Assembly: GCA_035873375.1 (NCBI GenBank)
Contig: JAYWMQ010000012.1
Coordinates: forward strand, 1-58,014
Length of the DNA: 58,014 nucleotides
Direction of reading: 5' to 3'
Source of the DNA: Nitrospirota bacterium
Lineage (GTDB): Bacteria > Nitrospirota > Thermodesulfovibrionia > Thermodesulfovibrionales > JdFR-85
Shown here: one piece after another, positions 1 to 58,014 of the stretch
Layout of the letters: each line of letters begins with the position of its first letter
Position numbering within the stretch: position 1 is the stretch's first letter
Program-made: the position numbers and the translations under genes
The notes under the pieces: generated by a model
Database searches by the model: none
Seen by the model: only the letters and a program-made list of their open reading frames with translations
What the model was told of the DNA's origin: nothing

Positions 1-123
1 GAAGGTATTAACAGCCTGATCCAGGCAGCCAAGGCAAAGGCGCGAGGCTACCGCACAACACGTAATCTTATTACCATAATTTACCTCATTGGGGGAAAAC
101 TTGATTTCCGTTTACCCACATGA
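1..123 (+). CDS. ISL3-family transposase, C-terminal end (cut by window edge)
   Basis: Frame 1 is open from the first base to a TGA at 121-123 and encodes 40 residues. They read EGINSLIQAAKAKARGYRTT followed by RNLITIIYLIGGKLDFRLPT, which I recognise as the conserved tail of ISL3/IS204-type DDE transposases, where the Glu-Gly-Ile-Asn segment follows the last catalytic acidic residue. The 5' part lies outside the window, so I cannot say whether the gene is intact. It runs convergent with the minus-strand membrane protein gene whose stop lies 2 bases away, so an element end is close to or inside that gene's 3' region. Confidence 0.8.
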   Translation, partial: EGINSLIQAAKAKARGYRTTRNLITIIYLIGGKLDFRLPT

Positions 124-124
124 A

Positions 125-541
125 TCAGCGAGGAACCAAAATTACTCCTATTGCGGCAATAAAAAGTCCGCCCCCCATAACAATGCAACAGGCCCATAAA
201 AATCGACGTTTTTGAGACAATGCTGACATTTTGTGATCTTTGATCTCTTCTGGGATATTGACAACTACATTGCTTTCATATGGCAAGACACCTAAAAAAG
301 CTAAGACTAGTCCTACAAAAAACAAGGATATTGATACGAGTCTGTATGGTGCATCAATATTTGAAGGAGATAGAAACACAATATTGCCACCCAGAAGCGC
401 TACATTCAGGGTTATAAATTGTTGTAGTACTTTGTTAACAGTCTCAATGTTATTTTTAATTGTCTCATAGCCCCACTCACGATAAAAAAGCTCTTCGTAA
501 GTGGGTTTCTTCCCCTTTACTATTTCTTGTGTATCAGTCAT
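125..541 (-). CDS. Small membrane protein of unknown function
   Basis: The frame gives 138 residues from the ATG at 541; it stays open further upstream, but that part overlaps the zinc-ribbon gene and is unlikely to be translated in this frame. The N-terminal 50 residues are hydrophilic and probably helical; there follow about two hydrophobic segments (roughly residues 45-85) and a last one near the C-terminus (about 110-135), so an integral membrane protein is likely. No family is recognised. Its start codon overlaps the end of the zinc-ribbon gene by 8 bases, which implies translational coupling and a shared role. AT-rich composition and the transposase end next door suggest an accessory patch. 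Confidence 0.6.
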   Translation of the reverse strand: MTDTQEIVKGKKPTYEELFYREWGYETIKNNIETVNKVLQQFITLNVALLGGNIVFLSPSNIDAPYRLVSISLFFVGLVLAFLGVLPYESNVVVNIPEEIKDHKMSALSQKRRFLWACCIVMGGGLFIAAIGVILVPR

Positions 542-710
542 TTTCTTCGGGTTTTGGCGTAACTGTATTGGTGTGGCCACAATGGCCGCAGTTAACAACA
601 TATGTAGCTGGGCGTGGAGTATTGTCATTTAGCAGAAACATTCGTGCTCCATTAGTTTCAAATTCAGAAATTTCATTACAATTTTGACACTCATATTTAA
701 CTAAAGCCAT
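534..710 (-). CDS. Zinc-ribbon mini-protein (58 aa)
   Basis: A 58-codon frame starts at ATG 710 behind AAAGGTG and ends with TGA at 534-536. It carries two cysteine knuckles, a CxxC near residues 8-11 (CQNC) and another at 41-44 (CGHC), the spacing of a small zinc ribbon. The tail is polar (TPKPEEND). The stop overlaps the start of the downstream membrane protein gene, so the two are probably translated as a pair. Such small zinc ribbons often act as nucleic-acid or protein-binding adaptors, but no specific function can be assigned. Confidence 0.6.
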   Translation of the reverse strand: MALVKYECQNCNEISEFETNGARMFLLNDNTPRPATYVVNCGHCGHTNTVTPKPEEND

Positions 711-740
711 CTCACACCTTTAACTGTTTGAAATATTTAA

Positions 741-1004
741 TTAATTTGGCGATTTAGCGCATGGAGCTTTACCAAGTTTAATTTGATTCGATACGAATGA
801 ATATGCGTCTTCTACACTGTCAAACTTATACTCTTTCCAGCCTACATCCTGTGCATAAACAGTTTTAGTTGCTAACACCAAACCTTTGGGGAATGACCAA
901 TCGTATGACTTTATACTCCATTTTCCTCCCGGTGATTTCGTGAGATGTACTTCTTCTCCTGAGTGAAGTATTTGGCTATCGTGTTTACCTCTTTGGTCAT
1001 TCAT
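741..1004 (-). CDS. Hypothetical protein (87 aa)
   Basis: An 87-codon frame begins with ATG at 1004, preceded by AAGGAG about 11 bases upstream. The product is soluble and rich in Lys, Ser and Trp, with an N-terminal half that reads like short beta strands (GEEVHLTKSPGGKWSIKSYD) and a C-terminal helix. I recognise no family. It lies 30 bases upstream of the zinc-ribbon gene on the same strand, so the three small genes may form one transcript. The 270 bases upstream (1005-1274) are very AT-rich and hold no convincing gene. Confidence 0.45.
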   Translation of the reverse strand: MNDQRGKHDSQILHSGEEVHLTKSPGGKWSIKSYDWSFPKGLVLATKTVYAQDVGWKEYKFDSVEDAYSFVSNQIKLGKAPCAKSPN

Positions 1005-1239
1005 ACTACCTAGAACTCCTTATACTGACAAAACACATTAGATCCACAATATTTGGTGTGCATAACAATTAATATACGAATTACTTATTTCTTCCCCAAA
1101 TTTCTTATACTATATCACATTTTAGAAACATATGCACTCTCTGATTGTTATTTTATGAAGAAAAACTATTTTTTTTCGCATTTATGCTGTAATATCAGGA
1201 AATACGTAATACGTATAATATTGGATAATTGAAAAGGAG

Positions 1240-1266
1240 CGTGTCCGGAATAAAGGGATGGACACG
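1240..1266 (-). terminator. Stem-loop after the PHPT-like gene
   Basis: CGTGTCC (1240-1246) pairs with GGACACG (1260-1266), giving a 7-bp stem with a 13-base loop, 9 bases past the stop of the gene at 1275. Read on the minus strand it is followed by a short pyrimidine run. It may be a terminator; it could also be the end of an insertion element, since transposase sequence lies nearby. Confidence 0.35.
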
Positions 1267-1274
1267 GATGTGAA

Positions 1275-1682
1275 TTACTTGATCGTAATCCTGTAGCCTT
1301 TCAGTGCATCAACTGCTCTGATCTTTTCACGCAACCTGGACGGGGCAAATCGTCCATAAACATATGACGCCCCGCTCAGTACAAGGATTTTCTTGTCGTC
1401 ATCCATCTCCCAGTGCCCTCCGCCGACCACCTCCCACTCAAAGTCTTCTATCTCGAACTTTTCCATTTTGCTGTTTGTATATCTTCCGTATATCCCGTTT
1501 GTCAGGCAAAATCTTTCAAGGATATTGGCATGAAAAGGTGAGAGGCTTATTGGTGCCAGGATTAGGTATTCAGTCTTATTATTACGTAACTGAATAAACT
1601 TTCCCTTTCTTTTCCGGGGCTTCACTTTCTTTGTAATACTTCCGTAGTAGATATCTGAAAAATCGATGAACTTAAGATTCAT
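1275..1682 (-). CDS. PHPT1/Janus-Ocnus-like protein, putative phosphohistidine phosphatase
   Basis: The product is 135 residues from ATG 1682 (a TTG at 1721 would add 13). The C-terminal half matches the Janus/Ocnus fold of animal 14-kDa phosphohistidine phosphatase as I remember it: a His in the context PFHANI (residue 51 here; catalytic His53 in human PHPT1), then a GGG turn, a DKKILVLSGASYVYG segment resembling the DKKIHVYGYSMAYG of PHPT1, and a terminal helix plus KGYRITI strand resembling the EKIKAKYPDYEVT end. If correct, it would remove phosphate from phosphohistidine in the cytoplasm. The basic stretch around residues 18-28 is not part of the usual fold. The assignment rests on motif recall, so moderate confidence. 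Confidence 0.5.
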   Translation of the reverse strand: MNLKFIDFSDIYYGSITKKVKPRKRKGKFIQLRNNKTEYLILAPISLSPFHANILERFCLTNGIYGRYTNSKMEKFEIEDFEWEVVGGGHWEMDDDKKILVLSGASYVYGRFAPSRLREKIRAVDALKGYRITIK

Positions 1683-1760
1683 AACAGAGCGCAACCTTCC
1701 GGTTATTTCGAATTCCTCCAAACACGGATTTTTTTGCGGATTCCAAGCTTTTTCAAAACA

Positions 1761-2660
1761 CTATACCACCCTGAAAGGTACAGGTATGAATGTCAGGATA
1801 AAGATAATCAGGGCAATCCAGCCTATATACTTCCTGCTCGGCTCAAGCGGGTCTTCCCAGTAAATAACAGGTGGATGATTCAGACCGAGTATGAAGAGCA
1901 GGAGTGCCCATATCGCCCATCCTTCCCAGAGCAGGTTTTTGAGCCCGGCGATTAAAGGGGAGTAAGGGAGGCCGGAACTCAGGTATATTCCTGATAAACC
2001 TGCTACGGCAAGCAGGGTCGTAAGTGTGAAGGATAATCTCCTGTGTCTTTTGTCCCCCAAAAGGGCGTATGCAATATGCCCACCATCGAGTTGACCGATG
2101 GGGAGGAGATTCATTGAGGTTACGAAAAAACCGATCCAGCCGGCAAATGCCACGGGGTTCAGGAGAATATCTTTTCCTTCAGGGGGTACTCCAAGGATCA
2201 ACCTTGACAGGAGTGTGAAGAGGATGGAGTCTCCGAGGACAATTCCTATCTGCCCGGAATAGATAGATACAAACTGTGAGTTATACAATCCATAGATGGT
2301 GACAATGAAGGCAACGATAAATCCTGCAATCGGGCCTGATGCGCCTATGTCTATAAGGGCCTTTCTGGTGATTATGGGTGATTTCATCTTTATAAAGGCC
2401 CCAAAAGTGCCGATTATGGATGGGGCAGGGATAAAGTAGGGCAATGTTGCAACGGTATGATGTTTTCTGGATGCAAAGTAGTGGGAGAGCTCGTGTGTAA
2501 GGAGGATGGCCATAAGCGAGACAGAGAAGGGAAAACCTTCTATTATCCTGTAAGGTTCTGCAATGATGTTTATTCCCTGCTGCAAGGCACCTGCTGCAAG
2601 GGTGGAGAGAAAGGTAAGAATAAAGAGAAACAGGTGTAAGCTGAGCTGTCGGATAGTCAT
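1761..2660 (-). CDS. Site-2 protease family (M50) membrane metallopeptidase
   Basis: This 299-residue, multi-spanning protein carries the zinc site of M50 proteases: HELSH at about residue 56-60 inside a membrane segment, and a distal NLLPIGQLDGGH motif near residue 185-196 that supplies the third ligand. A GASGPIAGF stretch near 107-115 is also typical. The overall shape resembles the compact EGY1/YdhS-like group of site-2 proteases without PDZ domain. Such enzymes cut transmembrane helices of regulatory or misfolded membrane proteins; the substrate is unknown here. Its ATG overlaps the rimO stop by 4 bases, so it is translated with rimO. Confidence 0.85.
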   Translation of the reverse strand: MTIRQLSLHLFLFILTFLSTLAAGALQQGINIIAEPYRIIEGFPFSVSLMAILLTHELSHYFASRKHHTVATLPYFIPAPSIIGTFGAFIKMKSPIITRKALIDIGASGPIAGFIVAFIVTIYGLYNSQFVSIYSGQIGIVLGDSILFTLLSRLILGVPPEGKDILLNPVAFAGWIGFFVTSMNLLPIGQLDGGHIAYALLGDKRHRRLSFTLTTLLAVAGLSGIYLSSGLPYSPLIAGLKNLLWEGWAIWALLLFILGLNHPPVIYWEDPLEPSRKYIGWIALIIFILTFIPVPFRVV

Positions 2661-3961
2661 ACCAATTCACCTTTCAGGTCGTAATCATAGGCCTCTGTAA
2701 TCTTTACATTTATAAAATCACCCACTCTGACCGTGCTGTCAACTGACTTTACGATTACCATACCGTCAATCTCGGGCGCCTGCCCCTGATAGCGGCAGAG
2801 TGCTATGCCGTCAGCGACCTCATCAACAAGCACCCTGAGAACCCTGTTCAGCATTGACCGGTTTTTCTCAAGAGAGATTCCGGCCTGCAACATCATGAGT
2901 TCATGGTACCGGCGTTCTTTTTCCTTTTCAGGTATAGTGTCCCCCAAATTATAGGACGGTGTCCCGTCCTCCCTTGAATAGGTGAAGGCTCCCAGCCTTT
3001 CAAATTCCATCTCCCTTATAAAGTTCAGGAGTGCCGTGAACTCTTCATCACTCTCTGAGGGGAACCCCAGAATGAAGGATGTCCTGAGGGTGACATCCGG
3101 GATCTTTTTTCTGATATTGTTGATAAGTGCAGTATATGCGCTCCTGGAGCCATTTCTCTTCATTAACCCCAGGACCCTGTCTTCAGTATGTTGTAAAGGG
3201 ATATCGAGGTATTTGCAGACCTTCTCGTTTCCTGATATGGTCTCTATCAATCTTTCATCTATGGCCGTGGGATACATGTAGAGGAGCCGCAGCCAGAAGT
3301 CACCCGGCAGGGAAGTAATCTCTTCAATGAGCTCACACAGACCATATCCCCTGAACTCCCGGCCATAGGAGGTTATGTCCTGTGCAACAAGTATAAGTTC
3401 CCTTGTGCCGGAATTAATTAATTCCTCAGCCCTTTGCACTATGCTGTCCGGAGAGAGGCTGATGAAGCGTCCCCTTATTCCGGGGATGGCGCAGAAGCTA
3501 CAACCCCTGTTACAGCCATCAGCAATCTTCAGATAGGCATAGGAGCCGGGGTTGCGGGGTTCGGGTTGCGAATCTCGGGTTGCGGGTTGCGAGTTGCGAG
3601 TTGCGGATGTTTCTGTTTCGAGGAAACCGAGAATTTTTTCGTGGCTATTGACTCCGAAGAAAGCATCCACCTCCGGCAGCTCCCTCTTCAACTCTTCCAT
3701 GTACCTCTGGGCAAGGCAGCCGAAGACTACAACCTTTTGTCCGTTACTCTTTCCCGAGACAATATCGAGTATCTCCTCTATCGACTCCTTTTTTGCATCC
3801 TGGATAAATCCGCAGGTGTTGATGATAACAGTGTCGGCATCTCCTGCATCACTGACATGGTTAATCCCCTTACTGGTCAGCAAAGAGTGGAGGGTTTCAG
3901 AATCGACCCTGTTTTTGGGACAGCCAAGGGTCAGGATATGAAAGTTTCCAGTGAGGCCCAT
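2657..3961 (-). CDS. rimO: Ribosomal protein S12 methylthiotransferase RimO
   Basis: RimO is the radical-SAM enzyme that adds a methylthio group to an aspartate of ribosomal protein S12. All three parts are present in 434 residues: the N-terminal UPF0004 domain with Cys14, Cys50 and Cys82 for the auxiliary cluster, the radical-SAM motif CNRGCSFC (Cys150/154/157), and a C-terminal TRAM-like domain. The S12-specific start GCPKNRVDSE distinguishes it from MiaB. An oddity is the linker at residues 119-138, built from repeated ATR-[ND]-SQP units encoded by a GCGGGTTGCGAGTT-type DNA repeat at about 3550-3610. It overlaps the protease gene by 4 bases and follows nadA by 34. Confidence 0.93.
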   Translation of the reverse strand: MGLTGNFHILTLGCPKNRVDSETLHSLLTSKGINHVSDAGDADTVIINTCGFIQDAKKESIEEILDIVSGKSNGQKVVVFGCLAQRYMEELKRELPEVDAFFGVNSHEKILGFLETETSATRNSQPATRDSQPEPRNPGSYAYLKIADGCNRGCSFCAIPGIRGRFISLSPDSIVQRAEELINSGTRELILVAQDITSYGREFRGYGLCELIEEITSLPGDFWLRLLYMYPTAIDERLIETISGNEKVCKYLDIPLQHTEDRVLGLMKRNGSRSAYTALINNIRKKIPDVTLRTSFILGFPSESDEEFTALLNFIREMEFERLGAFTYSREDGTPSYNLGDTIPEKEKERRYHELMMLQAGISLEKNRSMLNRVLRVLVDEVADGIALCRYQGQAPEIDGMVIVKSVDSTVRVGDFINVKITEAYDYDLKGELV

Positions 3962-3995
3962 TATTCGTAAATCCAGATTACGGAAGGATACCGGT

Positions 3996-4982
3996 TCATT
4001 TGATCTCTAACATCCGGTCAAGCGCCTTTTTTGCCCTTACCCGTATGTCCTCTGGTACCTTTATAATATGAGTCAGTTCTTTCAAGGCCCGGAGGATGCT
4101 TGACAGGCGGGTCTTTTTCATATTCGGACAGATCATGTCCTTCCTGAGGGGGTAAAAAGTCTTGTCTGGGTTTTCCTTTCTGAGCCTGTACATCAGGCCT
4201 ATCTCTGTGCCGACTATAAACTCCCTTGCATCCGAGGATTTTGCGAACCTGAGCATTCCTGATGTGCTCGTTACATGGTCGGCAAGTTCGAGTACTTCGA
4301 GGCGGCACTCCGGATGGGCCATTAACAGGGCATTTGGGTATTGTTTTCTTGCCTTTTTAACATCATCCACACCCACCCTGTCGTGGACATGGCAGAACCC
4401 GTCCCAGGCGATTATCTTTTTGTTTGTGTTTTTTGCAGCCCATGCAGAGAGGTTTCTGTCAGGTATGCATATTACCTCTTTGTCAGGAAGGGATTCTATT
4501 ACCTTTACGACATTGGCTGATGTGCAGCAGATATCACTCTCCGCCTTTACCTCTGCTGTGGTGTTTACGTAAGTTACAATCGGCACCCCCGGATACTGCG
4601 CCTTTATATCTCTCAGCGTGAAGTCATGTGGAAAAACAAATGTCGGCTGTTCATCATAGCCTGGAAAAGTCTTCCAGATCTTTCTTTCACCACTGACCCT
4701 GACCATGTCCGCCATCGGGCAATTTGCCTCCAGTTCCGGCAGGAGCACGGTCTTGTCCGGTGAGAGGATGGAGGCGCTTTCAGCCATGAAGTTTACCCCG
4801 CAGAAGACTATTACATCGCAGTCAACACCTGCTGCCTTGCGGGAGAGCTCAAGAGAGTCGCCGGTAAAGTCTGCAATCTCCTGTACCTCGTCTCTCTGGT
4901 AGTTGTGAGAAAGGATGATGGCCCGTCGCTCTTCTTTAAGCCTTAAAATCTCTTCTGTAATCTTCTTCTGTTCGTCTTCCAT
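3996..4982 (-). CDS. nadA: Quinolinate synthase NadA
   Basis: NadA condenses iminoaspartate with dihydroxyacetone phosphate to quinolinate in NAD synthesis, using a [4Fe-4S] cluster. The 328-residue product has the family's start (ILSHNYQRDEVQEIADFTGD), and the three expected cluster cysteines are visible in NCPMAD, HPEC and CPNMK contexts. Length and motif order are normal. The ATG at 4982 lacks a strong Shine-Dalgarno sequence but matches the family's N-terminus. nadB and nadC are not in this window. It lies 34 bases before rimO on the same strand, probably in one operon. Confidence 0.95.
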   Translation of the reverse strand: MEDEQKKITEEILRLKEERRAIILSHNYQRDEVQEIADFTGDSLELSRKAAGVDCDVIVFCGVNFMAESASILSPDKTVLLPELEANCPMADMVRVSGERKIWKTFPGYDEQPTFVFPHDFTLRDIKAQYPGVPIVTYVNTTAEVKAESDICCTSANVVKVIESLPDKEVICIPDRNLSAWAAKNTNKKIIAWDGFCHVHDRVGVDDVKKARKQYPNALLMAHPECRLEVLELADHVTSTSGMLRFAKSSDAREFIVGTEIGLMYRLRKENPDKTFYPLRKDMICPNMKKTRLSSILRALKELTHIIKVPEDIRVRAKKALDRMLEIK

Positions 4983-5011
4983 AATGTAGGGGAATTATAA
5001 ACCATTGAAAC

Positions 5012-5746
5012 CTAAAATGACGAGAGTCCTTTCAGATATACCGGTGTATTTGTATAAAGTGTATGGCCATTTTTTAAGACAACCTTATAAATGCGCTCAT
5101 TCCGTTTCCTGTTGTTCTGTTGACTCCTCTTTAACGGTCTTCCGTTACCACTGTTAAATTGAAAGAGGATGTCCTGTACGTATAGCAGGGTTTCGGTGTA
5201 GGGGGGGATGGAACCGTAACGTTTTACTACCGAGGGGCCTGCATTGTATGCGGCGAGAGCGAGCTTGACATCGCCAAACCTGTCGACAAGACGTTTAAGA
5301 TACTTTACCCCGCCTTCTATATTTTGCTCAGGGTCATAAGGGTTTCTGACACCCATGTCCATGGCAGTATCAGGCATAAGCTGCATCAGACCTATTGCGC
5401 CGCGACTTGATACAGCACGTGGATTCCATCCGGATTCAATCTCTATCACCGCCTTCACGAGTTCGGGATCAAGTGCGTATCTCTTTGCAGTTTTTTCTGC
5501 AAGCACCTTGTAGCTTTCAAGGGAATTATCACTGCTGTAAGTAGTGGTATTATTAGCTGAAGGAGTGACGGGCTCTTTTTTCTCTTTAATTATTAACTCT
5601 GCATCTTTTTGTACGGGCGTATTTGTGAAATGGTCATTCCCCTTAGCATCAACATATTTATAAATTTCTGAAAATGCTGATTGAGGAAAGAATAAGATAA
5701 TTACGGTTAGATAAATCGAGAATCGAAGCATACAAAAATATAACAT
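5012..5746 (-). CDS. Exported lytic transglycosylase (DUF4124 + SLT domain)
   Basis: The 244-residue protein has a signal peptide (about residues 1-26, ending near AFS), a DUF4124-like segment IYKYVDAKGNDHFTNTP (28-44), and a Slt70-type transglycosylase domain (about 80-205). The catalytic Glu is Glu104 in IEIESGWNP, followed by the diagnostic GAIGLMQLMP and AAYNAGP motifs. It would cleave peptidoglycan glycan strands in the periplasm. A second short stretch near the C-terminus (YKVVLKNGHTLYTNTP) resembles the DUF4124 unit again. The start could be ATG 5746 or ATG 5731; neither has a clear ribosome binding site. Confidence 0.88.
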   Translation of the reverse strand: MLYFCMLRFSIYLTVIILFFPQSAFSEIYKYVDAKGNDHFTNTPVQKDAELIIKEKKEPVTPSANNTTTYSSDNSLESYKVLAEKTAKRYALDPELVKAVIEIESGWNPRAVSSRGAIGLMQLMPDTAMDMGVRNPYDPEQNIEGGVKYLKRLVDRFGDVKLALAAYNAGPSVVKRYGSIPPYTETLLYVQDILFQFNSGNGRPLKRSQQNNRKRNERIYKVVLKNGHTLYTNTPVYLKGLSSF

Positions 5747-5821
5747 TTACAGGGAGTTAAGTCAACCATTCCGTCACTTTTTGTCGCTTTTCCTGGGGGG
5801 CCGGGGAGGCTAAGGTTATAT

Positions 5822-5853
5822 TTCACCGCAGAGGACGCGGTCTCTGCGGTGAA
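5822..5853. terminator. 12-bp stem-loop between tusA-like and transglycosylase genes
   Basis: TTCACCGCAGAG (5822-5833) is perfectly complementary to CTCTGCGGTGAA (5842-5853) with an 8-base loop. It sits 10 bases past the stop of the TusA-like gene on the minus strand, so it may end that transcript, although a strong U-tract is missing. The sequence resembles the accaCAGAGACACAGAG repeat seen elsewhere in the window and may be a dispersed repeat doing terminator duty. Confidence 0.5.
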
Positions 5854-5862
5854 CAGGTACGG

Positions 5863-6099
5863 TTATTTTTTCCTTATAAAAAAGGATATTACGTTACCTT
5901 CTTCCCTGGTATCCACGAGTTCGTGACCAAGTCTGTTGAGCAGTGCCGGGATATCCGACTTTGATCCCGGATCAGTGGCTACAACTTCGAGAACCTGTCC
6001 GGCCTGGATGCCGTCGAGTGCCTTTTTTGTCTTGAGTACAGGCATGGGACAGTTCAATCCCTTTGTGTCAAGTACCTGATCAGCTTTTATCTCAGGCAT
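5863..6099 (-). CDS. TusA/SirA-family sulfurtransferase-like protein
   Basis: This 78-residue protein has the full TusA/SirA signature LNCPMPVLKTKKAL (residues about 15-28) with the sulfur-carrying Cys followed by Pro-Met-Pro. Family members pass persulfide sulfur to tRNA thiolation or sulfur-oxidation/reduction enzymes in the cytoplasm. The ATG at 6099 has a strong AAAGGAGGT ribosome binding site. No dsrE/dsrC or other sulfur genes lie next to it here, so the partner cannot be named. Confidence 0.88.
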   Translation of the reverse strand: MPEIKADQVLDTKGLNCPMPVLKTKKALDGIQAGQVLEVVATDPGSKSDIPALLNRLGHELVDTREEGNVISFFIRKK

Positions 6100-6283
6100 G
6101 GGAAACCTCCTTTACCGAATTGATAGCTGAGGCAAAGGCTCAGCTCGTCAAGTATGTTCTAAACTATTTAACTATATTTGCCCATGAAATGTCAAATTAA
6201 AAGGTTCTTCGATGTTTCTGTAGAGAAATAATTACCCCGAAAGCATTCGGGAAGGCACAAGGGTAAAGGAAGGGGGCAGTTTA

Positions 6284-6568
6284 TTACTTCATTTTCCTTA
6301 TCAGTTCCTCTACAGGAATGGCAGCCATACTGTGAAGCTGAACTGTACCCCTTGAACCTATCTCCGCAGACATCTTCATTATGGTTTCATTATCCGGTGC
6401 TTCTACGATATTTACAAAGTCGTAAGCTCCAAGCACGGCAAACTGTTCCTTAACCTTTACTCCCATGGCTTCCAGTTCCTTATTTACTTCCAGGACTCTT
6501 TCGGGCTTTTCCTTGAGGGTTTTCCTGCCCTCGTCTGTCAGGGTACTCAGAATCACATAGTAACCCAT
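6284..6568 (-). CDS. GYD-domain protein
   Basis: The 94-residue product starts MGYYVILSTLTDEGRKTLKE and contains GAYDFVNIVEAPD in the middle, the pattern of the GYD family (small dimeric alpha/beta barrel-like proteins whose name comes from a Gly-[AY]-Tyr-Asp motif). Their biochemical role is not established. The start at 6568 is preceded by AAGGAGGAGTAC. It is monocistronic as far as the sequence shows, with about 180 bases to the TusA-like gene; that gap carries a small CCCGA/TCGGG hairpin near 6237-6252. Confidence 0.75.
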   Translation of the reverse strand: MGYYVILSTLTDEGRKTLKEKPERVLEVNKELEAMGVKVKEQFAVLGAYDFVNIVEAPDNETIMKMSAEIGSRGTVQLHSMAAIPVEELIRKMK

Positions 6569-6650
6569 GTACTCCTCCTTGATTTATGCCTGAATTTATG
6601 CCCCCTTCCTTAAATACTATTCTACAGGATTTGTTCAGCTATAGGAAGTT

Positions 6651-6880
6651 ATATTAACCCGGCAACTATTCAGAGAGACATATTCGTCAAAATCAACCAC
6701 TTAAGAACTTGTTGTGTAAACTCTTGTTTTGTCACCCTGAACTTGTTTCAGGGTCTCATAAGTCTTTGATTCTTAGAGATTCTGAAATAAATTCAGAATG
6801 ACATATATCGTTTTTTTTCTGTTTGTGCAACAAACTTTTAACCAGCTAAAAACTCTGTATTTATTTTCCGGTTTAATAAA
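6651..6880 (+). repeat. Left arm of ~230-bp inverted repeat around the DUF401-like gene
   Basis: Bases 6651 to about 6880 recur in reverse complement at about 8254-8482. By eye only a handful of substitutions and one 1-base indel separate the arms. Each arm contains two nested palindromes, CCTGAACTTGTTTCAGG and ATTCTGAAATAAATTCAGAAT, which look like common intergenic repeat units. The outer ends read ATATTAACCCGGCAA; the inner ends read CGGTTTA. No reading frame in the arm looks real. The arm lies in the 506-base gap 6569-7074, which has no gene. Confidence 0.9.
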
Positions 6881-6906
6881 AAGGTTTTTCGGGTTTTTGG
6901 GGATAA

Positions 6907-7005
6907 TGCAACCACAGAGACACAGGGGCACAGAGTTTATAAAACGAGTTTTTAAATGCCTGATAAAATATTGACTTCTCGGTGTCTCTGTGTCTCTGTG
7001 GTTGT
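6907..7005. repeat. Inverted repeat of the CACAGAGACACAG family
   Basis: GCAACCACAGAGACACAGG near 6908 and CTGTGTCTCTGTGGTTGTA near 6988-7006 form an imperfect inverted repeat of about 27 bases with a ~40-base centre. A lone copy of the same unit (CTCTGTGTCTCTGTGGTTGTA) occurs at 48753-48773. It would fold into a long hairpin immediately upstream of the promoter of the next gene. This is a dispersed intergenic repeat; I see no coding content. Confidence 0.75.
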
Positions 7006-7057
7006 ATAAAGTTTTTGTTCTGAAAATGAATACACTGAAAATGGATACAATGCTTTC

Positions 7058-7066
7058 TGGTATAAT
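7058..7066 (+). promoter_or_regulatory. Extended -10 promoter, probably leaderless mRNA
   Basis: TGGTATAAT (7058-7066) is a perfect extended -10 element. The ATG of the downstream gene is at 7075, only 8 bases after the hexamer, so transcription would start at or 1-2 bases before the start codon. No Shine-Dalgarno sequence exists in front of the ATG, which fits a leaderless message. A good -35 hexamer is not visible, as allowed for extended -10 promoters. Confidence 0.55.
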
Positions 7067-7074
7067 TAAATCCC

Positions 7075-8256
7075 ATGTTTGACCTGGTCCGTTTGGCAAT
7101 GGCATTTGCGCTCATCCTCTTTCTGCTCAGGCGGAAGTGGAACGTTGGATATGTGTTGCTGACAGGTTCAGGTGCACTTGCCGTGCTCTATCTCATGAAT
7201 CCGTCAAGCCTGTTTCTGGTTGTTAAAAATGCACTCACTGCAGGCATTACAATAAGGCTCCTTATTGCCCTCACCTTTATCAGGATTTTTGAGTTTATCC
7301 TCAGGGATAAGGCCATCCTTGCAAAGATGATGGAGTCGATGAAGGGACTTTTCCGCAACAAGAAGGCAGTGGTCATATCCATGCCGCTTCTGATCGGGAT
7401 GCTCCCGTCTGTCGGCGGGGCATATTTTTCTGCGCCCATGGTGGATGAGGCAACTAAGGACCTCTCCATTACCCCGGAAGAAAAGGCCTTTGCCAACTAC
7501 TGGTTCAGACACCCATGGGAGTTTATACTGCCGCTTTATCCGGGAATCATACTTGCCTCTGTCCTGACCTCCATTGAGGTGAGGACCTTTATAATGCTCA
7601 ACCTCTCCTATGCAATAACGATGTTCCTGATCGGCCTATGGGGACTCAGGGGGATAACAGGTAGTTATGAAGTGCTGAAAAATGTTTCCCGTAAAGGGCT
7701 CTGGAGCTTTCTGCCGATTGTAATCCTCCTCGGGCTCGTGATAATATGGCACATGGAGCTCCATGTAGCCCTTGTAATCCTGGTCTTGATCTTAATGATT
7801 TATTTCAGGTATTCACCAAAAAAAGCGGTTGAGGCATTCAGGTATGGTTTTTCGAGGGATGTTGTGGTGCTTATTATCGGGGTGATGTTCTTTAAGGAAG
7901 CGCTTGAGGTATCCGGTGCCGTGGGCAATATCAGCAGTTTTTTTCATGACAATAATATTCCCATGATGCCCATACTCTTCCTCCTGCCGTTTCTGACAGG
8001 TGTGCTGACAGGGGTTACAGTCGGATTTGTAGGCAGCACGTTTCCCTTGATAATGAGCCTGACTGGCAGTGATCCCCATGCCTTCACCCTTGCCTTTGCC
8101 TCCGGGTTTGCCGGGGTACTGCTTTCGCCTGTGCATGTATGTCTTATTCTTACAAAGGAGTATTTTAAGGCTGATATGTGGGGTATCTATAAAAAGACCC
8201 TGCCTGCAGCCGGTGCGGTGATGATAGTGGCTGTACTGGAGTTTTTAGTTATATAA
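7075..8256 (+). CDS. DUF401-type integral membrane protein, putative transporter
   Basis: The 393-residue product is almost wholly hydrophobic, with about ten membrane segments in two halves. The sequence (SVGGAYFSAPMVDEA near residue 120-134, NYWFRHPWEFILPLYPGIILAS near 140-162, and FLTGVLTGVTVGFVGSTFP near 303-321) is what I recall of the DUF401 family, which belongs to the ion-transporter-like membrane proteins and has no proven substrate. The gene seems leaderless and is bracketed on both sides by a ~230-bp inverted repeat whose right arm begins at the stop codon. An ArsB/GntP-like transporter of another family is the alternative reading. Confidence 0.7.
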   Translation: MFDLVRLAMAFALILFLLRRKWNVGYVLLTGSGALAVLYLMNPSSLFLVVKNALTAGITIRLLIALTFIRIFEFILRDKAILAKMMESMKGLFRNKKAVVISMPLLIGMLPSVGGAYFSAPMVDEATKDLSITPEEKAFANYWFRHPWEFILPLYPGIILASVLTSIEVRTFIMLNLSYAITMFLIGLWGLRGITGSYEVLKNVSRKGLWSFLPIVILLGLVIIWHMELHVALVILVLILMIYFRYSPKKAVEAFRYGFSRDVVVLIIGVMFFKEALEVSGAVGNISSFFHDNNIPMMPILFLLPFLTGVLTGVTVGFVGSTFPLIMSLTGSDPHAFTLAFASGFAGVLLSPVHVCLILTKEYFKADMWGIYKKTLPAAGAVMIVAVLEFLVI

Positions 8257-8482
8257 TAAACCGTCAAATAAATACAGAGTTTTTTAGCTGGTTAAAAATT
8301 TGTTGCACAAACAGAAAAAAAACGATATATGTCATTCTGAATTTATTTCAGAATCTCTAAAAATCAATGACTTATGAGACCCTGAAACAAGTTCAGGGTG
8401 ACAAAACAAGAGTTTACACAACAAGTTCTTAAGTGGTTGATTTTGACGAATATGTCTCTCTGAATAATTGCCGGGTTAATAT
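8254..8482 (-). repeat. Right arm of ~230-bp inverted repeat around the DUF401-like gene
   Basis: This is the reverse-complement partner of the arm at 6651-6880. It starts at the TAA of the DUF401-like gene and ends 5 bases before the ATG of the solute-binding protein gene, so it supplies the whole spacer between the two. It contains the same two nested palindromes; these could act as transcription terminators for the upstream gene. Confidence 0.9.
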
Positions 8483-8487
8483 CGAAT

Positions 8488-10119
8488 ATGCATAGAACGA
8501 GATTATTTATAACTGTATTAACATGTATTGCTGCCGCTCTCCTGTGGCTGACTGTGGTATTTGCTGCTGAGACAACCGGAGGGGAAGTGCCATCCTATGG
8601 AGACGCCCTTGTTGTGGGCTCTATCGGGGAGCCGAGCATACTTATTCCCATGCTTGCCGGTGACAGTGCCTCTCATGAGATTGCCGGCCTTATATTCAAC
8701 GGCCTGGTAAAATATGACACGGACCTTACAATAATAGGTGACCTTGCAGAGTCCTGGAAGATATCCGATGACGGCCTGACCATCACGTTTTACCTCAGGA
8801 AGGGTGTGAAGTGGGCTGACGGAGTGGAGTTTACTGCCGATGATGTGATGTTCGGCTACAGGACCATCATTGACGAAAAGACGCCGACGGCCTACAAGGA
8901 GGATTTCCTTCAGGTCAGGAAGGCCGAGGTCCTGGACAGGTATACCTTCAGGGTCACTTACGGAGAGCGCTTTGCACCTGCGCTCAGTACGTGGGGAAAC
9001 CTCCCTGTACTGCCACGGCATCTCCTTGAAGGAAAAGATATAACAAAGACAGCTTTTGGAAGAAACCCTGTTGGCCTGGGGCCCTTTAAACTGCAGCGAT
9101 GGGATTCGGGACAGAAACTCGTGCTTGCAGCGAACAAGGATTATTTTGAGGGAAGACCCTACCTCGATTACTACATATACAGGATAATCCCTGACCAGGC
9201 AACGATGTTTATGGAGCTCAGGGCCGGAGGGGTCGACCTGATGAGCCTTACACCCATACAGTACAGAAAACAGACTGATACCCCGTTTTACAGGAAAAAC
9301 TTTCAGAAATTCCGTTATCCTGTCTTTGCCTATACATACCTTGGATTTAATCTCAAACACCCCTTTTTCAGGGATATCAACGTGAGGAGGGCACTTGCCT
9401 ATGCCATAGATAAGGAAGAGATTATCGATGTGGTGCTTTTCGGCCTCGGCTCTGTGGCAACAGGCCCCTATGTCCCTGAGACCTGGCCATACAATCCTGC
9501 AGTCAGGAGGTATGAATATAACCCTGAGAAGGCAAAAGCAATACTCAGGGAGGCCGGCTGGGAGGACACGGATGGTGACGGCATCCTTGATAAGGACGGC
9601 ACCCCTTTTGAATTTACAATCCTGACAAATATGGGCAACAGCCTCAGGGAGCGGACTGCAACCATTATCCAGTGGAGGCTTAAGCAGATCGGTGTCAAGG
9701 TGAACATAAGGATACTCGAGTGGAGCACTTTTATTAATGAGTTTATTGACAAGAGGAGTTTTGAGGCAGTAATACTCGGCTGGTCGATAGGCCTTGACCC
9801 TGACCAATATGATATCTGGCATTCAAGCAAGACGGGTGAGAAGGAGTTTAATTTTGTATCTTATAAAAACAAAGAGGTGGACAGGCTGTTGGAGGAGGGG
9901 AGGAGGACTTTTGATATTGAGAAGAGGAAGAGGGCCTACTACAAGATACAGGAGATACTTGCAGAAGAGGTCCCCTATATCTTTCTCTACGTGCCTGACG
10001 CACTTCCGATAGTACATAAGAGGTTCAGGGGGATAAAACCTTCACCCATAGGCATATCCTACAACCTTCCAGAATGGTATGTGCCGAAGAAACTTCAGAG
10101 GCACCATTTGATACCATAA
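8488..10119 (+). CDS. Peptide/nickel-type ABC transporter substrate-binding protein (SBP family 5)
   Basis: The 543-residue protein has a signal peptide (about 1-28, cut after VVFA) and the family 5 solute-binding layout: GDLAESWKISDDGLTITFYL (about 86-105), the RKGVKWADG and ADDVMFGY motifs, and the NVRRALAYAIDKEEI helix near 305-320. It would bind a peptide or similar ligand in the periplasm and deliver it to an ABC permease. No permease or ATPase gene is adjacent, so it is an orphan binding protein. A DTDGDGILDKDG stretch near 361-372 looks like a calcium-binding loop. The ATG at 8488 lacks a Shine-Dalgarno sequence. Confidence 0.88.
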   Translation: MHRTRLFITVLTCIAAALLWLTVVFAAETTGGEVPSYGDALVVGSIGEPSILIPMLAGDSASHEIAGLIFNGLVKYDTDLTIIGDLAESWKISDDGLTITFYLRKGVKWADGVEFTADDVMFGYRTIIDEKTPTAYKEDFLQVRKAEVLDRYTFRVTYGERFAPALSTWGNLPVLPRHLLEGKDITKTAFGRNPVGLGPFKLQRWDSGQKLVLAANKDYFEGRPYLDYYIYRIIPDQATMFMELRAGGVDLMSLTPIQYRKQTDTPFYRKNFQKFRYPVFAYTYLGFNLKHPFFRDINVRRALAYAIDKEEIIDVVLFGLGSVATGPYVPETWPYNPAVRRYEYNPEKAKAILREAGWEDTDGDGILDKDGTPFEFTILTNMGNSLRERTATIIQWRLKQIGVKVNIRILEWSTFINEFIDKRSFEAVILGWSIGLDPDQYDIWHSSKTGEKEFNFVSYKNKEVDRLLEEGRRTFDIEKRKRAYYKIQEILAEEVPYIFLYVPDALPIVHKRFRGIKPSPIGISYNLPEWYVPKKLQRHHLIP

Positions 10120-10120
10120 A

Positions 10121-10260
10121 TAGAGTCTGTGTACAAAGTCAGTCTCTCTATCTGTCATTCCGGCAGTTTTTAAGCCGGAATCCAGTGTTTTCAATGCTTT
10201 CCGGATGCCCCGAACGTTTTCGGGGCATGACGACAAAAAGACATTTATACACAGACTCTA
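10121..10260. repeat. 140-bp palindromic (MITE-like) element between convergent genes
   Basis: The element begins TAGAGTCTGTGTACAAA and ends with its near-perfect inverse TTTATACACAGACTCTA. Inside are two further hairpins: ATTCCGGC/GCCGGAAT (10157-10164 with 10074+100 offset, i.e. 10174-10181) and ATGCCCCGA/TCGGGGCAT (10205-10213 with 10220-10228). It fills the gap between two convergent genes exactly, and its right end supplies the TAG stop of the DUF296 gene. It probably works as a bidirectional terminator. Confidence 0.8.
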
Positions 10261-10698
10261 ATTGACAAAACCGAGCAATGAAAGCCCTGTCTCCGCATCC
10301 GGGATCCTCCTGGCGTCGATCCCGTTCAGCTCAAATATAACGACTTCAAGGATCAGAAATACCTCCGAGTCTCTCCTGAGGCAGCCGGATTTAACGGTGT
10401 CTTTTTTGGCATATGCCCCATGGAAGTGTATCCTGGGTTTTTCTTCATCCCAAAAGATGGTCCCGAATCCAAAGGCCTCGTGACTTTCCCTGAGCTCTCT
10501 CCATACCGGTTTTGGCGGCATCTTCTCCTCTTCAGGACCAACAACAAAACCGCCTTTCTTAAGCCCTCCCACAATCTGGAAAACTGCTGATCTGATATCC
10601 TCTTTTTTGGCGACTTCTGTCAGGCCGTTAAGAAGGTCCTCTCCGTCGGTAAAACGTATAACTATTACCCTGCCGATACTTCCAACCCTGTATTCCAT
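10258..10698 (-). CDS. PPC-domain (DUF296) protein
   Basis: From ATG 10698, which has AGAGGAG in front (the frame extends to a GTG at 10719), the product is 146 residues. The pattern of a strand-rich core with RVIVIRFTDGEDLLNGL at the start, GFGTIFWDEEKPRIHFHGAY in the middle and a C-terminal VVIFELNGIDARR strand matches the PPC/DUF296 fold. Plant members carry AT-hook DNA-binding regions; bacterial members are stand-alone trimers of unclear function. The histidines of HFHG are conserved in the family and may bind metal. The stop codon lies within the palindromic element downstream. Confidence 0.75.
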   Translation of the reverse strand: MEYRVGSIGRVIVIRFTDGEDLLNGLTEVAKKEDIRSAVFQIVGGLKKGGFVVGPEEEKMPPKPVWRELRESHEAFGFGTIFWDEEKPRIHFHGAYAKKDTVKSGCLRRDSEVFLILEVVIFELNGIDARRIPDAETGLSLLGFVN

Positions 10699-10735
10699 CG
10701 TTTTCTCCTCTCTAAACACCCTTATTGCGGGTTAT

Positions 10736-13384
10736 TCAACTCTCTTCAAAAAGTACTTCATGCAATACCTGGCTGAGTTGCTGCAGTCTATAGGGTTTTG
10801 CCACAACACCATAAAAACCGTACTTCTTGTAGTCAGCCATTATCGGGTCATTGGAATAACCACTTGAAACAATTGCCTTAACCTCAGGGCATATCTCAAG
10901 CAGTCTCTTGATGGCTTCTTTTCCTCCCATGTCACCTGGAACGGTCAGGTCCATTATGACTGCATCAAAGGGATATCCGGATTCCTTTGCTTTTTTGCAA
11001 ACATCGAGCATCTCGGTGCCGTTTGCTGTAAACTCGACTTCATATCCGACAAGGCTCAGCATTTTACCTGCCACATCTCTCACGATCGCTTCGTCATCCA
11101 TTATGAGAATCTTCCCGCTTCCGGTAAGGGGTTTTTCATTCGACTCCGTCCCTGCCGGACTCTGTTTCAAGGAAGCAGGAAGATAGATGTGGAAGGTTGT
11201 TCCGGCCCCTGGCTCAGATTCCACGGTGATATATCCATCGTGTTTTTTTATAATGGAATAGGTAGTTGCAAGTCCAAGACCGCTTCCCTTCTCCTTAGTG
11301 GTAAAGTAAGGGTCAAATATCTTTTGAATGTGTTTTTTGAGGATGCCGGTGCCCTGGTCTTTTATCGATAATTTTATAAAATTCCCCTTCTTCAGAGGCA
11401 GTAAGTCTTCTGGTCTGACGGTTATATTTTCAGCACTCACCTCAACAGTTCCGCCCTCCGGCATGGCTTGCTGCGCATTAATGATGAGATTGTCGATTAC
11501 CTGACTGAACTGTGCTTCATCTATCTCAACCGGCCGGAGGTCTTCTGCAATGGAGACCTTGCAAATAACATTAGACCCCCTTAATGCAAAACATACTGAA
11601 TCTTTTATTATCTCTACCACCGAAGCTGTTTTCTTTACAACCTCTCCACCCTTGGCAAAGGTCAGCAACTGTCTGGTCAGGCCCCTGGCCCGCAAAGATG
11701 CCTTTTCAGCCTCAGTCAATCTTTCGAATATTTTGTCTTCTGGTTTTATATAGGTTTTTGCAATGGAAATATTGCCCAGAATTGCAGTCAACAAGTTGTT
11801 GAAATCATGGGCGATACCTCCGGCAAGTACACCTAATGATTCGAGTTTCTGTGTTTTTAAAATCTCTTCTTCCATCTTCTGTTTTTCTGTAATATCGCGG
11901 AGCACAAGAACCACACCGATAACTTCACCCTTCCTGTCACAGATGGGCGCAGCGCTGTCCGCTATAATCCGCTCTGTGCCGTCTCTGGCTTTAAGGACTG
12001 TATTGTCTGCAAAACCAACGATACTTCGGGTTTTCAGTACCTTCACTGCGGGGTTCTCTACGGGTTCTCTGGTCTTTTCATTGATTATGTGGAAGACCTC
12101 GGTCAGTGGTCTTTTAACGGCATATTTCTGTGTCCAGCCTGTGAGCTCTTCGGCTATCTTGTTTATCAGAACAATATTTCCGTCTGTGTCGGTAGTTATG
12201 ACGCCATCGCCAATTGACTGCAGGGTTACGGCAAGGCGTTCTTTTTCAGCAGCAATTGCTTCTTCTGCACGGGAGCGCTCAATTGCTGTAGCGAGTACGT
12301 TGGACACAGCCTGGAGGAAGTGAATATCATCTTTAGTGAATTTGCGAAAACTGGTTGTATGTGCACCGAGGATGCCAAAAGGCCGCTCCTTTCCATGAAT
12401 GATAACGCTTATGCCGCTGACTACACCGTGGTCAGTGAGCAACTGTGGCCCTCTGAACCGGCTTTCGGTCCTGAGGTCTTCAACAACGACCGGCTTGCTG
12501 GAGACAAGGGTATATCCAGCCTGTGAGTCTCTCTCTGTTCCCACTGTTGTATGGCCTGTAAGCCCTTCTTTCCAGCCCACACCAGCCCGTAACAGGAATT
12601 CGTTGCCATCCGGAAGGAGCTCCAGTACCTTGCAATACTCCACATCGAGGGTCCGGGCAACAAAGGAAACGGATTCTTCCATCAGTGTGGAAGGCCCTAT
12701 GCCGGAAAGTGCGCGCTGACCCAGTTCAGCCACGACTGCCTGCTGGTTTGCACGGACTTTGAGTTTTTCCCTTGTCCGTTCACGCTCGGTGACATCATTT
12801 GATGTTAATACAAATCCTGCAAGTTCGCCTTTTTCGTCCAGTATGCCGGAGACTCTTGATTCAAGTATCCTGATGCCGTTTTCCGTTTTCTGTTTCAGTG
12901 TATATCTGTATTCACCTTCTTTTCTGACCATTTCCATGGCATGACCAAAATAGGATGAATCTACCTTTTCTCTTGTATGCATCTCCATGACAGTCCGCCC
13001 AATGACCTCATCTGCCTTGTAACCAAAGAACTTTTCAGCCACTGGATTATAGTATACGATACGAAAGTCGAGATCTGTGGCAGCCATGGCCATGTCTGTA
13101 AACGAGCGCATTATGTTGTCAAAATAAACTTTTTTCTTTGTCAGTGCCCTTTCTGTCTCCCGAAGGTGTTTGACAAGAAAGACAACAATGGCCGCAACGA
13201 TTAGAGAAAGTACAAGAGCATCAATAGCGCCTGTCATGAGTAGACTGAGACGAAGTTCTCTGTATATTATCAGACCCGTAATGACATTTGTTAGCGCTGT
13301 CAGTATTTCTGTCAGAAGCATTGATATCCAGACAATATGCCACAGGCTTACGGTCTTAAGCTTATGAATGATTTGTGGTATCAT
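10736..13384 (-). CDS. Membrane hybrid histidine kinase (PAS-GAF-PAS-HisKA-HATPase-REC)
   Basis: The 882-residue protein begins with two membrane segments (about 13-40 and 48-72) with almost no periplasmic loop, then a PAS domain (about 85-200), a GAF domain (about 215-370), a second PAS domain (about 385-500), the HisKA dimerisation helix with phospho-acceptor His526 in GGIAHDFNNLLT, and the ATPase domain with N box DNLIINAQQA and GSGLGLATTYSI. A receiver follows (about 757-880) with acceptor Asp812 and Lys863. The short sensor region suggests a cytosolic or membrane-state signal read through PAS/GAF. No cognate output regulator is adjacent; the next gene upstream is the HDOD protein. Confidence 0.92.
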   Translation of the reverse strand: MIPQIIHKLKTVSLWHIVWISMLLTEILTALTNVITGLIIYRELRLSLLMTGAIDALVLSLIVAAIVVFLVKHLRETERALTKKKVYFDNIMRSFTDMAMAATDLDFRIVYYNPVAEKFFGYKADEVIGRTVMEMHTREKVDSSYFGHAMEMVRKEGEYRYTLKQKTENGIRILESRVSGILDEKGELAGFVLTSNDVTERERTREKLKVRANQQAVVAELGQRALSGIGPSTLMEESVSFVARTLDVEYCKVLELLPDGNEFLLRAGVGWKEGLTGHTTVGTERDSQAGYTLVSSKPVVVEDLRTESRFRGPQLLTDHGVVSGISVIIHGKERPFGILGAHTTSFRKFTKDDIHFLQAVSNVLATAIERSRAEEAIAAEKERLAVTLQSIGDGVITTDTDGNIVLINKIAEELTGWTQKYAVKRPLTEVFHIINEKTREPVENPAVKVLKTRSIVGFADNTVLKARDGTERIIADSAAPICDRKGEVIGVVLVLRDITEKQKMEEEILKTQKLESLGVLAGGIAHDFNNLLTAILGNISIAKTYIKPEDKIFERLTEAEKASLRARGLTRQLLTFAKGGEVVKKTASVVEIIKDSVCFALRGSNVICKVSIAEDLRPVEIDEAQFSQVIDNLIINAQQAMPEGGTVEVSAENITVRPEDLLPLKKGNFIKLSIKDQGTGILKKHIQKIFDPYFTTKEKGSGLGLATTYSIIKKHDGYITVESEPGAGTTFHIYLPASLKQSPAGTESNEKPLTGSGKILIMDDEAIVRDVAGKMLSLVGYEVEFTANGTEMLDVCKKAKESGYPFDAVIMDLTVPGDMGGKEAIKRLLEICPEVKAIVSSGYSNDPIMADYKKYGFYGVVAKPYRLQQLSQVLHEVLFEES

Positions 13385-13592
13385 GGATCAAGGTTTTGTA
13401 GTTGTGACTGTAACATATCGATTGGACCTGCAATAATTCTAACATGATTTGTCGATACTTGAGTATATAAAAATAAGGGTAATACCCAAAGCCGGCTATA
13501 AAAAGCCTCAAGCAAGTGAAGGAAGAGTCTGTTATATTGCTTTCAACAACCATTTATCACTGGATTCGGGTAATAAATCCAAGGGGTTGGTA

Positions 13593-14408
13593 TCATAGAG
13601 TAAAGAGTTCCTGCATTGTGGCGGCTTCTTCTCCGGCCTTTTCCCTGACTTTTTTTATCTTGCCTTCGTCAAGTGAAAGCTCCAGAACAATGGCGTCGTG
13701 TTCTTCAGTCCATATGCCATCGTCTTCGATTTTAGGGAAGAAGCTCCTTGATAGTGCCTCAGCAAGAGATATGACAGATGAGGTCTCCCTGTAGTTAGCA
13801 CACATTGAGGGCTTGTGGTGGTATCTGACCGAGCATACAATCTCCTCAGGCAGCAGGGCATTTTCGAGAAAATTTCCTGCTGCTGCTGGATGGTCAATCC
13901 CGAAGACCTCTCTTTCCTTCAGGGAGATATTATCTGAAGACAGCATTGATATATATTTTTCTCTGTGCAGAGTTAGAAAAATAACCCTTCCGATATCGTG
14001 GAGCAGTCCTGAGACAAAACAGATTCCCCGTTCAATATTGCATACATGGTCGGAAATATTTGCAGCTATTATGCCGACCTCGTAAGAGTGTTGCCAGAGT
14101 TTTCCAAGCCTTTCACGTTCGTTTCTGCCTAAAAATTTAAAGACAGAGGTTCCAAGGCAGATTCCTTTTACAAGATCATACCCCAGGAACATAATCGCCT
14201 GTTCAAGGGAGTTGACCTTGCCGGCATGACCAAAATAGGGAGAGTTTGCCACCCTGAGGATCTTTTCCGTCAGGGTTTGGTCATGTTTTATGACATTTGC
14301 AATATCAACAAAGGTAGATTGCTCATCCTGAAGTACCTCAAAAAGACGCCTGAGGATTACGGGAAGGGTCGGCAGGTCTGTTAGACTGGTAATATTCATA
14401 CTCGTCAT
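13593..14408 (-). CDS. HDOD-domain signalling protein
   Basis: The 271-residue product is a single HDOD domain: TDLPTLPVILRRLFEVLQDE at the N-terminus, ANVIKHDQTLTEKILRVANS near 40-59, and GLLHDIGRVIFL plus EREVFGIDHPAAAGNFL in the HD-like part. HDOD proteins are non-enzymatic relatives of HD phosphohydrolases that link signalling, motility and c-di-GMP control. It is followed by the hybrid kinase gene and preceded by the orphan receiver gene, whose sigma-28-type promoter could also drive it (133-base gap). The ATG at 14408 has no clear ribosome binding site; ATG 14399 is an alternative. Confidence 0.85.
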   Translation of the reverse strand: MTSMNITSLTDLPTLPVILRRLFEVLQDEQSTFVDIANVIKHDQTLTEKILRVANSPYFGHAGKVNSLEQAIMFLGYDLVKGICLGTSVFKFLGRNERERLGKLWQHSYEVGIIAANISDHVCNIERGICFVSGLLHDIGRVIFLTLHREKYISMLSSDNISLKEREVFGIDHPAAAGNFLENALLPEEIVCSVRYHHKPSMCANYRETSSVISLAEALSRSFFPKIEDDGIWTEEHDAIVLELSLDEGKIKKVREKAGEEAATMQELFTL

Positions 14409-14541
14409 TATTATTAGTTGCTGAGCAGGCTTTCAGGATTCAAGGGAATTAAGAATTAACCTCTGAATACTGATACGTAATACCTTATCGTCCAAAAGAA
14501 AAAAAACTTTAGTCGCTGTAAAGCAGCAGAGCCTTGGAATT

Positions 14542-14991
14542 TTACGCTTCTTTTGAGGAGAGTTTTTTAATTACCTGTTTTGAGATTGAAGGTGAAAAAT
14601 AGAGACCACCCTTTAATATAGCAACGATAGCTTCTCTTAGTTCCGAGAAAGGAGTTGGTTTCATAATAACCCCGGATGCACCCCTTCTTATGGCATCGGC
14701 TATTCTGTTAACGTCCATAATCCCTGTAAGGATGATTATCTTGGAGCTGGGAACCAGAGGTCTGAGTTCCTTGATAACGTCTGCTCCGTGCATTAAAGGG
14801 AGGTTCATGTCAAGGATGATGACATGCGGGGACTTTTCTTTTATTACCTTTATTGCATCAACACCGTTTTCCGCCTCACCGATAACCCTGTAACCTTCAA
14901 CTGAGTTGAAGAGGTCTTTCAGTCCATTCCTGACAATGGCATGATCTTCTATAATAAAGACTTTAATCATATAAGACATTATATCACACAT
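14542..14991 (-). CDS. Orphan response regulator receiver (CheY/PilH-like, no output domain)
   Basis: The receiver runs from IKVFIIEDHAIVRNG to about residue 130, with acceptor Asp61 in VIILDMNLPLM and Lys near 108 in IMKPTPF; a short tail of about 20 residues follows without a DNA-binding domain. I place the start at ATG 14991 because GGAGG lies 8 bases in front; internal ATGs at 14979 and 14970 lack such a site. It sits after fliA with its own sigma-28-type promoter, which suggests a role in chemotaxis or motility signalling. Confidence 0.85.
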   Translation of the reverse strand: MCDIMSYMIKVFIIEDHAIVRNGLKDLFNSVEGYRVIGEAENGVDAIKVIKEKSPHVIILDMNLPLMHGADVIKELRPLVPSSKIIILTGIMDVNRIADAIRRGASGVIMKPTPFSELREAIVAILKGGLYFSPSISKQVIKKLSSKEA

Positions 14992-15103
14992 CTGTATATA
15001 CCTCCAGCTCCGGTTTTGGGGTTTATTGTTTGAAGCAGGCCGGGTTTGGGATAAGGTCATTCATAAGCTTGGATATTTAGGGTCAAACTTGCCTTTATTC
15101 ATC

Positions 15104-15131
15104 TTATCGGCCATATTTAATGAAAACTTTA
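15104..15131 (-). promoter_or_regulatory. Sigma-28 (FliA)-type promoter overlapping the fliA stop codon
   Basis: On the minus strand, TAAAGTTT (15131-15124) is followed after 12 bases by GCCGATAA (15111-15104). This matches the FliA consensus TAAAGTTT-N11-GCCGATAA except for one extra spacer base. Its first three bases are the TAA stop codon of fliA. The first gene downstream is the orphan receiver at 14991, leaving a leader of about 105 bases. Confidence 0.75.
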
Positions 15132-15878
15132 ATCACCGGTTATTTTTTCAATATAGGCCTTCATCCGTATAAGGGCCTGACTGTGGAGTTGGGACACCCT
15201 TGATTCAGAGATGCTCAGTACCTTTCCGATCTCTTTAAAGGTAATCTCCTCCCAGTAATAGAGTGAGAGGATGATCTTTTCGCGTTCCGGCAACCTGTCC
15301 ATGGCCTTCACCAGATGGTCTTTGAAATCAGACTTCTCAAGGAGTGTGAGAGGATCATCTGCGTTTTTGTCCTGGATATGTTCATATATATTGTAGTCAC
15401 CGTCCCCGCCTTGTCCGACCCTGTATTCGATATCTTCAAGACTTATTGTAACCGACCCGTTTGCATCCTGAAGCAGCTTGAAGAGTTCATCGGGGGCTAT
15501 TCCAAGTTCCTCTGCAACCTCTTCTTCGGAAGGCGGACGGTCAAGTTTCTGTTCCAGACGGCGGTATGCTGATTTTAGGTCGTTTATCTTTTTCTGGAGC
15601 TGTTTTGGTGCCCATTCAGCAGACCTAAGTTCATCAAGCATTGCCCCTTTTATCCTGTATTCAGCATAGGTCTTTATATTTGTGTGTCTTGACGGGTCGT
15701 ACCTTTCAATTGCATCAAGCAGTCCTATCACGCCTACACTCAGGAGATCATCAATTGTAAGTTGTGGTGACAGTCTCCATGCAAGCCTGTAAGCAGTATA
15801 TTTTATGTACGGAAGCATGTCCTTCAGGACTGCCTCTTTTTCTTCCTCTGTAGTGATGGCCCTATATCCCTGTATCAT
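15129..15878 (-). CDS. fliA: Flagellar sigma factor FliA (sigma-28)
   Basis: FliA directs RNA polymerase to late flagellar promoters. The 249-residue product has region 2 (LTIDDLLSVGVIGLLDAIERYD and TYAEYRIKGAMLDELR), a FliA/WhiG-type region 3 (WAPKQLQKKINDLKSAYRRL), and region 4 with the ITFKEIGKVLSISESRVSQL helix-turn-helix. I chose ATG 15878 because it gives the family's N-terminal length and overlaps flhG by 17 bases; the frame could start at 15941. It is the last gene of the long flagellar operon. A match to its own consensus promoter overlaps its stop codon, and other matches precede flagellin and the motor operon. Confidence 0.93.
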   Translation of the reverse strand: MIQGYRAITTEEEKEAVLKDMLPYIKYTAYRLAWRLSPQLTIDDLLSVGVIGLLDAIERYDPSRHTNIKTYAEYRIKGAMLDELRSAEWAPKQLQKKINDLKSAYRRLEQKLDRPPSEEEVAEELGIAPDELFKLLQDANGSVTISLEDIEYRVGQGGDGDYNIYEHIQDKNADDPLTLLEKSDFKDHLVKAMDRLPEREKIILSLYYWEEITFKEIGKVLSISESRVSQLHSQALIRMKAYIEKITGD

Positions 15879-16701
15879 TACCGACCCCGAAAAGATTTCC
15901 CAGAAAGAACTGGATACTTCCTTTAAGCCTGGTTTTGGCATCGTTGCCGAGTTTAAACGCGAGTTCTTTGAAGCCTTGTGCCGAGAGACTTTCGGGCTCA
16001 GAGGTTACAACTGTCTGCTGGGACCTGACGGCCCTCGGGATAGCACTATCCTGGGGAATGAATCCAAGATAATCGAGCGCTATGTTCAGGAACCTCTCTG
16101 TTACAATGTGCAGTCTCTTAAAAACATCGAGCGCCTCGGAAGAACTTCCGGCACAGTTGACGAGTATTCTGAACTCCCTTTCCTGATATCTGGTGTAAAG
16201 GAGTTTAATCAGTGCATAGGCGTCTGTAAGAGAGGTCGGCTCAGGGGTTATAACAACCACTATATCCTGTGCAGCCATACAAAAGAAGGTTACATTGGAT
16301 GATATTCCTCCACTGGTATCAATCAGGAGGACGTCGATATCCTCATCAAAGGAATCAAATTCATCGAGCAATCGTAACCTTTCAAATTCGTTTATGCTGG
16401 TGAGTTCTTCTATTCCGGAACTTGCAGGCAGTATCATGACTCCCTCAGGACCCTTTACAATGACCTCGCTAAGGGACCGTTCACCTTTCAGAAGGTGATG
16501 AATATTGTATCTTGGCGCCATGCCGAAAAGGATGTCGATGTTGCTCAATCCAAGGTCTGCATCAAAGATAAGAACCTTCTTCCCCTGTCTCTGAAGTGAT
16601 ATGGCGAGGTTTGCCACTATGTTTGTCTTGCCGACTCCGCCTTTGCCACTTGTAACTGCTATGGTGCTTATCTGTTTCGGCTGGTTCTTTAGCTGTTTCA
16701 T
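15862..16701 (-). CDS. flhG: Flagellar number regulator FlhG (FleN/YlxH, MinD-like ATPase)
   Basis: FlhG is a MinD-type ATPase that counts and places flagella together with FlhF. The deviant Walker A TSGKGGVGKTN lies at residues 17-27, the switch motifs FDADLGLSN and LLIDTSGGIS follow, and the C-terminal helix (KLGNDAKTRLKGSIQFFLGNL) would serve as membrane-targeting sequence. The 279-residue length is normal. The start overlaps the flhF stop by 4 bases (ATGA) behind an AAAGGAGT site. Confidence 0.92.
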   Translation of the reverse strand: MKQLKNQPKQISTIAVTSGKGGVGKTNIVANLAISLQRQGKKVLIFDADLGLSNIDILFGMAPRYNIHHLLKGERSLSEVIVKGPEGVMILPASSGIEELTSINEFERLRLLDEFDSFDEDIDVLLIDTSGGISSNVTFFCMAAQDIVVVITPEPTSLTDAYALIKLLYTRYQEREFRILVNCAGSSSEALDVFKRLHIVTERFLNIALDYLGFIPQDSAIPRAVRSQQTVVTSEPESLSAQGFKELAFKLGNDAKTRLKGSIQFFLGNLFGVGNDTGI

Positions 16702-17711
16702 TTTTCCACTCCTTTTTCCAGTATGAGCCTTGCGAGCGTATTGTTGTCGGGAAACTCAATATCCATTGGTATACGCTGTCCGGTGGTAATATAGGCAACA
16801 GGTTTTTGATACAGGACGGACAGATTGTAGATGGAGCCGGCATTAACCGCCTCGTCGACCTTTGTGAATCCGAGACAATCGATACTGAGCTGCCTGTAAT
16901 ATTTATATGCATCAATCATAAAGACATCATCACTGCTTGTGCTCATGATCAGATGTGTCTCTATTGGAAGACCAAGGGTATGAATCTTCCGGATCTCGTC
17001 AATATATTTTTCATCCCTGGGGTTTCTCCCTGTTGTATCAATAAATATCAGGTCGCGGCCGGTATGTTTAATCACCCTGTCTTTCAGGTCGGAGATATCA
17101 GATACCACCTCCAGGGGGACTCCAAGAATCCTTGCAAAAAACCTGAGCTGTTCAACTGCACCAATGCGGTATGTATCAAGTGTTATGATGGCAATCCTCT
17201 TGCCTGAGCGTATTGCCTGGGAGGCAAGTTTGGCCAGTGTGCTGGTCTTTCCAACGCCGGTGGGGCCTATAAGCATCACTGCTTTCTTTGCAGACAATGC
17301 ATTCATGGTCTTTATCTCCTCCGTCAGAACATTCAGAAGGGACTCAGGGTTTCCTGCCTTCTCACACAGCATCAGGGCGAATTCTTCCTTAATGGACCTT
17401 TTTAAGAGTAGTTTTAGTATTTTGAGTTTTTTATCCGGAAGCTTCATCTCGTATCCGCTTTTCTTCATCTGGACGAGGGCCTCTTTCAGCCGTTCGACCT
17501 CGCTTTTGAGTTCCGAGAGGTCTGTTGACTTTTCAGCAACACAGGACGGTTCAGAGATGCTTATCCCCTCATAGTCCACTGCTGCTACTACCTCGACCAT
17601 ATTCTCTCTAAGTTGCTCTGATGAGAGAATTACTGCATCAGGGCCCAATTCTTTTTTTACCATCTTCAGTACCACGGAAAAAGTCTTCGCATGGAATTTT
17701 TTAATCTTCAT
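16698..17711 (-). CDS. flhF: Flagellar biosynthesis GTPase FlhF
   Basis: FlhF is an SRP-like GTPase that recruits early flagellar parts to the cell pole. The 337-residue product has the family's N-terminal stretch (MKIKKFHAKTFSVVLKMVKK), a short N domain, and the G domain with P-loop GPTGVGKTSTLAKLA near 145-159, ITLDTYRIGAVEQL and FIDTTGRNPRD motifs, and the TKVDEA box for guanine recognition. The B domain is shorter than in Gammaproteobacteria. It overlaps flhA by 11 bases and flhG by 4. Confidence 0.93.
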   Translation of the reverse strand: MKIKKFHAKTFSVVLKMVKKELGPDAVILSSEQLRENMVEVVAAVDYEGISISEPSCVAEKSTDLSELKSEVERLKEALVQMKKSGYEMKLPDKKLKILKLLLKRSIKEEFALMLCEKAGNPESLLNVLTEEIKTMNALSAKKAVMLIGPTGVGKTSTLAKLASQAIRSGKRIAIITLDTYRIGAVEQLRFFARILGVPLEVVSDISDLKDRVIKHTGRDLIFIDTTGRNPRDEKYIDEIRKIHTLGLPIETHLIMSTSSDDVFMIDAYKYYRQLSIDCLGFTKVDEAVNAGSIYNLSVLYQKPVAYITTGQRIPMDIEFPDNNTLARLILEKGVEK

Positions 17712-19737
17712 AGCTCACCATTCCCAGTGAATAGAGTTTTGTGTTTGATGAAATTTCATTGCTTGACAGGATGACCAGAGAGGGCATGAGCCTGTCGGCA
17801 ATGTTTCTTAAATGTCTGCGTATCTGGGGAGAACAGACCAGGGCCGGCTGGATGTTTTTGAGCTTGTCACCCTTCAATGTCTTTTCAATCCCCTGCAGGA
17901 GTCTTTGCATTAATTGAGGCGACAGGCTTGTGCTCTCTTCCATGGACTGGATAATTTCCCGCTCATATCGTGGGTCAAGGGTGAAGACAGGCAGGGTGCC
18001 GTCAGGGAGCATATACTGTTTGCTTATAACCCTGGAGAGGGACTGTCTGACGAGTTCTGTAAGTGTATCAGGGTCTTTTACTCTTTGACCGTGATCAAGA
18101 AGGGTTTCAAGTATGGTGATCATATCCTTGATGGGTATGCGTTCTTTAAGGAGGTTCTGAAGCACTCTCTGTACTGTGCCTAACGGGAGTATGTTTGGAA
18201 CAAGTTCTTCAACTATTCGCGGATAGTTCCTGGAGACATTGTCAAGAATATCCTGGGTCTCCATTCTGGTAAGCACCTCCCATCCATGTCTTCTGAGCAG
18301 TTCCGTCAGGTGGGTGACGATGACAGTGGAAGGGTCGACAACCGTATGTCCCCTGGTTTGGGCGGATTCTATTTCACTCTCATCAATCCAGCAGGCGGGC
18401 AGACCAAAGGCAGGCTCTTTTGTCGGGATACCCTCAACCTTCTCCTGTCCCTCGTCCCCGGCCACTGCAAGCCATTTTCCTAAAAGCACCTCTCCTTTTG
18501 TAATCTCAATCCCTTTTATCTGGAAACTGTATTCATGGGGTCTGAGTTGCAGATTGTCCTTTATATGAACAGGTGGGACTATAAAACCAAGTTCCTGTGC
18601 AATCTGTCTGCGCATTGCCTTGATCTTTCCAAGCATCTGCCCCCCCGGTTCTTCAACAAGGGGTATCAATCCGTAGCCGATCTCAAGGCTGAGGGGATCA
18701 AGTTCAAGATATGATTCAATTGACGGCTCTGAGGGGACCTCGGTTTCCGTGGCCTCCTCCTGTACTGTGGCAGGTTTTCTGGATACCATATATGCGATCG
18801 ATCCGGAGGTGATGGATATAATGAGGAACGGGATATGAGGCAACCCTGGAACAAGGGCGAGGATGAAGAGTACCCCGGATGCAGTTGACAGGGCCTTGGG
18901 ATTAACGAATATTTGTCTTTTGACCTCTTCTCCAAGGTCTGTATCGCTTCCTGCACGGCTTACGACTATGCCTGCAGATGTGGATACGAGCAATGCGGGT
19001 ATCTGTGATACAAGTCCGTCACCTATGGTAAGGAGCATATATGTTCTTGCAGCATCAGCAATGGGCATGCCCTTCTGAAAGACCCCTATCATGAGTCCGC
19101 CCAGAATGTTTATTATTGTTATAACGAGTCCTGCAATGGCATCACCCCTTACAAACTTACTCGCACCATCCATGGCCCCGTAAAAATCCGCTTCATGAGA
19201 GATGGTCTCGCGTCTCTTTTTTGCTGATTGTTCGTCTATGAGACCGGCATTCAGGTCGGCATCTATTGCCATCTGTTTGCCGGGCATGGCATCGAGGGTA
19301 AATCTTGCCGCCACCTCGGCAATCCTGCCTGCCCCCTTTGTAATAACTATAAAGTTGATAATTACAAGAATCAGAAATACAATAAGCCCTACGGCATAAT
19401 TACCGCCAACAACAAAATTACCAAAGGATTTTATTACCCGCCCTGCAGCTTCAGCGCCTTCATTTCCCTTGAGGAGTATTATCCTTGTTGTTGCAATATT
19501 AAGAGACAGCCTGTAGAGGGTGACCATAAGGAGGAGAGACGGAAAGACCGAGAAATCAAGGGGTTTCTTAATATAGACAGATGTGAGGAGTATCACGATT
19601 GCAATGGATACGGAGATGGACAGGAATATATCAAGGGCAAAGGCGGGTACCGGTAAAAGCATTATTCCCAGGACTACCACCATGCTTAGCGCCAGGGCCA
19701 TGTCACTGCGATTTTTTAGAAAGTTTAGTCTGTCCAT
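17701..19737 (-). CDS. flhA: Flagellar export gate protein FlhA
   Basis: FlhA forms the nonameric ring of the flagellar type III export gate and couples proton flow to export. The 678-residue protein has eight membrane segments in the first half, the conserved FPSLLLMVTLYRLSLNIATT and the FHIPEP-region stretch with GRIAEVAARFTLDAMPGKQMA, then the cytoplasmic ring domain with its LIP-type ends. I set the start at ATG 19737, since GGAGG lies 7 bases before it; the open frame extends 44 codons further with a basic, non-conserved stretch. Confidence 0.94.
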   Translation of the reverse strand: MDRLNFLKNRSDMALALSMVVVLGIMLLPVPAFALDIFLSISVSIAIVILLTSVYIKKPLDFSVFPSLLLMVTLYRLSLNIATTRIILLKGNEGAEAAGRVIKSFGNFVVGGNYAVGLIVFLILVIINFIVITKGAGRIAEVAARFTLDAMPGKQMAIDADLNAGLIDEQSAKKRRETISHEADFYGAMDGASKFVRGDAIAGLVITIINILGGLMIGVFQKGMPIADAARTYMLLTIGDGLVSQIPALLVSTSAGIVVSRAGSDTDLGEEVKRQIFVNPKALSTASGVLFILALVPGLPHIPFLIISITSGSIAYMVSRKPATVQEEATETEVPSEPSIESYLELDPLSLEIGYGLIPLVEEPGGQMLGKIKAMRRQIAQELGFIVPPVHIKDNLQLRPHEYSFQIKGIEITKGEVLLGKWLAVAGDEGQEKVEGIPTKEPAFGLPACWIDESEIESAQTRGHTVVDPSTVIVTHLTELLRRHGWEVLTRMETQDILDNVSRNYPRIVEELVPNILPLGTVQRVLQNLLKERIPIKDMITILETLLDHGQRVKDPDTLTELVRQSLSRVISKQYMLPDGTLPVFTLDPRYEREIIQSMEESTSLSPQLMQRLLQGIEKTLKGDKLKNIQPALVCSPQIRRHLRNIADRLMPSLVILSSNEISSNTKLYSLGMVSYED

Positions 19738-19819
19738 CCATTTTCCTCCAGGTTGCCGGTTAATATTTCCATGCCGGCTTGATTTCCTTGTAATCCGTAA
19801 TTCCTTGCCGGTGACATTT

Positions 19820-20857
19820 TTATGCCACCGCTCCCCTGAGTTTATAGATATAGGAAAGTATCCTGGCAACTGCCCTGTATAGTATCTCGGGTATTTCCGT
19901 GTCCACGTCCAGCTTGTAGAGGGCCTGGGCTATGGGTTTGTCCTCCACAATGGGAATGCCGGATTTGCCGGCAATATCCTTGATCCTTTCCGCCATGAAC
20001 CCTGCACCCTTGGCAATGACCTTTGGTGCTCCCATGGCAGCCCGTTCATACTTCAGTGCAATAGCTAAATGAGTCGGGTTTGTTATTATTACAGTAGCTT
20101 TCGGTACCTCCTGCATCATCCTTTTTCTTGCCATCTCTTTCTGTATGGACCTTATCCTGGCCTTTATATGCGGATCACCTTCTGTTGATTTATACTCCTC
20201 TTTCACTTCCTCCTTGCTCATTCTGAGTGAGCGCTCATGTTTCCATCTCTCGTTGATATAATCAAGAAAGGATATGATAAAGAAGCAGACAAAGCCGAGT
20301 TTTATTGTATAGAAGAGCATTCCCGACATGGATACCGAAAGAGTCTGTACATCCATAGCCATCAGGTTCAGGAGCAGGGGCATGCTTTTTTTGAGTATGA
20401 CGTAGAGTAGCAACGCACCTGTAATAAATTTGACAATACCCTTCAGGAATTCCATTGCAGCATGTCTTGAGAACATTCTCTTTATTCCCTCTATCGGGTT
20501 TATCTTCTCCACTTCCAGCTTTAGGGGTTTGATGACAAATCCACCCTGTATGGTATTGCCGGCTATTGCCATTAGAACGGCTATCGCCATAAAAGGCAGC
20601 AGTATCAGGACGCCTTTGACGGATAAATCCTTCATTACATCCAGAGGACCATTAAGGTGTGGGAAGGTAAGCCCCTCTCTCGTAATGACCATGATGTTCT
20701 GTATGGTGGAATGTCCCATAAAAATCATGATGAGGACAACCCCTCCCATAGAGAGCATTGAACTGAGTTCCCTGCTGCGGGCAACACGGCCCTCTTCCCT
20801 GGCCTTCTGCCGTTTTTGAGGAGTTCCCTGTTCTGTTTTTTCCTGGTCATCAGCCAT
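19820..20857 (-). CDS. flhB: Flagellar export switch protein FlhB
   Basis: FlhB sits at the export gate and switches substrate class after self-cleavage. The 345-residue protein has four membrane segments and a cytoplasmic domain with the autocleavage motif NPTH at residues 260-263, followed by LAIALKYE and the typical ending. The N-terminus (EKTEQGTPQKRQKAREEG) is canonical. Its ATG directly abuts the fliR stop. The 82 bases before flhA contain no other gene. Confidence 0.94.
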   Translation of the reverse strand: MADDQEKTEQGTPQKRQKAREEGRVARSRELSSMLSMGGVVLIMIFMGHSTIQNIMVITREGLTFPHLNGPLDVMKDLSVKGVLILLPFMAIAVLMAIAGNTIQGGFVIKPLKLEVEKINPIEGIKRMFSRHAAMEFLKGIVKFITGALLLYVILKKSMPLLLNLMAMDVQTLSVSMSGMLFYTIKLGFVCFFIISFLDYINERWKHERSLRMSKEEVKEEYKSTEGDPHIKARIRSIQKEMARKRMMQEVPKATVIITNPTHLAIALKYERAAMGAPKVIAKGAGFMAERIKDIAGKSGIPIVEDKPIAQALYKLDVDTEIPEILYRAVARILSYIYKLRGAVA

Positions 20858-21703
20858 TTACCTGGTTCCTCCCGAAAGGATTATACCGGTGAGATCACCC
20901 TTTATCCCAATGAAATAACCGCTGAGAAGATAGATCATCAGCGGTAACCCAAGGAGCATTACAATATATCCCAAAGTGATATATATGGGGTATCCAACAA
21001 AGAATATATTAAACTGAGGTATGAGTTTGGAGAGCATGCCAAGCAATATGTTGGTGATCATCACCACGGCTATGACAGGTGCTGAAAGTTTTATTGCCAG
21101 TGTGAAAATCCTGCTGCTGAGTGCTATCCCTGCACTTACCATGCTCTTTATATCCGCTCCCCCGACTGCTACATGTTCAAAGCTCTTTATAAAGGCATAA
21201 ATAAAGTAGTGATGGGCATCAAGACTCAGGAAGAGCAGAAAGGCCACGATGCCGTAGAGCCTGGCAATTTCTGTTGACTGACCGATCTCCGGATTAAAGA
21301 CAGTTGCCATGGAGAGCCCCATTGTAGTGGCTATAATCTGGCCGGCGGTATCAACAGCATAAAAGATGAATCTCACGGTCAGGGCAAGGACAAAGGAGAA
21401 GATGGTTTCCTTTATCACCATGAGGGGAATGTCCGCCTCAGCCCAGAGATTCTTTTGATTTTTCATGTCTGCTTCGTCTCCGATAAAGTGCTCCAAGGAG
21501 GGTTGTAAGTTTTCTCCGGGTTGAATGACGGTCTGCACTATAGGGGTCAGCAGTAAAGATAGGGCAATGATAAGGCCGATCCTGAAATGGGGAGGCAGAT
21601 TCTTGCTGCCAAAAAAGGGCAGGAAGGTCATCACTATCCCCAGTCTCAGAAGGACAAGGAGGAAGGTCGTTATGTCGTTAGTCAGTATCTCGGTGCCTTT
21701 CAC
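20858..21703 (-). CDS. fliR: Flagellar export protein FliR
   Basis: FliR is part of the FliPQR export pore. The 281-residue protein has about six membrane segments, with the family pattern LRLGIVMTFLPFFGSKNLPPH at the start and MGLSMATVFNPEIG near the middle. A soluble loop at about 75-95 (KNQKNLWAEAD region) is longer than in enterobacteria. The start is GTG 21703 behind AAGGAG. It lies 19 bases after fliQ. Confidence 0.92.
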   Translation of the reverse strand: MKGTEILTNDITTFLLVLLRLGIVMTFLPFFGSKNLPPHFRIGLIIALSLLLTPIVQTVIQPGENLQPSLEHFIGDEADMKNQKNLWAEADIPLMVIKETIFSFVLALTVRFIFYAVDTAGQIIATTMGLSMATVFNPEIGQSTEIARLYGIVAFLLFLSLDAHHYFIYAFIKSFEHVAVGGADIKSMVSAGIALSSRIFTLAIKLSAPVIAVVMITNILLGMLSKLIPQFNIFFVGYPIYITLGYIVMLLGLPLMIYLLSGYFIGIKGDLTGIILSGGTR

Positions 21704-21722
21704 GGAATCTCCTTGTAATCCG

Positions 21723-21992
21723 TCACTTAATGTAATACGGTATATTAATTATCAACCGGCGGGTGAAATCCACCAGCACCTGGGCAGTCCAGGGAAGGAG
21801 TATAAAGAGACAGAGAAAGACCGCCAGTATTTTGGGTACAAAGGTCAGGGTGAATTCCTGTATCTGTGTGATTGCCTGGAAAAAACTGATCAGGAGGCCT
21901 ACAAGGAGGCTTACAAGCAGTGCAGGCCCTGAAACGATAAGGACTGTTTTAATAACCTCCCCGGAGATATCCCTCACCATGTCTATAGTCAT
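21723..21992 (-). CDS. fliQ: Flagellar export protein FliQ
   Basis: FliQ is the small two-helix subunit of the FliPQR export pore. From ATG 21992, with AAGGAG 8 bases ahead, it has 89 residues, the usual length; the longer frame upstream only overlaps fliP. The two membrane helices and the motif SFFQAITQIQEFTLTFVPK are typical. The start overlaps the fliP stop by 4 bases. Confidence 0.92.
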   Translation of the reverse strand: MTIDMVRDISGEVIKTVLIVSGPALLVSLLVGLLISFFQAITQIQEFTLTFVPKILAVFLCLFILLPWTAQVLVDFTRRLIINIPYYIK

Positions 21993-22858
21993 TGGAAACT
22001 CCTTACGAGTGAACCTATCAGGAGATTCCATCCGTCAACAAGCACAAAGAGGAGGAGCTTGAACGGCAGGGATATGATTACAGGCGGCAACATCATCATC
22101 CCCAGCGAAAGCAGAACACTTGCAACCACCATGTCTATAACCAGGAAGGGCAGATAAATCAGAAAGCCTATCTCAAAAGCGGTCCTTAGTTCGCTGATTG
22201 CAAAGGCGGGAATTACGATCCTCAGAGACAGGTCTTCCGGCTTTTCCGCTTTTTTTATACCGGCAATGTCCATAAACAGCCCGAGGTCTTTTTCTCTGGT
22301 CTGCTTCAGCATGAACCCCTTGATCGAGGGCTCGGCCCTTTTGAGAGCATCAACAAAGGTTATCTCTTCCTTAACGTAGGGGTTTACGGCATCTGCCTGA
22401 ATTTTCTCTACAACAGGTGACATGACAAAGAGTGTAAGGAAGAGGGAAAGACCTATGATGACAGGATTTGGTGGTATCTGCTGGCCTCCTATGGCATGCC
22501 TCAGGAAGGAGAGAACCACCACTATCCTTGTGAAGGACGTAAACATTACCAGCACTGCCGGGATGAATGAAAGGAGGCTCAGGATGATAAAGAGATTCAT
22601 CATGGGATTGTCAATCTTGCCGAGCTCAAAGGCGTTAGCGGTTGCAGGAAAGGTTGTTGAAGATATGATTACAAAGCAGAGAGTGAAAGCTGCAATCTTT
22701 ATATCTTTTCTCTGAAAACATTTCCTGACATTTGTTGGGTTAAACAATCTGTCCAATTTAACCCTGACCAGTTTAACAGGGCAGGCCTTTTTAATCTCCG
22801 GATAAAGGCGTAGTGATTTGTTTTCATCTTTGCTTATGTAGTCTGTAGAATGGTTCAT
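21989..22858 (-). CDS. fliP: Flagellar export protein FliP with long N-terminal extension
   Basis: FliP forms most of the export pore. The core is canonical: LLSFIPAVLVMFTSFTRIV, FLRHAIGGQQIPPNPV, and the final helices with LLFVLVDGWNLL. The usual cleavable signal peptide is present, but at about residues 53-77 instead of at the N-terminus; it is preceded by some 50 residues of basic, polar sequence. The ATG at 22858 overlaps the fliO stop (ATGA), which supports the long start, and no other ATG lies between it and the signal peptide. A non-ATG start nearer the signal peptide is possible. Confidence 0.9.
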   Translation of the reverse strand: MNHSTDYISKDENKSLRLYPEIKKACPVKLVRVKLDRLFNPTNVRKCFQRKDIKIAAFTLCFVIISSTTFPATANAFELGKIDNPMMNLFIILSLLSFIPAVLVMFTSFTRIVVVLSFLRHAIGGQQIPPNPVIIGLSLFLTLFVMSPVVEKIQADAVNPYVKEEITFVDALKRAEPSIKGFMLKQTREKDLGLFMDIAGIKKAEKPEDLSLRIVIPAFAISELRTAFEIGFLIYLPFLVIDMVVASVLLSLGMMMLPPVIISLPFKLLLFVLVDGWNLLIGSLVRSFQ

Positions 22859-23172
22859 TTTCTGATAAGCAGTTCCTTGAAACTTTTTATCTGCTGGATA
22901 TTGTTCTTGAGTGTTTTGAGTTCGTTTTCAAGGGCAATTTCCGGGATTGTCTTCAGGAGTTTCAGGTCATTGGTTGTAATCCCGACAAGGAGTATCTCTT
23001 CACCTGCCTTGATTATTGCTATACCCTTTCTGGGTCCAAGGTTCAGGTATCCGAGGGTTTTGAGAATTTCCGATCCTGTGCCCGCTCTTTTTTTCATAAA
23101 CCCTGCCACAACAAGTATGAGGCCGACAATGAATGCAAGTGAAAGCGCTATCTTTATGGTCTCTTCCATCAT
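22855..23172 (-). CDS. fliO: Flagellar assembly protein FliO
   Basis: FliO helps assemble the FliP ring. The 105-residue protein has one N-terminal membrane helix (about 8-27) and a cytoplasmic domain with LNLGPRKGIAIIKAGEEILLVG, the conserved FliO pattern, ending in a helical tail. Position between fliN and fliP and 4-base overlaps on both sides fit. Length and motif are normal. Confidence 0.9.
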   Translation of the reverse strand: MMEETIKIALSLAFIVGLILVVAGFMKKRAGTGSEILKTLGYLNLGPRKGIAIIKAGEEILLVGITTNDLKLLKTIPEIALENELKTLKNNIQQIKSFKELLIRK

Positions 23173-23528
23173 TTCAGTTGTCTGATCCTTTCCATTGGAC
23201 TTATAGTGTCGGTAAGCCTTACGCCGAACTTTTCGTTAACCACAACAACCTCGCCCCTTGCAATCAGTTTGTTGTTGACGAGTATCTCCATCGGTTCTCC
23301 TGCCAGTTTCTCAAGCTCGATAACAGAGCCCTGACCGAGTTGAACCAATTCCTGAATGAGCATTCTCGTTTTTCCGAGTTCGACGGTTATCTCAAGTGGT
23401 ACATCAAGCAGAAAATTTATATCCCTTACTGTCTTATCCCTGCTCTCATCTGTCTTCAGTTCATCGAATTTTGCCTCTTCCGGCTCCTTGCTGCCGGGTT
23501 GTTGAGTCTCGGTTGTCTTTTCATCCAT
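23169..23528 (-). CDS. fliN: Flagellar motor switch protein FliN
   Basis: FliN is a C-ring component of the rotor. The 119-residue product has an acidic, low-complexity N-terminus (about 1-40) and the SpoA domain (INFLLDVPLEITVELGKTRM, LVNNKLIARGEVVVVNEKFGVRL). I place the start at ATG 23528, since AAAGGAG lies 8 bases before it; an in-frame ATG at 23546 would overlap fliM. It ends inside fliO by 4 bases. Confidence 0.93.
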   Translation of the reverse strand: MDEKTTETQQPGSKEPEEAKFDELKTDESRDKTVRDINFLLDVPLEITVELGKTRMLIQELVQLGQGSVIELEKLAGEPMEILVNNKLIARGEVVVVNEKFGVRLTDTISPMERIRQLK

Positions 23529-23529
23529 T

Positions 23530-24516
23530 TTAGTTGCTCCTTTCATAATTCATTTCAATTGCCCTTGTAATCTTGACTGCCTGGCTTCCCCTGTGATGTC
23601 CCGGCGTACAGTAAAACTTGGGTACCCCTTCAACCTTGACGACCAGTTCATCAGCCACTGACTTGCCGAGGGTTATTATATCGCCTGTCTGCAGGTTCAA
23701 AACATCCTCGAGTTTTAACTCCGCCCTGTCAAGTTCAACAGTTATATTTACGAAGGATTCATTGAGTGATTCAACTAATCTTTTAATCCAGCCTTTATCC
23801 ACGTCTATAGTATTGGCGGTAATTCCGGAATAAAGTTTTTCCTTGATCGGTTCAACAAGTGAGTAGGGAATTCCGAGGTATATCTTTCCTGTCAGGTGCT
23901 CCATCTCCACGTGAAATTCCACCTTGATGAGTGTCTCGGTTTTGGGTATCAGGGTTACGAACTGAGGGTTTGTTTCAGAGCCTGCGAATTCTGTCTTAAC
24001 CTCAACAAGCTCAGCCAAAGCGTTTTGAAGATCGCCAAGCGCTATTGCCAATACTTTATTAATGAGTCGCTGCTCAACAGGGGTAAAACTCCGTCCATCT
24101 GTTTTTACAGGACTTGCACTATTGCCACCGAAAAAATATTCTACGAGGGCAAAGATAAGCGGTGCTTCAAGGACCATTAAGGCGTGGCCCTTGAGTGGAC
24201 GGATTTTGAACATGTTTATGCTTGAAGGCAGAGAAATTATCTTCATAAATTCTTCAAACTTTATGATGGATATGCCCTGGACTGTGACGTCTATGAATTT
24301 GCCGAGGAAGTTTGAGAGGGAGACCCTGAAAAGACCTGCAAACCTCTCGTTGACCATCTCAAGTCCCGGCATCCTGCCACGGATAATCCTTTCCTGGTTC
24401 GTCAGGTCATAAGTGCGAATCCCGCCGGGGGGATCCTGTGGTCTGGTTTCGACCTTGCCTTCCTTTACGCCCGTTAACAGTGCGTCAACTTCATCCTGGG
24501 AGAGTATATCACTCAT
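23530..24516 (-). CDS. fliM: Flagellar motor switch protein FliM
   Basis: FliM is the C-ring protein that binds CheY-phosphate. The 328-residue product begins MSDILSQDEVDALLTGV, the canonical CheY-binding peptide LSQDEVDALL, then the middle domain with GG-containing turns (EYFFGGNS) and the C-terminal SpoA domain (VELDRAELKLEDVLNLQTGD). The start overlaps the fliL stop (ATGA). Confidence 0.94.
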   Translation of the reverse strand: MSDILSQDEVDALLTGVKEGKVETRPQDPPGGIRTYDLTNQERIIRGRMPGLEMVNERFAGLFRVSLSNFLGKFIDVTVQGISIIKFEEFMKIISLPSSINMFKIRPLKGHALMVLEAPLIFALVEYFFGGNSASPVKTDGRSFTPVEQRLINKVLAIALGDLQNALAELVEVKTEFAGSETNPQFVTLIPKTETLIKVEFHVEMEHLTGKIYLGIPYSLVEPIKEKLYSGITANTIDVDKGWIKRLVESLNESFVNITVELDRAELKLEDVLNLQTGDIITLGKSVADELVVKVEGVPKFYCTPGHHRGSQAVKITRAIEMNYERSN

Positions 24517-25013
24517 TGCATCACGAAGTCGGTAAAATAGATGTTTTTAAAGACGTCCCTGCCAACCGCAGCATTTGCCCTCATCAGGAGCTCGTCCTTG
24601 AGCTGGAACTTACCTTCAGGCGTAGATATGGATTCTGCTGTCTTGCTGCTGAGGAGGGTAATGACAGTGTCCCGCAGATGTGGTGTTCTTTCCTTTATCA
24701 GTTCCTCATATTTTATGTCCGTCATCTCGAGTTTTATTGTGACCTTCAGAAACCTTCCCCGGTCGGCGAGGTTGACAACAAAAGGTGAAAGTGGGAAGAG
24801 CGCAGGCTGTTCTTCATTAAGCGTATCTCCTTTTATCGGCACTGCCTTTGTTTCGGTCTTCTTGCCCAGGAACATTGAATAGGCAAAAAAACCGCCGCCA
24901 CCAAGCAAAACAATGGCTACAACGGCTATTACAATCAGCTTTAATTTGCCCTTTTTCTCCGGCTTTTTCCCTCCGGATTCCTCTTCCTGTCTCTCATCTT
25001 TTTCTTCTGCCAT
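24513..25013 (-). CDS. fliL: Flagellar basal body-associated protein FliL
   Basis: FliL is a single-span inner-membrane protein that supports the stator. The 166-residue product has a highly charged cytoplasmic start (about 1-24), one helix (about 25-48), and a periplasmic domain with FVVNLADRGRFLKVTIKLEM and the ending KNIYFTDFVMQ. The ATG at 25013 has GGAGG 5 bases ahead. It is the first gene of the flagellar operon running to fliA, so the operon promoter should lie in 25014-25450. Confidence 0.92.
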   Translation of the reverse strand: MAEEKDERQEEESGGKKPEKKGKLKLIVIAVVAIVLLGGGGFFAYSMFLGKKTETKAVPIKGDTLNEEQPALFPLSPFVVNLADRGRFLKVTIKLEMTDIKYEELIKERTPHLRDTVITLLSSKTAESISTPEGKFQLKDELLMRANAAVGRDVFKNIYFTDFVMQ

Positions 25014-25450
25014 TCAGGCCTCCTTTTTTGATTGGGCATTGGTAATTAGCTTATTTGACCTTTGCCCGGTGACTATAACAACAATCATTGGCTGCTTGAG
25101 TATTCAAGGAACATGCCTGTTTTAAATCTTCTTATAAATCAAGGGTATAGGGGGCTGTTGTCAAGAAAATGACTTGGATGGTCAGAAAGTGGGTTGACGG
25201 AAAATTGACATTGGTGGACCTAATTCAGGGAAGGAAAACTATGTGCATTGTTGCATACAACCCTTGCCCTTACACTTCAGGGAATCTGTTCTGTCAGACT
25301 GAAGACGGGTTTGCTGCCTGCAACAGCCGGGTTCCACCCCGGTGCCTTTGCCAGGCACCGGGGTGGAATTGAACTCGCTCTGGTCCGTATACCTGTTAGC
25401 CCGGCTTTAGAGATGATTTCCGGAGTTCGGAACTGCCTCCCCATTCCTTT
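25014..25450. other. 437-base gap upstream of the flagellar operon
   Basis: The gap separates fliL from the exported protease gene. It must contain the promoter of the fliL-fliA operon, but I could not identify convincing sigma-54, sigma-28 or sigma-70 boxes; TTGACA near 25157-25162 (minus) lacks a well-spaced -10. A plus-strand frame at 25169-25372 has no ribosome binding site and no recognisable domain. A strong palindrome lies at 25332-25368. Confidence 0.5.
25332..25368. repeat. Perfect 16-bp palindrome
   Basis: TTCCACCCCGGTGCCT (25332-25347) is perfectly complementary to AGGCACCGGGGTGGAA (25353-25368) across a 5-base loop. It could terminate the minus-strand transcript of the protease gene that stops at 25451, but no U-tract follows on either strand. 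A dispersed palindromic unit or a protein-binding site are alternatives. Confidence 0.7.
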
Positions 25451-26302
25451 CTAAGGTGATTGTTTTTTAATATAAGTGGTTGGCGCTATCCCGTCCGGAT
25501 CTTTCATCTGGGGAGTCGATGTAGTCATGGTAGCCGAATTATACTGGTCTGCCTCGGACAATGACACATAACCGTTCCCATCGTAGTCTGACCCAACGGG
25601 GGTTCCACAGGGGTCTTTTTCGTCCAGGGCATTAGGTAGGGTGTAGTGAAATTCCGCATGAGGGCGTCCGTTACACGTAGTAGAGATGGAGTAGGAGTTT
25701 TCCACACAGGTGGAAGAGGTGAGGGTGACCGTGTTGTTGCCGGATGAAGCCATGTTGTCGAGCATTCCCCCTGAATGGCAGGTCATTACGTCGACTGTAC
25801 GCTTCTTGTAGTTCGGCACGCTGCCCATGTATGTTGTCAGTTCCGTGTCTGTAACCGTCTCTCCGGTATTGCTGATATACATCGTGAGGTCGCATGAATC
25901 CGGGCCATAGCCGCCTCCGTGCCCCATCCACCAGACATAGAGATAGTCCCTGCTCTTTACCTTGGTGCCGAGCGTATTGAAGACAGACTGAATATTTGCC
26001 TTGTTCACGGCCATATCCGTAATGGCATGTCCATACTGGGTTGTGGCGTTGTAGTCTGCGTGTACCGTATTGAAATCGGTTCCATCTCCGTAGAGGACGT
26101 AAATCTTGTCATCCTTAAACCCGTTATCTCTCAACATGTTGTATTGCAGGTAAAGGTCGTACCACCACTCGGAGTTGTATGACACGTTGTCCGCCGTGAC
26201 CACGTTTGTGCTGATAAGGACGGCATATTTCTGGGCACAGCCGAAAGAAAGAACAATAAACAGACTGAGCATGCAAAGCGTGACCCTTCTTAAAACATAC
26301 AT
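25451..26302 (-). CDS. Exported clan CD cysteine protease (C13/legumain-like)
   Basis: The 283-residue protein starts with a signal peptide (about 1-22; SFGC could be a loose lipobox). The mature part has the clan CD fold pattern: strand YAVLIST, YDLYLQYNMLRDNGFKDDKI helix and strand, then strand-plus-His LYVWWMGHGGG (His128) and strand-plus-Cys TVDVMTCHSGG (Cys175), the catalytic dyad of legumain/caspase relatives. The segment 239-250 is a canonical EF-hand-type calcium loop (DYDGNGYVSLSE). The protein would act outside the cytoplasm; its substrate is unknown. It is the last gene of a three-gene operon with two other exported proteins, 36 bases after the middle gene. Confidence 0.75.
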   Translation of the reverse strand: MYVLRRVTLCMLSLFIVLSFGCAQKYAVLISTNVVTADNVSYNSEWWYDLYLQYNMLRDNGFKDDKIYVLYGDGTDFNTVHADYNATTQYGHAITDMAVNKANIQSVFNTLGTKVKSRDYLYVWWMGHGGGYGPDSCDLTMYISNTGETVTDTELTTYMGSVPNYKKRTVDVMTCHSGGMLDNMASSGNNTVTLTSSTCVENSYSISTTCNGRPHAEFHYTLPNALDEKDPCGTPVGSDYDGNGYVSLSEADQYNSATMTTSTPQMKDPDGIAPTTYIKKQSP

Positions 26303-26338
26303 GACAATCCTCCCTTTTCATAAGGTTATAAAAGAGGC

Positions 26339-28183
26339 CTATTTCTTCTTCAAGTTACCTGGATAGAGCCTGAAAACTCTCCCTGCCTGTCTATCTGTAT
26401 ACCAGAGGTATTGACCGTCATACGCAAGTGCCGCGGGTTTCTTCCCCTCGATATCTGCTATGAACTTCCTGGAGCGAAGCATTTCGTGTTCCCTGCCTTC
26501 AATGTTCCGCCTGTCGATCTTTGGGGGGAAGTCTTTACCGTTGTAGCAGATACTCCATAAATACTCGCCGTCCGAAGCAAGACCTCGGGGATTACAATCA
26601 GCATAAATACTCTTGATGATTTTACCGTCCTCAGGATCGACCTGGTTGAAGGAACTCGAGAACCCGGCATAAATGGCCGTCCAGAGGTATTTCCCATCCC
26701 AGGCAATACCTTCAAGGGATTTGAACCCCTTTCCCCTGGGTATCCTTATGGGTATGCTTCTGACGACCTGTCCGCTCTGAGGATCAATAGCGGTGATCTT
26801 CATCGTTTCTTCATCGGCTATCCATAACCGTTCTCCATCAAAGGTCAGGCCTTTCGGTTTTTTGATGTCAACCTTGAAGGTACTGACTACTGCTCCTGAG
26901 AGCGGATCCAGGCCACGAATCTTTTTGCTTGCCTTGTCAACAACCCAAAGCCTCTTTCCATCCCAAGCCAGGCCTTCTGCTTTTACAGACGGGAGGGGGA
27001 TAGAAAACTCCATTCTCGGCATACGGGTATATACGTGTTTTTTCTGGCTCACTCCTATCACCTTCCCGGCCGCCGTGACCTTCCAGAGAGGGAAGTAACG
27101 GCTGGTTACCACATCGCCCCGAGGGAAGACGAGTTCGGCCTCGGGTTTGAGCCTGCCTGCATTGCCTTCTATTTGCACGAGAGCGATCTTGATGGCTTCC
27201 TCCTTCGGCAGGTATCTTACAGGCTTGAAAACCCCGACTTCCTGAAACCCCCCTGTATAAGCGTTTACGATCACGGCTGCTGAAGCGTTTATACTGTCTG
27301 TCGAATAGGGGATGATGTAATAACCACCGTGTGCCTTATTGACAAGTAACGGTTTCAGCGGCCTTGCCTTCTTCAAAATCCTGTATTCTTTTAATTTGTA
27401 TATCTTTTCCCCCTTGATCCACCTGACTGCGGAAGCAAGGGCCTTGTCAGGAGGGATGATCCTGCCGACGAGTATCTCGGGAGGGGCAAGTGCGACCCCG
27501 CTGACAGTGGGGGGCTCTATGACGGCCACATACTTGCCCTGAAAACTGCTTCCCGTCTTGGAGACGGGAAGGAACTCGCTGTACCATGTGCTCCCGGAGA
27601 CGAATCTCTCGATTGACGGATCCCCGAGATCAACTGCGGGGTCATTGAACCAGACATATTGCAGGTTGACGGAAGTGGTTCCCGGGGAGGTGGGATCAAC
27701 GTCGGTTATAACCCCCCTGACGGCGATCCAGTGTTCCGTGTGTGAAGTATAGCTGTTGTGGGACAACGTGTCCTTCAATACTGCTACGGGATAACTGTTT
27801 CTTGTCATCCAGTAAGCAACCCAGAACATCAGTTTTTGGGGTGTGTTCCTGTTGTAAACATACCAGCTTCCCGTTGGTGTACAGAGGGAATTCATTGCCC
27901 CTTTCAACCCTTCCGGGTCTGTATCCCACATTGTTTCAACCTTGTTTCCCTGGATTGCGCCCCATACGTCTTCCTGCAGTACCGTGCAACTCCCCGAGGG
28001 GTATCCCTCCATGAGCATCTGCCCTGTGGCAGGGCCGCACCAGTTCAGGGCCTCTTCCGGATGGTCAGGCACGGTCAGCATCACACTATGTAAGGGGTCT
28101 GCCCATGCCAGGGTATTAATCATCAAGGCGGTTACTGCAACTATCGTGCTGATACTTTTAATGATCGATTTTCTATTCAGCAT
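26339..28183 (-). CDS. Exported papain-like (C39-type) protease fused to a beta-propeller
   Basis: The 614-residue protein has a signal peptide (about 1-28, cut after AWA). Residues about 30-190 look like a papain-fold peptidase: NWCGPATGQMLM with candidate nucleophile Cys49, EHWIAVRGV with His151, and VWFNDP with Asn180, resembling C39/C70-type domains. A central region (about 230-385) is unassigned. Residues about 390-612 hold at least five repeats of the form GLAWDGKxLWxxDxxxxKIxxLDPxxG, blades of an NHL/YncE-type beta-propeller. The gene is 27 bases after the upstream beta-propeller gene and 36 before the C13-like protease gene. I infer a secreted or surface protease whose propeller recognises a partner. 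Confidence 0.68.
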   Translation of the reverse strand: MLNRKSIIKSISTIVAVTALMINTLAWADPLHSVMLTVPDHPEEALNWCGPATGQMLMEGYPSGSCTVLQEDVWGAIQGNKVETMWDTDPEGLKGAMNSLCTPTGSWYVYNRNTPQKLMFWVAYWMTRNSYPVAVLKDTLSHNSYTSHTEHWIAVRGVITDVDPTSPGTTSVNLQYVWFNDPAVDLGDPSIERFVSGSTWYSEFLPVSKTGSSFQGKYVAVIEPPTVSGVALAPPEILVGRIIPPDKALASAVRWIKGEKIYKLKEYRILKKARPLKPLLVNKAHGGYYIIPYSTDSINASAAVIVNAYTGGFQEVGVFKPVRYLPKEEAIKIALVQIEGNAGRLKPEAELVFPRGDVVTSRYFPLWKVTAAGKVIGVSQKKHVYTRMPRMEFSIPLPSVKAEGLAWDGKRLWVVDKASKKIRGLDPLSGAVVSTFKVDIKKPKGLTFDGERLWIADEETMKITAIDPQSGQVVRSIPIRIPRGKGFKSLEGIAWDGKYLWTAIYAGFSSSFNQVDPEDGKIIKSIYADCNPRGLASDGEYLWSICYNGKDFPPKIDRRNIEGREHEMLRSRKFIADIEGKKPAALAYDGQYLWYTDRQAGRVFRLYPGNLKKK

Positions 28184-28210
28184 ATTGTCTCCTCCTTTGT
28201 CTTTTCACCC

Positions 28211-30088
28211 CTATGGACAGGTAAAACCGCATTCTGCCAAGCCGCAGGTTGTTGTTGTGTTGCTGATGGTTACGGACTTGTAATAATTCCGCCGGAGAAT
28301 ATAGTCGTACCCGTTGATTGTTCTTTTTCCTGCCCTGAGCTCAAAGGTGTGGGCACAGTTACACTTTGCACTCCACATTACAGGTTTTCCGATGGAGTCT
28401 TTGGGGATATAGTTCAGGACTCCGCTCCATGCATGAGGGGGAAGCGGAGCAATGTGGTTACTGTAAAAATCACGGTATCCGTCTATAAACTCATGTTTAT
28501 TATCTCCCCAGAGGGCCCTGAGCCAATAGAAAAGGAGATGGTTGTTTGGGTCATAGGCCGTTATCTTGAAGTAATACTCGTTATTGCCCTCGGTGACGAT
28601 GTCGCAGGGTTTTATCAACTTGTCCGGCGAGCCTTTCTGCCAGATCCCGACGATCTTGACATCAGGAGGTGTGTTGTCGACAATCAGGGTCAGCTCGTTG
28701 GGCACCGGCAGCGAAGCCAGCGAGGATGTTATGTCCACACCTCCGGCATTATATATTTTCACACGGAAGGAGTAGGTACCGTTTTCACCGCTCGGCCACC
28801 TCATCATCCAGTAAGGATACCCCCATAATTCAGAATGATACAGGCCGTCACCCTCTACCGGTATCTCGTATTTGTAGCCGTCAACGGCTGGAGCGACATT
28901 AAAGGGTTTGTACTTCATTACTGTGCTGTCCCACCTGCTCACTGTCCAGCTATGACCCAGATAAGAGGTAGTTCCGTCCCTGGTCATTTCAACGGCATAG
29001 TATTTGGCCCCGAGCGCAAGAAACCGGGTGAAGTTGCCGAAGATATTCAGCGTGCCTCCAAAGGGGGAATGTCTCACCTTATAGAAATATCCCGGGAGGG
29101 TGGATACGGTATCGGCATAGCCGTTGATGATGCTCGATACAGGCACGTGTCCGACGGCCATGAATATGGGCCCGGTAAGCTCAATCAGATCGATCTTTAT
29201 TATCTCGTTTTCCGCTGTGGCAAAGAGGGGAGTGCCTGTTCCCTTGACAGCCAGGCCAGTGGGCCGCCAGGGCATTGCGAGTCCGGCTGTTATATTGAAA
29301 AGGACAGGGGTTCCCGGCAGGTCGAGTCTCGATATCCTGTTTGCCGGCTCCCTTTCAGCGACGTAGAGGGAGTTTTGACCTGAATCCGTCCAGGCCAGGA
29401 AGAATGGAGCGACCAGGCTGGTACCGGCCACCCCGTTGGTCACTACATCTTCCACCTTGAGGCCCAGAGTGAGATCAATCTTGGATATACGTGCAGGTGC
29501 GCGTTGTTCGGTAACATAGGCGTATGCCCGGTCTCCTGTTATGGCAAGTCCCACCGGGTTTTCCAGGTTCTTGTAAACCGGTGTCTTGGCTCCCGTCATA
29601 AGATCAATACGCCTCAATCTTCCGTCGTCATAGCCGACCACGTAGGCATGATTGTTCGGAATGTCGAGAACGAGCTGCTGCGGTGCTCCCAGGTTATAGG
29701 TAACAAGGTTTTTTGTCCCTGTGGCGATATCAACTCTCCATAATCCTCCTGTGCCTGGATTGTCCCTCGTCGTGACATAAGCGTAGCCGTGGTCAATGTC
29801 AAGCTCGACGTCTTCTGCATGAGAAAACCCGGTGGCTACAATTTCAACGACGCATGAGAGGGCAATGTTGTTTTCACATTCGGGGGTAAGGAGTATGCGT
29901 TTCAGGTCCGGAGTATTATTCTCGACAAAATAGAGATGGTTGTTCGTTTCATCAATGGCAGCCCCCACTGCCGCACTCAGCCCTGTAACAATCGGCGTCT
30001 TGGTTGCGGCCAGAGTGAAATCTGCTCCTGTAAACAATATGCCCACACACGTTAAAGACAAAAATAGATACCTCAGACTCCTAACCAT
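28211..30088 (-). CDS. Exported beta-propeller protein, function unknown
   Basis: The 625-residue protein starts at ATG 30088 behind GGAGGTGATC and carries a signal peptide (about 1-28, ending LAA). Residues about 30-315 form YncE/NHL-like repeats such as GLSAAVGAAIDETNNHLYFV, NNHAYVVGYDDGRLRRIDL and DRAYAYVTEQ, enough for a six- or seven-bladed propeller. The C-terminal half (about 320-625) is rich in aromatic residues and beta strands and has a cysteine cluster at the end (CGLAECGFTC), suggesting disulfides in an extracytoplasmic protein. It is the first gene of the exported-protein operon. No enzyme motif is seen. Confidence 0.65.
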   Translation of the reverse strand: MVRSLRYLFLSLTCVGILFTGADFTLAATKTPIVTGLSAAVGAAIDETNNHLYFVENNTPDLKRILLTPECENNIALSCVVEIVATGFSHAEDVELDIDHGYAYVTTRDNPGTGGLWRVDIATGTKNLVTYNLGAPQQLVLDIPNNHAYVVGYDDGRLRRIDLMTGAKTPVYKNLENPVGLAITGDRAYAYVTEQRAPARISKIDLTLGLKVEDVVTNGVAGTSLVAPFFLAWTDSGQNSLYVAEREPANRISRLDLPGTPVLFNITAGLAMPWRPTGLAVKGTGTPLFATAENEIIKIDLIELTGPIFMAVGHVPVSSIINGYADTVSTLPGYFYKVRHSPFGGTLNIFGNFTRFLALGAKYYAVEMTRDGTTSYLGHSWTVSRWDSTVMKYKPFNVAPAVDGYKYEIPVEGDGLYHSELWGYPYWMMRWPSGENGTYSFRVKIYNAGGVDITSSLASLPVPNELTLIVDNTPPDVKIVGIWQKGSPDKLIKPCDIVTEGNNEYYFKITAYDPNNHLLFYWLRALWGDNKHEFIDGYRDFYSNHIAPLPPHAWSGVLNYIPKDSIGKPVMWSAKCNCAHTFELRAGKRTINGYDYILRRNYYKSVTISNTTTTCGLAECGFTCP

Positions 30089-30218
30089 GATCACCTCCGC
30101 TAAAATAAGGAATGTTTGCTTCTGATATTTTTCTGTTGGGTTGAGAAGCCTTTACGGCATGAGGTAGTGGATCTCTTATAAAAACTGTGGATCCCTCTAT
30201 TGTTCCGTCGGCAGTCTT

Positions 30219-30356
30219 CCCCCCTTCCCTGTTTAGAGGATAGCAGCTTCAGTATCCGATGTCTTGACCTTTTTTCTCTTTCTTTTGATTTATTTTCTTT
30301 TTGCGCGGGCCTGGGTGCAACTTCTTCCTCTCTCGTCGCGAAACAGGGAAGGGGGG
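30219..30356. repeat. Element with perfect 16-bp terminal inverted repeats in the 394-base gap
   Basis: CCCCCCTTCCCTGTTT (30219-30234) and AAACAGGGAAGGGGGG (30341-30356) are exact inverses enclosing 106 bases of pyrimidine-rich sequence that resembles a stretch at about 35780-35830. The gap 30095-30488 holds no convincing gene. It should contain the promoter of the exported-protein operon and the end of the glycyl radical locus, but no clear boxes were found. Confidence 0.7.
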
Positions 30357-30488
30357 CGGAAATGGCTATCAGGGAAGGTGTTCCCGTTTTCTGACGAGTC
30401 ACCCAATGCGTGGGAGGGGTGCCGGATGCATGGATGTGACGGCCCCCGGGGGATGAAGTTAAAGCCTGCTGTCCGGTTTCAGGGTTAC

Positions 30489-31400
30489 CTAAGACCCAGG
30501 TTCCCCGCCGTTACCGGCCAGTCTGCCCTGGAAGAAGGCCTTTAATTCCTCTTCTTCCTCGATGCCGGTCATACGGCTTGGCAGGGCAGGGTGGGGAGTC
30601 TTCCCAATGACCCTTGTCTTCGTAATGCCACCGGGGTTGTATGGCAGTAAAGTGGCAGTGAGGCAGCCGGTCTTTTTTAGGAACCCGGCTATATCGGCAA
30701 GGTTCTCCCTGGTTGCCGTTGTCCCGGGGATGAGCGGAATCCGGGGAACAACAGGGACGGGAGCGTTCCTTGCGAGGTATTTGAAGTTTTCGAGTATCAG
30801 GCCGTTGTCCCTGCCGGTAAATTTCCTGTGCCTGTCTTCATCAAGAAGTTTCAGGTCAAAGAATATCAGGTCGATACAGGGGAGGAGCTTCTCATTGAAC
30901 TCCTCAAGATTGAACATCCCCGATGTCTGAATTGCTACATGTACTCCTTCCTCCTTCAGCCTCTGCATCACCGCTCCGACGTAATCCATGGATAGTGTTG
31001 GTTCGCCGCCGGAGAATGTAACACCGCCGCCGGAGGTCTCATAGAAGATGCGTTCCTTCAGGAGCGTCTCTACAAGGAGATCGACATGATAACAGGAGCC
31101 GATTGCACTGAGTGCCGTTGAAGGGCACTCAGTGCAGCATGTCCCGCAGGCCGTGCATTTGTCCCTGATTACCCGTTCATCCTCCGGTCTCATCGAGATC
31201 GCCCCTTCGGGGCAGACCTCTCTGCAGCTGCCGCAACCTATGCAGCGGTCTTTGTAGAAAGCGATCTCGGCTGCAGGCGAGATCGACTCGGGGTTGTGGC
31301 ACCATGCACACGATAATGGACACCCTTTCATGAAGACGGTGCTCCTGATGCCGGGACCGTCGTCGAGAGCAAAGTGGCGTATATCGGATATCAAGGGCAT
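30489..31400 (-). CDS. Glycyl radical enzyme activase (radical SAM, two [4Fe-4S] ferredoxin inserts)
   Basis: The 303-residue enzyme would install the glycyl radical on its partner enzyme with S-adenosylmethionine. The radical-SAM motif is CPLSCAWC (Cys27/31/34), followed by two ferredoxin-type clusters (Cys53/56/59/63 and Cys82/85/88/92) and the SGGEPT motif. The two extra clusters are typical of activases for the CutC/glycerol dehydratase/decarboxylase branch and absent from PflA of pyruvate formate-lyase. It lies 1 base after the SCP2-like gene, downstream of the glycyl radical enzyme. Confidence 0.92.
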   Translation of the reverse strand: MPLISDIRHFALDDGPGIRSTVFMKGCPLSCAWCHNPESISPAAEIAFYKDRCIGCGSCREVCPEGAISMRPEDERVIRDKCTACGTCCTECPSTALSAIGSCYHVDLLVETLLKERIFYETSGGGVTFSGGEPTLSMDYVGAVMQRLKEEGVHVAIQTSGMFNLEEFNEKLLPCIDLIFFDLKLLDEDRHRKFTGRDNGLILENFKYLARNAPVPVVPRIPLIPGTTATRENLADIAGFLKKTGCLTATLLPYNPGGITKTRVIGKTPHPALPSRMTGIEEEEELKAFFQGRLAGNGGEPGS

Positions 31401-31401
31401 A

Positions 31402-31863
31402 TTATACTTCCCCTGTGGCTATCAGCTGGAGCCGTTTGGCCATGTAAGCGAATTTGTATACGTAGTTGAGATTACCGTTGAAGGTCACATCCTGTCTCAG
31501 GAGCGAGCCGAGTATGTCGGGTTTCGGTGAGAGGAGATAGCCCATAAGGGCCCTTCCGTTTCTGAAGACCACGGTGACATCCGTATCCTTCAGTTCCTTC
31601 TCGCAGACCTTCATCCTGTTGTCCTTGAATGCTACGGCCACTGTTATACTATTGTCACGGCTCCTGAAGAGGTAGCGGCCGTTAAAATCCTTTATGTTCC
31701 GCCTGAAATCCCTGTCCAGGAAAAAGGCAAGGCTCATGAATTTCAGGAGCATCTCAAGAAATTCTTCGGCTGCTTCAGATTCGAGACACTGTAGAAACCT
31801 CTTTCCGAGCCTTTTTGCCCTGAGAGGCCGAAGCAGCAACCAGTTCAGTATCTTCTCAAACAT
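31402..31863 (-). CDS. SCP2 sterol-carrier-like domain protein
   Basis: From ATG 31863, with AAGGAGG 5 bases ahead, the product is 153 residues. After an amphipathic N-terminal region (about 1-55) the rest resembles the SCP2 lipid-carrier fold: a strand pair with VAVAFKDNRMKVCEKELKDT, then VTVVFRNGRALMGYLLSPKPD and the ending LLRQDVTFNGNLNYVYKFAY, a pattern I associate with SCP2-type proteins. Such domains hold fatty acyl chains or other hydrophobic ligands. It is encoded between the glycyl radical enzyme and its activase, which suggests a role with a hydrophobic substrate or membrane contact; that is inference. Confidence 0.6.
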   Translation of the reverse strand: MFEKILNWLLLRPLRAKRLGKRFLQCLESEAAEEFLEMLLKFMSLAFFLDRDFRRNIKDFNGRYLFRSRDNSITVAVAFKDNRMKVCEKELKDTDVTVVFRNGRALMGYLLSPKPDILGSLLRQDVTFNGNLNYVYKFAYMAKRLQLIATGEV

Positions 31864-31885
31864 TTTTGCCTCCTTGTCGGTCTCT

Positions 31886-34366
31886 TCATTCGAATGCAAG
31901 CATCGAGCGGTATTCTTCTGGAAACGGGACGGCCTTTCCGGTGCCCAGGTCGTAGGCAGTCCTTGTGATGATCTCGTCCTTCATGGCCTCGTTAAGGTCT
32001 TTAAAGTATGCCGAGTATCCCGAGACCCTCACCAGGAGCTCAGGATATTTTTCAGGATTATTCTTGGCGTCAATAAGGTCTTCGTAAGACATTATATTGA
32101 ACTGTACATGGAGGCCTCCGTAACGGAAGTAGGACTCGACGGCCTGTGCAAAGGTTTTTATGTCACCGTTGTTTTTTACTCTCGGGTATTTCAGGTTCAG
32201 GGCCTCGCCGCTCGGGATGCAGAGACCGTCGAGTCCGCCCACGGCCTTGAGACAGGCCGAGAGGTCACCTGCCGCCTGTGAGACTGGAGTAATGCCGCTC
32301 GCAAAGACCTTGTAAGCCTTTCGACCGTTAGGAAGGGCTCCCGACAGTTTCCCCTGTCCTGCATGGTTGGTCATCGTCCAGTAGCCCGGCCTGTATTTGC
32401 CGCCCCTGTAGTTTGTATGCCCCTGGTAGAAGTTGTACAGGAAGCGGATCAGGTTCTGCGAGTTTTTGACGGCGATGGGATCGTTGGTGCCGTATTTTGG
32501 TGTTTTGTATACAAGGTAAGCGTGAAGCTTTTCGTTTCCTTCGAAGTTGTCCCTGAGCGCCTGCAGCAGTTCGGCAAAGGTGCATTTTCTGTCGATGAAG
32601 ACCGCCTTCTCTATGGCGCTGAGGGAGTCCACGGTGTCCGCAAACCCGATGTGTGTGGCGCCTGAGGAGTTGTAGGTTGCACCCCCATGGATAAGGTCCT
32701 TGCCTTTTTTTATGGGACCTTCAAAGAACGCCGACAGCAGCGGGGTGGGGAGTATCTCCTGGTGGACACGGCCGAAATACTCGTTCAGCTTTATCGCCTC
32801 TCCTATGAGCCATTTCAATTGAGACTCAAAGGCCTCCCGGAACTCGTCAAAACTTGCAAACCCGGCCGGGTCCCCGGTCTTCGGGCCTATCTGTTCATCG
32901 CCCGTTGCAGGCCTCTTGCCGTTGTACAGGGTGAGCTCCAGGGTGGAGACGAGGTTGAATATGATCGAGCTTGATGCGTCATAGCTCCTTCCTGCTGAGG
33001 CGAGCTCCACGCAGCCGATTATAGCGTAATCCCTTGCGTGCTCTGTTGATGTGCCCTGGTTTTCGAGGACTTTTATATCCACGATATCATTATGGAAGGC
33101 AGGAACGGACCTTGTGTTGACGATCACCTCGGCTACCCTGTCACGATACTCTTCCGTGTTCTTTTCGTAATGGTACCTCGCGTTCAGGCTCGGGTCCCTC
33201 AGTTTCAGGAGTTCCGTGACCCGCAGCATGACATAAGTGAGGTCGTTGACGGCATCCTCCCCGTTTTCGTCAACACCCCCGACAGTGACTGCCGGGACTG
33301 TTCCCGCACCACCGAAGAGTTCTTCCGAGGTCTCGGGTACGAGGTTGGTGTTGTCATTGAGCTTGAGCCAGAGGCAGCCGATGAGTTCCATGGCCTCCTT
33401 GACGGTGAGTATGCCGTTGTCTATATCGTTACGATAATACTTGTAGAGCACCTGATCAAGCCTTCCCGGGCTTATCGCCATGTTTATGTTTTCAGCATGT
33501 ACGGCCACTTGGCAGATCCACAGGGAGTTGACAGCCTCCCGGAAGGTACTCGCCGGTTTTGCAGGTACCCTGGCGCATATCCCGCTCATCTTCAGAAGGT
33601 TCTCCCTCCGTGACGGGTCTTTTTCAACCCTCGCGAGTTCAGCCGCCTTTTTGCTCAGGTTCCCGGCGTAATCGAGGACTCCCTTCATGACCGTCTGTAC
33701 TGCCTGGTAGAACGCAAGACTCTGCCTGTCGCCGGGTGTATTTACTCCCTTGTCCCTGACTTCCACCTCCCCTGTCCCGGCCTCCTCGATGATTCCCTCG
33801 ATTCCCTTGCCGAGGACCTTTTTGTAGTCGGGGACTGTATGAGAGAGGGTGCCTGCCTTGCTTGCAAGGAAGAAGACTATACGCTCGAAGAGTCTCATGC
33901 AGTCGGGGTTGTTGAATTTCTTTCTCGTGTATTCAAGGATATTGCGTTCCATCCAGTAGGGGAATATATCGAAGTTCAGCTCCCCGGCATCTTCCCTGGA
34001 GAGGATCAGGGGGTTTTTCCCCCTTGTGCTTATGGTGTCGAGCTCCGGCCAGATGGTCATCCCCGTAAGCTCCTGGTAGACAGGTGCACCGAAGGGCTTT
34101 GATGTTGTGCTCCCTGCAAGCAGGTTATCATCGAAGAAGACCGGTTTCCTGTTTGACAGGAAATAGGCTACTGCCTTTGCATACCTCGTCTCCATGGGTT
34201 CATCCGGGGAAGACATGTCTCTGAGGTAGCGGGTGGTGTACCTTGCCCTTTCAATGCAGACCTCCGGCCTGGTTTTAAGGAGATTCTCTCTCAAGGTTCT
34301 GAGGAGATCCAGGTTCTCTAAGGTATACTCACGTAACCTGATGTCTTTTAAAGTCGTAACGCTCAT
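31886..34366 (-). CDS. Glycyl radical enzyme of the dehydratase/lyase/decarboxylase branch, substrate unknown
   Basis: The 826-residue protein starts at ATG 34366 behind GGGAGG. The glycyl radical loop RVSGYSAYF places the radical at Gly783, and the active-site thiyl residue is Cys452 in IIGCVEL with Glu454 two residues on, the Cys-x-Glu arrangement of CutC, glycerol dehydratase, isethionate lyase and arylacetate decarboxylases; pyruvate formate-lyase has Cys-Cys instead. The ISPGRLDQVLYKYY segment near 325 is typical. The sequence after the motif (ASAGRSYDASSS) differs from the PQxPGK(T) that I recall for CutC and relatives, so I do not assign a substrate. Activase, lipid-binding protein and two membrane proteins accompany it. 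Confidence 0.88.
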   Translation of the reverse strand: MSVTTLKDIRLREYTLENLDLLRTLRENLLKTRPEVCIERARYTTRYLRDMSSPDEPMETRYAKAVAYFLSNRKPVFFDDNLLAGSTTSKPFGAPVYQELTGMTIWPELDTISTRGKNPLILSREDAGELNFDIFPYWMERNILEYTRKKFNNPDCMRLFERIVFFLASKAGTLSHTVPDYKKVLGKGIEGIIEEAGTGEVEVRDKGVNTPGDRQSLAFYQAVQTVMKGVLDYAGNLSKKAAELARVEKDPSRRENLLKMSGICARVPAKPASTFREAVNSLWICQVAVHAENINMAISPGRLDQVLYKYYRNDIDNGILTVKEAMELIGCLWLKLNDNTNLVPETSEELFGGAGTVPAVTVGGVDENGEDAVNDLTYVMLRVTELLKLRDPSLNARYHYEKNTEEYRDRVAEVIVNTRSVPAFHNDIVDIKVLENQGTSTEHARDYAIIGCVELASAGRSYDASSSIIFNLVSTLELTLYNGKRPATGDEQIGPKTGDPAGFASFDEFREAFESQLKWLIGEAIKLNEYFGRVHQEILPTPLLSAFFEGPIKKGKDLIHGGATYNSSGATHIGFADTVDSLSAIEKAVFIDRKCTFAELLQALRDNFEGNEKLHAYLVYKTPKYGTNDPIAVKNSQNLIRFLYNFYQGHTNYRGGKYRPGYWTMTNHAGQGKLSGALPNGRKAYKVFASGITPVSQAAGDLSACLKAVGGLDGLCIPSGEALNLKYPRVKNNGDIKTFAQAVESYFRYGGLHVQFNIMSYEDLIDAKNNPEKYPELLVRVSGYSAYFKDLNEAMKDEIITRTAYDLGTGKAVPFPEEYRSMLAFE

Positions 34367-34446
34367 AATGTCCTCCCGGTCTCTCTCCGCCGGCGTGACG
34401 TGGTGAAGCCTTTTGCCGGACGCGGTAATTGTTTTCAGTCGGTACT

Positions 34447-35007
34447 TCAGTCGGTACTTATGTTGCGAACATATAAATAGCATCCTGCCAGAGATCCCCA
34501 GAAAAATACGGTAAGGACGAGCCAGTATATGAAGAACGGGTTGTCCAGGAAAGAGACAAAGTCGGCATTCCTGTAATTCTCATAAGTGGTGGCAATGTTA
34601 AAAGTAATATCGCGGGTTAGGTAGACTATCAAGAGAATAAGTATTAAAAAAGATATATATGACGCCCTCAGCAACGATGTCCTGCCCCTCTCTATCAGGA
34701 GACGTCCTGACTCAAAACCGGCAATGGTCGGTATGAAGGACATTGCGATTAACATGAATGCCGAAAGTGCCAGGTAAGGTGTTCCCTGGACATTATCTAC
34801 CCATTTCCAGAAGTAATTTGTTTCCCACGCAGGCCAGCCGAGGAAAAAGTATATTATCACCGGCGTGGTTATCAGGTAGGCGAATGTTATCGCTATGGCC
34901 CTGATCCTGGAGACCGTTACCGTATCTCCTCTCGTAACGGCATCTCTCGATGCATCGGCAATGACCTGGCCTGCAACGATTCCTACGGGTATATCGATTA
35001 ACAGCAT
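34447..35007 (-). CDS. Small polytopic membrane protein, paralogue 1 of the glycyl radical locus
   Basis: From ATG 35007, with GGAGGG in front, the product is 186 residues with about five membrane helices. It starts LLIDIPVGIVAGQVIADASR and carries GWPAWETNYFWKW after the second helix. The protein encoded just upstream has the same two landmarks, so they are paralogues. I know no family name. Such a pair could form a heteromeric membrane complex, for example for substrate or product transport; that is inference from the operon only. Confidence 0.6.
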   Translation of the reverse strand: MLLIDIPVGIVAGQVIADASRDAVTRGDTVTVSRIRAIAITFAYLITTPVIIYFFLGWPAWETNYFWKWVDNVQGTPYLALSAFMLIAMSFIPTIAGFESGRLLIERGRTSLLRASYISFLILILLIVYLTRDITFNIATTYENYRNADFVSFLDNPFFIYWLVLTVFFWGSLAGCYLYVRNISTD

Positions 35008-35063
35008 CCCTATCCCTCCTTGATGTTGCTCTATGGTTAGCAGATTAACAGCCTGTTTAGGAG

Positions 35064-35639
35064 TTATTCCGCTATCTTGCCGGAAAACCTCTTTATCCAG
35101 ATACCGAATATCACGGACGTGACGACGAAATACCCCATTACGGCAAGCCATGACCAGAAGAACGAAGGGGTGTTGAAGAGGGTGGTTGTTTCATTCGGGA
35201 CTGCATGGAACTCATTATACGTTCCGATATGGTACCACGTTAAGGGCCAAAGTATGAAGGGTAGCAGGGTTGCAATAACGCTCAGCACGGATAACAGCTT
35301 GACGGTTCCCTCTTTGCCTCGCCGGTAGAGGGCGTGTCCTGTGAAATAACTTCCGGTGCCGAGCAGGATCATGGAGATATTGAATGCTATGTAAAAGAAC
35401 GCCACCGGTGGATTGAAGGCAGGTTTCTCGATCCATTTCCACCAGTACATGGATTCCCAGGCCGGCCATCCGATGAGCAGGAACATTCCAACAGGAGCAA
35501 AAAAGAGTGCAAAATACAGGCTGATCGGGCCAGTCAGCCTGTTGGTAAAGATATTTTCCTCTTTCTTCAGATACTTCTTGCTCAAAAGTGCGAAGATCTG
35601 TCCTGCCGCAATTGCCCCGGGTATATCTACCTGTATCAT
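35064..35639 (-). CDS. Small polytopic membrane protein, paralogue 2 of the glycyl radical locus
   Basis: The 191-residue protein starts at ATG 35639 with TGGAGGAAAAG in front and has about five membrane helices. Shared landmarks with its neighbour are VDIPGAIAAGQIFALLSK at the N-terminus and GWPAWESMYWWKW after the second helix. It is the first gene of the presumed operon (this gene, its paralogue, glycyl radical enzyme, SCP2-like gene, activase). No catalytic motif is seen. Confidence 0.6.
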   Translation of the reverse strand: MIQVDIPGAIAAGQIFALLSKKYLKKEENIFTNRLTGPISLYFALFFAPVGMFLLIGWPAWESMYWWKWIEKPAFNPPVAFFYIAFNISMILLGTGSYFTGHALYRRGKEGTVKLLSVLSVIATLLPFILWPLTWYHIGTYNEFHAVPNETTTLFNTPSFFWSWLAVMGYFVVTSVIFGIWIKRFSGKIAE

Positions 35640-35984
35640 CTTTTCCTCCAGAGTAGTGAAGTTGTTTGGTCTTTTTTATGTCAAATCCGACTGCCCAAGG
35701 GGATGTCATTTTTGAAAAATGAATAATTTCAAGAGGTTTAAATCGATCTTATTTAATAGTATCAGTCTCCGGCGTCTAAGTTCTTGACCTCTTTTGCTTT
35801 TCTTTTGACCTATTTTGCTTTTGGCGAAGGCTGGTTATAATCAGGTAGGCTATCTTTTTTTGTGGGCTGACCTGTGATCGCTTCAGCATTACGATTAATC
35901 TGCTTCTATTCCTTGCATTGGGATGTTCTCCAGCCCGTTCAATTCCTCTATTCCGCTCCCTTTCCAATAGCGGGGCCGGTGCGG
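35640..35984. other. 345-base gap upstream of the glycyl radical operon
   Basis: No gene is apparent. The part near the operon should hold its promoter; TTGACA occurs at about 35680-35685 on the minus strand but without a well-placed -10. About 35780-35830 is a pyrimidine-rich stretch (TTCTTGACCTCTTTTGCTTT and following) resembling the interior of the element at 30219-30356. An AraC-type regulator is encoded just beyond, so binding sites for it are expected here, though I could not pick out a repeat. Confidence 0.4.
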
Positions 35985-36803
35985 TCAATTAAGGCTGTAG
36001 CCCTTCGGTTTTTCTTTGCATAAGTGCTTGAAGTGAGAGAAGGGGCTCTTCTTTTTCCGTAGCGACTTCTTGTAAACCCTCGGAGAGGTCTTCATTATCC
36101 TCTTGAACGTCCTTGTGAAGTGGAACTGATTTGTGAAGCCGCATGCAAAGGCGATGTCACTCATGGAGAGGCCGTCTTCCCTGAGCATCTTTATAGCCTT
36201 GGAGATACGCAGTCTGTTTACATACATGATGAATGTGATGCCGGTTTCCTTCTTGAAAGTCCTCTCGAAGCATGATATGCTCTTCCCCGCCTCTTTGGCG
36301 ATCTCGGAAAGTTTTATGCGGCTGGTGTAGTTTTTATTGATATATCTGATTGCCCTGTGGATGCTGCTCCAGGGACTTTGAGGTAACTCCTCGGTGACGT
36401 GGTTAATGCCTAATGCAGCTCTGATGCTCTTTTTCAACTCGCACATGACAAGGGGTTTTTTGAAATAATCTTTTACCCCAAGCCGGAAAACAGTGACTGC
36501 GAGCTCTTCAGAACCGCAGCGGGTTACTATGATTACCGGCACAGCGGGTTTGACATATCTGAAGAATTGAAGCAGTTCCGTGCATGAGCTATCGCCAAAA
36601 TGATCAAGAAGCACAAGGTCTATGTCATTCCGGAGGAAAGACTCACAAATTTTATCCTGATAGGTTTCAACGATTACACTGCACTCTCTCAGTGAAGAAA
36701 CAAGACCCTTGTGGTATTGCCCTGCATCTGAATCTATCAGTAGTATGCGGTGTTTTCCCTCTAAGCCGTTTGATTTAATGGTGTTTCTCCCTCTAAATGA
36801 CAA
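35985..36803 (-). CDS. Response regulator with AraC-type DNA-binding domain
   Basis: The 272-residue protein has a receiver (about 18-130) with acidic residues at the start (LLIDSDA), acceptor Asp67 in LVLLDHFG and a Lys in DYFKKP, then an AraC/XylS double helix-turn-helix (about 148-250) with IKLSEIAKEAGKSISCFERT and MSDIAFACGFTNQFHFTRTF. It is encoded upstream of the glycyl radical operon on the same strand and is the likely regulator of that locus. No cognate kinase is adjacent. The basic tail (KKSLRKKKSPFSHFKHL) is unusual. Confidence 0.88.
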   Translation of the reverse strand: MSFRGRNTIKSNGLEGKHRILLIDSDAGQYHKGLVSSLRECSVIVETYQDKICESFLRNDIDLVLLDHFGDSSCTELLQFFRYVKPAVPVIIVTRCGSEELAVTVFRLGVKDYFKKPLVMCELKKSIRAALGINHVTEELPQSPWSSIHRAIRYINKNYTSRIKLSEIAKEAGKSISCFERTFKKETGITFIMYVNRLRISKAIKMLREDGLSMSDIAFACGFTNQFHFTRTFKRIMKTSPRVYKKSLRKKKSPFSHFKHLCKEKPKGYSLN

Positions 36804-36996
36804 AGCCGGCTGTCTGTTTCAGAGAAAAAGACTCTATATTTATAGTAAGCATAGCATGGAAATAAGCAGGAATTCAATCTGTCCGTGACTGCCTGCCCGG
36901 TTTCCGATATCTGAGGACAGCAATATGATTTTGTGGTCGGTTTTTAATCCCGGGGTTTAATATAGGGCTCTTATGGAAAGGTTTTTTCCGGAAAGC

Positions 36997-37023
36997 TAAA
37001 GTTTTTCAGAGAGTGGCCGATAT
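36997..37023 (+). promoter_or_regulatory. Sigma-28 (FliA) promoter of flagellin
   Basis: TAAAGTTT (36997-37004), an 11-base spacer, and GCCGATAT (37016-37023) match the FliA consensus TAAAGTTT-N11-GCCGATAA at all but the last base. Transcription should start near 37030, giving a 5' leader of about 190 bases before fliC. Confidence 0.93.
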
Positions 37024-37054
37024 GAAAACTGGAAGTAGATGGCGAAGGTCCGGA

Positions 37055-37065
37055 AAGGAGGTGAT
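37055..37065 (+). promoter_or_regulatory. Perfect anti-16S sequence near the 5' end of the flagellin mRNA, without an ORF
   Basis: AAGGAGGTGAT (37055-37065) is complementary over 11 bases to the conserved 3' end of 16S rRNA, yet only a few codons (GTG ATT AGG ATT TAT AAT TGA) follow and fliC starts 158 bases later with its own GGAGG. It lies about 25 bases from the predicted transcription start. Position and strength resemble STAB-SD elements that protect mRNAs in Bacillus by binding 30S subunits. Confidence 0.5.
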
Positions 37066-37171
37066 TAGGATTTATAATTGACGATTGATGATTGATGATT
37101 TTTTTTCAACTAAAAAATCGACAATCCGAAATCGAAGATTGCAAATGGGACCTGAAGCTGCAGTTTTTAAA

Positions 37172-37190
37172 TGATAGCCGGATGCTATCA
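37172..37190 (+). promoter_or_regulatory. Hairpin just upstream of the flagellin ribosome binding site
   Basis: TGATAGC (37172-37178) pairs with GCTATCA (37184-37190) over a 5-base loop, ending 21 bases before GGAGG. It may shape translation or stability of the flagellin mRNA. Short stem, so modest confidence. Confidence 0.45.
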
Positions 37191-37222
37191 AAAGCACAAA
37201 CAACTTTACACGGAGGTAAAAA

Positions 37223-38065
37223 ATGGCATTAGTAATCAACACAAATATAGCATCCCTGGTTGCACAGAGAAACCTTGCAGTAAACAATTCAGCACTTAGC
37301 AAGTCCGTACAGAGGCTGTCATCAGGTTTGAGGATTAACTCGGCAGCAGATGATGCGGCAGGTCTCTCCATTTCCGAGAAATTGACGGCGCAGATAAGGA
37401 GTATAGCCGTTGCTGTCAGAAACTCTCAGGATGGTGTTAGCCTTTCTCAGGTTGCTGAAGGCGGACTGACGGAGATCGGTAGTATCCTTACAAGGATGAG
37501 AGAGTTGGCTGAGCAGTCTTCCAATGGTACACTCGGTACCAGTGAGAGGTCTGCACTGGACAACGAATACTCACAGTTGATAAGTGAAATCGACAGGATA
37601 TCCAATGTCACGGAGTTTAACGGGATCAAGCTTCTTGATGGCTCCCAGAGTTCAACCGGCGTAACCCTGCAGGTTGGTTTTCAGAACACTGCTAACGACA
37701 GAATTAACTTCTTCTCGGGTGTTGCAGCTACAGATACCGCTAATCTCGGGATTACGGGTGCCTTTGCCACCATCTCATCAGCCGGCAATGCACAATCAGC
37801 CCTGACACAGATTGACGCTGCTATAAGCACTGTAGCGCTAAGGAGGGGCACACTCGGAGCAATTCAGAACAGGCTGGACTCAACTGTATCCAACCTTAGG
37901 GTAGCTTCAGAGAATCTTACAGCAGCTAATTCACGCATAAGAGACGCTGATTTTGCCTATGAGACTGCACAGTTTACGAAAAATCAGATACTCGTCCAGG
38001 CTGCAACATCAATCCTGGCACAGGCCAATGTCTTGCCACAGAATGCCTTACAGCTTTTGAGGTAA
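37223..38065 (+). CDS. fliC: Flagellin
   Basis: Flagellin builds the filament. The 280-residue protein has the conserved N-terminal D0/D1 region (INTNIASLVAQRNLAVNNSA, QRLSSGLRINSAADDAAGLS) and C-terminal D1/D0 region (SRIRDADFAYETAQFTKNQI, LAQANVLPQNALQLLR) with only a short variable middle, so it is a compact flagellin lacking outer domains. The ATG has CGGAGG 8 bases ahead. It is transcribed from the sigma-28 promoter at 36997 and followed by a strong stem-loop. The Ser/Thr-rich middle (about 140-195) would be the target for the glycosylation genes downstream. Confidence 0.96.
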   Translation: MALVINTNIASLVAQRNLAVNNSALSKSVQRLSSGLRINSAADDAAGLSISEKLTAQIRSIAVAVRNSQDGVSLSQVAEGGLTEIGSILTRMRELAEQSSNGTLGTSERSALDNEYSQLISEIDRISNVTEFNGIKLLDGSQSSTGVTLQVGFQNTANDRINFFSGVAATDTANLGITGAFATISSAGNAQSALTQIDAAISTVALRRGTLGAIQNRLDSTVSNLRVASENLTAANSRIRDADFAYETAQFTKNQILVQAATSILAQANVLPQNALQLLR

Positions 38066-38075
38066 ATTTTCCTGT

Positions 38076-38106
38076 TGTGGACGGTTTCACCCTGAAACCG
38101 TCCACA
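38076..38106 (+). terminator. Stem-loop between fliC and flaG
   Basis: TGTGGACGGTTTCA (38076-38089) and TGAAACCGTCCACA (38093-38106) form a perfect 14-bp stem with a 3-base loop, 10 bases after the flagellin stop. No U-run follows, so it may act as a partial terminator or as a 3' stabiliser that leaves flagellin mRNA in excess over flaG-fliD. Confidence 0.75.
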
Positions 38107-38122
38107 TACACCAAGGTAGAGG

Positions 38123-38476
38123 ATGATGATTATCAGTAACAACAATAAAATTATATTTCCGGCAAGTCAATCCAGGGATGGTAGTGATAAACCTGCCGGG
38201 ATGAATCTTGATGTACAAAAAAATAAGGAAACCAACCCTGTCAAAAAGGGTGACGCTGATAAACTGAAAGAGAAAGAAAGGGCTGAGGCTTTAATAAATA
38301 GATTTATGGACAGGACAATCCGCCTGGAGGTAGACAATGAATTGCATCGGGTGATAATCAAGCTTATTGATAAGAAAAGTGGGGAGATTATACGACAGAT
38401 ACCCCCTGAAGAGCTCATTGAGCTTGCTAAAAAGATGAGAAGTGCTGAGGGTGTATTTCTTGATAAGGAGGTGTAG
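38123..38476 (+). CDS. flaG: FlaG-family flagellar protein
   Basis: The 117-residue product ends with the FlaG domain: LEVDNELHRVIIKLIDKKSGEIIRQIPPEEL (about 72-101) is the family signature. The N-terminal half is Lys/Asp-rich and disordered. FlaG proteins affect filament length and are commonly encoded between flagellin and fliD, as here. It ends 2 bases before fliD. No strong ribosome binding site is visible at ATG 38123; GAGG lies 3 bases away. Confidence 0.88.
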   Translation: MMIISNNNKIIFPASQSRDGSDKPAGMNLDVQKNKETNPVKKGDADKLKEKERAEALINRFMDRTIRLEVDNELHRVIIKLIDKKSGEIIRQIPPEELIELAKKMRSAEGVFLDKEV

Positions 38477-38478
38477 TA

Positions 38479-39843
38479 ATGTCTGTTATAGCTTCAGTAG
38501 GCCTGTCTTCAGGAATAAATTATGATCAACTGATTAACAATTTATTAAATATACAAAGACTACCCCTGTACAGATTTCAGAACAAACAGGCCGGATACAA
38601 CGATAAGATAAGTGTTTATAATGAACTCTCTGCAAAACTTTCAACATTCATGAGTGCGGCCGATACCCTGAAGTCTGAAAGCAGTTTTTATGTCAAGACA
38701 TCATCTGTCAGTGATTCAAGCGTGTTTGAGGCTACAGTTAGTAACTCTGCGGCTACGGGGAACTATTCCGTAATCATAACTGCACTGGCATCCGGTGAGA
38801 AAGAAGTCCACAGTGGTGTGGCATCATCCACAACGGTTGTAAACGACAGCGGTGCAGACCAGTCTTTTCAATATACCTATGCAGGGACGCAGAGTACCCT
38901 CACTGTTACGGACGGCACTACACTGGAAGGACTTCGTGACCTCATTAACAATGACACCGGCAACCCCGGCATCACTGCTACGCTCCTTTATGACGGTTCA
39001 TCCTACCGGCTCGTGTTGACCGGGGATGATACAGGGAGCACAAACACTGTTACAATTGATGCCGGAACAACTATAGACGGTGTTAATACAACAGTAGACC
39101 TTACGAGTACAACCTTCACAGAGACCAAGACGGCCAGTGATGCAAGCTTTAGCGTTGACGGTATTTCCATGACCAGAAGCTCAAATACTGTTACCGATGC
39201 AATGACCGGTGTTACTCTCACACTCAAGAATGCTGGATCTGCCACACTCTCGGTAACGAATGATACAGATACCATAAGCCAGAATGTTCAATCCTTTGTG
39301 GATGCCTATAATGATATTGTCTCTTATGTCTCTGCAAACTCCGCATATAATGCAAATAGCCACGTGGGTAATCCACTCTTTGGAGAGTCAACATCGAGGC
39401 TCATTTTAAACAGATTGAGCAGTATTATTACAAACAGGGCGTCAGGGCTTCCGGAAGACCTCAGAGCCCTTTCACAGCTTGGCGTATCCACGAACAGAGA
39501 CGGTACCCTTTCGCTGGATACCGGTACGCTGGGCAGTAAATTATCAACAGACCTTGGAGGTGTTGAAAACCTATTTACTGATAGCACAAGCGGGATAGCC
39601 ATCCAGCTCTATAATTACATTGATGATGCAACCGATTCTATTGATGGGGCCATTACAATCAGGATAGATGGTCTTGAGTCGCTTGTGGGAGATATTTCGG
39701 ATGATATCCTTGATCTTGAGGCTAAATTGAGCAGGACAGAGGAGAGTCTGAGAAGACAATTTTCCGCACTGGAGTCACTCCTCTCCGGATTGACATCCCA
39801 GAGCACTTTTTTAACCAATCTGACAAACGTGTGGAACCAATAA
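38479..39843 (+). CDS. fliD: Flagellar filament cap protein FliD
   Basis: FliD caps the filament and folds incoming flagellin. The 454-residue product starts VIASVGLSSGINYDQLINNL, the FliD_N pattern, contains the IN-type repeat stretch and FliD_C with VQSFVDAYNDIVSYV near 270-284, and ends with a coiled coil (LRRQFSALESLLSGL) and LTNLTNVWNQ. Start ATG 38479 follows AAGGAGG. The central region is rich in Ser/Thr. It overlaps nothing; fliS begins 20 bases later. Confidence 0.92.
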   Translation: MSVIASVGLSSGINYDQLINNLLNIQRLPLYRFQNKQAGYNDKISVYNELSAKLSTFMSAADTLKSESSFYVKTSSVSDSSVFEATVSNSAATGNYSVIITALASGEKEVHSGVASSTTVVNDSGADQSFQYTYAGTQSTLTVTDGTTLEGLRDLINNDTGNPGITATLLYDGSSYRLVLTGDDTGSTNTVTIDAGTTIDGVNTTVDLTSTTFTETKTASDASFSVDGISMTRSSNTVTDAMTGVTLTLKNAGSATLSVTNDTDTISQNVQSFVDAYNDIVSYVSANSAYNANSHVGNPLFGESTSRLILNRLSSIITNRASGLPEDLRALSQLGVSTNRDGTLSLDTGTLGSKLSTDLGGVENLFTDSTSGIAIQLYNYIDDATDSIDGAITIRIDGLESLVGDISDDILDLEAKLSRTEESLRRQFSALESLLSGLTSQSTFLTNLTNVWNQ

Positions 39844-39863
39844 AGAAAAAAAAGGAGGTAGAA

Positions 39864-40277
39864 ATGCAACAGGCTTTAGAGTACAGAAGGACAGAGGTTA
39901 ATACGTCGGATAATGTCAGGATTATATCTCTCCTGTATGATGGTGGCATCAATTTTATCAGGATGGCAAGAAAGAGGCTGGAGGAAGGAGACATTGCGGG
40001 GAAGGGACTTTTTATCGGCAAAGCCACTGGAGTTGTGGCAGAGCTGTCAAGTTCATTAAATATGGAGGCGGGTGGTGAGATAGCCGGAAACCTCAGGAGG
40101 CTGTACGATTATATTCTCGACAGGCTCCTCTATGCAAATCTGAAGAACGATCCCATAGCATTTGAGGAGGCGGAAAAAGTTCTCGATATTCTCAGAAGTG
40201 CATGGAAGGAGATGGAAAACGGAAAAGCAAGTGCTACAGGTACGGTAAATAATGCCGGGATGGAGCTCAGGATATGA
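39864..40277 (+). CDS. fliS: Flagellin chaperone FliS
   Basis: FliS binds the flagellin C-terminus before export. I set the start at ATG 39864 (AAAGGAGG in front), giving 137 residues; the frame extends further upstream into fliD. The family pattern is clear: ALEYRRTEVNTSDNVRIISLLYDGGINFI and LNMEAGGEIAGNLRRLYDYI. The stop overlaps the next start by 4 bases. Confidence 0.93.
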   Translation: MQQALEYRRTEVNTSDNVRIISLLYDGGINFIRMARKRLEEGDIAGKGLFIGKATGVVAELSSSLNMEAGGEIAGNLRRLYDYILDRLLYANLKNDPIAFEEAEKVLDILRSAWKEMENGKASATGTVNNAGMELRI

Positions 40278-40672
40278 GTGAACTAATCCTTCAACTTTGC
40301 AAAGAGATTCTCGATCTGGCTGAAACACAAAAAGAGGCTATTCTTGCGGAACAGTTTGATGAATTGATTGAGTTGCAGGAGAAACGCCGGAGAATTATAG
40401 AGAAAATTCAAATAATTGACAGTTCTGGATCATCAGGTGGTCATTTTGACGTATCAGGGGGAAAAGATGACCGGGTAAAGGAAGAATTTTCCCGCAGGAT
40501 GAACGTAACCATCAAGAAAATTCTTTCAATTGATAGAGAAATAGAGACCATTATTCACCAGGATCTTGATTCCCTTGTTGGTAAAATGGAAACCGTTCAG
40601 AAGTTAAGGAAGGCCTTTTGCCAGGGTGCTGCCTTTCATCAGGCAGGCAGGCAGCTAAATGTAAATGCCTGA
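40274..40672 (+). CDS. FliT/FlgN-like helical flagellar chaperone
   Basis: The 132-residue product is almost entirely helical with heptad-like LAETQKEAILAEQFDELIEL and RRRIIEKIQII at the N-terminus, an SGSSGG hinge near 52-57, and a second helical pair after that. Its size, position directly after fliS and 4-base overlap fit the FliT/FlgN chaperone group, which guard FliD or hook-filament junction proteins. Sequence similarity is too loose to decide between them. Confidence 0.6.
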   Translation: MSELILQLCKEILDLAETQKEAILAEQFDELIELQEKRRRIIEKIQIIDSSGSSGGHFDVSGGKDDRVKEEFSRRMNVTIKKILSIDREIETIIHQDLDSLVGKMETVQKLRKAFCQGAAFHQAGRQLNVNA

Positions 40673-40775
40673 TATCCGTTTTTATATAGCCAGCCTCTGA
40701 TTAAACAAATAACAACTGAACATAATAGTAATCACTAATATGCCCGCTGCCTTCAAATCAATACCGTAAGATTTC

Positions 40776-40791
40776 TGGCAGGATATTTGCT
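40776..40791 (+). promoter_or_regulatory. Sigma-54-type promoter before the glycosylation genes
   Basis: TGGCAGGATATTTGCT has GG and GC dinucleotides with the required 10 bases between, and matches the RpoN consensus TGGCAC-N5-TTGCA at all but two positions. Transcription would start near 40802, 35 bases before the GTG of the first glycosylation gene. Confidence 0.6.
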
Positions 40792-40836
40792 TCACAGTAG
40801 TAAACAAATATTGTCTGAAGGTAACGGAGGTAGAGT

Positions 40837-42075
40837 GTGGAGCCCCTTTCAGGGAAGATAGAAAAATCAAAGGAAGTAATCTTAGATGTCTCAGAATTTA
40901 ATCCGGAGAGGGTCGGGGGGGGCTTTTACCGGGGTAAGGATCCCACGCCATTTCCTTTTGCTTTTCCCGAATCATCCCTCGCCCACCAATACTGTATCGG
41001 CAAAGGTTTGGAAATAGGCGGGTCTGCTCATAATCCCTTCGGACTGGACACCTTAAATGTTGATATGACTGATTCCATGGATACAGTGTTCAAAAAGGAG
41101 GAGATAAATCTTTGTGGCAAGGCGTTGAAGGTCGATATTGTTGCCAGTGGTGACGACATATCTCTTTTAGATGAGAGCCAGGACTTTATCATCAGTTCTC
41201 ATGTGCTGGAGCATTTCCCTAATCCGATAAAAGCCCTGATCGAGTGGGACAGGCTCATAAAGACTGGCGGGATAATCTTTATGATTGTACCTCATAAGGA
41301 AAGGACCTTTGACAAATGTAAAAACCGTACTCCTTTGCAGCATTTGATAGAAGATTATTATAATGATAACGCAAAGCCTCATGGTGATCCGAACGGGCAC
41401 GACCATTGCTGGGTGACGGAAGATATTGTGGCATTGATCGACTGGATGATTGACAACCTCAATATGAAATGGGAGTTAGTGGAGATTTCCGATGTGGATG
41501 ATAAGGTGGGGAACGGTTTTACTATTGTAATCAGGAAGAAGGGAAAAAGAGATTACTTTGTTGACCTCAATGAAGGCTTGGGAAGTTTCGATCTTTTGAA
41601 CAATCCTGAAACCCTCCTTTCATTGAAAGATGCTTGCATATCAAATCTTGAGAGCAAGCTAAGAAAAAAAGATGCCCTTATATCTAATATTGAAATGGTT
41701 ATAAGAGATTACAGGCAGGAATTACAACAATTAATACCTATAGAGCAAAAAACAAATATTGTCCCGCCAGCAATAGAGAGCCTCTTGGAAATGCTTGAAA
41801 AAGAGGATATTTCAGCTGAGTTGTCAGTAAAGGCCGGGGAAGTATATTTCAGTCTTGGTCTTTACGACAGTGCAATAAGCTTTTTCAATAGAGCCATGTC
41901 TATAGACTCCGAAAACCCCGAGGCACTGAACAACCTTGGAGTATTGAACTTTCAAATACAGGACTACAATGCAGCCAAGGATTTTTTTGTAAAAGCACTT
42001 GCACTCGATCCCGATAATAAAGAGGCAAAGATAAATCTTGCTCTGTTATCCAAAACAGTTAATTGCGCTACTTGA
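40837..42075 (+). CDS. SAM-dependent methyltransferase with C-terminal TPR repeats
   Basis: The 412-residue protein starts at GTG 40837 (GGAGG 6 bases ahead). Residues about 45-230 are a class I methyltransferase: GLEIGGSAHNPF as the glycine-rich loop, DFIISSHVLEHFPNPIKAL as motif post-II, and GGIIFMIVPH. A coiled-coil linker follows (about 265-300), then two to three TPR units (about 325-405, AGEVYFSLGLYDSAISFFNRAM). It opens the putative flagellin glycosylation cluster behind a sigma-54-type promoter and could methylate the glycan. The same TPR tail recurs in a later gene of the cluster. Confidence 0.78.
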   Translation: MEPLSGKIEKSKEVILDVSEFNPERVGGGFYRGKDPTPFPFAFPESSLAHQYCIGKGLEIGGSAHNPFGLDTLNVDMTDSMDTVFKKEEINLCGKALKVDIVASGDDISLLDESQDFIISSHVLEHFPNPIKALIEWDRLIKTGGIIFMIVPHKERTFDKCKNRTPLQHLIEDYYNDNAKPHGDPNGHDHCWVTEDIVALIDWMIDNLNMKWELVEISDVDDKVGNGFTIVIRKKGKRDYFVDLNEGLGSFDLLNNPETLLSLKDACISNLESKLRKKDALISNIEMVIRDYRQELQQLIPIEQKTNIVPPAIESLLEMLEKEDISAELSVKAGEVYFSLGLYDSAISFFNRAMSIDSENPEALNNLGVLNFQIQDYNAAKDFFVKALALDPDNKEAKINLALLSKTVNCAT

Positions 42076-42090
42076 TTGTGAACGTTACCT

Positions 42091-44970
42091 ATGATGAAGA
42101 ATGATTCATTTAATACTGAAAATATAAGTAAGGATGCCATTATGTTTCGTAAAAAAGAAGGTGAAGAGAAGCGGAAGATAGATGAAAGTATACTGTCTCA
42201 AAATCCAAAACAAAAAACAAGTCATTCTAAAACATTATTGGATGATAACACAAGAAAATATAGCGGCAAAGACAAATTTAATGTGGGATACATCGTATGT
42301 GATCCCCCTGATTCAGTCTGTCCCACTATCAGGGTCCTAAGTCCATTAGGAAAGTTAAGCGATAAGATATTTGTGGACCGGTCTATTATGCAGGAAGGAA
42401 ATAAATTTCTTGTAAGGAAAGATAATTTATACAAGGCAGATATCATCCTTATCCAGAGAACTGCGTTCCTTGATAGATCAATCGCTGAACTCAAGAGTCC
42501 TTGCAGAAAGATTATCTATGAGATAGATGACCTTCTGATAGAAGTACCTGCAAGCAATCCTAATAGAAGTGTTTTTGAAGGATTCCAGAACAAGATAATC
42601 GATGCAATAAAAGGGGCTGATGCAGTGACGGTTTCAACCAATGCCTTAAAGGAACGGCTTTCGGTCTATAACAGGAATATTTATGTATTACCGAATTATA
42701 TAGATATTGAGATATGGGGAGGCAAGGTTAGTAATCCTGCTGTCAATAAGGACAAGTTAGTAATTGCATTTATTGGGACGCCAACCCATCAGGAGGATAT
42801 AAGCATGATTACCCCTGCCATAAAGAAGGTCATAGGGGAGTATGGGGATAAGGTAATGTTTAGATTCTTTGGATGTATTACCAAAGAGCTTCTGCAGCTT
42901 AAGGGAGTTGAGTTTGTTAGTGATCTCATTCCGGATTACAGGGCATTCGCCCGCTACATGAAGAGCCTCAATATAGATATTGCTCTTGCCCCTCTTGTGA
43001 ATAATAGTTTTAATGAATGTAAAAGTAACATTAAGTTTCTGGAGTACTCAATCTGCAGTATCCCCGGTATTTATTCCAGAATAACGCCATATGCAAGCTC
43101 AATTACGGATGGTAAAACAGGAGTTCTTTGTGACGATGACCAAGGTAATTGGTACAAAGCAATGGTGAAACTTATAGAAAATGAGGAGCTTAGGAGACAG
43201 ATAGCCGAATGTGCACATGGGGAGGTTTTGGAGAAATACACGTTGGAGGCTAACGCGTACAGGTGGTACGATTTTTATAGAACTCTTATAGAAGAAAACA
43301 CTCACAGAATTTCTGTAATAACAACTAAAAAAGGCAACCTCTCACTGAGAGTAACCTGTGAGGACGGTTCAATAAAGACACTCCATAGCCTCTATGACCC
43401 TGAGGCCGAGGCAAGGAGTATTGTTGATGCCTTCCAGTTTGACGGCAGTGGGATCCTGGTGGTCCTTGGGCTGGGGCTGGGTTATCACCTGAAAGAGTTA
43501 GTGCAGAGGTTTCCGGAGGCTGAGATTGTGGTGGTAGAGGCTATGCCGGAGATTTATGAAATGGCTATGCAACACGGTATGATATCCGGCCTTGAGGGGA
43601 GAATCGAGTTTGTGGTTGGTTTTGCTGTAGACGAGGCGATTAGCAAGATTACAAGTCAACAGATGAAACTCGGAATGGTCTCTCTGTCGGTCTTTTCTTT
43701 ATCTTCGACCGTATCTGCTTTTCAGGATTACTATTCCCCTATTCTTACTGTGTTGCGGAATACAATGAATGTAAAGCTGTGGGACAGGCTGCGATATCCC
43801 AAATTCAGGGAAGATGTTTGCAGTGTTGCCCTGATAGACTTTGGTTATTTTCTGACCCGTGAGATAGAAGCTGCACTTAGGAGCGTTGGCCACAGGGTTA
43901 TAAAAGTGCCGGTAAGCAGGGAAGAGAGTGGTGAGGTTATTGTATCCGGGCTGATTAAGAAGATTTACGAGTTTAAGCCTGATTTTATCATTACCATAAA
44001 TCATTTGGGTCTGGATGAGGATGGGGTATTGACATCCTTTCTGGAATCAATAGAGATGCCCGTGGCATCGTGGTATGTGGACAGTCCCAACCTTATTGTC
44101 AGGGCCTTTGACCGGAATGTATCTCCTTATGTCTCTCTCTTTTTGTGGGACAGGGGGTACATAAAAGATCTGGAGGATGTGGGGTTTGAGTCAGTAACAT
44201 ACCTTCCTCTTGCCACAGATGAAACGGTCTTCAAGTCCATAAAAAAGAGGAAAAGACCTGATCATTATCAGTGTGATGTCTCCTTTGTTGGCAACTCCAG
44301 GGTGGTGCCGGCTTTGGAAAGTTTGGAAAAGATCCCGGGCGGACTTTATCCCCTTGTTGAGAAGATGGCATTGCTTTTGAGTTCAACGAGGATGCCTTTT
44401 GATGCGGTGCTGGCAACTCTTGAAAAGAAAGAGCTGAGTCTTCTTGATCCCCTGTCGGTTCAGGAAAGGCTTGACTTTGAGGCCGCCATACTCTGGAGGG
44501 CAACATTGATTTACCGCCTTTCGTGTATCAAGACTCTTAAGGATTTTCACCCCCGAATCCGTGGAGACGAGGCCTGGAAGAAGCTTTTAGGTAATGGCTA
44601 CACGTTTGGAGCTCCATTGAACTACTATAATGAGCTGCCTGCTTTCTACAATGCCAGTAAGATAAATTTTAATGCCACAAGCCTTCAGATGTTAGATGCT
44701 GTAAATCAGAGGGTTTTTGATGTCCCGGCGTGTGGTGCTTTTCTATTGACAGACCATCAGGACTCAATTGAGGAACTGTTTGATGTCGGCAAAGAGATTG
44801 TTGTTTACAGGAGCAGGGATGAGATACCGGAACTGGTGAGGTTTTATCTCCGCAACCCGAAAGAAAGAGAAAATATCGCTCGAAGGGGCAGAGAGAGGAT
44901 TCTCAAAGAACACACTTACAGGCACAGGCTCGATACCATAATTCAGAATATGAAAAACAGATATGGATGA
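42091..44970 (+). CDS. Three-part glycosyltransferase (GT4-like + Maf-N-like + CgeB-like)
   Basis: The 959-residue protein has three parts. Residues about 65-390 resemble a GT-B glycosyltransferase of the GT4 type (IIYEIDDLLIEVP, ADAVTVSTNALKERL, IKFLEYSICSIPGIYS). Residues about 403-565 contain LGLGLGYHLKELVQRFPEAEIVVVEA, resembling the N-terminal region of Maf/DUF115 motility accessory factors. Residues about 573-955 resemble the CgeB/GT family with ALIDFGYFLTREIEAALRS, VASWYVDSPN, and RVFDVPACGAFLLTD. Together with flagellin upstream this suggests a flagellin O-glycosyltransferase. The start at 42091 has no clear ribosome binding site; 42094 is equally possible. Confidence 0.75.
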   Translation: MMKNDSFNTENISKDAIMFRKKEGEEKRKIDESILSQNPKQKTSHSKTLLDDNTRKYSGKDKFNVGYIVCDPPDSVCPTIRVLSPLGKLSDKIFVDRSIMQEGNKFLVRKDNLYKADIILIQRTAFLDRSIAELKSPCRKIIYEIDDLLIEVPASNPNRSVFEGFQNKIIDAIKGADAVTVSTNALKERLSVYNRNIYVLPNYIDIEIWGGKVSNPAVNKDKLVIAFIGTPTHQEDISMITPAIKKVIGEYGDKVMFRFFGCITKELLQLKGVEFVSDLIPDYRAFARYMKSLNIDIALAPLVNNSFNECKSNIKFLEYSICSIPGIYSRITPYASSITDGKTGVLCDDDQGNWYKAMVKLIENEELRRQIAECAHGEVLEKYTLEANAYRWYDFYRTLIEENTHRISVITTKKGNLSLRVTCEDGSIKTLHSLYDPEAEARSIVDAFQFDGSGILVVLGLGLGYHLKELVQRFPEAEIVVVEAMPEIYEMAMQHGMISGLEGRIEFVVGFAVDEAISKITSQQMKLGMVSLSVFSLSSTVSAFQDYYSPILTVLRNTMNVKLWDRLRYPKFREDVCSVALIDFGYFLTREIEAALRSVGHRVIKVPVSREESGEVIVSGLIKKIYEFKPDFIITINHLGLDEDGVLTSFLESIEMPVASWYVDSPNLIVRAFDRNVSPYVSLFLWDRGYIKDLEDVGFESVTYLPLATDETVFKSIKKRKRPDHYQCDVSFVGNSRVVPALESLEKIPGGLYPLVEKMALLLSSTRMPFDAVLATLEKKELSLLDPLSVQERLDFEAAILWRATLIYRLSCIKTLKDFHPRIRGDEAWKKLLGNGYTFGAPLNYYNELPAFYNASKINFNATSLQMLDAVNQRVFDVPACGAFLLTDHQDSIEELFDVGKEIVVYRSRDEIPELVRFYLRNPKERENIARRGRERILKEHTYRHRLDTIIQNMKNRYG

Positions 44971-44991
44971 TAACAGCTGAGGAGTGAGCGA

Positions 44992-46944
44992 GTGAAACCC
45001 GGGATACTTACATTTAACTGGCACGAATCCTATATACACCTTCTTGCCAGGACAGGCTATTATTTTGATGTGGTTGAAAAGTGGAAGGGGGGCAGGTTTG
45101 GCTGGATAGAGGAGTTCCGTCCTGTTCCTCCTAACTGCCGTCTTGTATCTGAAGATGAGGCAAAGGCAGGGCTTAATGCCGGAGCTTATGCCAGGATTAT
45201 TGCCCACAATATTAATGACCTTATCTCTGTCAACGAGTGGACAATACCGAAAATCTTAATCTTTCATAATAAACTCTCCACTGAGATCGCACTTGGTGGC
45301 AACACCGTAAATAGAGAGGCATATCTCGAAAATGTCCGTCAATTAATTGATTCAACCAAAAATCTGATCCTGGTCTTTATCTCGAAGGCAAAGATGGAAG
45401 ACTGGGGAATGAAAGGAGAAATAATCCTTCCAGGTGTTGACACTGCTGAATATGGTAGCTGGAGGGGAGATGCACATAAGGTATTGAGGGTTGGAAATTT
45501 CCTGATGGAGCGGGATATAATCCTCGGTTATTCCGTACAGAACAGACTTCTGAAGGGGCTTCCCTCTATAGTACTTGGTCTTAATCCAAATATAGCTGAT
45601 TCATATGTGCCGAAGAGTTGGGAGGAGTTCAAGGATTTTATGAGGAGTCACAGGGTTTATCTGAATGCCACCGGACACCCTTACGAAGATGGATATAATC
45701 TTGCGGCGCTTGAAGCAATGGCAACGGGGATGCCTGTTGTCTCCATTGCAAATCCTTCATCTCCGATTGAAGACGGTATTAACGGCTATGTATCTTCAGA
45801 TGAGGCTTATCTGCGAGGCAGGATAGAGGAGTTGTTAAAAAACGGGTCACTGGCAGAATCCCTTGGCGAAAGGGCAAGAGAAACAGTTATGGACAAATTC
45901 CCGATAGAGAGTTTTGTTAAAGAGTGGAAAAGGATTTTGGGTAACCCAATTTATAATTTTAAAGACAACAGGCACGACAGCACAAAGGATAATGCTGAAG
46001 GGGTAGGGGGAGAGACACTTTCCATGACTGATATAAGTAAAAACGATTATTTTCGCCAGGAGAGAAGGGACGTGGAGACTCTTATTCCCAGCGGAGCAAA
46101 GAGAATTCTGGATGTGGGTTGTGGAGAGGGTATCCTTGGCAGAAGGCTTTTGGAGAAGGGGGCAAGTGAAGTAGTCGGTATAGAGATTTCTCCGCATGTG
46201 TGCAAAAGGGCTGAAAAGAATCTGGCAGGGGTCATATGTGCAGATATAGAAGAAATTGATCTTCCATTTGATGAGGGATATTTTGACTGTGTGATTCTGG
46301 CTGACATACTGGAGCATCTGAGAGCCCCCTTGTCCACATTAAAAAAACTGAAGAAACACCTTTCTGATTCAGGGGTTATTGTGGCGAGTATCCCGAATGT
46401 CAGATACCATGGCATTATAAATATGCTGGTTGAAGGACACTGGAAGTATGAAGACCATGGTATTCTTGATAAAACCCATCTGAGATTTTTTACCAGGAAG
46501 GAAATAGAGAGACTCTTTGCAGAGGCAGGTTTCGAGATAACAGGGATAACCGCCAATATTGACCCTGCATATAATTCGCTGAGCGACCCCTTTTCAGGAG
46601 AGATATCCTTTGGCAGGGTCTCTTTGAGGGGGCTTACCCCCGAGGAGTTGAAGGACCTCTTTGTATTTCAATATCTGATAAAGGTGCAGAAGGCAGGGGT
46701 TGAGGTTCGGAGGTTGAACGATGCTGTAAAGACTGCCATTGAAGCAGAGAATCCTGACAAGGCAAAGAAGGTGCTTGAAGAGCATCTATCTCTTCACCCG
46801 GCTGATACGGATGTCCTTTTCAGGTATGCAGAAGTGTGCTTCAAGCTTGGGTTGGTGGATAAGGCCAGAGAGAGTCTTGAAAAAATACTTATATTTGAGC
46901 CTGATAGAGAGGATGCTTTGGGGCTGAGAAGGACTATAAAATAG
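44992..46944 (+). CDS. Glycosyltransferase-methyltransferase fusion with TPR tail
   Basis: The 650-residue protein starts at GTG 44992 behind GAGGAG. Residues 1-315 form a GT-B glycosyltransferase with HPYEDGYNLAALEAMATGMPVVS, the donor-binding signature. Residues about 350-520 are a methyltransferase with ILDVGCGEGILGRRLLEKGA and ADILEHLRAP. A linker and TPR units end the protein (about 580-650, VLFRYAEVCFKLGLVDKARE). It belongs to the cluster of sugar transferases after flagellin and probably both adds and methylates a sugar. Confidence 0.78.
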   Translation: MKPGILTFNWHESYIHLLARTGYYFDVVEKWKGGRFGWIEEFRPVPPNCRLVSEDEAKAGLNAGAYARIIAHNINDLISVNEWTIPKILIFHNKLSTEIALGGNTVNREAYLENVRQLIDSTKNLILVFISKAKMEDWGMKGEIILPGVDTAEYGSWRGDAHKVLRVGNFLMERDIILGYSVQNRLLKGLPSIVLGLNPNIADSYVPKSWEEFKDFMRSHRVYLNATGHPYEDGYNLAALEAMATGMPVVSIANPSSPIEDGINGYVSSDEAYLRGRIEELLKNGSLAESLGERARETVMDKFPIESFVKEWKRILGNPIYNFKDNRHDSTKDNAEGVGGETLSMTDISKNDYFRQERRDVETLIPSGAKRILDVGCGEGILGRRLLEKGASEVVGIEISPHVCKRAEKNLAGVICADIEEIDLPFDEGYFDCVILADILEHLRAPLSTLKKLKKHLSDSGVIVASIPNVRYHGIINMLVEGHWKYEDHGILDKTHLRFFTRKEIERLFAEAGFEITGITANIDPAYNSLSDPFSGEISFGRVSLRGLTPEELKDLFVFQYLIKVQKAGVEVRRLNDAVKTAIEAENPDKAKKVLEEHLSLHPADTDVLFRYAEVCFKLGLVDKARESLEKILIFEPDREDALGLRRTIK

Positions 46945-46967
46945 GCTTATGAGGAGTAAAGCTGATT

Positions 46968-48749
46968 TTGATTTTTGAAAAAAACATAGAAGCTCTCAGA
47001 ATAATAAAGTCTGAACTTGCAGAGGTCATCATCAGGACCCGAAGGGATAATGACTTGCATATATTAACCACAAGAAACGGCATGCCTTCTATAAAGGCAG
47101 GCAATGTCACGCTACACAGTCGTTACAACCCTCTAAAAGAATCAGAATCTTGGGTTGAACATCACAGAGAAAAAATTGAGAAGTCATCTCTAATCTGTGT
47201 CCTTGGTTTTGGTTTGGGGTATCACATCCTGCAACTCTGCGAGACCACACCGGCGGATATAGTCGTTTTTGAGCCGAGGGTGGACATTCTGAAGGCAGCC
47301 TTTGAGCTTATGGATTTAACCCCTGTTCTTTCGAGAATCAGGTTTGTTGCCGGTGATGAAATACCACGGTTAAAGAAAGGTTTCCTTGTTTTGGAACATA
47401 AACCTTCAGTGAACCTGAACCCTGAACATTTTGAGAAGATTCGTTCAAGGTTGAATGTTTTTAAAGATATCAAAAAAGGTTTGAAGATTATGGTAGTCGG
47501 TCCTGTTTATGGTGGTTCCCTCCCCATTGCCGGCTACTGTGCCAATGCCCTGAGTAACCTTGGTAATGAGGTTGATTTTGTGGACAACAGCAGATATAAG
47601 GATGTTTTTCTATCCATTGACAGTATCACTGATGATAAGGCGCATCAGTACCGGTTGAGGGAGATGTTTGTCAGCTTTGTGTCAGAGGCTGTAATTGCAA
47701 GGTGTTTAGAGATTAAACCCGATCTTGTCTTCGCCCTTGCCCAAGCCCCTTTAACCGAAGCTTCACTTCAGAAACTCAGGGAGAATAAAATCCCGACCGC
47801 CTTCTGGTTTGTTGAAGACTTTATGGTGATGGATTACTGGCAGAGGGTTGCCCCTTTTTATGATTATTTTTTTACCATTCAGAAGGGACAGTTTTTTGAG
47901 ACTTTGAAAGGTATTGGTGTGAAGAAGTTTTCCTGTCTCCCCCTTGCCGCCTCTATGGATGTTCATAAGAAAACAGAGCCGTCAGGAGATGAGTTAAAGA
48001 TATGCGGAAGTGATGTTTCTTTTGTTGGTGCAGGATACTATAACAGGAGAAAGTTCTTTGAGGGGCTGCTCGATTTTGACTTCAAGATATGGGGGAATGA
48101 ATGGAACCTGAACTCCCCCCTTGGAAGATGTATTCAGAGGTCGGGTGAACGGATAGATACAGAGGATATAGTGAAAATATTCAGTGCATCAAAGATTAAC
48201 GTAAACCTCCATTCCTCAGCATACCATGAGGGAGTTAACCCTTATGGTGACTTTGTAAATCCAAGAACCTTTGAGATTGCAGCATGTGAAGGATTTCAGC
48301 TTGTTGACGCCCGGTCCGAAATACAGGAACTCTTCAAGGTCGGAGAAGAGATAGTCTGTTTTGAAGACCTGAGCGACCTGAGGTATAAAATCAGATATTA
48401 CCTCAACAATCCCGATGAGAGGAAGGCAATAGCCAGGAAGGCTATGGAGCGTGTTAGGAAGGATCATACTTACGAACTCAGGATGGAGGAGATGCTTGAC
48501 CTTATCTCCTCAATGGGATATGACTTCCCGCCGTGGCATTCAGAAGGTGAGGTTGTTGAAGAACTTATTGATGCTGCCGGAATGGAAACAGAGCTTGGCA
48601 GATATTTGGCACGATTCACGGATAAGGGCAAAGTAGGACTTGACGACATTGTGGAAGATATAAGAGCAGGCGAAGGGGCCCTTTCAGATGTTGAAAAGAT
48701 TTTTTTGCTGATGGATTCAATACAACAACAGTATGCAGTTAAGAAGTAG
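46968..48749 (+). CDS. Maf-N-like/CgeB-like glycosyltransferase
   Basis: The 593-residue protein, starting at TTG 46968 with GAGGAG upstream, repeats the last two parts of the 959-residue protein: a Maf-N-like part (residues about 1-165, LGFGLGYHILQLC) and a CgeB-like glycosyltransferase (about 168-520, SVSFVGAG-type stretch DVSFVGAGYYNRRKFFEGLL and RTFEIAACEGFQLVD). A helical tail of about 70 residues ends it. The two proteins are clearly homologous across this span. Role: probably transfer of a sugar to flagellin or to the growing glycan. Confidence 0.74.
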   Translation: MIFEKNIEALRIIKSELAEVIIRTRRDNDLHILTTRNGMPSIKAGNVTLHSRYNPLKESESWVEHHREKIEKSSLICVLGFGLGYHILQLCETTPADIVVFEPRVDILKAAFELMDLTPVLSRIRFVAGDEIPRLKKGFLVLEHKPSVNLNPEHFEKIRSRLNVFKDIKKGLKIMVVGPVYGGSLPIAGYCANALSNLGNEVDFVDNSRYKDVFLSIDSITDDKAHQYRLREMFVSFVSEAVIARCLEIKPDLVFALAQAPLTEASLQKLRENKIPTAFWFVEDFMVMDYWQRVAPFYDYFFTIQKGQFFETLKGIGVKKFSCLPLAASMDVHKKTEPSGDELKICGSDVSFVGAGYYNRRKFFEGLLDFDFKIWGNEWNLNSPLGRCIQRSGERIDTEDIVKIFSASKINVNLHSSAYHEGVNPYGDFVNPRTFEIAACEGFQLVDARSEIQELFKVGEEIVCFEDLSDLRYKIRYYLNNPDERKAIARKAMERVRKDHTYELRMEEMLDLISSMGYDFPPWHSEGEVVEELIDAAGMETELGRYLARFTDKGKVGLDDIVEDIRAGEGALSDVEKIFLLMDSIQQQYAVKK

Positions 48750-48751
48750 TA

Positions 48752-48774
48752 ACTCTGTGTCTCTGTGGTTGTAT
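48752..48774 (+). repeat. Solo copy of the CTCTGTGTCTCTGTGGTT repeat
   Basis: ACTCTGTGTCTCTGTGGTTG in the 63-base gap between two glycosylation genes matches the right arm of the inverted repeat at 6907-7005. It shows that the repeat is dispersed. No partner arm is seen here. Confidence 0.65.
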
Positions 48775-48812
48775 TATCTACAGAAAAATCGGTTAAAAAA
48801 AGGACATGAGCT

Positions 48813-50510
48813 ATGAAGGATGTGCTTATAGTTAATCTTACCAGGATGGGAGACCTTGTTCAGACCACCCCTGTGATGACCGGTCTTAAGGACAGGTATC
48901 CGGGAATAAGGATAACCCTTCTTGTAAACTCTGCTTTTTTAGAAATATGCAGGTATGTACCACATGCAGATAGAGTTTTTATCCTTGATATCAATAAGGT
49001 TCTGCAAGGGTTAAAGAGGAGAGACCCGGTCGGCACGTTCCGCTATGTAGAGGATATTCTCTGTAAAATTAATGATATCCGGTACGACCTTGTCATAAAC
49101 TTCACCCATTCTCCTTCAAGCGCTGTTTTAACATCCCTTTTCAAGACAAAAGAAGTAAGAGGTCTGAGTATGGACAATGAGGGCTTTACTGTTAAAAGGC
49201 ACCCATGGATAAGGTATTTTTTTAATGTAATGCCGGGGAGAGATTACAACCCGTTTCATTTATGTGATATCTATTTGAAGGCAGGTGGTGTAACTCCAAA
49301 AGGGCAGGGCCTGCATCTTGATATTCCTCCTGATGCAGAGCAAAGGGCAGACAGTATCCTGACAGAGAGAGGAGTTAATAGAGGAGATATACTTGTAGGC
49401 CTCCAGCTTGGGGCAAGTGCAGAGGACAAGAGATGGCCTGTTGCCCGTTTTGCGGAGTTGGCAGACAGATTGGTTAAGGTTTTTGGTCTGAAAATCCTCC
49501 TTACCGGTTCTGTTAAAGAGGTGCATTACGGGAAGGAATTTGAGGCCGTTGCCGGGACAAAGCCGTTGAATTTGATCGGCAGGACGGACTTGGGGGACCT
49601 TGTTGCCTTATTAAAGAGATGTAATCTTTTTATAAGTAATGACACGGGCCCTTTGCATATAGCTACGGCTGTTGGAACCAGGACAATAAATATTTCCTTG
49701 GCATCCGTACACTTCAGGGAAACAGGTCCTTATGGTGAAGGTCATTACGTGGTGGGGGCTGAGTTGCCTTGCAGTCCATGCGGTTTTAACTCAAGCTGTA
49801 AGGATATGGTTTGCAAGAGGGTGATAAATGCAGCCAATGTCTTTGAACTTTCAAAAGAAGTGTTATTAGAAGGTGATTTGACCTCAATTGAAGATTCTGC
49901 TGCATGGGAGAATGTTCAGGTCTATAAATCATATTTTGAGAAAGACGGATTCATTGATTATATGCCTTTAATAAAGGGACGGCCATTAAGAAAGGCTTTG
50001 CTTTTTGCACATATATACAGACAAACATGGTTGAAAATACTGGATCGGGAATATTCATGCAATTCCGACAGTATCTGCCGGCATTTTGTGGATAAATTAT
50101 CTGACCGGTATGATATGAATTCAGTCAATATTTCTACTCTGATCGAAGACGAACTTAATGTCCTGAGAAGACTGAAGGAACTCTCGGATAGTGCCTTTTC
50201 AATTATATCAATCATGGATAGAGAGGCAAAAAAATCTTCACCGGACGTTGAGTTAATTAAAAAAATATGGAGGGGAGTTCCTCCCCTTGATCAGGAGATT
50301 GAAACCATCGGATATACCTGTCCGGCCCTGAAACCTTTAACCACTATCTTTAAATACGAGAAAGAGGAACTCGAGGAGGAAGACATTGCTGTTCTGTCCG
50401 AAGATGCCTGTAGAATCTATAATGACCTTAGTCTTCATACATCGATGCTGATTCAATTTCTCCAATCGCTGATCTCAAACTTTGCAAAGCAACACGTTTG
50501 CGTTAAATGA
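48813..50510 (+). CDS. GT9 (heptosyltransferase-like) glycosyltransferase with helical C-terminal extension
   Basis: Residues 1-345 of this 565-residue protein match glycosyltransferase family 9: VNLTRMGDLVQTTPVMTGLK at the N-terminus, GLQLGASAEDKRWPVARFAEL, FISNDTGPLHIATAVGT, and the cysteine-containing CSPCGFNSSCKDMVC segment common in GT9. GT9 enzymes transfer heptose in LPS core synthesis; here the location after flagellin and other transferases suggests heptose-like transfer to flagellin, but an LPS role is not excluded. The last 215 residues are helical and unassigned. Confidence 0.78.
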   Translation: MKDVLIVNLTRMGDLVQTTPVMTGLKDRYPGIRITLLVNSAFLEICRYVPHADRVFILDINKVLQGLKRRDPVGTFRYVEDILCKINDIRYDLVINFTHSPSSAVLTSLFKTKEVRGLSMDNEGFTVKRHPWIRYFFNVMPGRDYNPFHLCDIYLKAGGVTPKGQGLHLDIPPDAEQRADSILTERGVNRGDILVGLQLGASAEDKRWPVARFAELADRLVKVFGLKILLTGSVKEVHYGKEFEAVAGTKPLNLIGRTDLGDLVALLKRCNLFISNDTGPLHIATAVGTRTINISLASVHFRETGPYGEGHYVVGAELPCSPCGFNSSCKDMVCKRVINAANVFELSKEVLLEGDLTSIEDSAAWENVQVYKSYFEKDGFIDYMPLIKGRPLRKALLFAHIYRQTWLKILDREYSCNSDSICRHFVDKLSDRYDMNSVNISTLIEDELNVLRRLKELSDSAFSIISIMDREAKKSSPDVELIKKIWRGVPPLDQEIETIGYTCPALKPLTTIFKYEKEELEEEDIAVLSEDACRIYNDLSLHTSMLIQFLQSLISNFAKQHVCVK

Positions 50511-50600
50511 AGCAGTTGGGGTTTAGAATCAATGATATGGAATATGAATTATCAGAAAATACCTGAGGTATTCTTGACTCAGTATAAAAAGGAGAAGATA

Positions 50601-51032
50601 ATGGGAAGCGAAGATATGAAAAAAGATGTGGATCTGGTGAATGCAATACAGAAAGGTATTACAGAAGCCGATGAAATCGTTACTGAAATAGGGGACAGGC
50701 TGCTGGATTGTGTCAATCTTCTCAGGACCGAACAGTCCGACAGGGTTTTTACGGCACTTTCAGAAGGGATAAAGAACCTTAACCACTTAATGGACTTTAT
50801 CCGGGAAGTCAAGAAGGGTGTAGAGCATCTCAGGCTCAAAGGATATGACATATCGATGGAGCCGTTTGCGTGCTGGGATAATTCCCTTGATATCTTCAGG
50901 GAAATGCTCTCAGCTTTTGAGACCAGGGACTGGGTAACTCTATCAGACCTTATTCAATACGAACTGCCACCTCTTTTTGAGGAGGGCAAAATAGGTTTGT
51001 CTGAAATAAGGGAGAGATTACAGGAGATTTAA
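50601..51032 (+). CDS. Helical protein of unknown function at the end of the glycosylation cluster
   Basis: I place the start at ATG 50601, with AAAAGGAG 8 bases ahead, giving 143 residues; the open frame extends 23 codons further upstream. The product is acidic and almost wholly helical (LVNAIQKGITEADEIVTEIG, IKNLNHLMDFIREVKKGVEH), resembling no family I can name. The C-terminal helices of the GT9 protein just upstream contain similar stretches in looks (IMDREAKKSS region, ILIQFLQSLI), so the two may interact; that is a guess. Confidence 0.5.
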   Translation: MGSEDMKKDVDLVNAIQKGITEADEIVTEIGDRLLDCVNLLRTEQSDRVFTALSEGIKNLNHLMDFIREVKKGVEHLRLKGYDISMEPFACWDNSLDIFREMLSAFETRDWVTLSDLIQYELPPLFEEGKIGLSEIRERLQEI

Positions 51033-51050
51033 GCCCGCAGAATTTTTTTC

Positions 51051-51077
51051 TAAAGTTTTTTGAAAATTGTCCGATAT
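51051..51077 (+). promoter_or_regulatory. Sigma-28-type promoter, distal copy
   Basis: TAAAGTTT (51051-51058), an 11-base spacer, and TCCGATAT (51070-51077) match the FliA consensus with one mismatch in each end base of the -10. It lies 315 bases before the next gene on the plus strand; the space between contains a palindromic repeat and a second sigma-28 promoter. Confidence 0.7.
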
Positions 51078-51112
51078 ATATCTATCAGCCACGAATGAGA
51101 CGAAAAATATAA

Positions 51113-51230
51113 ATTGGGGTAATGGAGTACCTTTTTTTCTGGATTTGGGAGAATGGATTTTTTATATTTTTTACTGCTATATTTTTAAGTTACTTCTTCC
51201 CTCCCTCCTCCTTAACTCCATTACTCCAAT
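51113..51230. repeat. Inverted repeat between the two sigma-28 promoters
   Basis: ATTGGGGTAATGGAGT (51113-51128) and ACTCCATTACTCCAAT (51215-51230) are inverses with one mismatch, enclosing 86 bases of T-rich sequence. The element occupies the gap 51033-51391 together with the two promoters. A plus-strand frame at 51067-51294 spans it but has neither ribosome binding site nor domain, so I do not call it a gene. Confidence 0.65.
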
Positions 51231-51316
51231 ATTGTATTTGTCTTTTACGAACCATCTGTTGTGTAAATTAAAATGTCTTTCAACGCCTGCCTGATACTCC
51301 CGATATAAGGTTCTAT

Positions 51317-51343
51317 TAAAGTTCTCTGCAAAATGGCCGATAT
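51317..51343 (+). promoter_or_regulatory. Sigma-28-type promoter, proximal copy
   Basis: TAAAGTTC (51317-51324), an 11-base spacer, and GCCGATAT (51336-51343) match the FliA consensus with two mismatches. Transcription would start near 51350, 42 bases before the small gene at 51392. It is the likely main promoter of the response regulator, PilZ and motAB operon. Confidence 0.85.
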
Positions 51344-51391
51344 AAAGAATTAGGGAGAAGTTTTTTCAGTTGTGGACGCAGGGAGGTAAAG

Positions 51392-51616
51392 ATGACAATA
51401 TTGCCATCGCAGATTAACGATATGCTCAGGCTTTATTCAAAGTTTTCGAGTGCAGATGATTCTTTGCTTGATGAGACATCCCCTCCTGTAAATGAACCAG
51501 AAGATATTGTTGACATCTCCACAGAGGCAAAGAAGCGGGAGATTCAGGACCAGACAAAGATGGAGGTAATGAAAAAAATTAAGGAGACCGGCCTCGTTGG
51601 AAAAGAGAGAGTTTAA
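51392..51616 (+). CDS. Small sigma-28-controlled protein (74 aa), unknown
   Basis: The 74-residue product has a good start (GGGAGGTAAAG before ATG 51392). It is helical with an acidic central stretch and the motif DIVDISTEAKKREIQ, a VDIS-x-EA pattern often seen in small flagellar proteins such as FlgM-like anti-sigma factors, though the rest does not match FlgM convincingly. It is the first gene after the sigma-28 promoter and overlaps the following receiver gene by 20 bases. A FlgM-like role is possible but unproved. Confidence 0.6.
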   Translation: MTILPSQINDMLRLYSKFSSADDSLLDETSPPVNEPEDIVDISTEAKKREIQDQTKMEVMKKIKETGLVGKERV

Positions 51617-52199
51617 GATACTAATCATTGACGATGATGAAATAGCCAGGGATGTAGTTGTCAGCCTTCTTTCCAGAGAAGGCTTCTCGGTTCATTCAGC
51701 CTGCGACGGCATTGAGGGAATCAGGGCACTAAAGTTGGACCTTTATAGTCTTATAATAACCGACCTGAGGATGCCCGGTGCTGACGGTTTTGAGGTCTTG
51801 AAGGCTGCCTGCAACCTTAATCCAAAGGCGGCAGTAGTTATCCTGACGGCATATGGGACACTTGACAATGCGATTGAGGCTATAAAGTTTGGTGCATATG
51901 ACTACATTACGAAACCATTTAAACTCCAGGAGATAATTATTGTAGTGGAAAATGCCCTTAAGAGGGCTGAACTGATAGAAGAGAACGAGGAGCTCAGGCT
52001 TCATCTGCGTAATACTTACAGGGATATGGAGATGATAAATACTGTAAAAAGGCTTGCCGCTCCTGATGTAACAATGAATTTTCTGGAGAGACTTGCACGA
52101 CTCAGACAGATGGATATTATTAATGAAGGTGATGTTGAGATATTAAAGGAAAAACTGCTTTTAGGAGCTGTGAATGCCACGAGTTCTGATAGTAGATGA
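51597..52199 (+). CDS. Response regulator receiver with helical C-terminal tail
   Basis: The 200-residue product, starting at TTG 51597 with AAGGAG about 10 bases ahead, has a receiver (about 5-125: ILIIDDDEIARDVVV, acceptor Asp in LIITDLRMPG, Lys in YITKPF) and a predicted helical tail that may form a coiled coil (RAELIEENEELRLHLRNTYR). No output enzyme or DNA-binding domain is present. It overlaps the next gene by 26 bases, so the two regulators are translated together. It could be part of a relay for motility. Confidence 0.85.
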   Translation: MEKREFKILIIDDDEIARDVVVSLLSREGFSVHSACDGIEGIRALKLDLYSLIITDLRMPGADGFEVLKAACNLNPKAAVVILTAYGTLDNAIEAIKFGAYDYITKPFKLQEIIIVVENALKRAELIEENEELRLHLRNTYRDMEMINTVKRLAAPDVTMNFLERLARLRQMDIINEGDVEILKEKLLLGAVNATSSDSR

Positions 52200-53646
52200 T
52201 GACCAGTCGATAAGGAGCGTCCTTTCAGATATGGTAAAGGCTGCTGGTCCCTACCAGACGGATATTGCCATGGATGGCCTGGAGGGAATTGAGAAGGTAA
52301 GGCATGATGAGTACGATATAATCTTTACAGATATTAAAATGCCCCGGATGGGAGGCCTTGAATTCATGCAGGAAGTAAGGAAGCAAAATCCAATGATACC
52401 CGTTGTAGTAATTACTGCTTATTCCTATCTTGAAACGGCAATATCGGCTATGAAGCAGGGGGCAGCTGACTTTATTACCAAACCGTTTACTTTTGATGAT
52501 ATAAGGCATATTCTAAGCAAGGTGATCCGCGAGAGAGAACTGATTAAGAGTTTTGCCGGTAATGGTAATAAGGATGCAGTAGTTGAAACACTTAATTCAG
52601 AACTTTACAAGAGACTCCAGGAGATAAATACGCTTTTTACCCTCAGTATAGAGCTTGATGAGATAAAGGAAAATTCGAGCATATTTAACAGAATCGTTTC
52701 CATGATTGCGAGGCTGCTGAAAGCAAAGAGGGTTGCTCTCGGACTGCTTGAAGATGGAAGTATCGAAAGCCGTTATACGATAGGTATAGCACATATAGAG
52801 AAGCTTCTCTTGAAGGGGTCAATATATGAGGATGCCATCAGGAACAAGACACATATTGTCCTTGAGGTTGGCCAGAAAAATCCTTTCAGTGGATATCCGC
52901 TTGACTCGGAGTTTCTTATCATTCCCCTTATACTTAACAATGAAGTGTTGGGATTCCTGAGTATAACTGATAAGACCGATGGTTATAAATTTGCCGATGA
53001 AGAAATTAATCTCGCTCTAACTCTTACACACAAGGCATGCCTCAGGCTTGAGAACAATGCACTTTATGAAATAACATACAATAATCTTATCAATACATTG
53101 AAGACCCTTATCTTGACGGTAGAGGCCAGGGATTCCTATACAAAACAGCATTCCGAAAGGGTAACGAAGCTGTCTCTTGAGATTGCAGATGAGATAGACT
53201 GTACTCAGGCGGAAAGGGATGCAATAAAATTTGCGGGCTATTTACATGACATTGGAAAGATTGGGGTCAGAGATATCGTCCTGTTAAAACCAGGAGGACT
53301 GACAGATGAAGAGTTTGAAGAGATAAAGAAACACCCTGTAATAGGTGATAATATTGTATCCCCACTCGGTTCCTTTCCTCTCGAGAGACTGTTGATAAGG
53401 CACCATCATGAGCGATTTGATGGTCATGGTTATCCTGACGGCCTTCAGGGAGAGGAGATTCCCCTCATTGCGAGAATTTTATCAGTTGCCGACACCTATG
53501 ATTCCATGACTACAACGAGGCCTTACAGAAAAGGGGTGGATCACAAGACAGCGATAGGTGAAATAAAGAGCTGTTCCAGCTCCCAGTTTGACCCCGTAGT
53601 AGTAAAGGCCTTTATGTCAACATCTACAGGACGGGGAGGCAGCTAA
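52174..53646 (+). CDS. Response regulator with GAF and HD-GYP domains (c-di-GMP phosphodiesterase)
   Basis: The 490-residue protein has a receiver (1-120, VLIVDDDQSIRSVL, acceptor in IIFTDIKMPR, Lys in FITKPF), a GAF-like domain (about 150-300), and an HD-GYP domain (about 308-480) with HSERVTKLS, YLHDIGKIGV, IRHHHERFDGHGYPDGL and VADTYDSMTTTRPYR. The metal-binding His/Asp residues and the GYP motif are intact, so it should degrade c-di-GMP. It is followed immediately by a PilZ c-di-GMP receptor and motAB, so it likely links signal input to motor control. Confidence 0.92.
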   Translation: MPRVLIVDDDQSIRSVLSDMVKAAGPYQTDIAMDGLEGIEKVRHDEYDIIFTDIKMPRMGGLEFMQEVRKQNPMIPVVVITAYSYLETAISAMKQGAADFITKPFTFDDIRHILSKVIRERELIKSFAGNGNKDAVVETLNSELYKRLQEINTLFTLSIELDEIKENSSIFNRIVSMIARLLKAKRVALGLLEDGSIESRYTIGIAHIEKLLLKGSIYEDAIRNKTHIVLEVGQKNPFSGYPLDSEFLIIPLILNNEVLGFLSITDKTDGYKFADEEINLALTLTHKACLRLENNALYEITYNNLINTLKTLILTVEARDSYTKQHSERVTKLSLEIADEIDCTQAERDAIKFAGYLHDIGKIGVRDIVLLKPGGLTDEEFEEIKKHPVIGDNIVSPLGSFPLERLLIRHHHERFDGHGYPDGLQGEEIPLIARILSVADTYDSMTTTRPYRKGVDHKTAIGEIKSCSSSQFDPVVVKAFMSTSTGRGGS

Positions 53647-54410
53647 TGAGTATTGAGCCTGGCAGGGATGTTCATATCAGGACAAGGGATGGTATCAATT
53701 GTTTTAATGCCAGGGTTACAGAGGGAAATGGAGTAAACTACCGTCTTTGCTCTGATTGCGAGGTAAGTGGCTTGAAAGGGCAGAAAGTCTTGATATGTCA
53801 GGGTAATACCGAAACAATGGCCATAGTGAAGGATGTAAAGGGGAACGAGCTTTTCCTTGAAGTTCCAGATGATCTTTATGAGGAGGAGAGGAGGTCTTTT
53901 TTTAGGGTCGATGATGCATTTCCCGTAAAGATAAAAAGGGTTGGTAATTTATCCGTGCGTTCATCAGGATTTCTTTTTCCGCCTTCAGATAAGAAAGTAG
54001 ATGAAATCGGGACAGGATTGCAGGATAGCGGTCTTGTCCCGCTCTTGCAGGAGATTAACAATAAACTCGACTTTCTGTTAAATACCCTTGTGCTTAAAGA
54101 GGCGGGGGCGTTGAACGAGGAGGCCAGTGCTGTAAATATCTCTGCATCAGGGATAAGATTTGAGATTGATGAGGAGTTTGAGCTCGGAGATGTTGTGGAA
54201 CTCAAAATGCTCCTCCCTTCTTATCCACCAATGGCAGTCCAGGCTTTTGGTGAGGTTACAAGAGTGAAAGTGCTTGAAAGGGAGGGAAGAAAGGCATATG
54301 ATACTGCAATCGAGTTTGCAGAAATGACAGATGAGGTCAGGGAAGAGATAATCCGGTACACCCTGAGAAGACAGAGAGAGATTATCAGGAAACAAAGGAA
54401 AGACGGATAA
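53646..54410 (+). CDS. PilZ-domain c-di-GMP receptor (YcgR-like)
   Basis: The 254-residue protein has a YcgR-N-like barrel (about 1-78) and a PilZ domain. The c-di-GMP binding motifs are RRSFFRV (RxxxR, about 80-84) and NISASGIRFEID (NxSxxG type, about 160-171). The space between them is about 75 residues, far longer than usual, because of a basic/helical insert with LLQEINNKLDFLLNTL. It lies between the HD-GYP regulator and motA with 1-base and 3-base spacings, which fits a brake on the motor controlled by c-di-GMP. Confidence 0.86.
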   Translation: MSIEPGRDVHIRTRDGINCFNARVTEGNGVNYRLCSDCEVSGLKGQKVLICQGNTETMAIVKDVKGNELFLEVPDDLYEEERRSFFRVDDAFPVKIKRVGNLSVRSSGFLFPPSDKKVDEIGTGLQDSGLVPLLQEINNKLDFLLNTLVLKEAGALNEEASAVNISASGIRFEIDEEFELGDVVELKMLLPSYPPMAVQAFGEVTRVKVLEREGRKAYDTAIEFAEMTDEVREEIIRYTLRRQREIIRKQRKDG

Positions 54411-54413
54411 TGT

Positions 54414-55160
54414 ATGGAGAAAGCAAGTTTAATAGGGATTGCACTTGGTGTCTCAGCGCTTGTGGGAGGTACTCTGCTGGAGGGCGGGAATATAACATTT
54501 ATTCTACAGCCGGCAGCAGCACTCATAGTTTTTGGCGGTACACTTGGGGCAACTCTGCTGAGTTTTACACTTCGGGATGTTCTGTTTGCACTTGGATCAC
54601 TTAAAGAAGTTTTTTTCAAAAATGAAGACCCCGCTTACGATGCCTGTATAAATCAGATCATATCACTTGCACACCTGTCAAGAAAAAAGGGACTTGTTGC
54701 GATCGAACCCCATCTTATGGATATAAATGACCCTTTTTTCCGAAAAACAATTTCCCTTGCAATTGATGGAATCAGTCCAAGACTACTGCGTGAAACCCTG
54801 GAGGAAGAGAATTTAACCTTTGAGGATTTCAGGCTGAGGCAATCAAGGGTCTTTGAGACTGCAGGTGGTTTTGCCCCGACAATAGGGATTATAGGTGCGG
54901 TAATCGGTCTGATTCACGTGATGCAGAACCTCGCTGAGCCTGCAAAATTGGGACAGGGGATTGCTGTTGCCTTTGTTGCAACCGTGTATGGTGTGGGGGT
55001 GGCTAATCTCCTGCTTTTACCCATATCAAAAAAACTGAAAAACAGCCTGATGAGGGAGATTAAATTCAGGACCATGATAGTGGAAGCGGTTATCGGCATC
55101 CAGTCAGGTATTAATCCGCATTATCTCAGGGAGAAACTACTTGCCTTTGTTGAGAAGTGA
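54414..55160 (+). CDS. motA: Flagellar stator protein MotA
   Basis: MotA is the proton- or sodium-driven stator subunit. The 248-residue protein has four membrane segments: GIALGVSALVGGTLLEGG and IVFGGTLGATLLSFT at the N-terminus, and AGGFAPTIGIIGAVIGLI and VAFVATVYGVGVANLLLLP in the second half, separated by the cytoplasmic rotor-contact loop. Motifs and length are normal. Start and stop are within a few bases of its neighbours. Confidence 0.93.
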   Translation: MEKASLIGIALGVSALVGGTLLEGGNITFILQPAAALIVFGGTLGATLLSFTLRDVLFALGSLKEVFFKNEDPAYDACINQIISLAHLSRKKGLVAIEPHLMDINDPFFRKTISLAIDGISPRLLRETLEEENLTFEDFRLRQSRVFETAGGFAPTIGIIGAVIGLIHVMQNLAEPAKLGQGIAVAFVATVYGVGVANLLLLPISKKLKNSLMREIKFRTMIVEAVIGIQSGINPHYLREKLLAFVEK

Positions 55161-55177
55161 AGAGAGGAGGGCCTGTT

Positions 55178-55861
55178 ATGAGAAGAAAAAGGATTGAGGA
55201 TAATGACAGTCCGGACAGATGGGTTGTATCATATGCTGATTTTATAACCCTCCTTTTTGCCCTGTTTACCACCCTTTATGCTATAAGTGTTGTAGATACG
55301 CAGAAGCTTGGCAAATTCGTAAATTCTCTGAATTCTGCTTTGGGAACAGAAACCTTGGGTCAGAGCGGTACCGTAATTCCCGAGTTGGGCAAGCCTTCGC
55401 AGATTTCCGAAAGGATTGAGTATGAGCTGAGGGGGGTTGTTGGTTCTTTCAGCAGGGACCTGAATGTCCGGAGGGATGAAAGGGGTGTAATTGTCTCCCT
55501 TGGTGAGGGCTCCATTTTCGCCCCTGGTTCTGTAGAGATAAAAGAGTCGTCACTAAAAGTGCTGGCAGAATTGTCTTTAATTCTCAAAGGGATATCAAAC
55601 AAGGTGTTAATAGAAGGACATACGGATAATCTGCCGGTCAGAACTTCCCGTTACAGGTCAAACTGGGAAATCTCAACCATGCGTGCTGTTTCGGTATTGA
55701 GACTCTTTATAGAAAAATTTGGTCTGCCCCCCGAGAGATTCATTGTTGCCGGTTATGGCAAATATAAGCCACTCAGGGAAAATACCACTCCTGAGGGCAG
55801 GGCAAAAAACAGACGTGTTGATATAGTAATTCTGACAGATCGGGAAGCAAAGATGTTATAA
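55178..55861 (+). CDS. motB: Flagellar stator protein MotB
   Basis: MotB anchors the stator to peptidoglycan. From ATG 55178, with GGAGG 7 bases ahead (the frame runs upstream to 55157), it has 227 residues: a membrane segment with the ion-conducting Asp in VVSYADFITLLFALFTTLYA, a linker, and an OmpA-type domain with VLIEGHTDNLPV and NWEISTMRAVSVLR. Complete and normal. It ends the motor operon. Confidence 0.93.
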   Translation: MRRKRIEDNDSPDRWVVSYADFITLLFALFTTLYAISVVDTQKLGKFVNSLNSALGTETLGQSGTVIPELGKPSQISERIEYELRGVVGSFSRDLNVRRDERGVIVSLGEGSIFAPGSVEIKESSLKVLAELSLILKGISNKVLIEGHTDNLPVRTSRYRSNWEISTMRAVSVLRLFIEKFGLPPERFIVAGYGKYKPLRENTTPEGRAKNRRVDIVILTDREAKML

Positions 55862-56090
55862 TAAGATAAAATCAAAACTCTTCAGAAAATTGTGTGGGGA
55901 ATAACTAAAGCAGAATAACCCTCCCCTAAAGCATTCGGGGTATCCTTTCCGGGAGAAAAATTCCCGACTTTCACCCTTCGTAATACTACGGAGAACAGGA
56001 GCGGGAATGAAACAACATGAGCAATAATTTGTGACGCTGTGTATAGAGAAATTCAGATTTGACAATAAAATCCAAAAAATATAGAGGCAG

Positions 56091-57623
56091 ATGATGGAGT
56101 TCAACGAAAGGCTTTTACTGATAAATTCTCTTATTAAAGAGATAAACCGGGACCTCAGTGTTGACCATGCCATCAATATCCTGGTTAAGGGGGGGATGAA
56201 GCTTCTTTCCGTAGATGCCGGAGTTTTTGCACTTATTGACGGTGATAAGCTTAGATGCATGAGTCAGAGCAATATTGAATTTGATGGAGAAATGTTATGC
56301 TCCGATTTTGGTCTTCAGGTTGAAAAGACAACAGTTATAAGAGACATTAAAAAACATCCTGACCTGTGTGAAAAGTTACAGCGATATGAAGTGAAGAGCC
56401 TCATCTGTACGCCGGTGAATATTATGACTGACAAAAAGGGGGTGCTCTTCCTCGCCTCCTTTACAGAGAGAGAGTTTGCAGAGCCTGATATAAACTCCCT
56501 CGAGATTTTTCTGGATGCCGGCGTATCTACCATAAAAAACAGCTTTCTTTTCGACCTGATCTCAAAGAGTCAGAAACTCTGGCAGGAGACTTTTGATGCA
56601 ATCTCTGATTATGTCTTTGTTGTAGACGATGATTTCAGGATAATAAAGTGTAACATTGCCTTTGCAGAGAGCTGTGGTCTGCATCCGCGAAAGATTATCG
56701 GCAGGAGCTGTTTTGATTTACAGGCCAAGCTTTCTCCCAAATTCTGCATAGAGGCTCTGTACAAAAACAGAAAGGCCTACACTGAGGAGATTACCTGTGA
56801 TGGCAAGGTTTTCCTTGTCAGTGGTTTTCATGTAACACTACCTGATGGAAAGAATGCAACTGTTCATATCCTTAAAGACATAACAGAGATGCGGAGATTG
56901 AAAGAGCAACTTTACCATGCAGATAAACTTACATCCCTTGGGCTTCTGGTTTCAGGCGTGGCTCATGAGTTGAATAATCCCCTTACAGGTATACTTGGCT
57001 ATTCTGAACTTTTAACTATGAAGACAGAAGATGAGGGGTTAAAGAAAGAGCTCGGCAAGATATACTCTGCTGCAGAGCGGTGTAAGAAGATAGTGGAGAA
57101 TTTACTTACATTTTCAAGGCAGAGTCCCCCTGAGAGGTCATATATCCGGATGGATGAACTCATTGACAGTGCAATTGAGCTCAGGTCTTACTGGCTTCGG
57201 TCAAATGGTTTCCAGATTGTAAGGGATTATCATGATCTGCCGATTGTGTCCATTGATCCACAACAGATACAGCAGGTAATAATGAATATTCTTGTAAATG
57301 CAGAGTATGCTGTGCTTAACTCCGGCAAGGAGGAAAAGCTTATCTCTTTGCATACTCATTACGACAGGGACAGAGGGATGATTGTAATAAAAATATCCGA
57401 CAATGGCATGGGGATATCAGAGGATACACTCATGAGGATATTTGATCCCTTTTTTACCACAAAGCCGGTAAATAAGGGATCAGGTCTGGGGCTTTCAATA
57501 TCTCACGGTATAGTGAAAGAGCATAATGGGAATATATGGGCTGAAGGGACGTTAGGTGAAGGGGCGACCTTTATTATCGAGCTTCCGGCTGGAAAAGAAG
57601 GCTTTTCTGCAGTTCTTGACTAA
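56091..57623 (+). CDS. Cytoplasmic sensor histidine kinase (GAF-PAS-HisKA-HATPase)
   Basis: The 510-residue soluble protein has a GAF-like domain (about 15-155), a PAS domain (about 165-270), a HisKA helix with phospho-acceptor His292 in VSGVAHELNNPLTGILGY, and an ATPase domain with NILVNAEYAVL and GSGLGLSISHGIVKEHNGNI. It has no membrane segments or receiver. The receiver proteins encoded a few genes upstream are possible partners. A TTGACA/TATAGA pair with short 15-base spacing lies directly before the start, a weak promoter candidate. Confidence 0.9.
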   Translation: MMEFNERLLLINSLIKEINRDLSVDHAINILVKGGMKLLSVDAGVFALIDGDKLRCMSQSNIEFDGEMLCSDFGLQVEKTTVIRDIKKHPDLCEKLQRYEVKSLICTPVNIMTDKKGVLFLASFTEREFAEPDINSLEIFLDAGVSTIKNSFLFDLISKSQKLWQETFDAISDYVFVVDDDFRIIKCNIAFAESCGLHPRKIIGRSCFDLQAKLSPKFCIEALYKNRKAYTEEITCDGKVFLVSGFHVTLPDGKNATVHILKDITEMRRLKEQLYHADKLTSLGLLVSGVAHELNNPLTGILGYSELLTMKTEDEGLKKELGKIYSAAERCKKIVENLLTFSRQSPPERSYIRMDELIDSAIELRSYWLRSNGFQIVRDYHDLPIVSIDPQQIQQVIMNILVNAEYAVLNSGKEEKLISLHTHYDRDRGMIVIKISDNGMGISEDTLMRIFDPFFTTKPVNKGSGLGLSISHGIVKEHNGNIWAEGTLGEGATFIIELPAGKEGFSAVLD

Positions 57624-57655
57624 TTCCATCCATATTCAGGATTCCGTCATCTGTC

Positions 57656-57684
57656 TTGACATTAAGGGCAAGGCTAAGTATAAA
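57656..57684 (+). promoter_or_regulatory. Sigma-70 promoter upstream of argH
   Basis: TTGACA (57656-57661), a 17-base spacer and TATAAA (57679-57684) give an almost consensus promoter, with a start expected near 57691. The leader of about 120 bases to the small coupled ORF may have regulatory structure, but I see no clear ARG-box or terminator. Confidence 0.75.
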
Positions 57685-57812
57685 ATAGTAACTGTTTTTG
57701 CCCGCACTCCAGAATATATAATTGGGGAAAAGCTCTTTTCCGACTTATATCGCCTTTACAGGTGTTTTTATTTAGAATTACGCATTGCCGGATTTTAAAG
57801 GAGAATAACTAT

Positions 57813-57884
57813 ATGAACACCAAAACGATGATCAACAAAGCCGGTATTTGTATGGTTTGCTTGTCCATGGAGATAGCGGAATGA
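57813..57884 (+). CDS. 23-codon leader ORF coupled to argH
   Basis: ATG 57813 has AAAGGAG 7 bases ahead and opens a 23-codon frame ([20 protein letters not shown] plus IAE) whose TGA overlaps the argH ATG as ATGA. argH itself lacks a good ribosome binding site of its own, so translation of argH probably depends on this small frame. No arginine codons occur in it, so a classic arginine attenuator is unlikely. Confidence 0.5.
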
Positions 57885-58014
57885 AGAAACCCTGGGCTGG
57901 AAGGTTTAAAGAGAAGACTGCCGGTAGTGTCGAGGCATTTACTGAGTCCATATCCTTTGACTGGAGGCTCTGGCCTTACGACATTCAGGGCAGTATTGCA
58001 CATGCACGGATGCT
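57881..58014 (+). CDS. argH: Argininosuccinate lyase, N-terminal part (cut by window edge)
   Basis: The visible 44 codons begin [20 protein letters not shown] and contain [20 protein letters not shown], the well-conserved N-terminal region of argininosuccinate lyase, which splits argininosuccinate to arginine and fumarate. The rest lies beyond the window. The start overlaps the leader ORF stop and there is a strong promoter 200 bases upstream. Confidence 0.92.

Follow-up and report, generated by a model that had tools for sequence, protein, structure and literature searches.

What three tightly spaced genes for exported proteins do together is the question raised by the (-) strand between 30088 and 25451 of the window, the 58,014-nucleotide stretch of Nitrospirota DNA analysed here. 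The initial annotation had read them as a secreted operon with two unrelated cysteine protease folds and had proposed a calcium-regulated extracellular proteolytic cascade. The genes, referred to here as PROP, C39P and C13 in their 5' to 3' order, are co-directional and lie 27 and 36 bp apart; their coordinates, order, strand and spacing, together with the three signal peptides, are as first described. Strong ribosome-binding sites precede the three starts (GCGGAGG, AGGAGG and GGGAGG, respectively), and for PROP the ATG at 30088 is a better fit than the GTG at 30094. Promoter and terminator scans returned signals no better than the shuffle level. The C13 gene is present in one copy in the host genome.

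The last gene encodes a legumain-like Peptidase_C13 protein of 283 amino acids (25451..26302, (-)), identified by Pfam, profile alignment and its signal. It passes the Pfam cut-off for Peptidase_C13 (PF01650; 26.6 bits vs a cut-off of 22.8), and a profile of 6 homologs aligns over columns 23-277 with plant asparaginyl endopeptidases of known structure (E 8.5e-10), and also with legumains and metacaspases, the span being approximately the whole mature length. The catalytic dyad noticed at the outset in the GHGGG and TCHSGG motifs was confirmed: the profile alignment places His128 (25919..25921, (-)) and Cys175 (25778..25780, (-)) in register with the dyad of solved legumain-type enzymes, and both residues are conserved in the remote homologs at loci L010 and L011. 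The protein is probably a lipoprotein because the Gly-Cys that closes its signal peptide is kept in every ortholog having that end, the predicted lipidation site being Cys22 (26237..26239, (-)). The likeness to legumain thus covers the whole catalytic core. However, the trio protein ends a few residues past the aligned core and lacks the C-terminal activation peptide and LSAM prodomain of legumain, it is a predicted bacterial lipoprotein, and it carries an EF-hand loop inside the core. Moreover, Glu45 and Trp46 stand at the two S1 positions compared, where legumain has Arg44 and His45 to form its zwitterionic pocket for Asn/Asp (PMC4357240). Since these S1 residues are replaced, specificity would be changed, or activity could be lost; Glu45 and Trp46 hint at a preference for a basic P1 residue. 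The papers searched included none on bacterial C13 proteins with EF-hands or propellers, and a plasmid search returned no relative of C13.

The EF-hand-type calcium loop of C13, DYDGNGYVSLSE, lies at amino acids 239-250 (25553..25588, (-)), where the initial annotation had placed it. Its pattern appeared in 0 of 300 shuffles of the protein tail, and its ligand positions are invariant among the C13 orthologs. Of 23 further C13-like ORFs in the phylum that carry the dyad, 4 have a strict and 2 a loose EF loop, all 6 of them 60-63 residues past the Cys motif, which is also the spacing in the trio protein; the remote homologs of L010 and L011 have the loop in degenerate or full form. Because the loop recurs at like spacing in unrelated bacterial C13 proteins, this comparison makes it a recurrent family trait and not evidence of a special cascade. 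Several clan CD families are activated by calcium (PMC4357240), which makes it plausible, by analogy, that this loop has a structural or activating function.

The middle gene encodes C39P (614 aa; 26339..28183, (-)), an exported protein in which a papain/C39-like domain (aa 29-225; 27509..28099, (-)) is followed by two PepSY-like units of a helix and three strands (aa 244-380; 27044..27454, (-)) and a five-bladed propeller (aa 389-612; 26348..27019, (-)). It had been described as a protease-like domain fused to a propeller; the propeller is supported by the predicted model, the protease-like domain is C39-like and below the family cut-off, and the two PepSY-like domains lie between them. The analysis supports a secreted operon encoding a clan CD protease, a papain/C39-like domain joined to a propeller, and a further propeller protein. 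The domain covers the full Pfam C39_2 profile (PF13529) with 13.4 bits vs a cut-off of 24. Comparison with a set of C39_2 proteins by hhalign gave an E of 5.9e-6 over 43 columns around the Cys, and the N-terminal part of C39P matches a Pfam-confirmed C39_2 protein at 34% over 70 residues, again around the Cys. Profile searches of PDB sequences with the C39-like domain gave no match. AlphaFold models of C39P and PROP were built from only five sequences each and have mean pLDDT values of 60 and 55, respectively. They yielded propellers in both proteins, and the C39-like domain came out at a pLDDT below 50, at which the prediction does not resolve its fold. Over the PepSY-like units, which were recognised from the model and a weak PepSY match, pLDDT is mostly 64-89 and approximately 50 near aa 355.

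Homolog alignment points to Cys49 (28037..28039, (-)) as the predicted nucleophile, His151 (27731..27733, (-)) as the predicted catalytic histidine and Asp181 (27641..27643, (-)) as the predicted third residue of a Cys-His-Asp triad that is kept in all three trios found (see below). A triad of Cys49, His151 and Asn180 had been suggested; all three residues are where it placed them, but the conserved third one is Asp181, which like His151 is invariant in 8 homologs, whereas Asn180 is not. In the C39 domain of LahT150, the triad is Cys27/His101/Asp117 and Gln21 lies six positions ahead of the Cys (PMC6363468). C39P resembles it, and the C39-like family, in the order of the triad and in the motif flanking the Cys, and differs in its score below the Pfam cut-off, in its export and fusion to PepSY-like domains and a propeller, and in having Glu43, six residues before Cys49, at the oxyanion position where C39 enzymes have Gln; this Glu is found in three of three trios. 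In papain, the Gln19Glu mutation changes catalysis. Three relatives (L146-L148) have both Gln and Cys, like active C39 enzymes, and two others (L045 and L086) have Ala at the oxyanion position and Ser or Gly at the nucleophile and still hold the same gene pair. Because of this series (Gln/Cys, Glu/Cys, Ala/Ser or Gly), the C39-like domain is, as far as its sequences tell, drifting from protease to pseudo-protease, with the trio as an intermediate.

These observations bear directly on the cascade proposed at the start, in which the C39-like protein and C13 would both be active, one activating the other under the control of calcium, while the propellers recognise substrate. The preserved Cys, His and Asp of the trios would fit it, as would the export of both proteins and the PepSY-like domains adjoining the C39-like domain; such domains are inhibitory prodomains in other peptidases. 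However, the sub-threshold family score, the Glu at the oxyanion position and the loss of the nucleophile in two relatives do not sustain a pair of active proteases, and C13 lacks a zymogen domain. A two-protease cascade is therefore possible but in our view unlikely, and less likely than an envelope unit centred on C13.

The predicted models show propeller folds for both partner proteins, and the PDB chains that match the models cover the propellers only. The C39P propeller aligns with 3mbr over 200 residues (Z 21.5, 3.0 Å) and has the fold of plant-type glutaminyl cyclases, scoring 22.0 vs a cut-off of 22.3 with PF05096. This match suggested cyclase activity. The catalytic residues of plant-type glutaminyl cyclase are Glu69, Asn155 and Lys225 (PMC5837995), which we took to be carried by the motifs YE-G/S-TG, NE-L/M-E and TGK. 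These motifs are present in five Nitrospirota cyclases and none occurs in the trio propeller sequences; because they are missing, the likeness is one of fold only and cyclase activity was dropped as a reading. Among the viral contigs searched, nothing was found beyond a weak propeller match to C39P.

PROP (625 aa from the ATG at 30088; 28211..30088, (-)) has orthologs in L012 and L013 and consists of a signal peptide, a propeller and beta-rich domains. The propeller is modelled as a six-bladed NHL-type structure (aa 42-303; 29180..29965, (-); PDB matches with Z of approximately 18), and the C-terminal beta-rich half (aa 345-607; 28268..29056, (-)) has a low-confidence model. Of the earlier description of PROP as a propeller with a cysteine-rich tail, the propeller is upheld by the model and the tail is not general, being missing from the L012 ortholog, which ends in NTGLSCP. 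The C-half occurs without a propeller in L009, L045 and L086, in the last two of which it adjoins a C39-PepSY gene, and a distant version stands at the corresponding place in L148. Because of this arrangement in relatives, the PROP C-half and the C39-PepSY protein are read from gene content as a conserved core pair, to which the trio adds, as its defining features, the propellers and the C13 gene.

The trio itself is conserved as a unit, complete and collinear in three of the 340-345 Nitrospirota genomes searched. These genomes (G000, G190 and G045) belong to different orders or classes, and full-length PROP was found only in genomes having full-length C39P and C13. Genome G104, in which C13 is accompanied by a propeller fragment and the PROP C-half, lacks the C39-like domain, so C13 does not necessarily rely on the full trio. 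In a Deltaproteobacteria-labelled MAG (L014), a C13 fragment adjoins transposase-like genes, and the core pair is present in the same genome. Between the window and G190, identity is 81% for C13, 59% for C39P and 56% for PROP, vs 46% for RimO and 51% for an M50-type peptidase gene used as references. The gap between the 81% of C13 and the 46% of RimO in this genome pair suggests horizontal transfer of the trio. Comparison of the trio genomes gave pN values of 0.11-0.27 and pS values of 0.75-0.86, the synonymous sites being saturated. With pN this low, the codon comparison indicates that all three genes are maintained under purifying selection.

The surroundings of the trio and of its relatives vary. 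Directly upstream of the trio, the window encodes a glycyl radical enzyme and its activase (30489-34483), with G+C raised to 0.52-0.54; the enzyme falls below the cut-off for the PFL2-3 subfamily and the activase above that for PFLE_PFLC. Two membrane proteins of no known family follow (34447-35639), one of them with approximately 60% identity to a protein encoded close to the C39-PepSY genes of L146-L148, whose genomes group with a Deltaproteobacteria-labelled MAG. A response regulator with a fused AraC-type helix-turn-helix is encoded at 35985-36803; L045 has a relative next to its core pair, and next to the L012 trio stands a receiver-only relative. Around that trio (genome G190), L012:805-4791 and 11583-13897 encode large proteins of 1328 aa and others of 240-260 aa, of no known family, two of which recur in L148, in another phylum. 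In genome G408, a lone T4 gp19-type tail-tube gene (L148:6340-6855) stands beside the pair formed by the distant PROP C-half and a C39-PepSY gene. The nearby proteins scanned included no recognisable sheath protein, and a link to extracellular injection systems was rejected, as no tail-tube gene was found in the window's genome or the other trio genomes. Likewise, a functional tie to the adjoining flagellar genes was discarded because the region 5' of fliL differs among the family relatives in which it could be read. PADLOC gave no match for anti-phage defence.

Several related clusters contain other secreted hydrolases: a metzincin in L013, a papain C1 and a putative GH13 enzyme in L146-L148, a subtilase-like protein in L086 and a transglutaminase-core protein in L045. 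This variation would fit independent scavenging hydrolases that degrade external protein for nutrition and are clustered only through joint mobility. Against this stand the unvarying gene order of the trio and its short intergenic gaps, the degenerate nucleophiles, which are unlike a degradative enzyme, and the single copy of C13 in the host genome, and we regard a purely nutritional role as improbable.

Two loci brought maturation genes into view. At L009:10136-13389, a gene for a 201-aa protein whose tail is very rich in Cys, possibly a modified peptide, lies between two radical SAM genes, of which one gives a weak SPASM match; this group adjoins a C13 gene and a papain gene that is broken. 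In L010:8171-10313, YcaO (SagD-type) and SagB-type genes lie approximately 6 kb upstream of a remote pair in which the C13 gene directly follows a propeller gene. An export and leader-cleavage system for RiPP-type peptides, to which these genes and the radical SAM maturase-like genes adjoining related clusters in L009 and L045 would point, is nevertheless very unlikely for the trio, since no such maturase or convincing precursor lies beside it in the window, L012 or L013, and the nearby radical SAM gene of the window is the glycyl-radical-enzyme activase.

We therefore favour, tentatively and with a little less than even confidence, a horizontally spread cell-envelope module for protein processing, with the C13 lipoprotein as its main, calcium-bound protease, the propellers as scaffold and the C39-like domain as a minor partner. 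That the three proteins form one envelope processing unit is probable because the trio travels together between distant bacteria. In such a unit, C13 would be anchored in the envelope and is predicted to work as a cysteine endopeptidase or transpeptidase, and calcium at the EF-hand loop may be needed by it or stabilise it. The propellers of PROP and C39P would hold the substrate or act in scaffolding and assembly of a complex, and the C39-like domain may be a weak or regulatory partner. A far more speculative version, to which we give very little weight, is a transpeptidase complex in which C13 would cut exported proteins and join them to an amine of the envelope, the propellers would gate or scaffold the reaction, and the Gln-to-Glu C39-like partner would be a pseudo-enzyme or an altered catalyst. 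In GPI transamidase, the C13-like PIGK is partnered by PIGT, a predicted propeller (PMC8465894). The trio resembles it in combining a C13-type enzyme with a propeller partner, known in the trio from gene pairing alone. Unlike the trio, GPI transamidase is eukaryotic, embedded in the membrane and active in lipid transfer. If true, this version would make the trio functionally analogous to GPI transamidase or to the clan CD sortases.

We judge the trio to be a variant arrangement of known parts. To our knowledge, bacterial legumain-family proteins have been little studied, and the C13 protein of the trio lends itself directly to biochemical testing, since its partners are fixed, its calcium site can be predicted and its specificity pocket is altered. 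C39P offers a natural case of a papain-like triad retained alongside an altered oxyanion residue, with loss of the nucleophile in relatives; the series would thus provide a traceable route from protease to pseudo-protease.

Follow-up and report, generated by a model that had tools for sequence, protein, structure and literature searches.

A glycyl radical enzyme clade nearly always paired with a predicted SCP2-fold protein and its possible role with hydrophobic alcohols

Introduction

The CxE eliminases among the glycyl radical enzymes (GREs), namely CutC, HypD, glycerol/propanediol dehydratase, HpsG/HpfG and IslA, have in common a PFL-like barrel, a Cys-x-Glu motif, a radical glycine and a ferredoxin-type activase. 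The functionally characterised eliminases that the available text of PMC8473560 lists act on small, polar molecules. Here, a GRE locus is described from a 58,014-nucleotide stretch of Nitrospirota DNA (the window). Its GRE has the features of the CxE eliminase superfamily: PFL-like and Gly_radical domains, Cys-x-Glu, the radical glycine and an adjacent radical SAM activase. Together with an SCP2-fold protein and the activase it probably forms a conserved anaerobic unit, an SCP2-fed radical eliminase acting on a hydrophobic alcohol.

Results

Organisation of the locus

All six minus-strand genes described in an initial annotation of the window were found where it had placed them (Table 1). Open reading frames were longest-frame script calls, made with no gene finder, and the likely starts of the SCP2-fold protein and of the second membrane protein give genes shorter than the listed frames. 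With the ATG at position 34366 (MSVTT...) as the start of the GRE, the Cys-Val-Glu motif and the radical glycine fall exactly on the residue numbers assigned before. A scan for promoters and terminators found 9 and 11, compared with 6.2 and 7.6 expected. The gaps along m1, m2, GRE, SCP2 and activase are 56, 80, 22 and 1 bases, and a single transcription unit from m1 to the activase is therefore plausible.

Table 1. Features of the GRE locus, with positions in the window
Feature	Position	Strand	Evidence
GRE, 825 aa, SCP2-linked eliminase-type clade	31886..34366	-	PFL-like, Gly_radical, trees
Cys452-Val453-Glu454 codons (putative thiyl radical Cys, CxE motif)	33005..33013	-	counted from start 34366
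His176 codon	33839..33841	-	alignment, 64/64; site per PMC8473560 (available text)
Gly783 codon (putative glycyl radical)	32018..32020	-	G in 63/64, remaining row a gap
SCP2-fold protein (predicted), 153 aa, proposed hydrophobic-substrate carrier/presenter	31402..31863	-	neighbourhood, relatives, fold model
Radical SAM activase, two ferredoxin-type clusters	30489..31400	-	TIGR02494, 284.9 bits
m1, GWPAWE-family membrane protein, 191 aa	35064..35639	-	family alignment
m2, paralogous GWPAWE-family membrane protein, 186 aa	34447..35007	-	family alignment
REC-AraC regulator	35985..36803	-	HTH_18, Response_reg

The GRE lies outside the characterised classes tested

The GRE matches the Pfam families PFL-like (E 1.2e-169) and Gly_radical (E 8.1e-18) and is the sole Gly_radical match in the 2.67-Mb genome. 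Four assignments were rejected on profile scores: choline TMA-lyase CutC (456.6 bits against a TIGR04394 cut-off of 1050, with His and Val at the Asp216 and Phe395 sites), trans-4-hydroxyproline dehydratase HypD (453.7 against 1100, NF043068), the sulfopropanediol enzymes HpsG/HpfG (463.1 for NF048011 and 413.4 for NF048009, cut-off 1000 each) and arylacetate decarboxylase (306.6 for NF033718 and 229.7 for NF033715, cut-offs 1100 and 1150). Glycerol/propanediol dehydratase was rejected on residues, Met296, Ala297 and Ser466 standing where references L089 and L119 carry His, Ser and Asp; in the numbering of that dehydratase, we take the substrate-binding sites to be His281, Ser282 and Asp447.

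In two trees, both built without X-succinate synthases, arylacetate decarboxylases, PFL, PflD and YbiW and both with long branches flagged by the tree program, the family forms a clade of its own outside the tested characterised classes. The SCP2-linked GREs (47/47) fall into one clade against 17 references with an SH-aLRT of 100. For the first tree, family GREs had to be at least 760 aa long (64 rows); two of the three rows labelled Isl, L121 and L124, are HpsG by NCBIfam, and row GD_L119 is HpfG. The phylogeny proposed in the initial annotation thus gave no clustering inside a characterised clade among those tested, and the pocket differs as well. Judged by profiles, residues and trees, the GRE belongs to none of the known substrate classes tested.

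A hydrocarbon-activating enzyme of the X-succinate synthase type is highly improbable. The hydrophobic context would suit it, and the record titles of some relatives suggest seep or oil, but the CxE motif and an eliminase-type His are present, and profile scores against PDB entries reach 261.1 bits for MasD and 258 bits for TutD (benzylsuccinate synthase) compared with 400-490 for CutC entries. The X-succinate label alone is not decisive, because PDB entry 8iof, titled benzylsuccinate synthase alpha subunit, scores 410.6.

The active-site pocket

The pocket was read off alignments with no GRE model, and two alignments disagree on HypD at sites 296-297. His176, Asn295, Met296, Ala297, Ala354, Cys452, Glu454, Trp663 and His668 are invariant in the 64 full-length family members. 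According to the available text of PMC8473560, the 176 site corresponds to CutC Asp216, HypD His160 and IslA Gln193, and the common aromatic packing on the substrate is CutC Phe395, HypD Phe340 and IslA Trp374 (the 357 site). At sites 354, 357, 464 and 469 the family carries A, V/A/T, A/S/M and M/I/L, whereas eight non-SCP2 references mostly carry Y, F, W and Y/F; the comparison shows 10 of 20 references, two of them SCP2-fused sisters. As far as the alignments tell, the eliminase Glu and the dehydratase-type His are retained in the pocket, but four common eliminase aromatics are lost, and it differs from the pockets of the characterised classes compared. The aromatic loss is no proof of a greasy substrate, because aromatics are missing at 354 and 357 from the HpfG-type reference L119 too.

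The adjacent protein is predicted to have an SCP2 fold

The window protein alone has no Pfam SCP2 match, although SCP2 is the commonest family among its relatives (24/59 members at E<=1, best 1.4e-4; the alignment took in 59 of 68 members). A profile search of PDB sequences yielded no SCP2 match either, so that a fold comparison was required. Foldseek placed the predicted model (pLDDT 86.9) next to the UbiJ SCP2 domain (6h6p; probability 1.00, E 1.4e-5, TM 0.51/0.65), the closest folds being the SCP2 domains of UbiJ and of alkylsulfatases. The earlier description of the protein as SCP2-like is thus upheld by the relatives and the predicted fold, but not by the single sequence. Carriage of a lipid is our proposal for this predicted SCP2 fold; SCP2 folds can also act as protein-contact domains, which weighs against a carrier role.

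The SCP2-fold protein is a near-obligatory partner of the GRE

A scan seeded with GRE peptides only gave 77 loci. The SCP2 gene is the next gene in 62 and fused to the GRE C terminus in 6 (68/77 in total), and in the other nine the contig ends at most 527 bases past the GRE. The C-terminal fusions (L028, L037, L038, L045 and the near-copies L051 and L053) are single open frames with a linker of 9-19 residues. Fusion at the other end occurs in the sister GREs of about 990 aa from Desulfoluna limicola; in all four the SCP2-like domain is N-terminal (E 4e-13 to 5e-8). The 297 Desulfobacterota genomes gave 45 SCP2-like matches: 28 share one frame with a GRE match and lie on its 5' side, 14 follow a GRE on the 3' side at a distance of up to 1 kb, and 3 are apart, so that 42/45 are GRE-linked. 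The L169 genome holds SCP2 and activase genes without an adjacent GRE, and two more SCP2 matches, weak or partial, have no GRE within 1 kb. SCP2 was found in ten of 245 sampled Nitrospirota genomes, and the nine checked besides the window's own all have a GRE match (9/9). The conservation on which the initial annotation had staked its reading therefore stands: this clade has a near-obligatory SCP2 partner. Across 32 loci the GRE distances track those of SCP2 (r 0.81, or a partial r of 0.50 when the activase is controlled for), but the correlation with the activase is higher (0.89), and common inheritance alone may account for the former. A search of open-access literature, with most subscription journals outside its scope, gave no paper joining GREs with SCP2 proteins.

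The same pairing could be read differently, with the SCP2-fold protein as a structural small subunit serving to shield or regulate the radical, and with a small, polar substrate; the beta and gamma subunits of benzylsuccinate synthase or HPAD are the model. Near-obligate pairing and fusion would suit a subunit too, but to our knowledge none of the small subunits of known GREs has an SCP2 fold. The small polar substrates of the eliminases in the available text of PMC8473560 also speak for this reading, whereas the loss of the aromatic pocket lining and the lipid-carrier types among the closest folds speak against it, and we consider it improbable.

Activase, membrane proteins and regulator

The activase, described earlier as carrying two ferredoxin clusters, exceeds the TIGR02494 cut-off (174.35) in NCBIfam, has both clusters and is present in 61/77 loci, some of them cut. 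The membrane proteins m1 and m2 are, as claimed, one family (18-row alignment with the GWPAWE and IP landmarks). Their proposed conservation holds in part: the genes are present in only 13/77 loci, but among the 245 Nitrospirota genomes they occur only where an SCP2-GRE pair exists (3/3). The pair is accessory. The family has no Pfam match above cut-off, no notable PDB sequence match and no Foldseek match at E<=0.001; in a second structural comparison the best Z was 7.2, with unrelated transporters. The regulator was correctly recognised as REC-AraC (HTH_18 2.4e-22; Response_reg 6.9e-7, 29.9 bits, slightly under the cut-off of 30.2). However, it lies beside the cluster in 2/77 loci (the window and L070, some loci being cut), and was set aside as a local neighbour instead of a component of the GRE unit.

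Proposed mechanism

In the favoured mechanism, the activase would place a glycyl radical on Gly783, from which the radical would move to Cys452. Cys452 could then take hydrogen from the hydroxyl-bearing carbon of a hydrophobic substrate while Glu454 holds or deprotonates the hydroxyl, and His176 may aid departure of the neighbouring OH or OR in a 1,2-elimination (dehydratase or lyase), the reaction type of other CxE eliminases. The SCP2-fold protein would bind the substrate by its greasy part and deliver it to the enlarged, aromatic-poor GRE pocket. Where present, m1 and m2 probably anchor the unit to the membrane or aid substrate exchange. The initial annotation had proposed a hydrophobic or membrane-linked substrate beyond the known enzymes; exclusion of the known classes tested bears out the second half of this statement, and we infer the first.

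Neighbouring genes and possible lipid substrates

Shell-protein and aldehyde or alcohol dehydrogenase genes were absent from the three window neighbours scanned. No dehydrogenase, shell or CoA-ligase family had at least two members among 107 neighbours from the window's clade (at most two same-strand ORFs of at least 140 aa per side, plus ORFs inside the cluster; single-member families only partly listed). The noted absence of microcompartment and dehydrogenase genes holds within these limits. It would agree with lipid biosynthesis or modification, in which the GRE would remove water from a hydroxylated membrane lipid, or from a precursor of one, to yield an unusual lipid of anaerobes, m1 and m2 being its membrane partners. 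The same holds for the scattered distribution of relatives from Nitrospirota to Bacteroidota and for the membrane family in some of the loci. However, some fused sisters adjoin catabolic genes, and the hydrolases at several loci of the window's clade are a better fit to turnover than to synthesis; a biosynthetic role is judged quite unlikely.

The 89 neighbours of fused SCP2-GREs (18 loci) comprise 84 of 99 ORFs, 15 that looked antisense by eye having been dropped, and 5 from L131, L132 and L134. They include TetR regulators (8), aldehyde ferredoxin oxidoreductase (4), AMP-binding ligase (4), MlaE lipid permease (4), FGGY kinase (3), SDR (3) and Zn-ADH (3). At L174 two of these exceed their cut-offs, the kinase as GlpK (739 bits against 498) and the permease as a member of the MlaE family (275.3 against 212.2), whereas the ligase, closest to fatty-acid CoA ligase models, is under cut-off (737 versus 832). 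DUF6765 occurs in 47/77 family loci, and in 36/36 aligned rows (36 of 46 members) H6, H79, H135, D139, H143, H191 and D199 are invariant, a His/Asp pattern that presumably resembles trinuclear zinc phospholipase C. Its match to Pfam Zn_dep_PLPC is weak (E 0.044), a search for a phospholipase C relative in the PDB gave no such match, and no paper containing the term DUF6765 was found in the literature search. At L166, a gene that looks patatin-like from the start of its sequence adjoins the membrane gene. A protein of about 820 aa (C4), which by eye gave the impression of a double GXWXG-DUF4334 protein, was rejected as such (profile comparison probability 0.2); its PDB search gave no convincing relative, with one match at E 0.08.

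These neighbours raise a sharper, catabolic form of the preferred explanation, an ether-lipid lyase cleaving 1-O-alkylglycerol without oxygen, which seems unlikely at present. Phospholipases would remove head group and acyl chain to leave 1-O-alkylglycerol; Cys452 would take the C2 hydrogen and Glu454 the proton of the C2 hydroxyl, and the alkoxide would leave with the aid of His176 to give fatty alcohol and hydroxyacetone. Alternatively, attack at C3 might give 3-alkoxypropanal. The fatty alcohol or aldehyde would then be oxidised and activated to acyl-CoA. In this doubtful proposal, the SCP2-fed GRE would either cut the alkyl-oxygen-glycerol linkage itself or remove water from the glycerol diol, with collapse of the ether as the result. 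The system might have spread by transfer among anaerobes that live in sediments, vents, seeps and guts, with carrier and enzyme fused at either end in some branches, and with other, unfused branches gaining membrane partners and the phospholipase-C-like DUF6765.

The glycerol kinase, aldehyde oxidoreductase, acyl-CoA-ligase-like and MlaE genes beside some fused GREs, the DUF6765 residues and the putative patatin-like gene fit ether-lipid cleavage, as do the single matches to acyl-CoA dehydrogenase, glycerol kinase and AFOR_C in the window's own genome; the available texts of PMC9192799 and PMC7911779 are cited in support. On the other hand, the block of oxidoreductase, ligase, MlaE and kinase is found in only four related loci (L173, L174, L176 and L179, GREs 75-93% identical), and no such family has at least two members among the 107 neighbours of the window's clade. 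Fused and unfused GREs do not have the same residues at pocket sites 296, 297, 357 and 464, and DUF6765 has no match in the window genome (in a search without positive control). The literature search gave nothing on anaerobic ether-lipid cleavage by radical enzymes.

Discussion

If the preferred reading, an SCP2-fed eliminase for a hydrophobic alcohol, is correct, a clade near-always paired or fused with a lipid-carrier-type protein would extend GRE chemistry to hydrophobic alcohols or lipids. This suggests a new route for anaerobes to handle fatty or membrane molecules. The ligand of the SCP2 partner would be a direct handle on the GRE substrate, and the system is experimentally approachable because the record titles place relatives in Desulfoluna limicola ASN36, Desulforhopalus sp. 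IMCC35007 and Desulfosediminicola flagellatus IMCC35005, all named strains. Were ether lipids the substrate, their anaerobic recycling would be explained. The only described ether-lipid-cleaving enzyme, alkylglycerol monooxygenase, is an oxygen- and tetrahydrobiopterin-dependent membrane enzyme that yields a fatty aldehyde (PMC3617469). It is a functional parallel to the bold ether-lipid reading alone, and no homology is claimed.

Compared with the known CxE eliminases, the window GRE has His176 at the site of HypD His160, but it scores far under the equivalog cut-offs, forms a separate clade, has lost the aromatic lining and adds an SCP2 partner or fusion, with no shell family in two or more neighbours. 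Its best single-sequence PDB match is PFL2 of Archaeoglobus fulgidus (2f3o, 439.7 bits), which carries the PDB title pyruvate formate-lyase 2 and which we take to have no assigned function. The match is distant, the family motif GCVELAxxGRSYDASSS not being shared, and 2f3o has GCVEIAPFGNSFTSSDA in the alignment. UbiJ and the alkylsulfatases SdsA1 and Pisa1 have the predicted SCP2 fold in common with the window protein, at 12-18% identity over the aligned part. In the alkylsulfatases the SCP2 domain is joined to an enzyme acting on alkyl chains, whereas in the window it is paired with a radical GRE.

A separate clade of glycyl radical enzymes

The glycyl radical enzyme (GRE) is the only Gly_radical match in the genome of the window (2.67 Mb, 63 contigs). 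Its residue numbering in the initial annotation (Cys452, Glu454 and Gly783) was borne out when the gene was read from the ATG at 34366 on the minus strand. From the first membrane protein gene (m1) to the activase gene, the intergenic distances are 56, 80, 22, and 1 bases. Downstream of the activase lie genes for proteins of 627 and 614 residues with weak repeat/propeller-type Pfam matches and for a C13-peptidase-like protein (E = 5.4e-6); conservation of these three as neighbours was not seen in relatives.

Coordinates of the gene cluster and of features at related loci
Feature	Locus	Coordinates	Strand	Content
Six-gene cluster	window	30489-36803	minus	REC-AraC regulator, m1, m2, GRE, small protein, radical SAM activase
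Genes 3' of activase	window	25451-30094	minus	627-aa, 614-aa and C13-peptidase-like proteins
Interrupted GRE	L011 (genome G048)	6382-8832	minus	in-frame TAA at codon 348
DUF6765	L086	8877-9965		PF20551
C4	L034	9374-11638
C4	L085	7441-9945
Decarboxylase-family gene	L024	8156-8833		PF06314
Type VI secretion genes	L084	453-7775		TssG by Pfam, rest by eye

With the NCBIfam models, the GRE scored 581 bits for the broad PFL2-3 subfamily (cut-off 678), and between 230 and 463 bits for the equivalogs HpsG, CutC, HypD, HpfG, indoleacetate decarboxylase, and 4-hydroxyphenylacetate decarboxylase (cut-offs 1000-1150). A four-row alignment scanned against a named genome collection yielded 76 loci. By their genome records, these come from Deltaproteobacteria and sulfate reducers, from Nitrospirota, Clostridia, Bacteroidota, and Acidobacteria, and from a Treponema and an ANME-2 bin. 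A quick maximum-likelihood tree places all 64 full-length members of the family together, split by a branch with an SH-aLRT of 100 from 20 other GREs. Two SCP2-fused sisters are in this reference set, besides enzymes that NCBIfam names as CutC, HypD, HpsG, and HpfG; it is without X-succinate synthases, decarboxylases, PFL, PflD, and YbiW. Four branches (designated family, N, fused, and far; 47 rows) likewise form one clade against 17 references with an SH-aLRT of 100, in a tree whose long branches were flagged by the program. The scores below every cut-off and the separate clade rule out that the enzyme is one of the tested known substrate classes. According to a review, the function of many abundant gut GREs is unassigned (PMC11574389).

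On contig 60 of genome G005 (L003/L013) the GRE is present twice, in copies of 97% and 89%, the former broken near residue 30. The interrupted GRE of L011, in a Nitrospirota genome, is followed by open SCP2 and activase frames, and its stop codon reflects a pseudogene or an assembly error. In the ANME-2 bin (L080), where the system may be a contaminant, the GRE is divided over two frames.

The SCP2 partner and the membrane pair

The small protein of the window alone had no match to Pfam SCP2. Among 59 aligned relatives, SCP2 was the commonest Pfam family (24 at E ≤ 1, best 1.4e-4). An AlphaFold model of the protein (mean pLDDT 86.9) matched the folds of sterol carrier proteins, of alkylsulfatase SCP2 domains, and of UbiJ-SCP2, with E = 1.4e-5 and a probability of 1.00 for the best match. 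In 68 of 77 loci, a profile built in this analysis detected an SCP2-like stretch 3' of the GRE; in the remaining nine the contig ends at most 527 bases past the GRE. The stretch is a separate frame in 62 of the 68, and in six the GRE open frame runs on into it. The activase is present in 61 of 77 loci, some contigs being cut. Over 32 loci, GRE distances correlated with those of SCP2 (r = 0.81), activase (0.89), and DUF6765 (0.51), which shows co-inheritance and is not in itself proof of contact.

The paralogous membrane proteins m1 and m2 align as one family, for which a model of m1 is helical and gave no convincing fold match in structure comparisons. The family occurs in 13 of 77 loci (some contigs cut). 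A survey of 245 Nitrospirota genomes gave five matches in three genomes, all three with the SCP2-GRE pair. Four matches lie near the pair; the fifth, on contig 143 of genome G098, is partial and interrupted by a stop, and the surrounding ORFs of at least 110 residues showed none of the set. The REC-AraC gene was seen next to the cluster at two loci, the window's own and L070 (88% identical).

Depth and forms of the pairing

SCP2 was found in 10 of the 245 Nitrospirota genomes, and in each of the nine besides the window's own, the same contig also gave a GRE match. Two of these nine (G199 and G213) encode in one row a distant GRE (31-32% identical), a 210-residue SCP2 protein, C4, and an activase. 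C-terminal fusions, following a linker of 9-19 residues, were found in L028, L037, L038, L045, and the near-copies L051 and L053. Because these loci are scattered over several places of the tree, more than one origin of this fusion is possible. In the sister GREs of Desulfoluna limicola (~990 residues), the SCP2 profile recognised an N-terminal domain in all four genes. The same profile gave 45 matches across 32 of 297 Desulfobacterota genomes: 28 lie 5' of a GRE match, most in open frames of ~1000 residues and some in truncated frames, another 14 follow closely on the 3' side of a GRE, and three have no GRE within 1 kb. One of these three (L169, genome G278 contig 441) has kept SCP2 and activase with no GRE beside them; upstream are a 298-residue ORF, nuclease-like by eye, and an ORF like the papain-like peptidases of other loci. 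Pairing with SCP2 is therefore old, and it exists in three forms: SCP2 has a gene of its own 3' of the GRE, is fused to the C-terminus, or is fused to the N-terminus.

The predicted substrate pocket

Pocket residues were assigned with an alignment in which 20 references (ten of them printed) accompany the 64 family members; the anchors were residues described in PMC8473560, in which CutC Asp216, HypD His160, and IslA Gln193 are one equivalent site and CutC Phe395, HypD Phe340, and IslA Trp374 are the substrate-packing aromatic. His176 of the window enzyme occupies the former site, whereas the aromatic is replaced in the family by Val (51 of 64), Ala (8), or Thr (5). At the position of CutC Tyr506 the family has Met, Ile, or Leu. 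Ala stands at 354 in 64/64 and at 464 in 59/64, where the references mostly have Tyr and Trp, respectively, and Asn295, Met296, Ala297, Trp663, and His668 are invariant in the family. The catalytic Glu and a dehydratase-type His are retained in what is predicted to be an opened, less aromatic pocket. The aromatic loss is a hint rather than proof because the HpfG reference L119 likewise has no aromatics at 354 and 357.

The fused GREs share with the family Ser175, His176, Asn295, Ser299, Trp663, His668, Cys452, and Glu454 (each 15/15), but depart from it at 296, 297, 357 (Asp/Asn), and 464 (His). Because of these differences, the substrates of fused and unfused enzymes need not be identical.

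What the initial annotation observed, and its central proposal, hold: the enzyme belongs to a new GRE clade of wide distribution, in which SCP2 is a near-obligate partner, joined in some branches to one or the other end of the GRE, and the predicted pocket is distinct. A search of open-access papers found none linking GREs with SCP2.

Neighbouring genes and candidate substrates

The 107 non-core neighbours of the family include, as recurring types, papain-like peptidases (6), alpha-amylase (4), Amidase_3 (3), and PG_binding (3), and no dehydrogenase or shell-protein family occurs in two or more. L030, L042, L049, L073, L076, L085, L088, and further loci also encode hydrolases that act on various polymers (papain-like C1 peptidase, alpha-amylase, N-acetylmuramoyl-alanine amidase, XendoU), and a turnover or lysis programme is possible there.

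DUF6765 is present in 47 of 77 loci (some contigs cut). Its alignment has an invariant His/Asp pattern reminiscent of zinc phospholipase C; the Pfam match to that family is weak (E = 0.044), a PDB search found no phospholipase C-type relative, and a literature search found no paper naming DUF6765. C4, an unnamed family (~820 residues), accompanies 29 of 77 GRE loci (some contigs cut) as well as the distant GREs of G199 and G213; it matched nothing in Pfam, and the PDB held no convincing relative. An acetoacetate-decarboxylase-family gene lies directly 5' of DUF6765-GRE in a Clostridia bin (L024), and in uncultured Desulfobacterium TRIP AH-1 (L084) Type VI secretion genes precede DUF6765-GRE.

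The 89 neighbours of fused GREs at 18 loci include TetR (8), aldehyde ferredoxin oxidoreductase, AMP-binding ligase, and MlaE (4 each), and FGGY kinase, SDR, and Zn-ADH (3 each). In L174, kinase and permease were assigned above cut-off to GlpK and the MlaE family; fatty-acid CoA ligase models are nearest to the ligase, which scores under their cut-offs. The block of aldehyde ferredoxin oxidoreductase, ligase, MlaE, and kinase is found in four loci (L173, L174, L176, L179) with GREs 75-93% identical and, the genomes being related, counts as about one observation. Searches of the window's genome for acyl-CoA dehydrogenase, glycerol kinase, and AFOR_C gave a single match apiece, which says nothing either way on an ether-lipid pathway.

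The best inference, and a fairly probable one, is that a hydrophobic alcohol is the candidate substrate and undergoes an elimination reaction. The boldest reading is ether-lipid cleavage, because the block would fit a GRE that releases a C3 unit together with a fatty alcohol or aldehyde; we regard this reading as unlikely. Alkylglycerol monooxygenase, described as the only enzyme cleaving alkylglycerol ethers, uses oxygen (PMC3617469).
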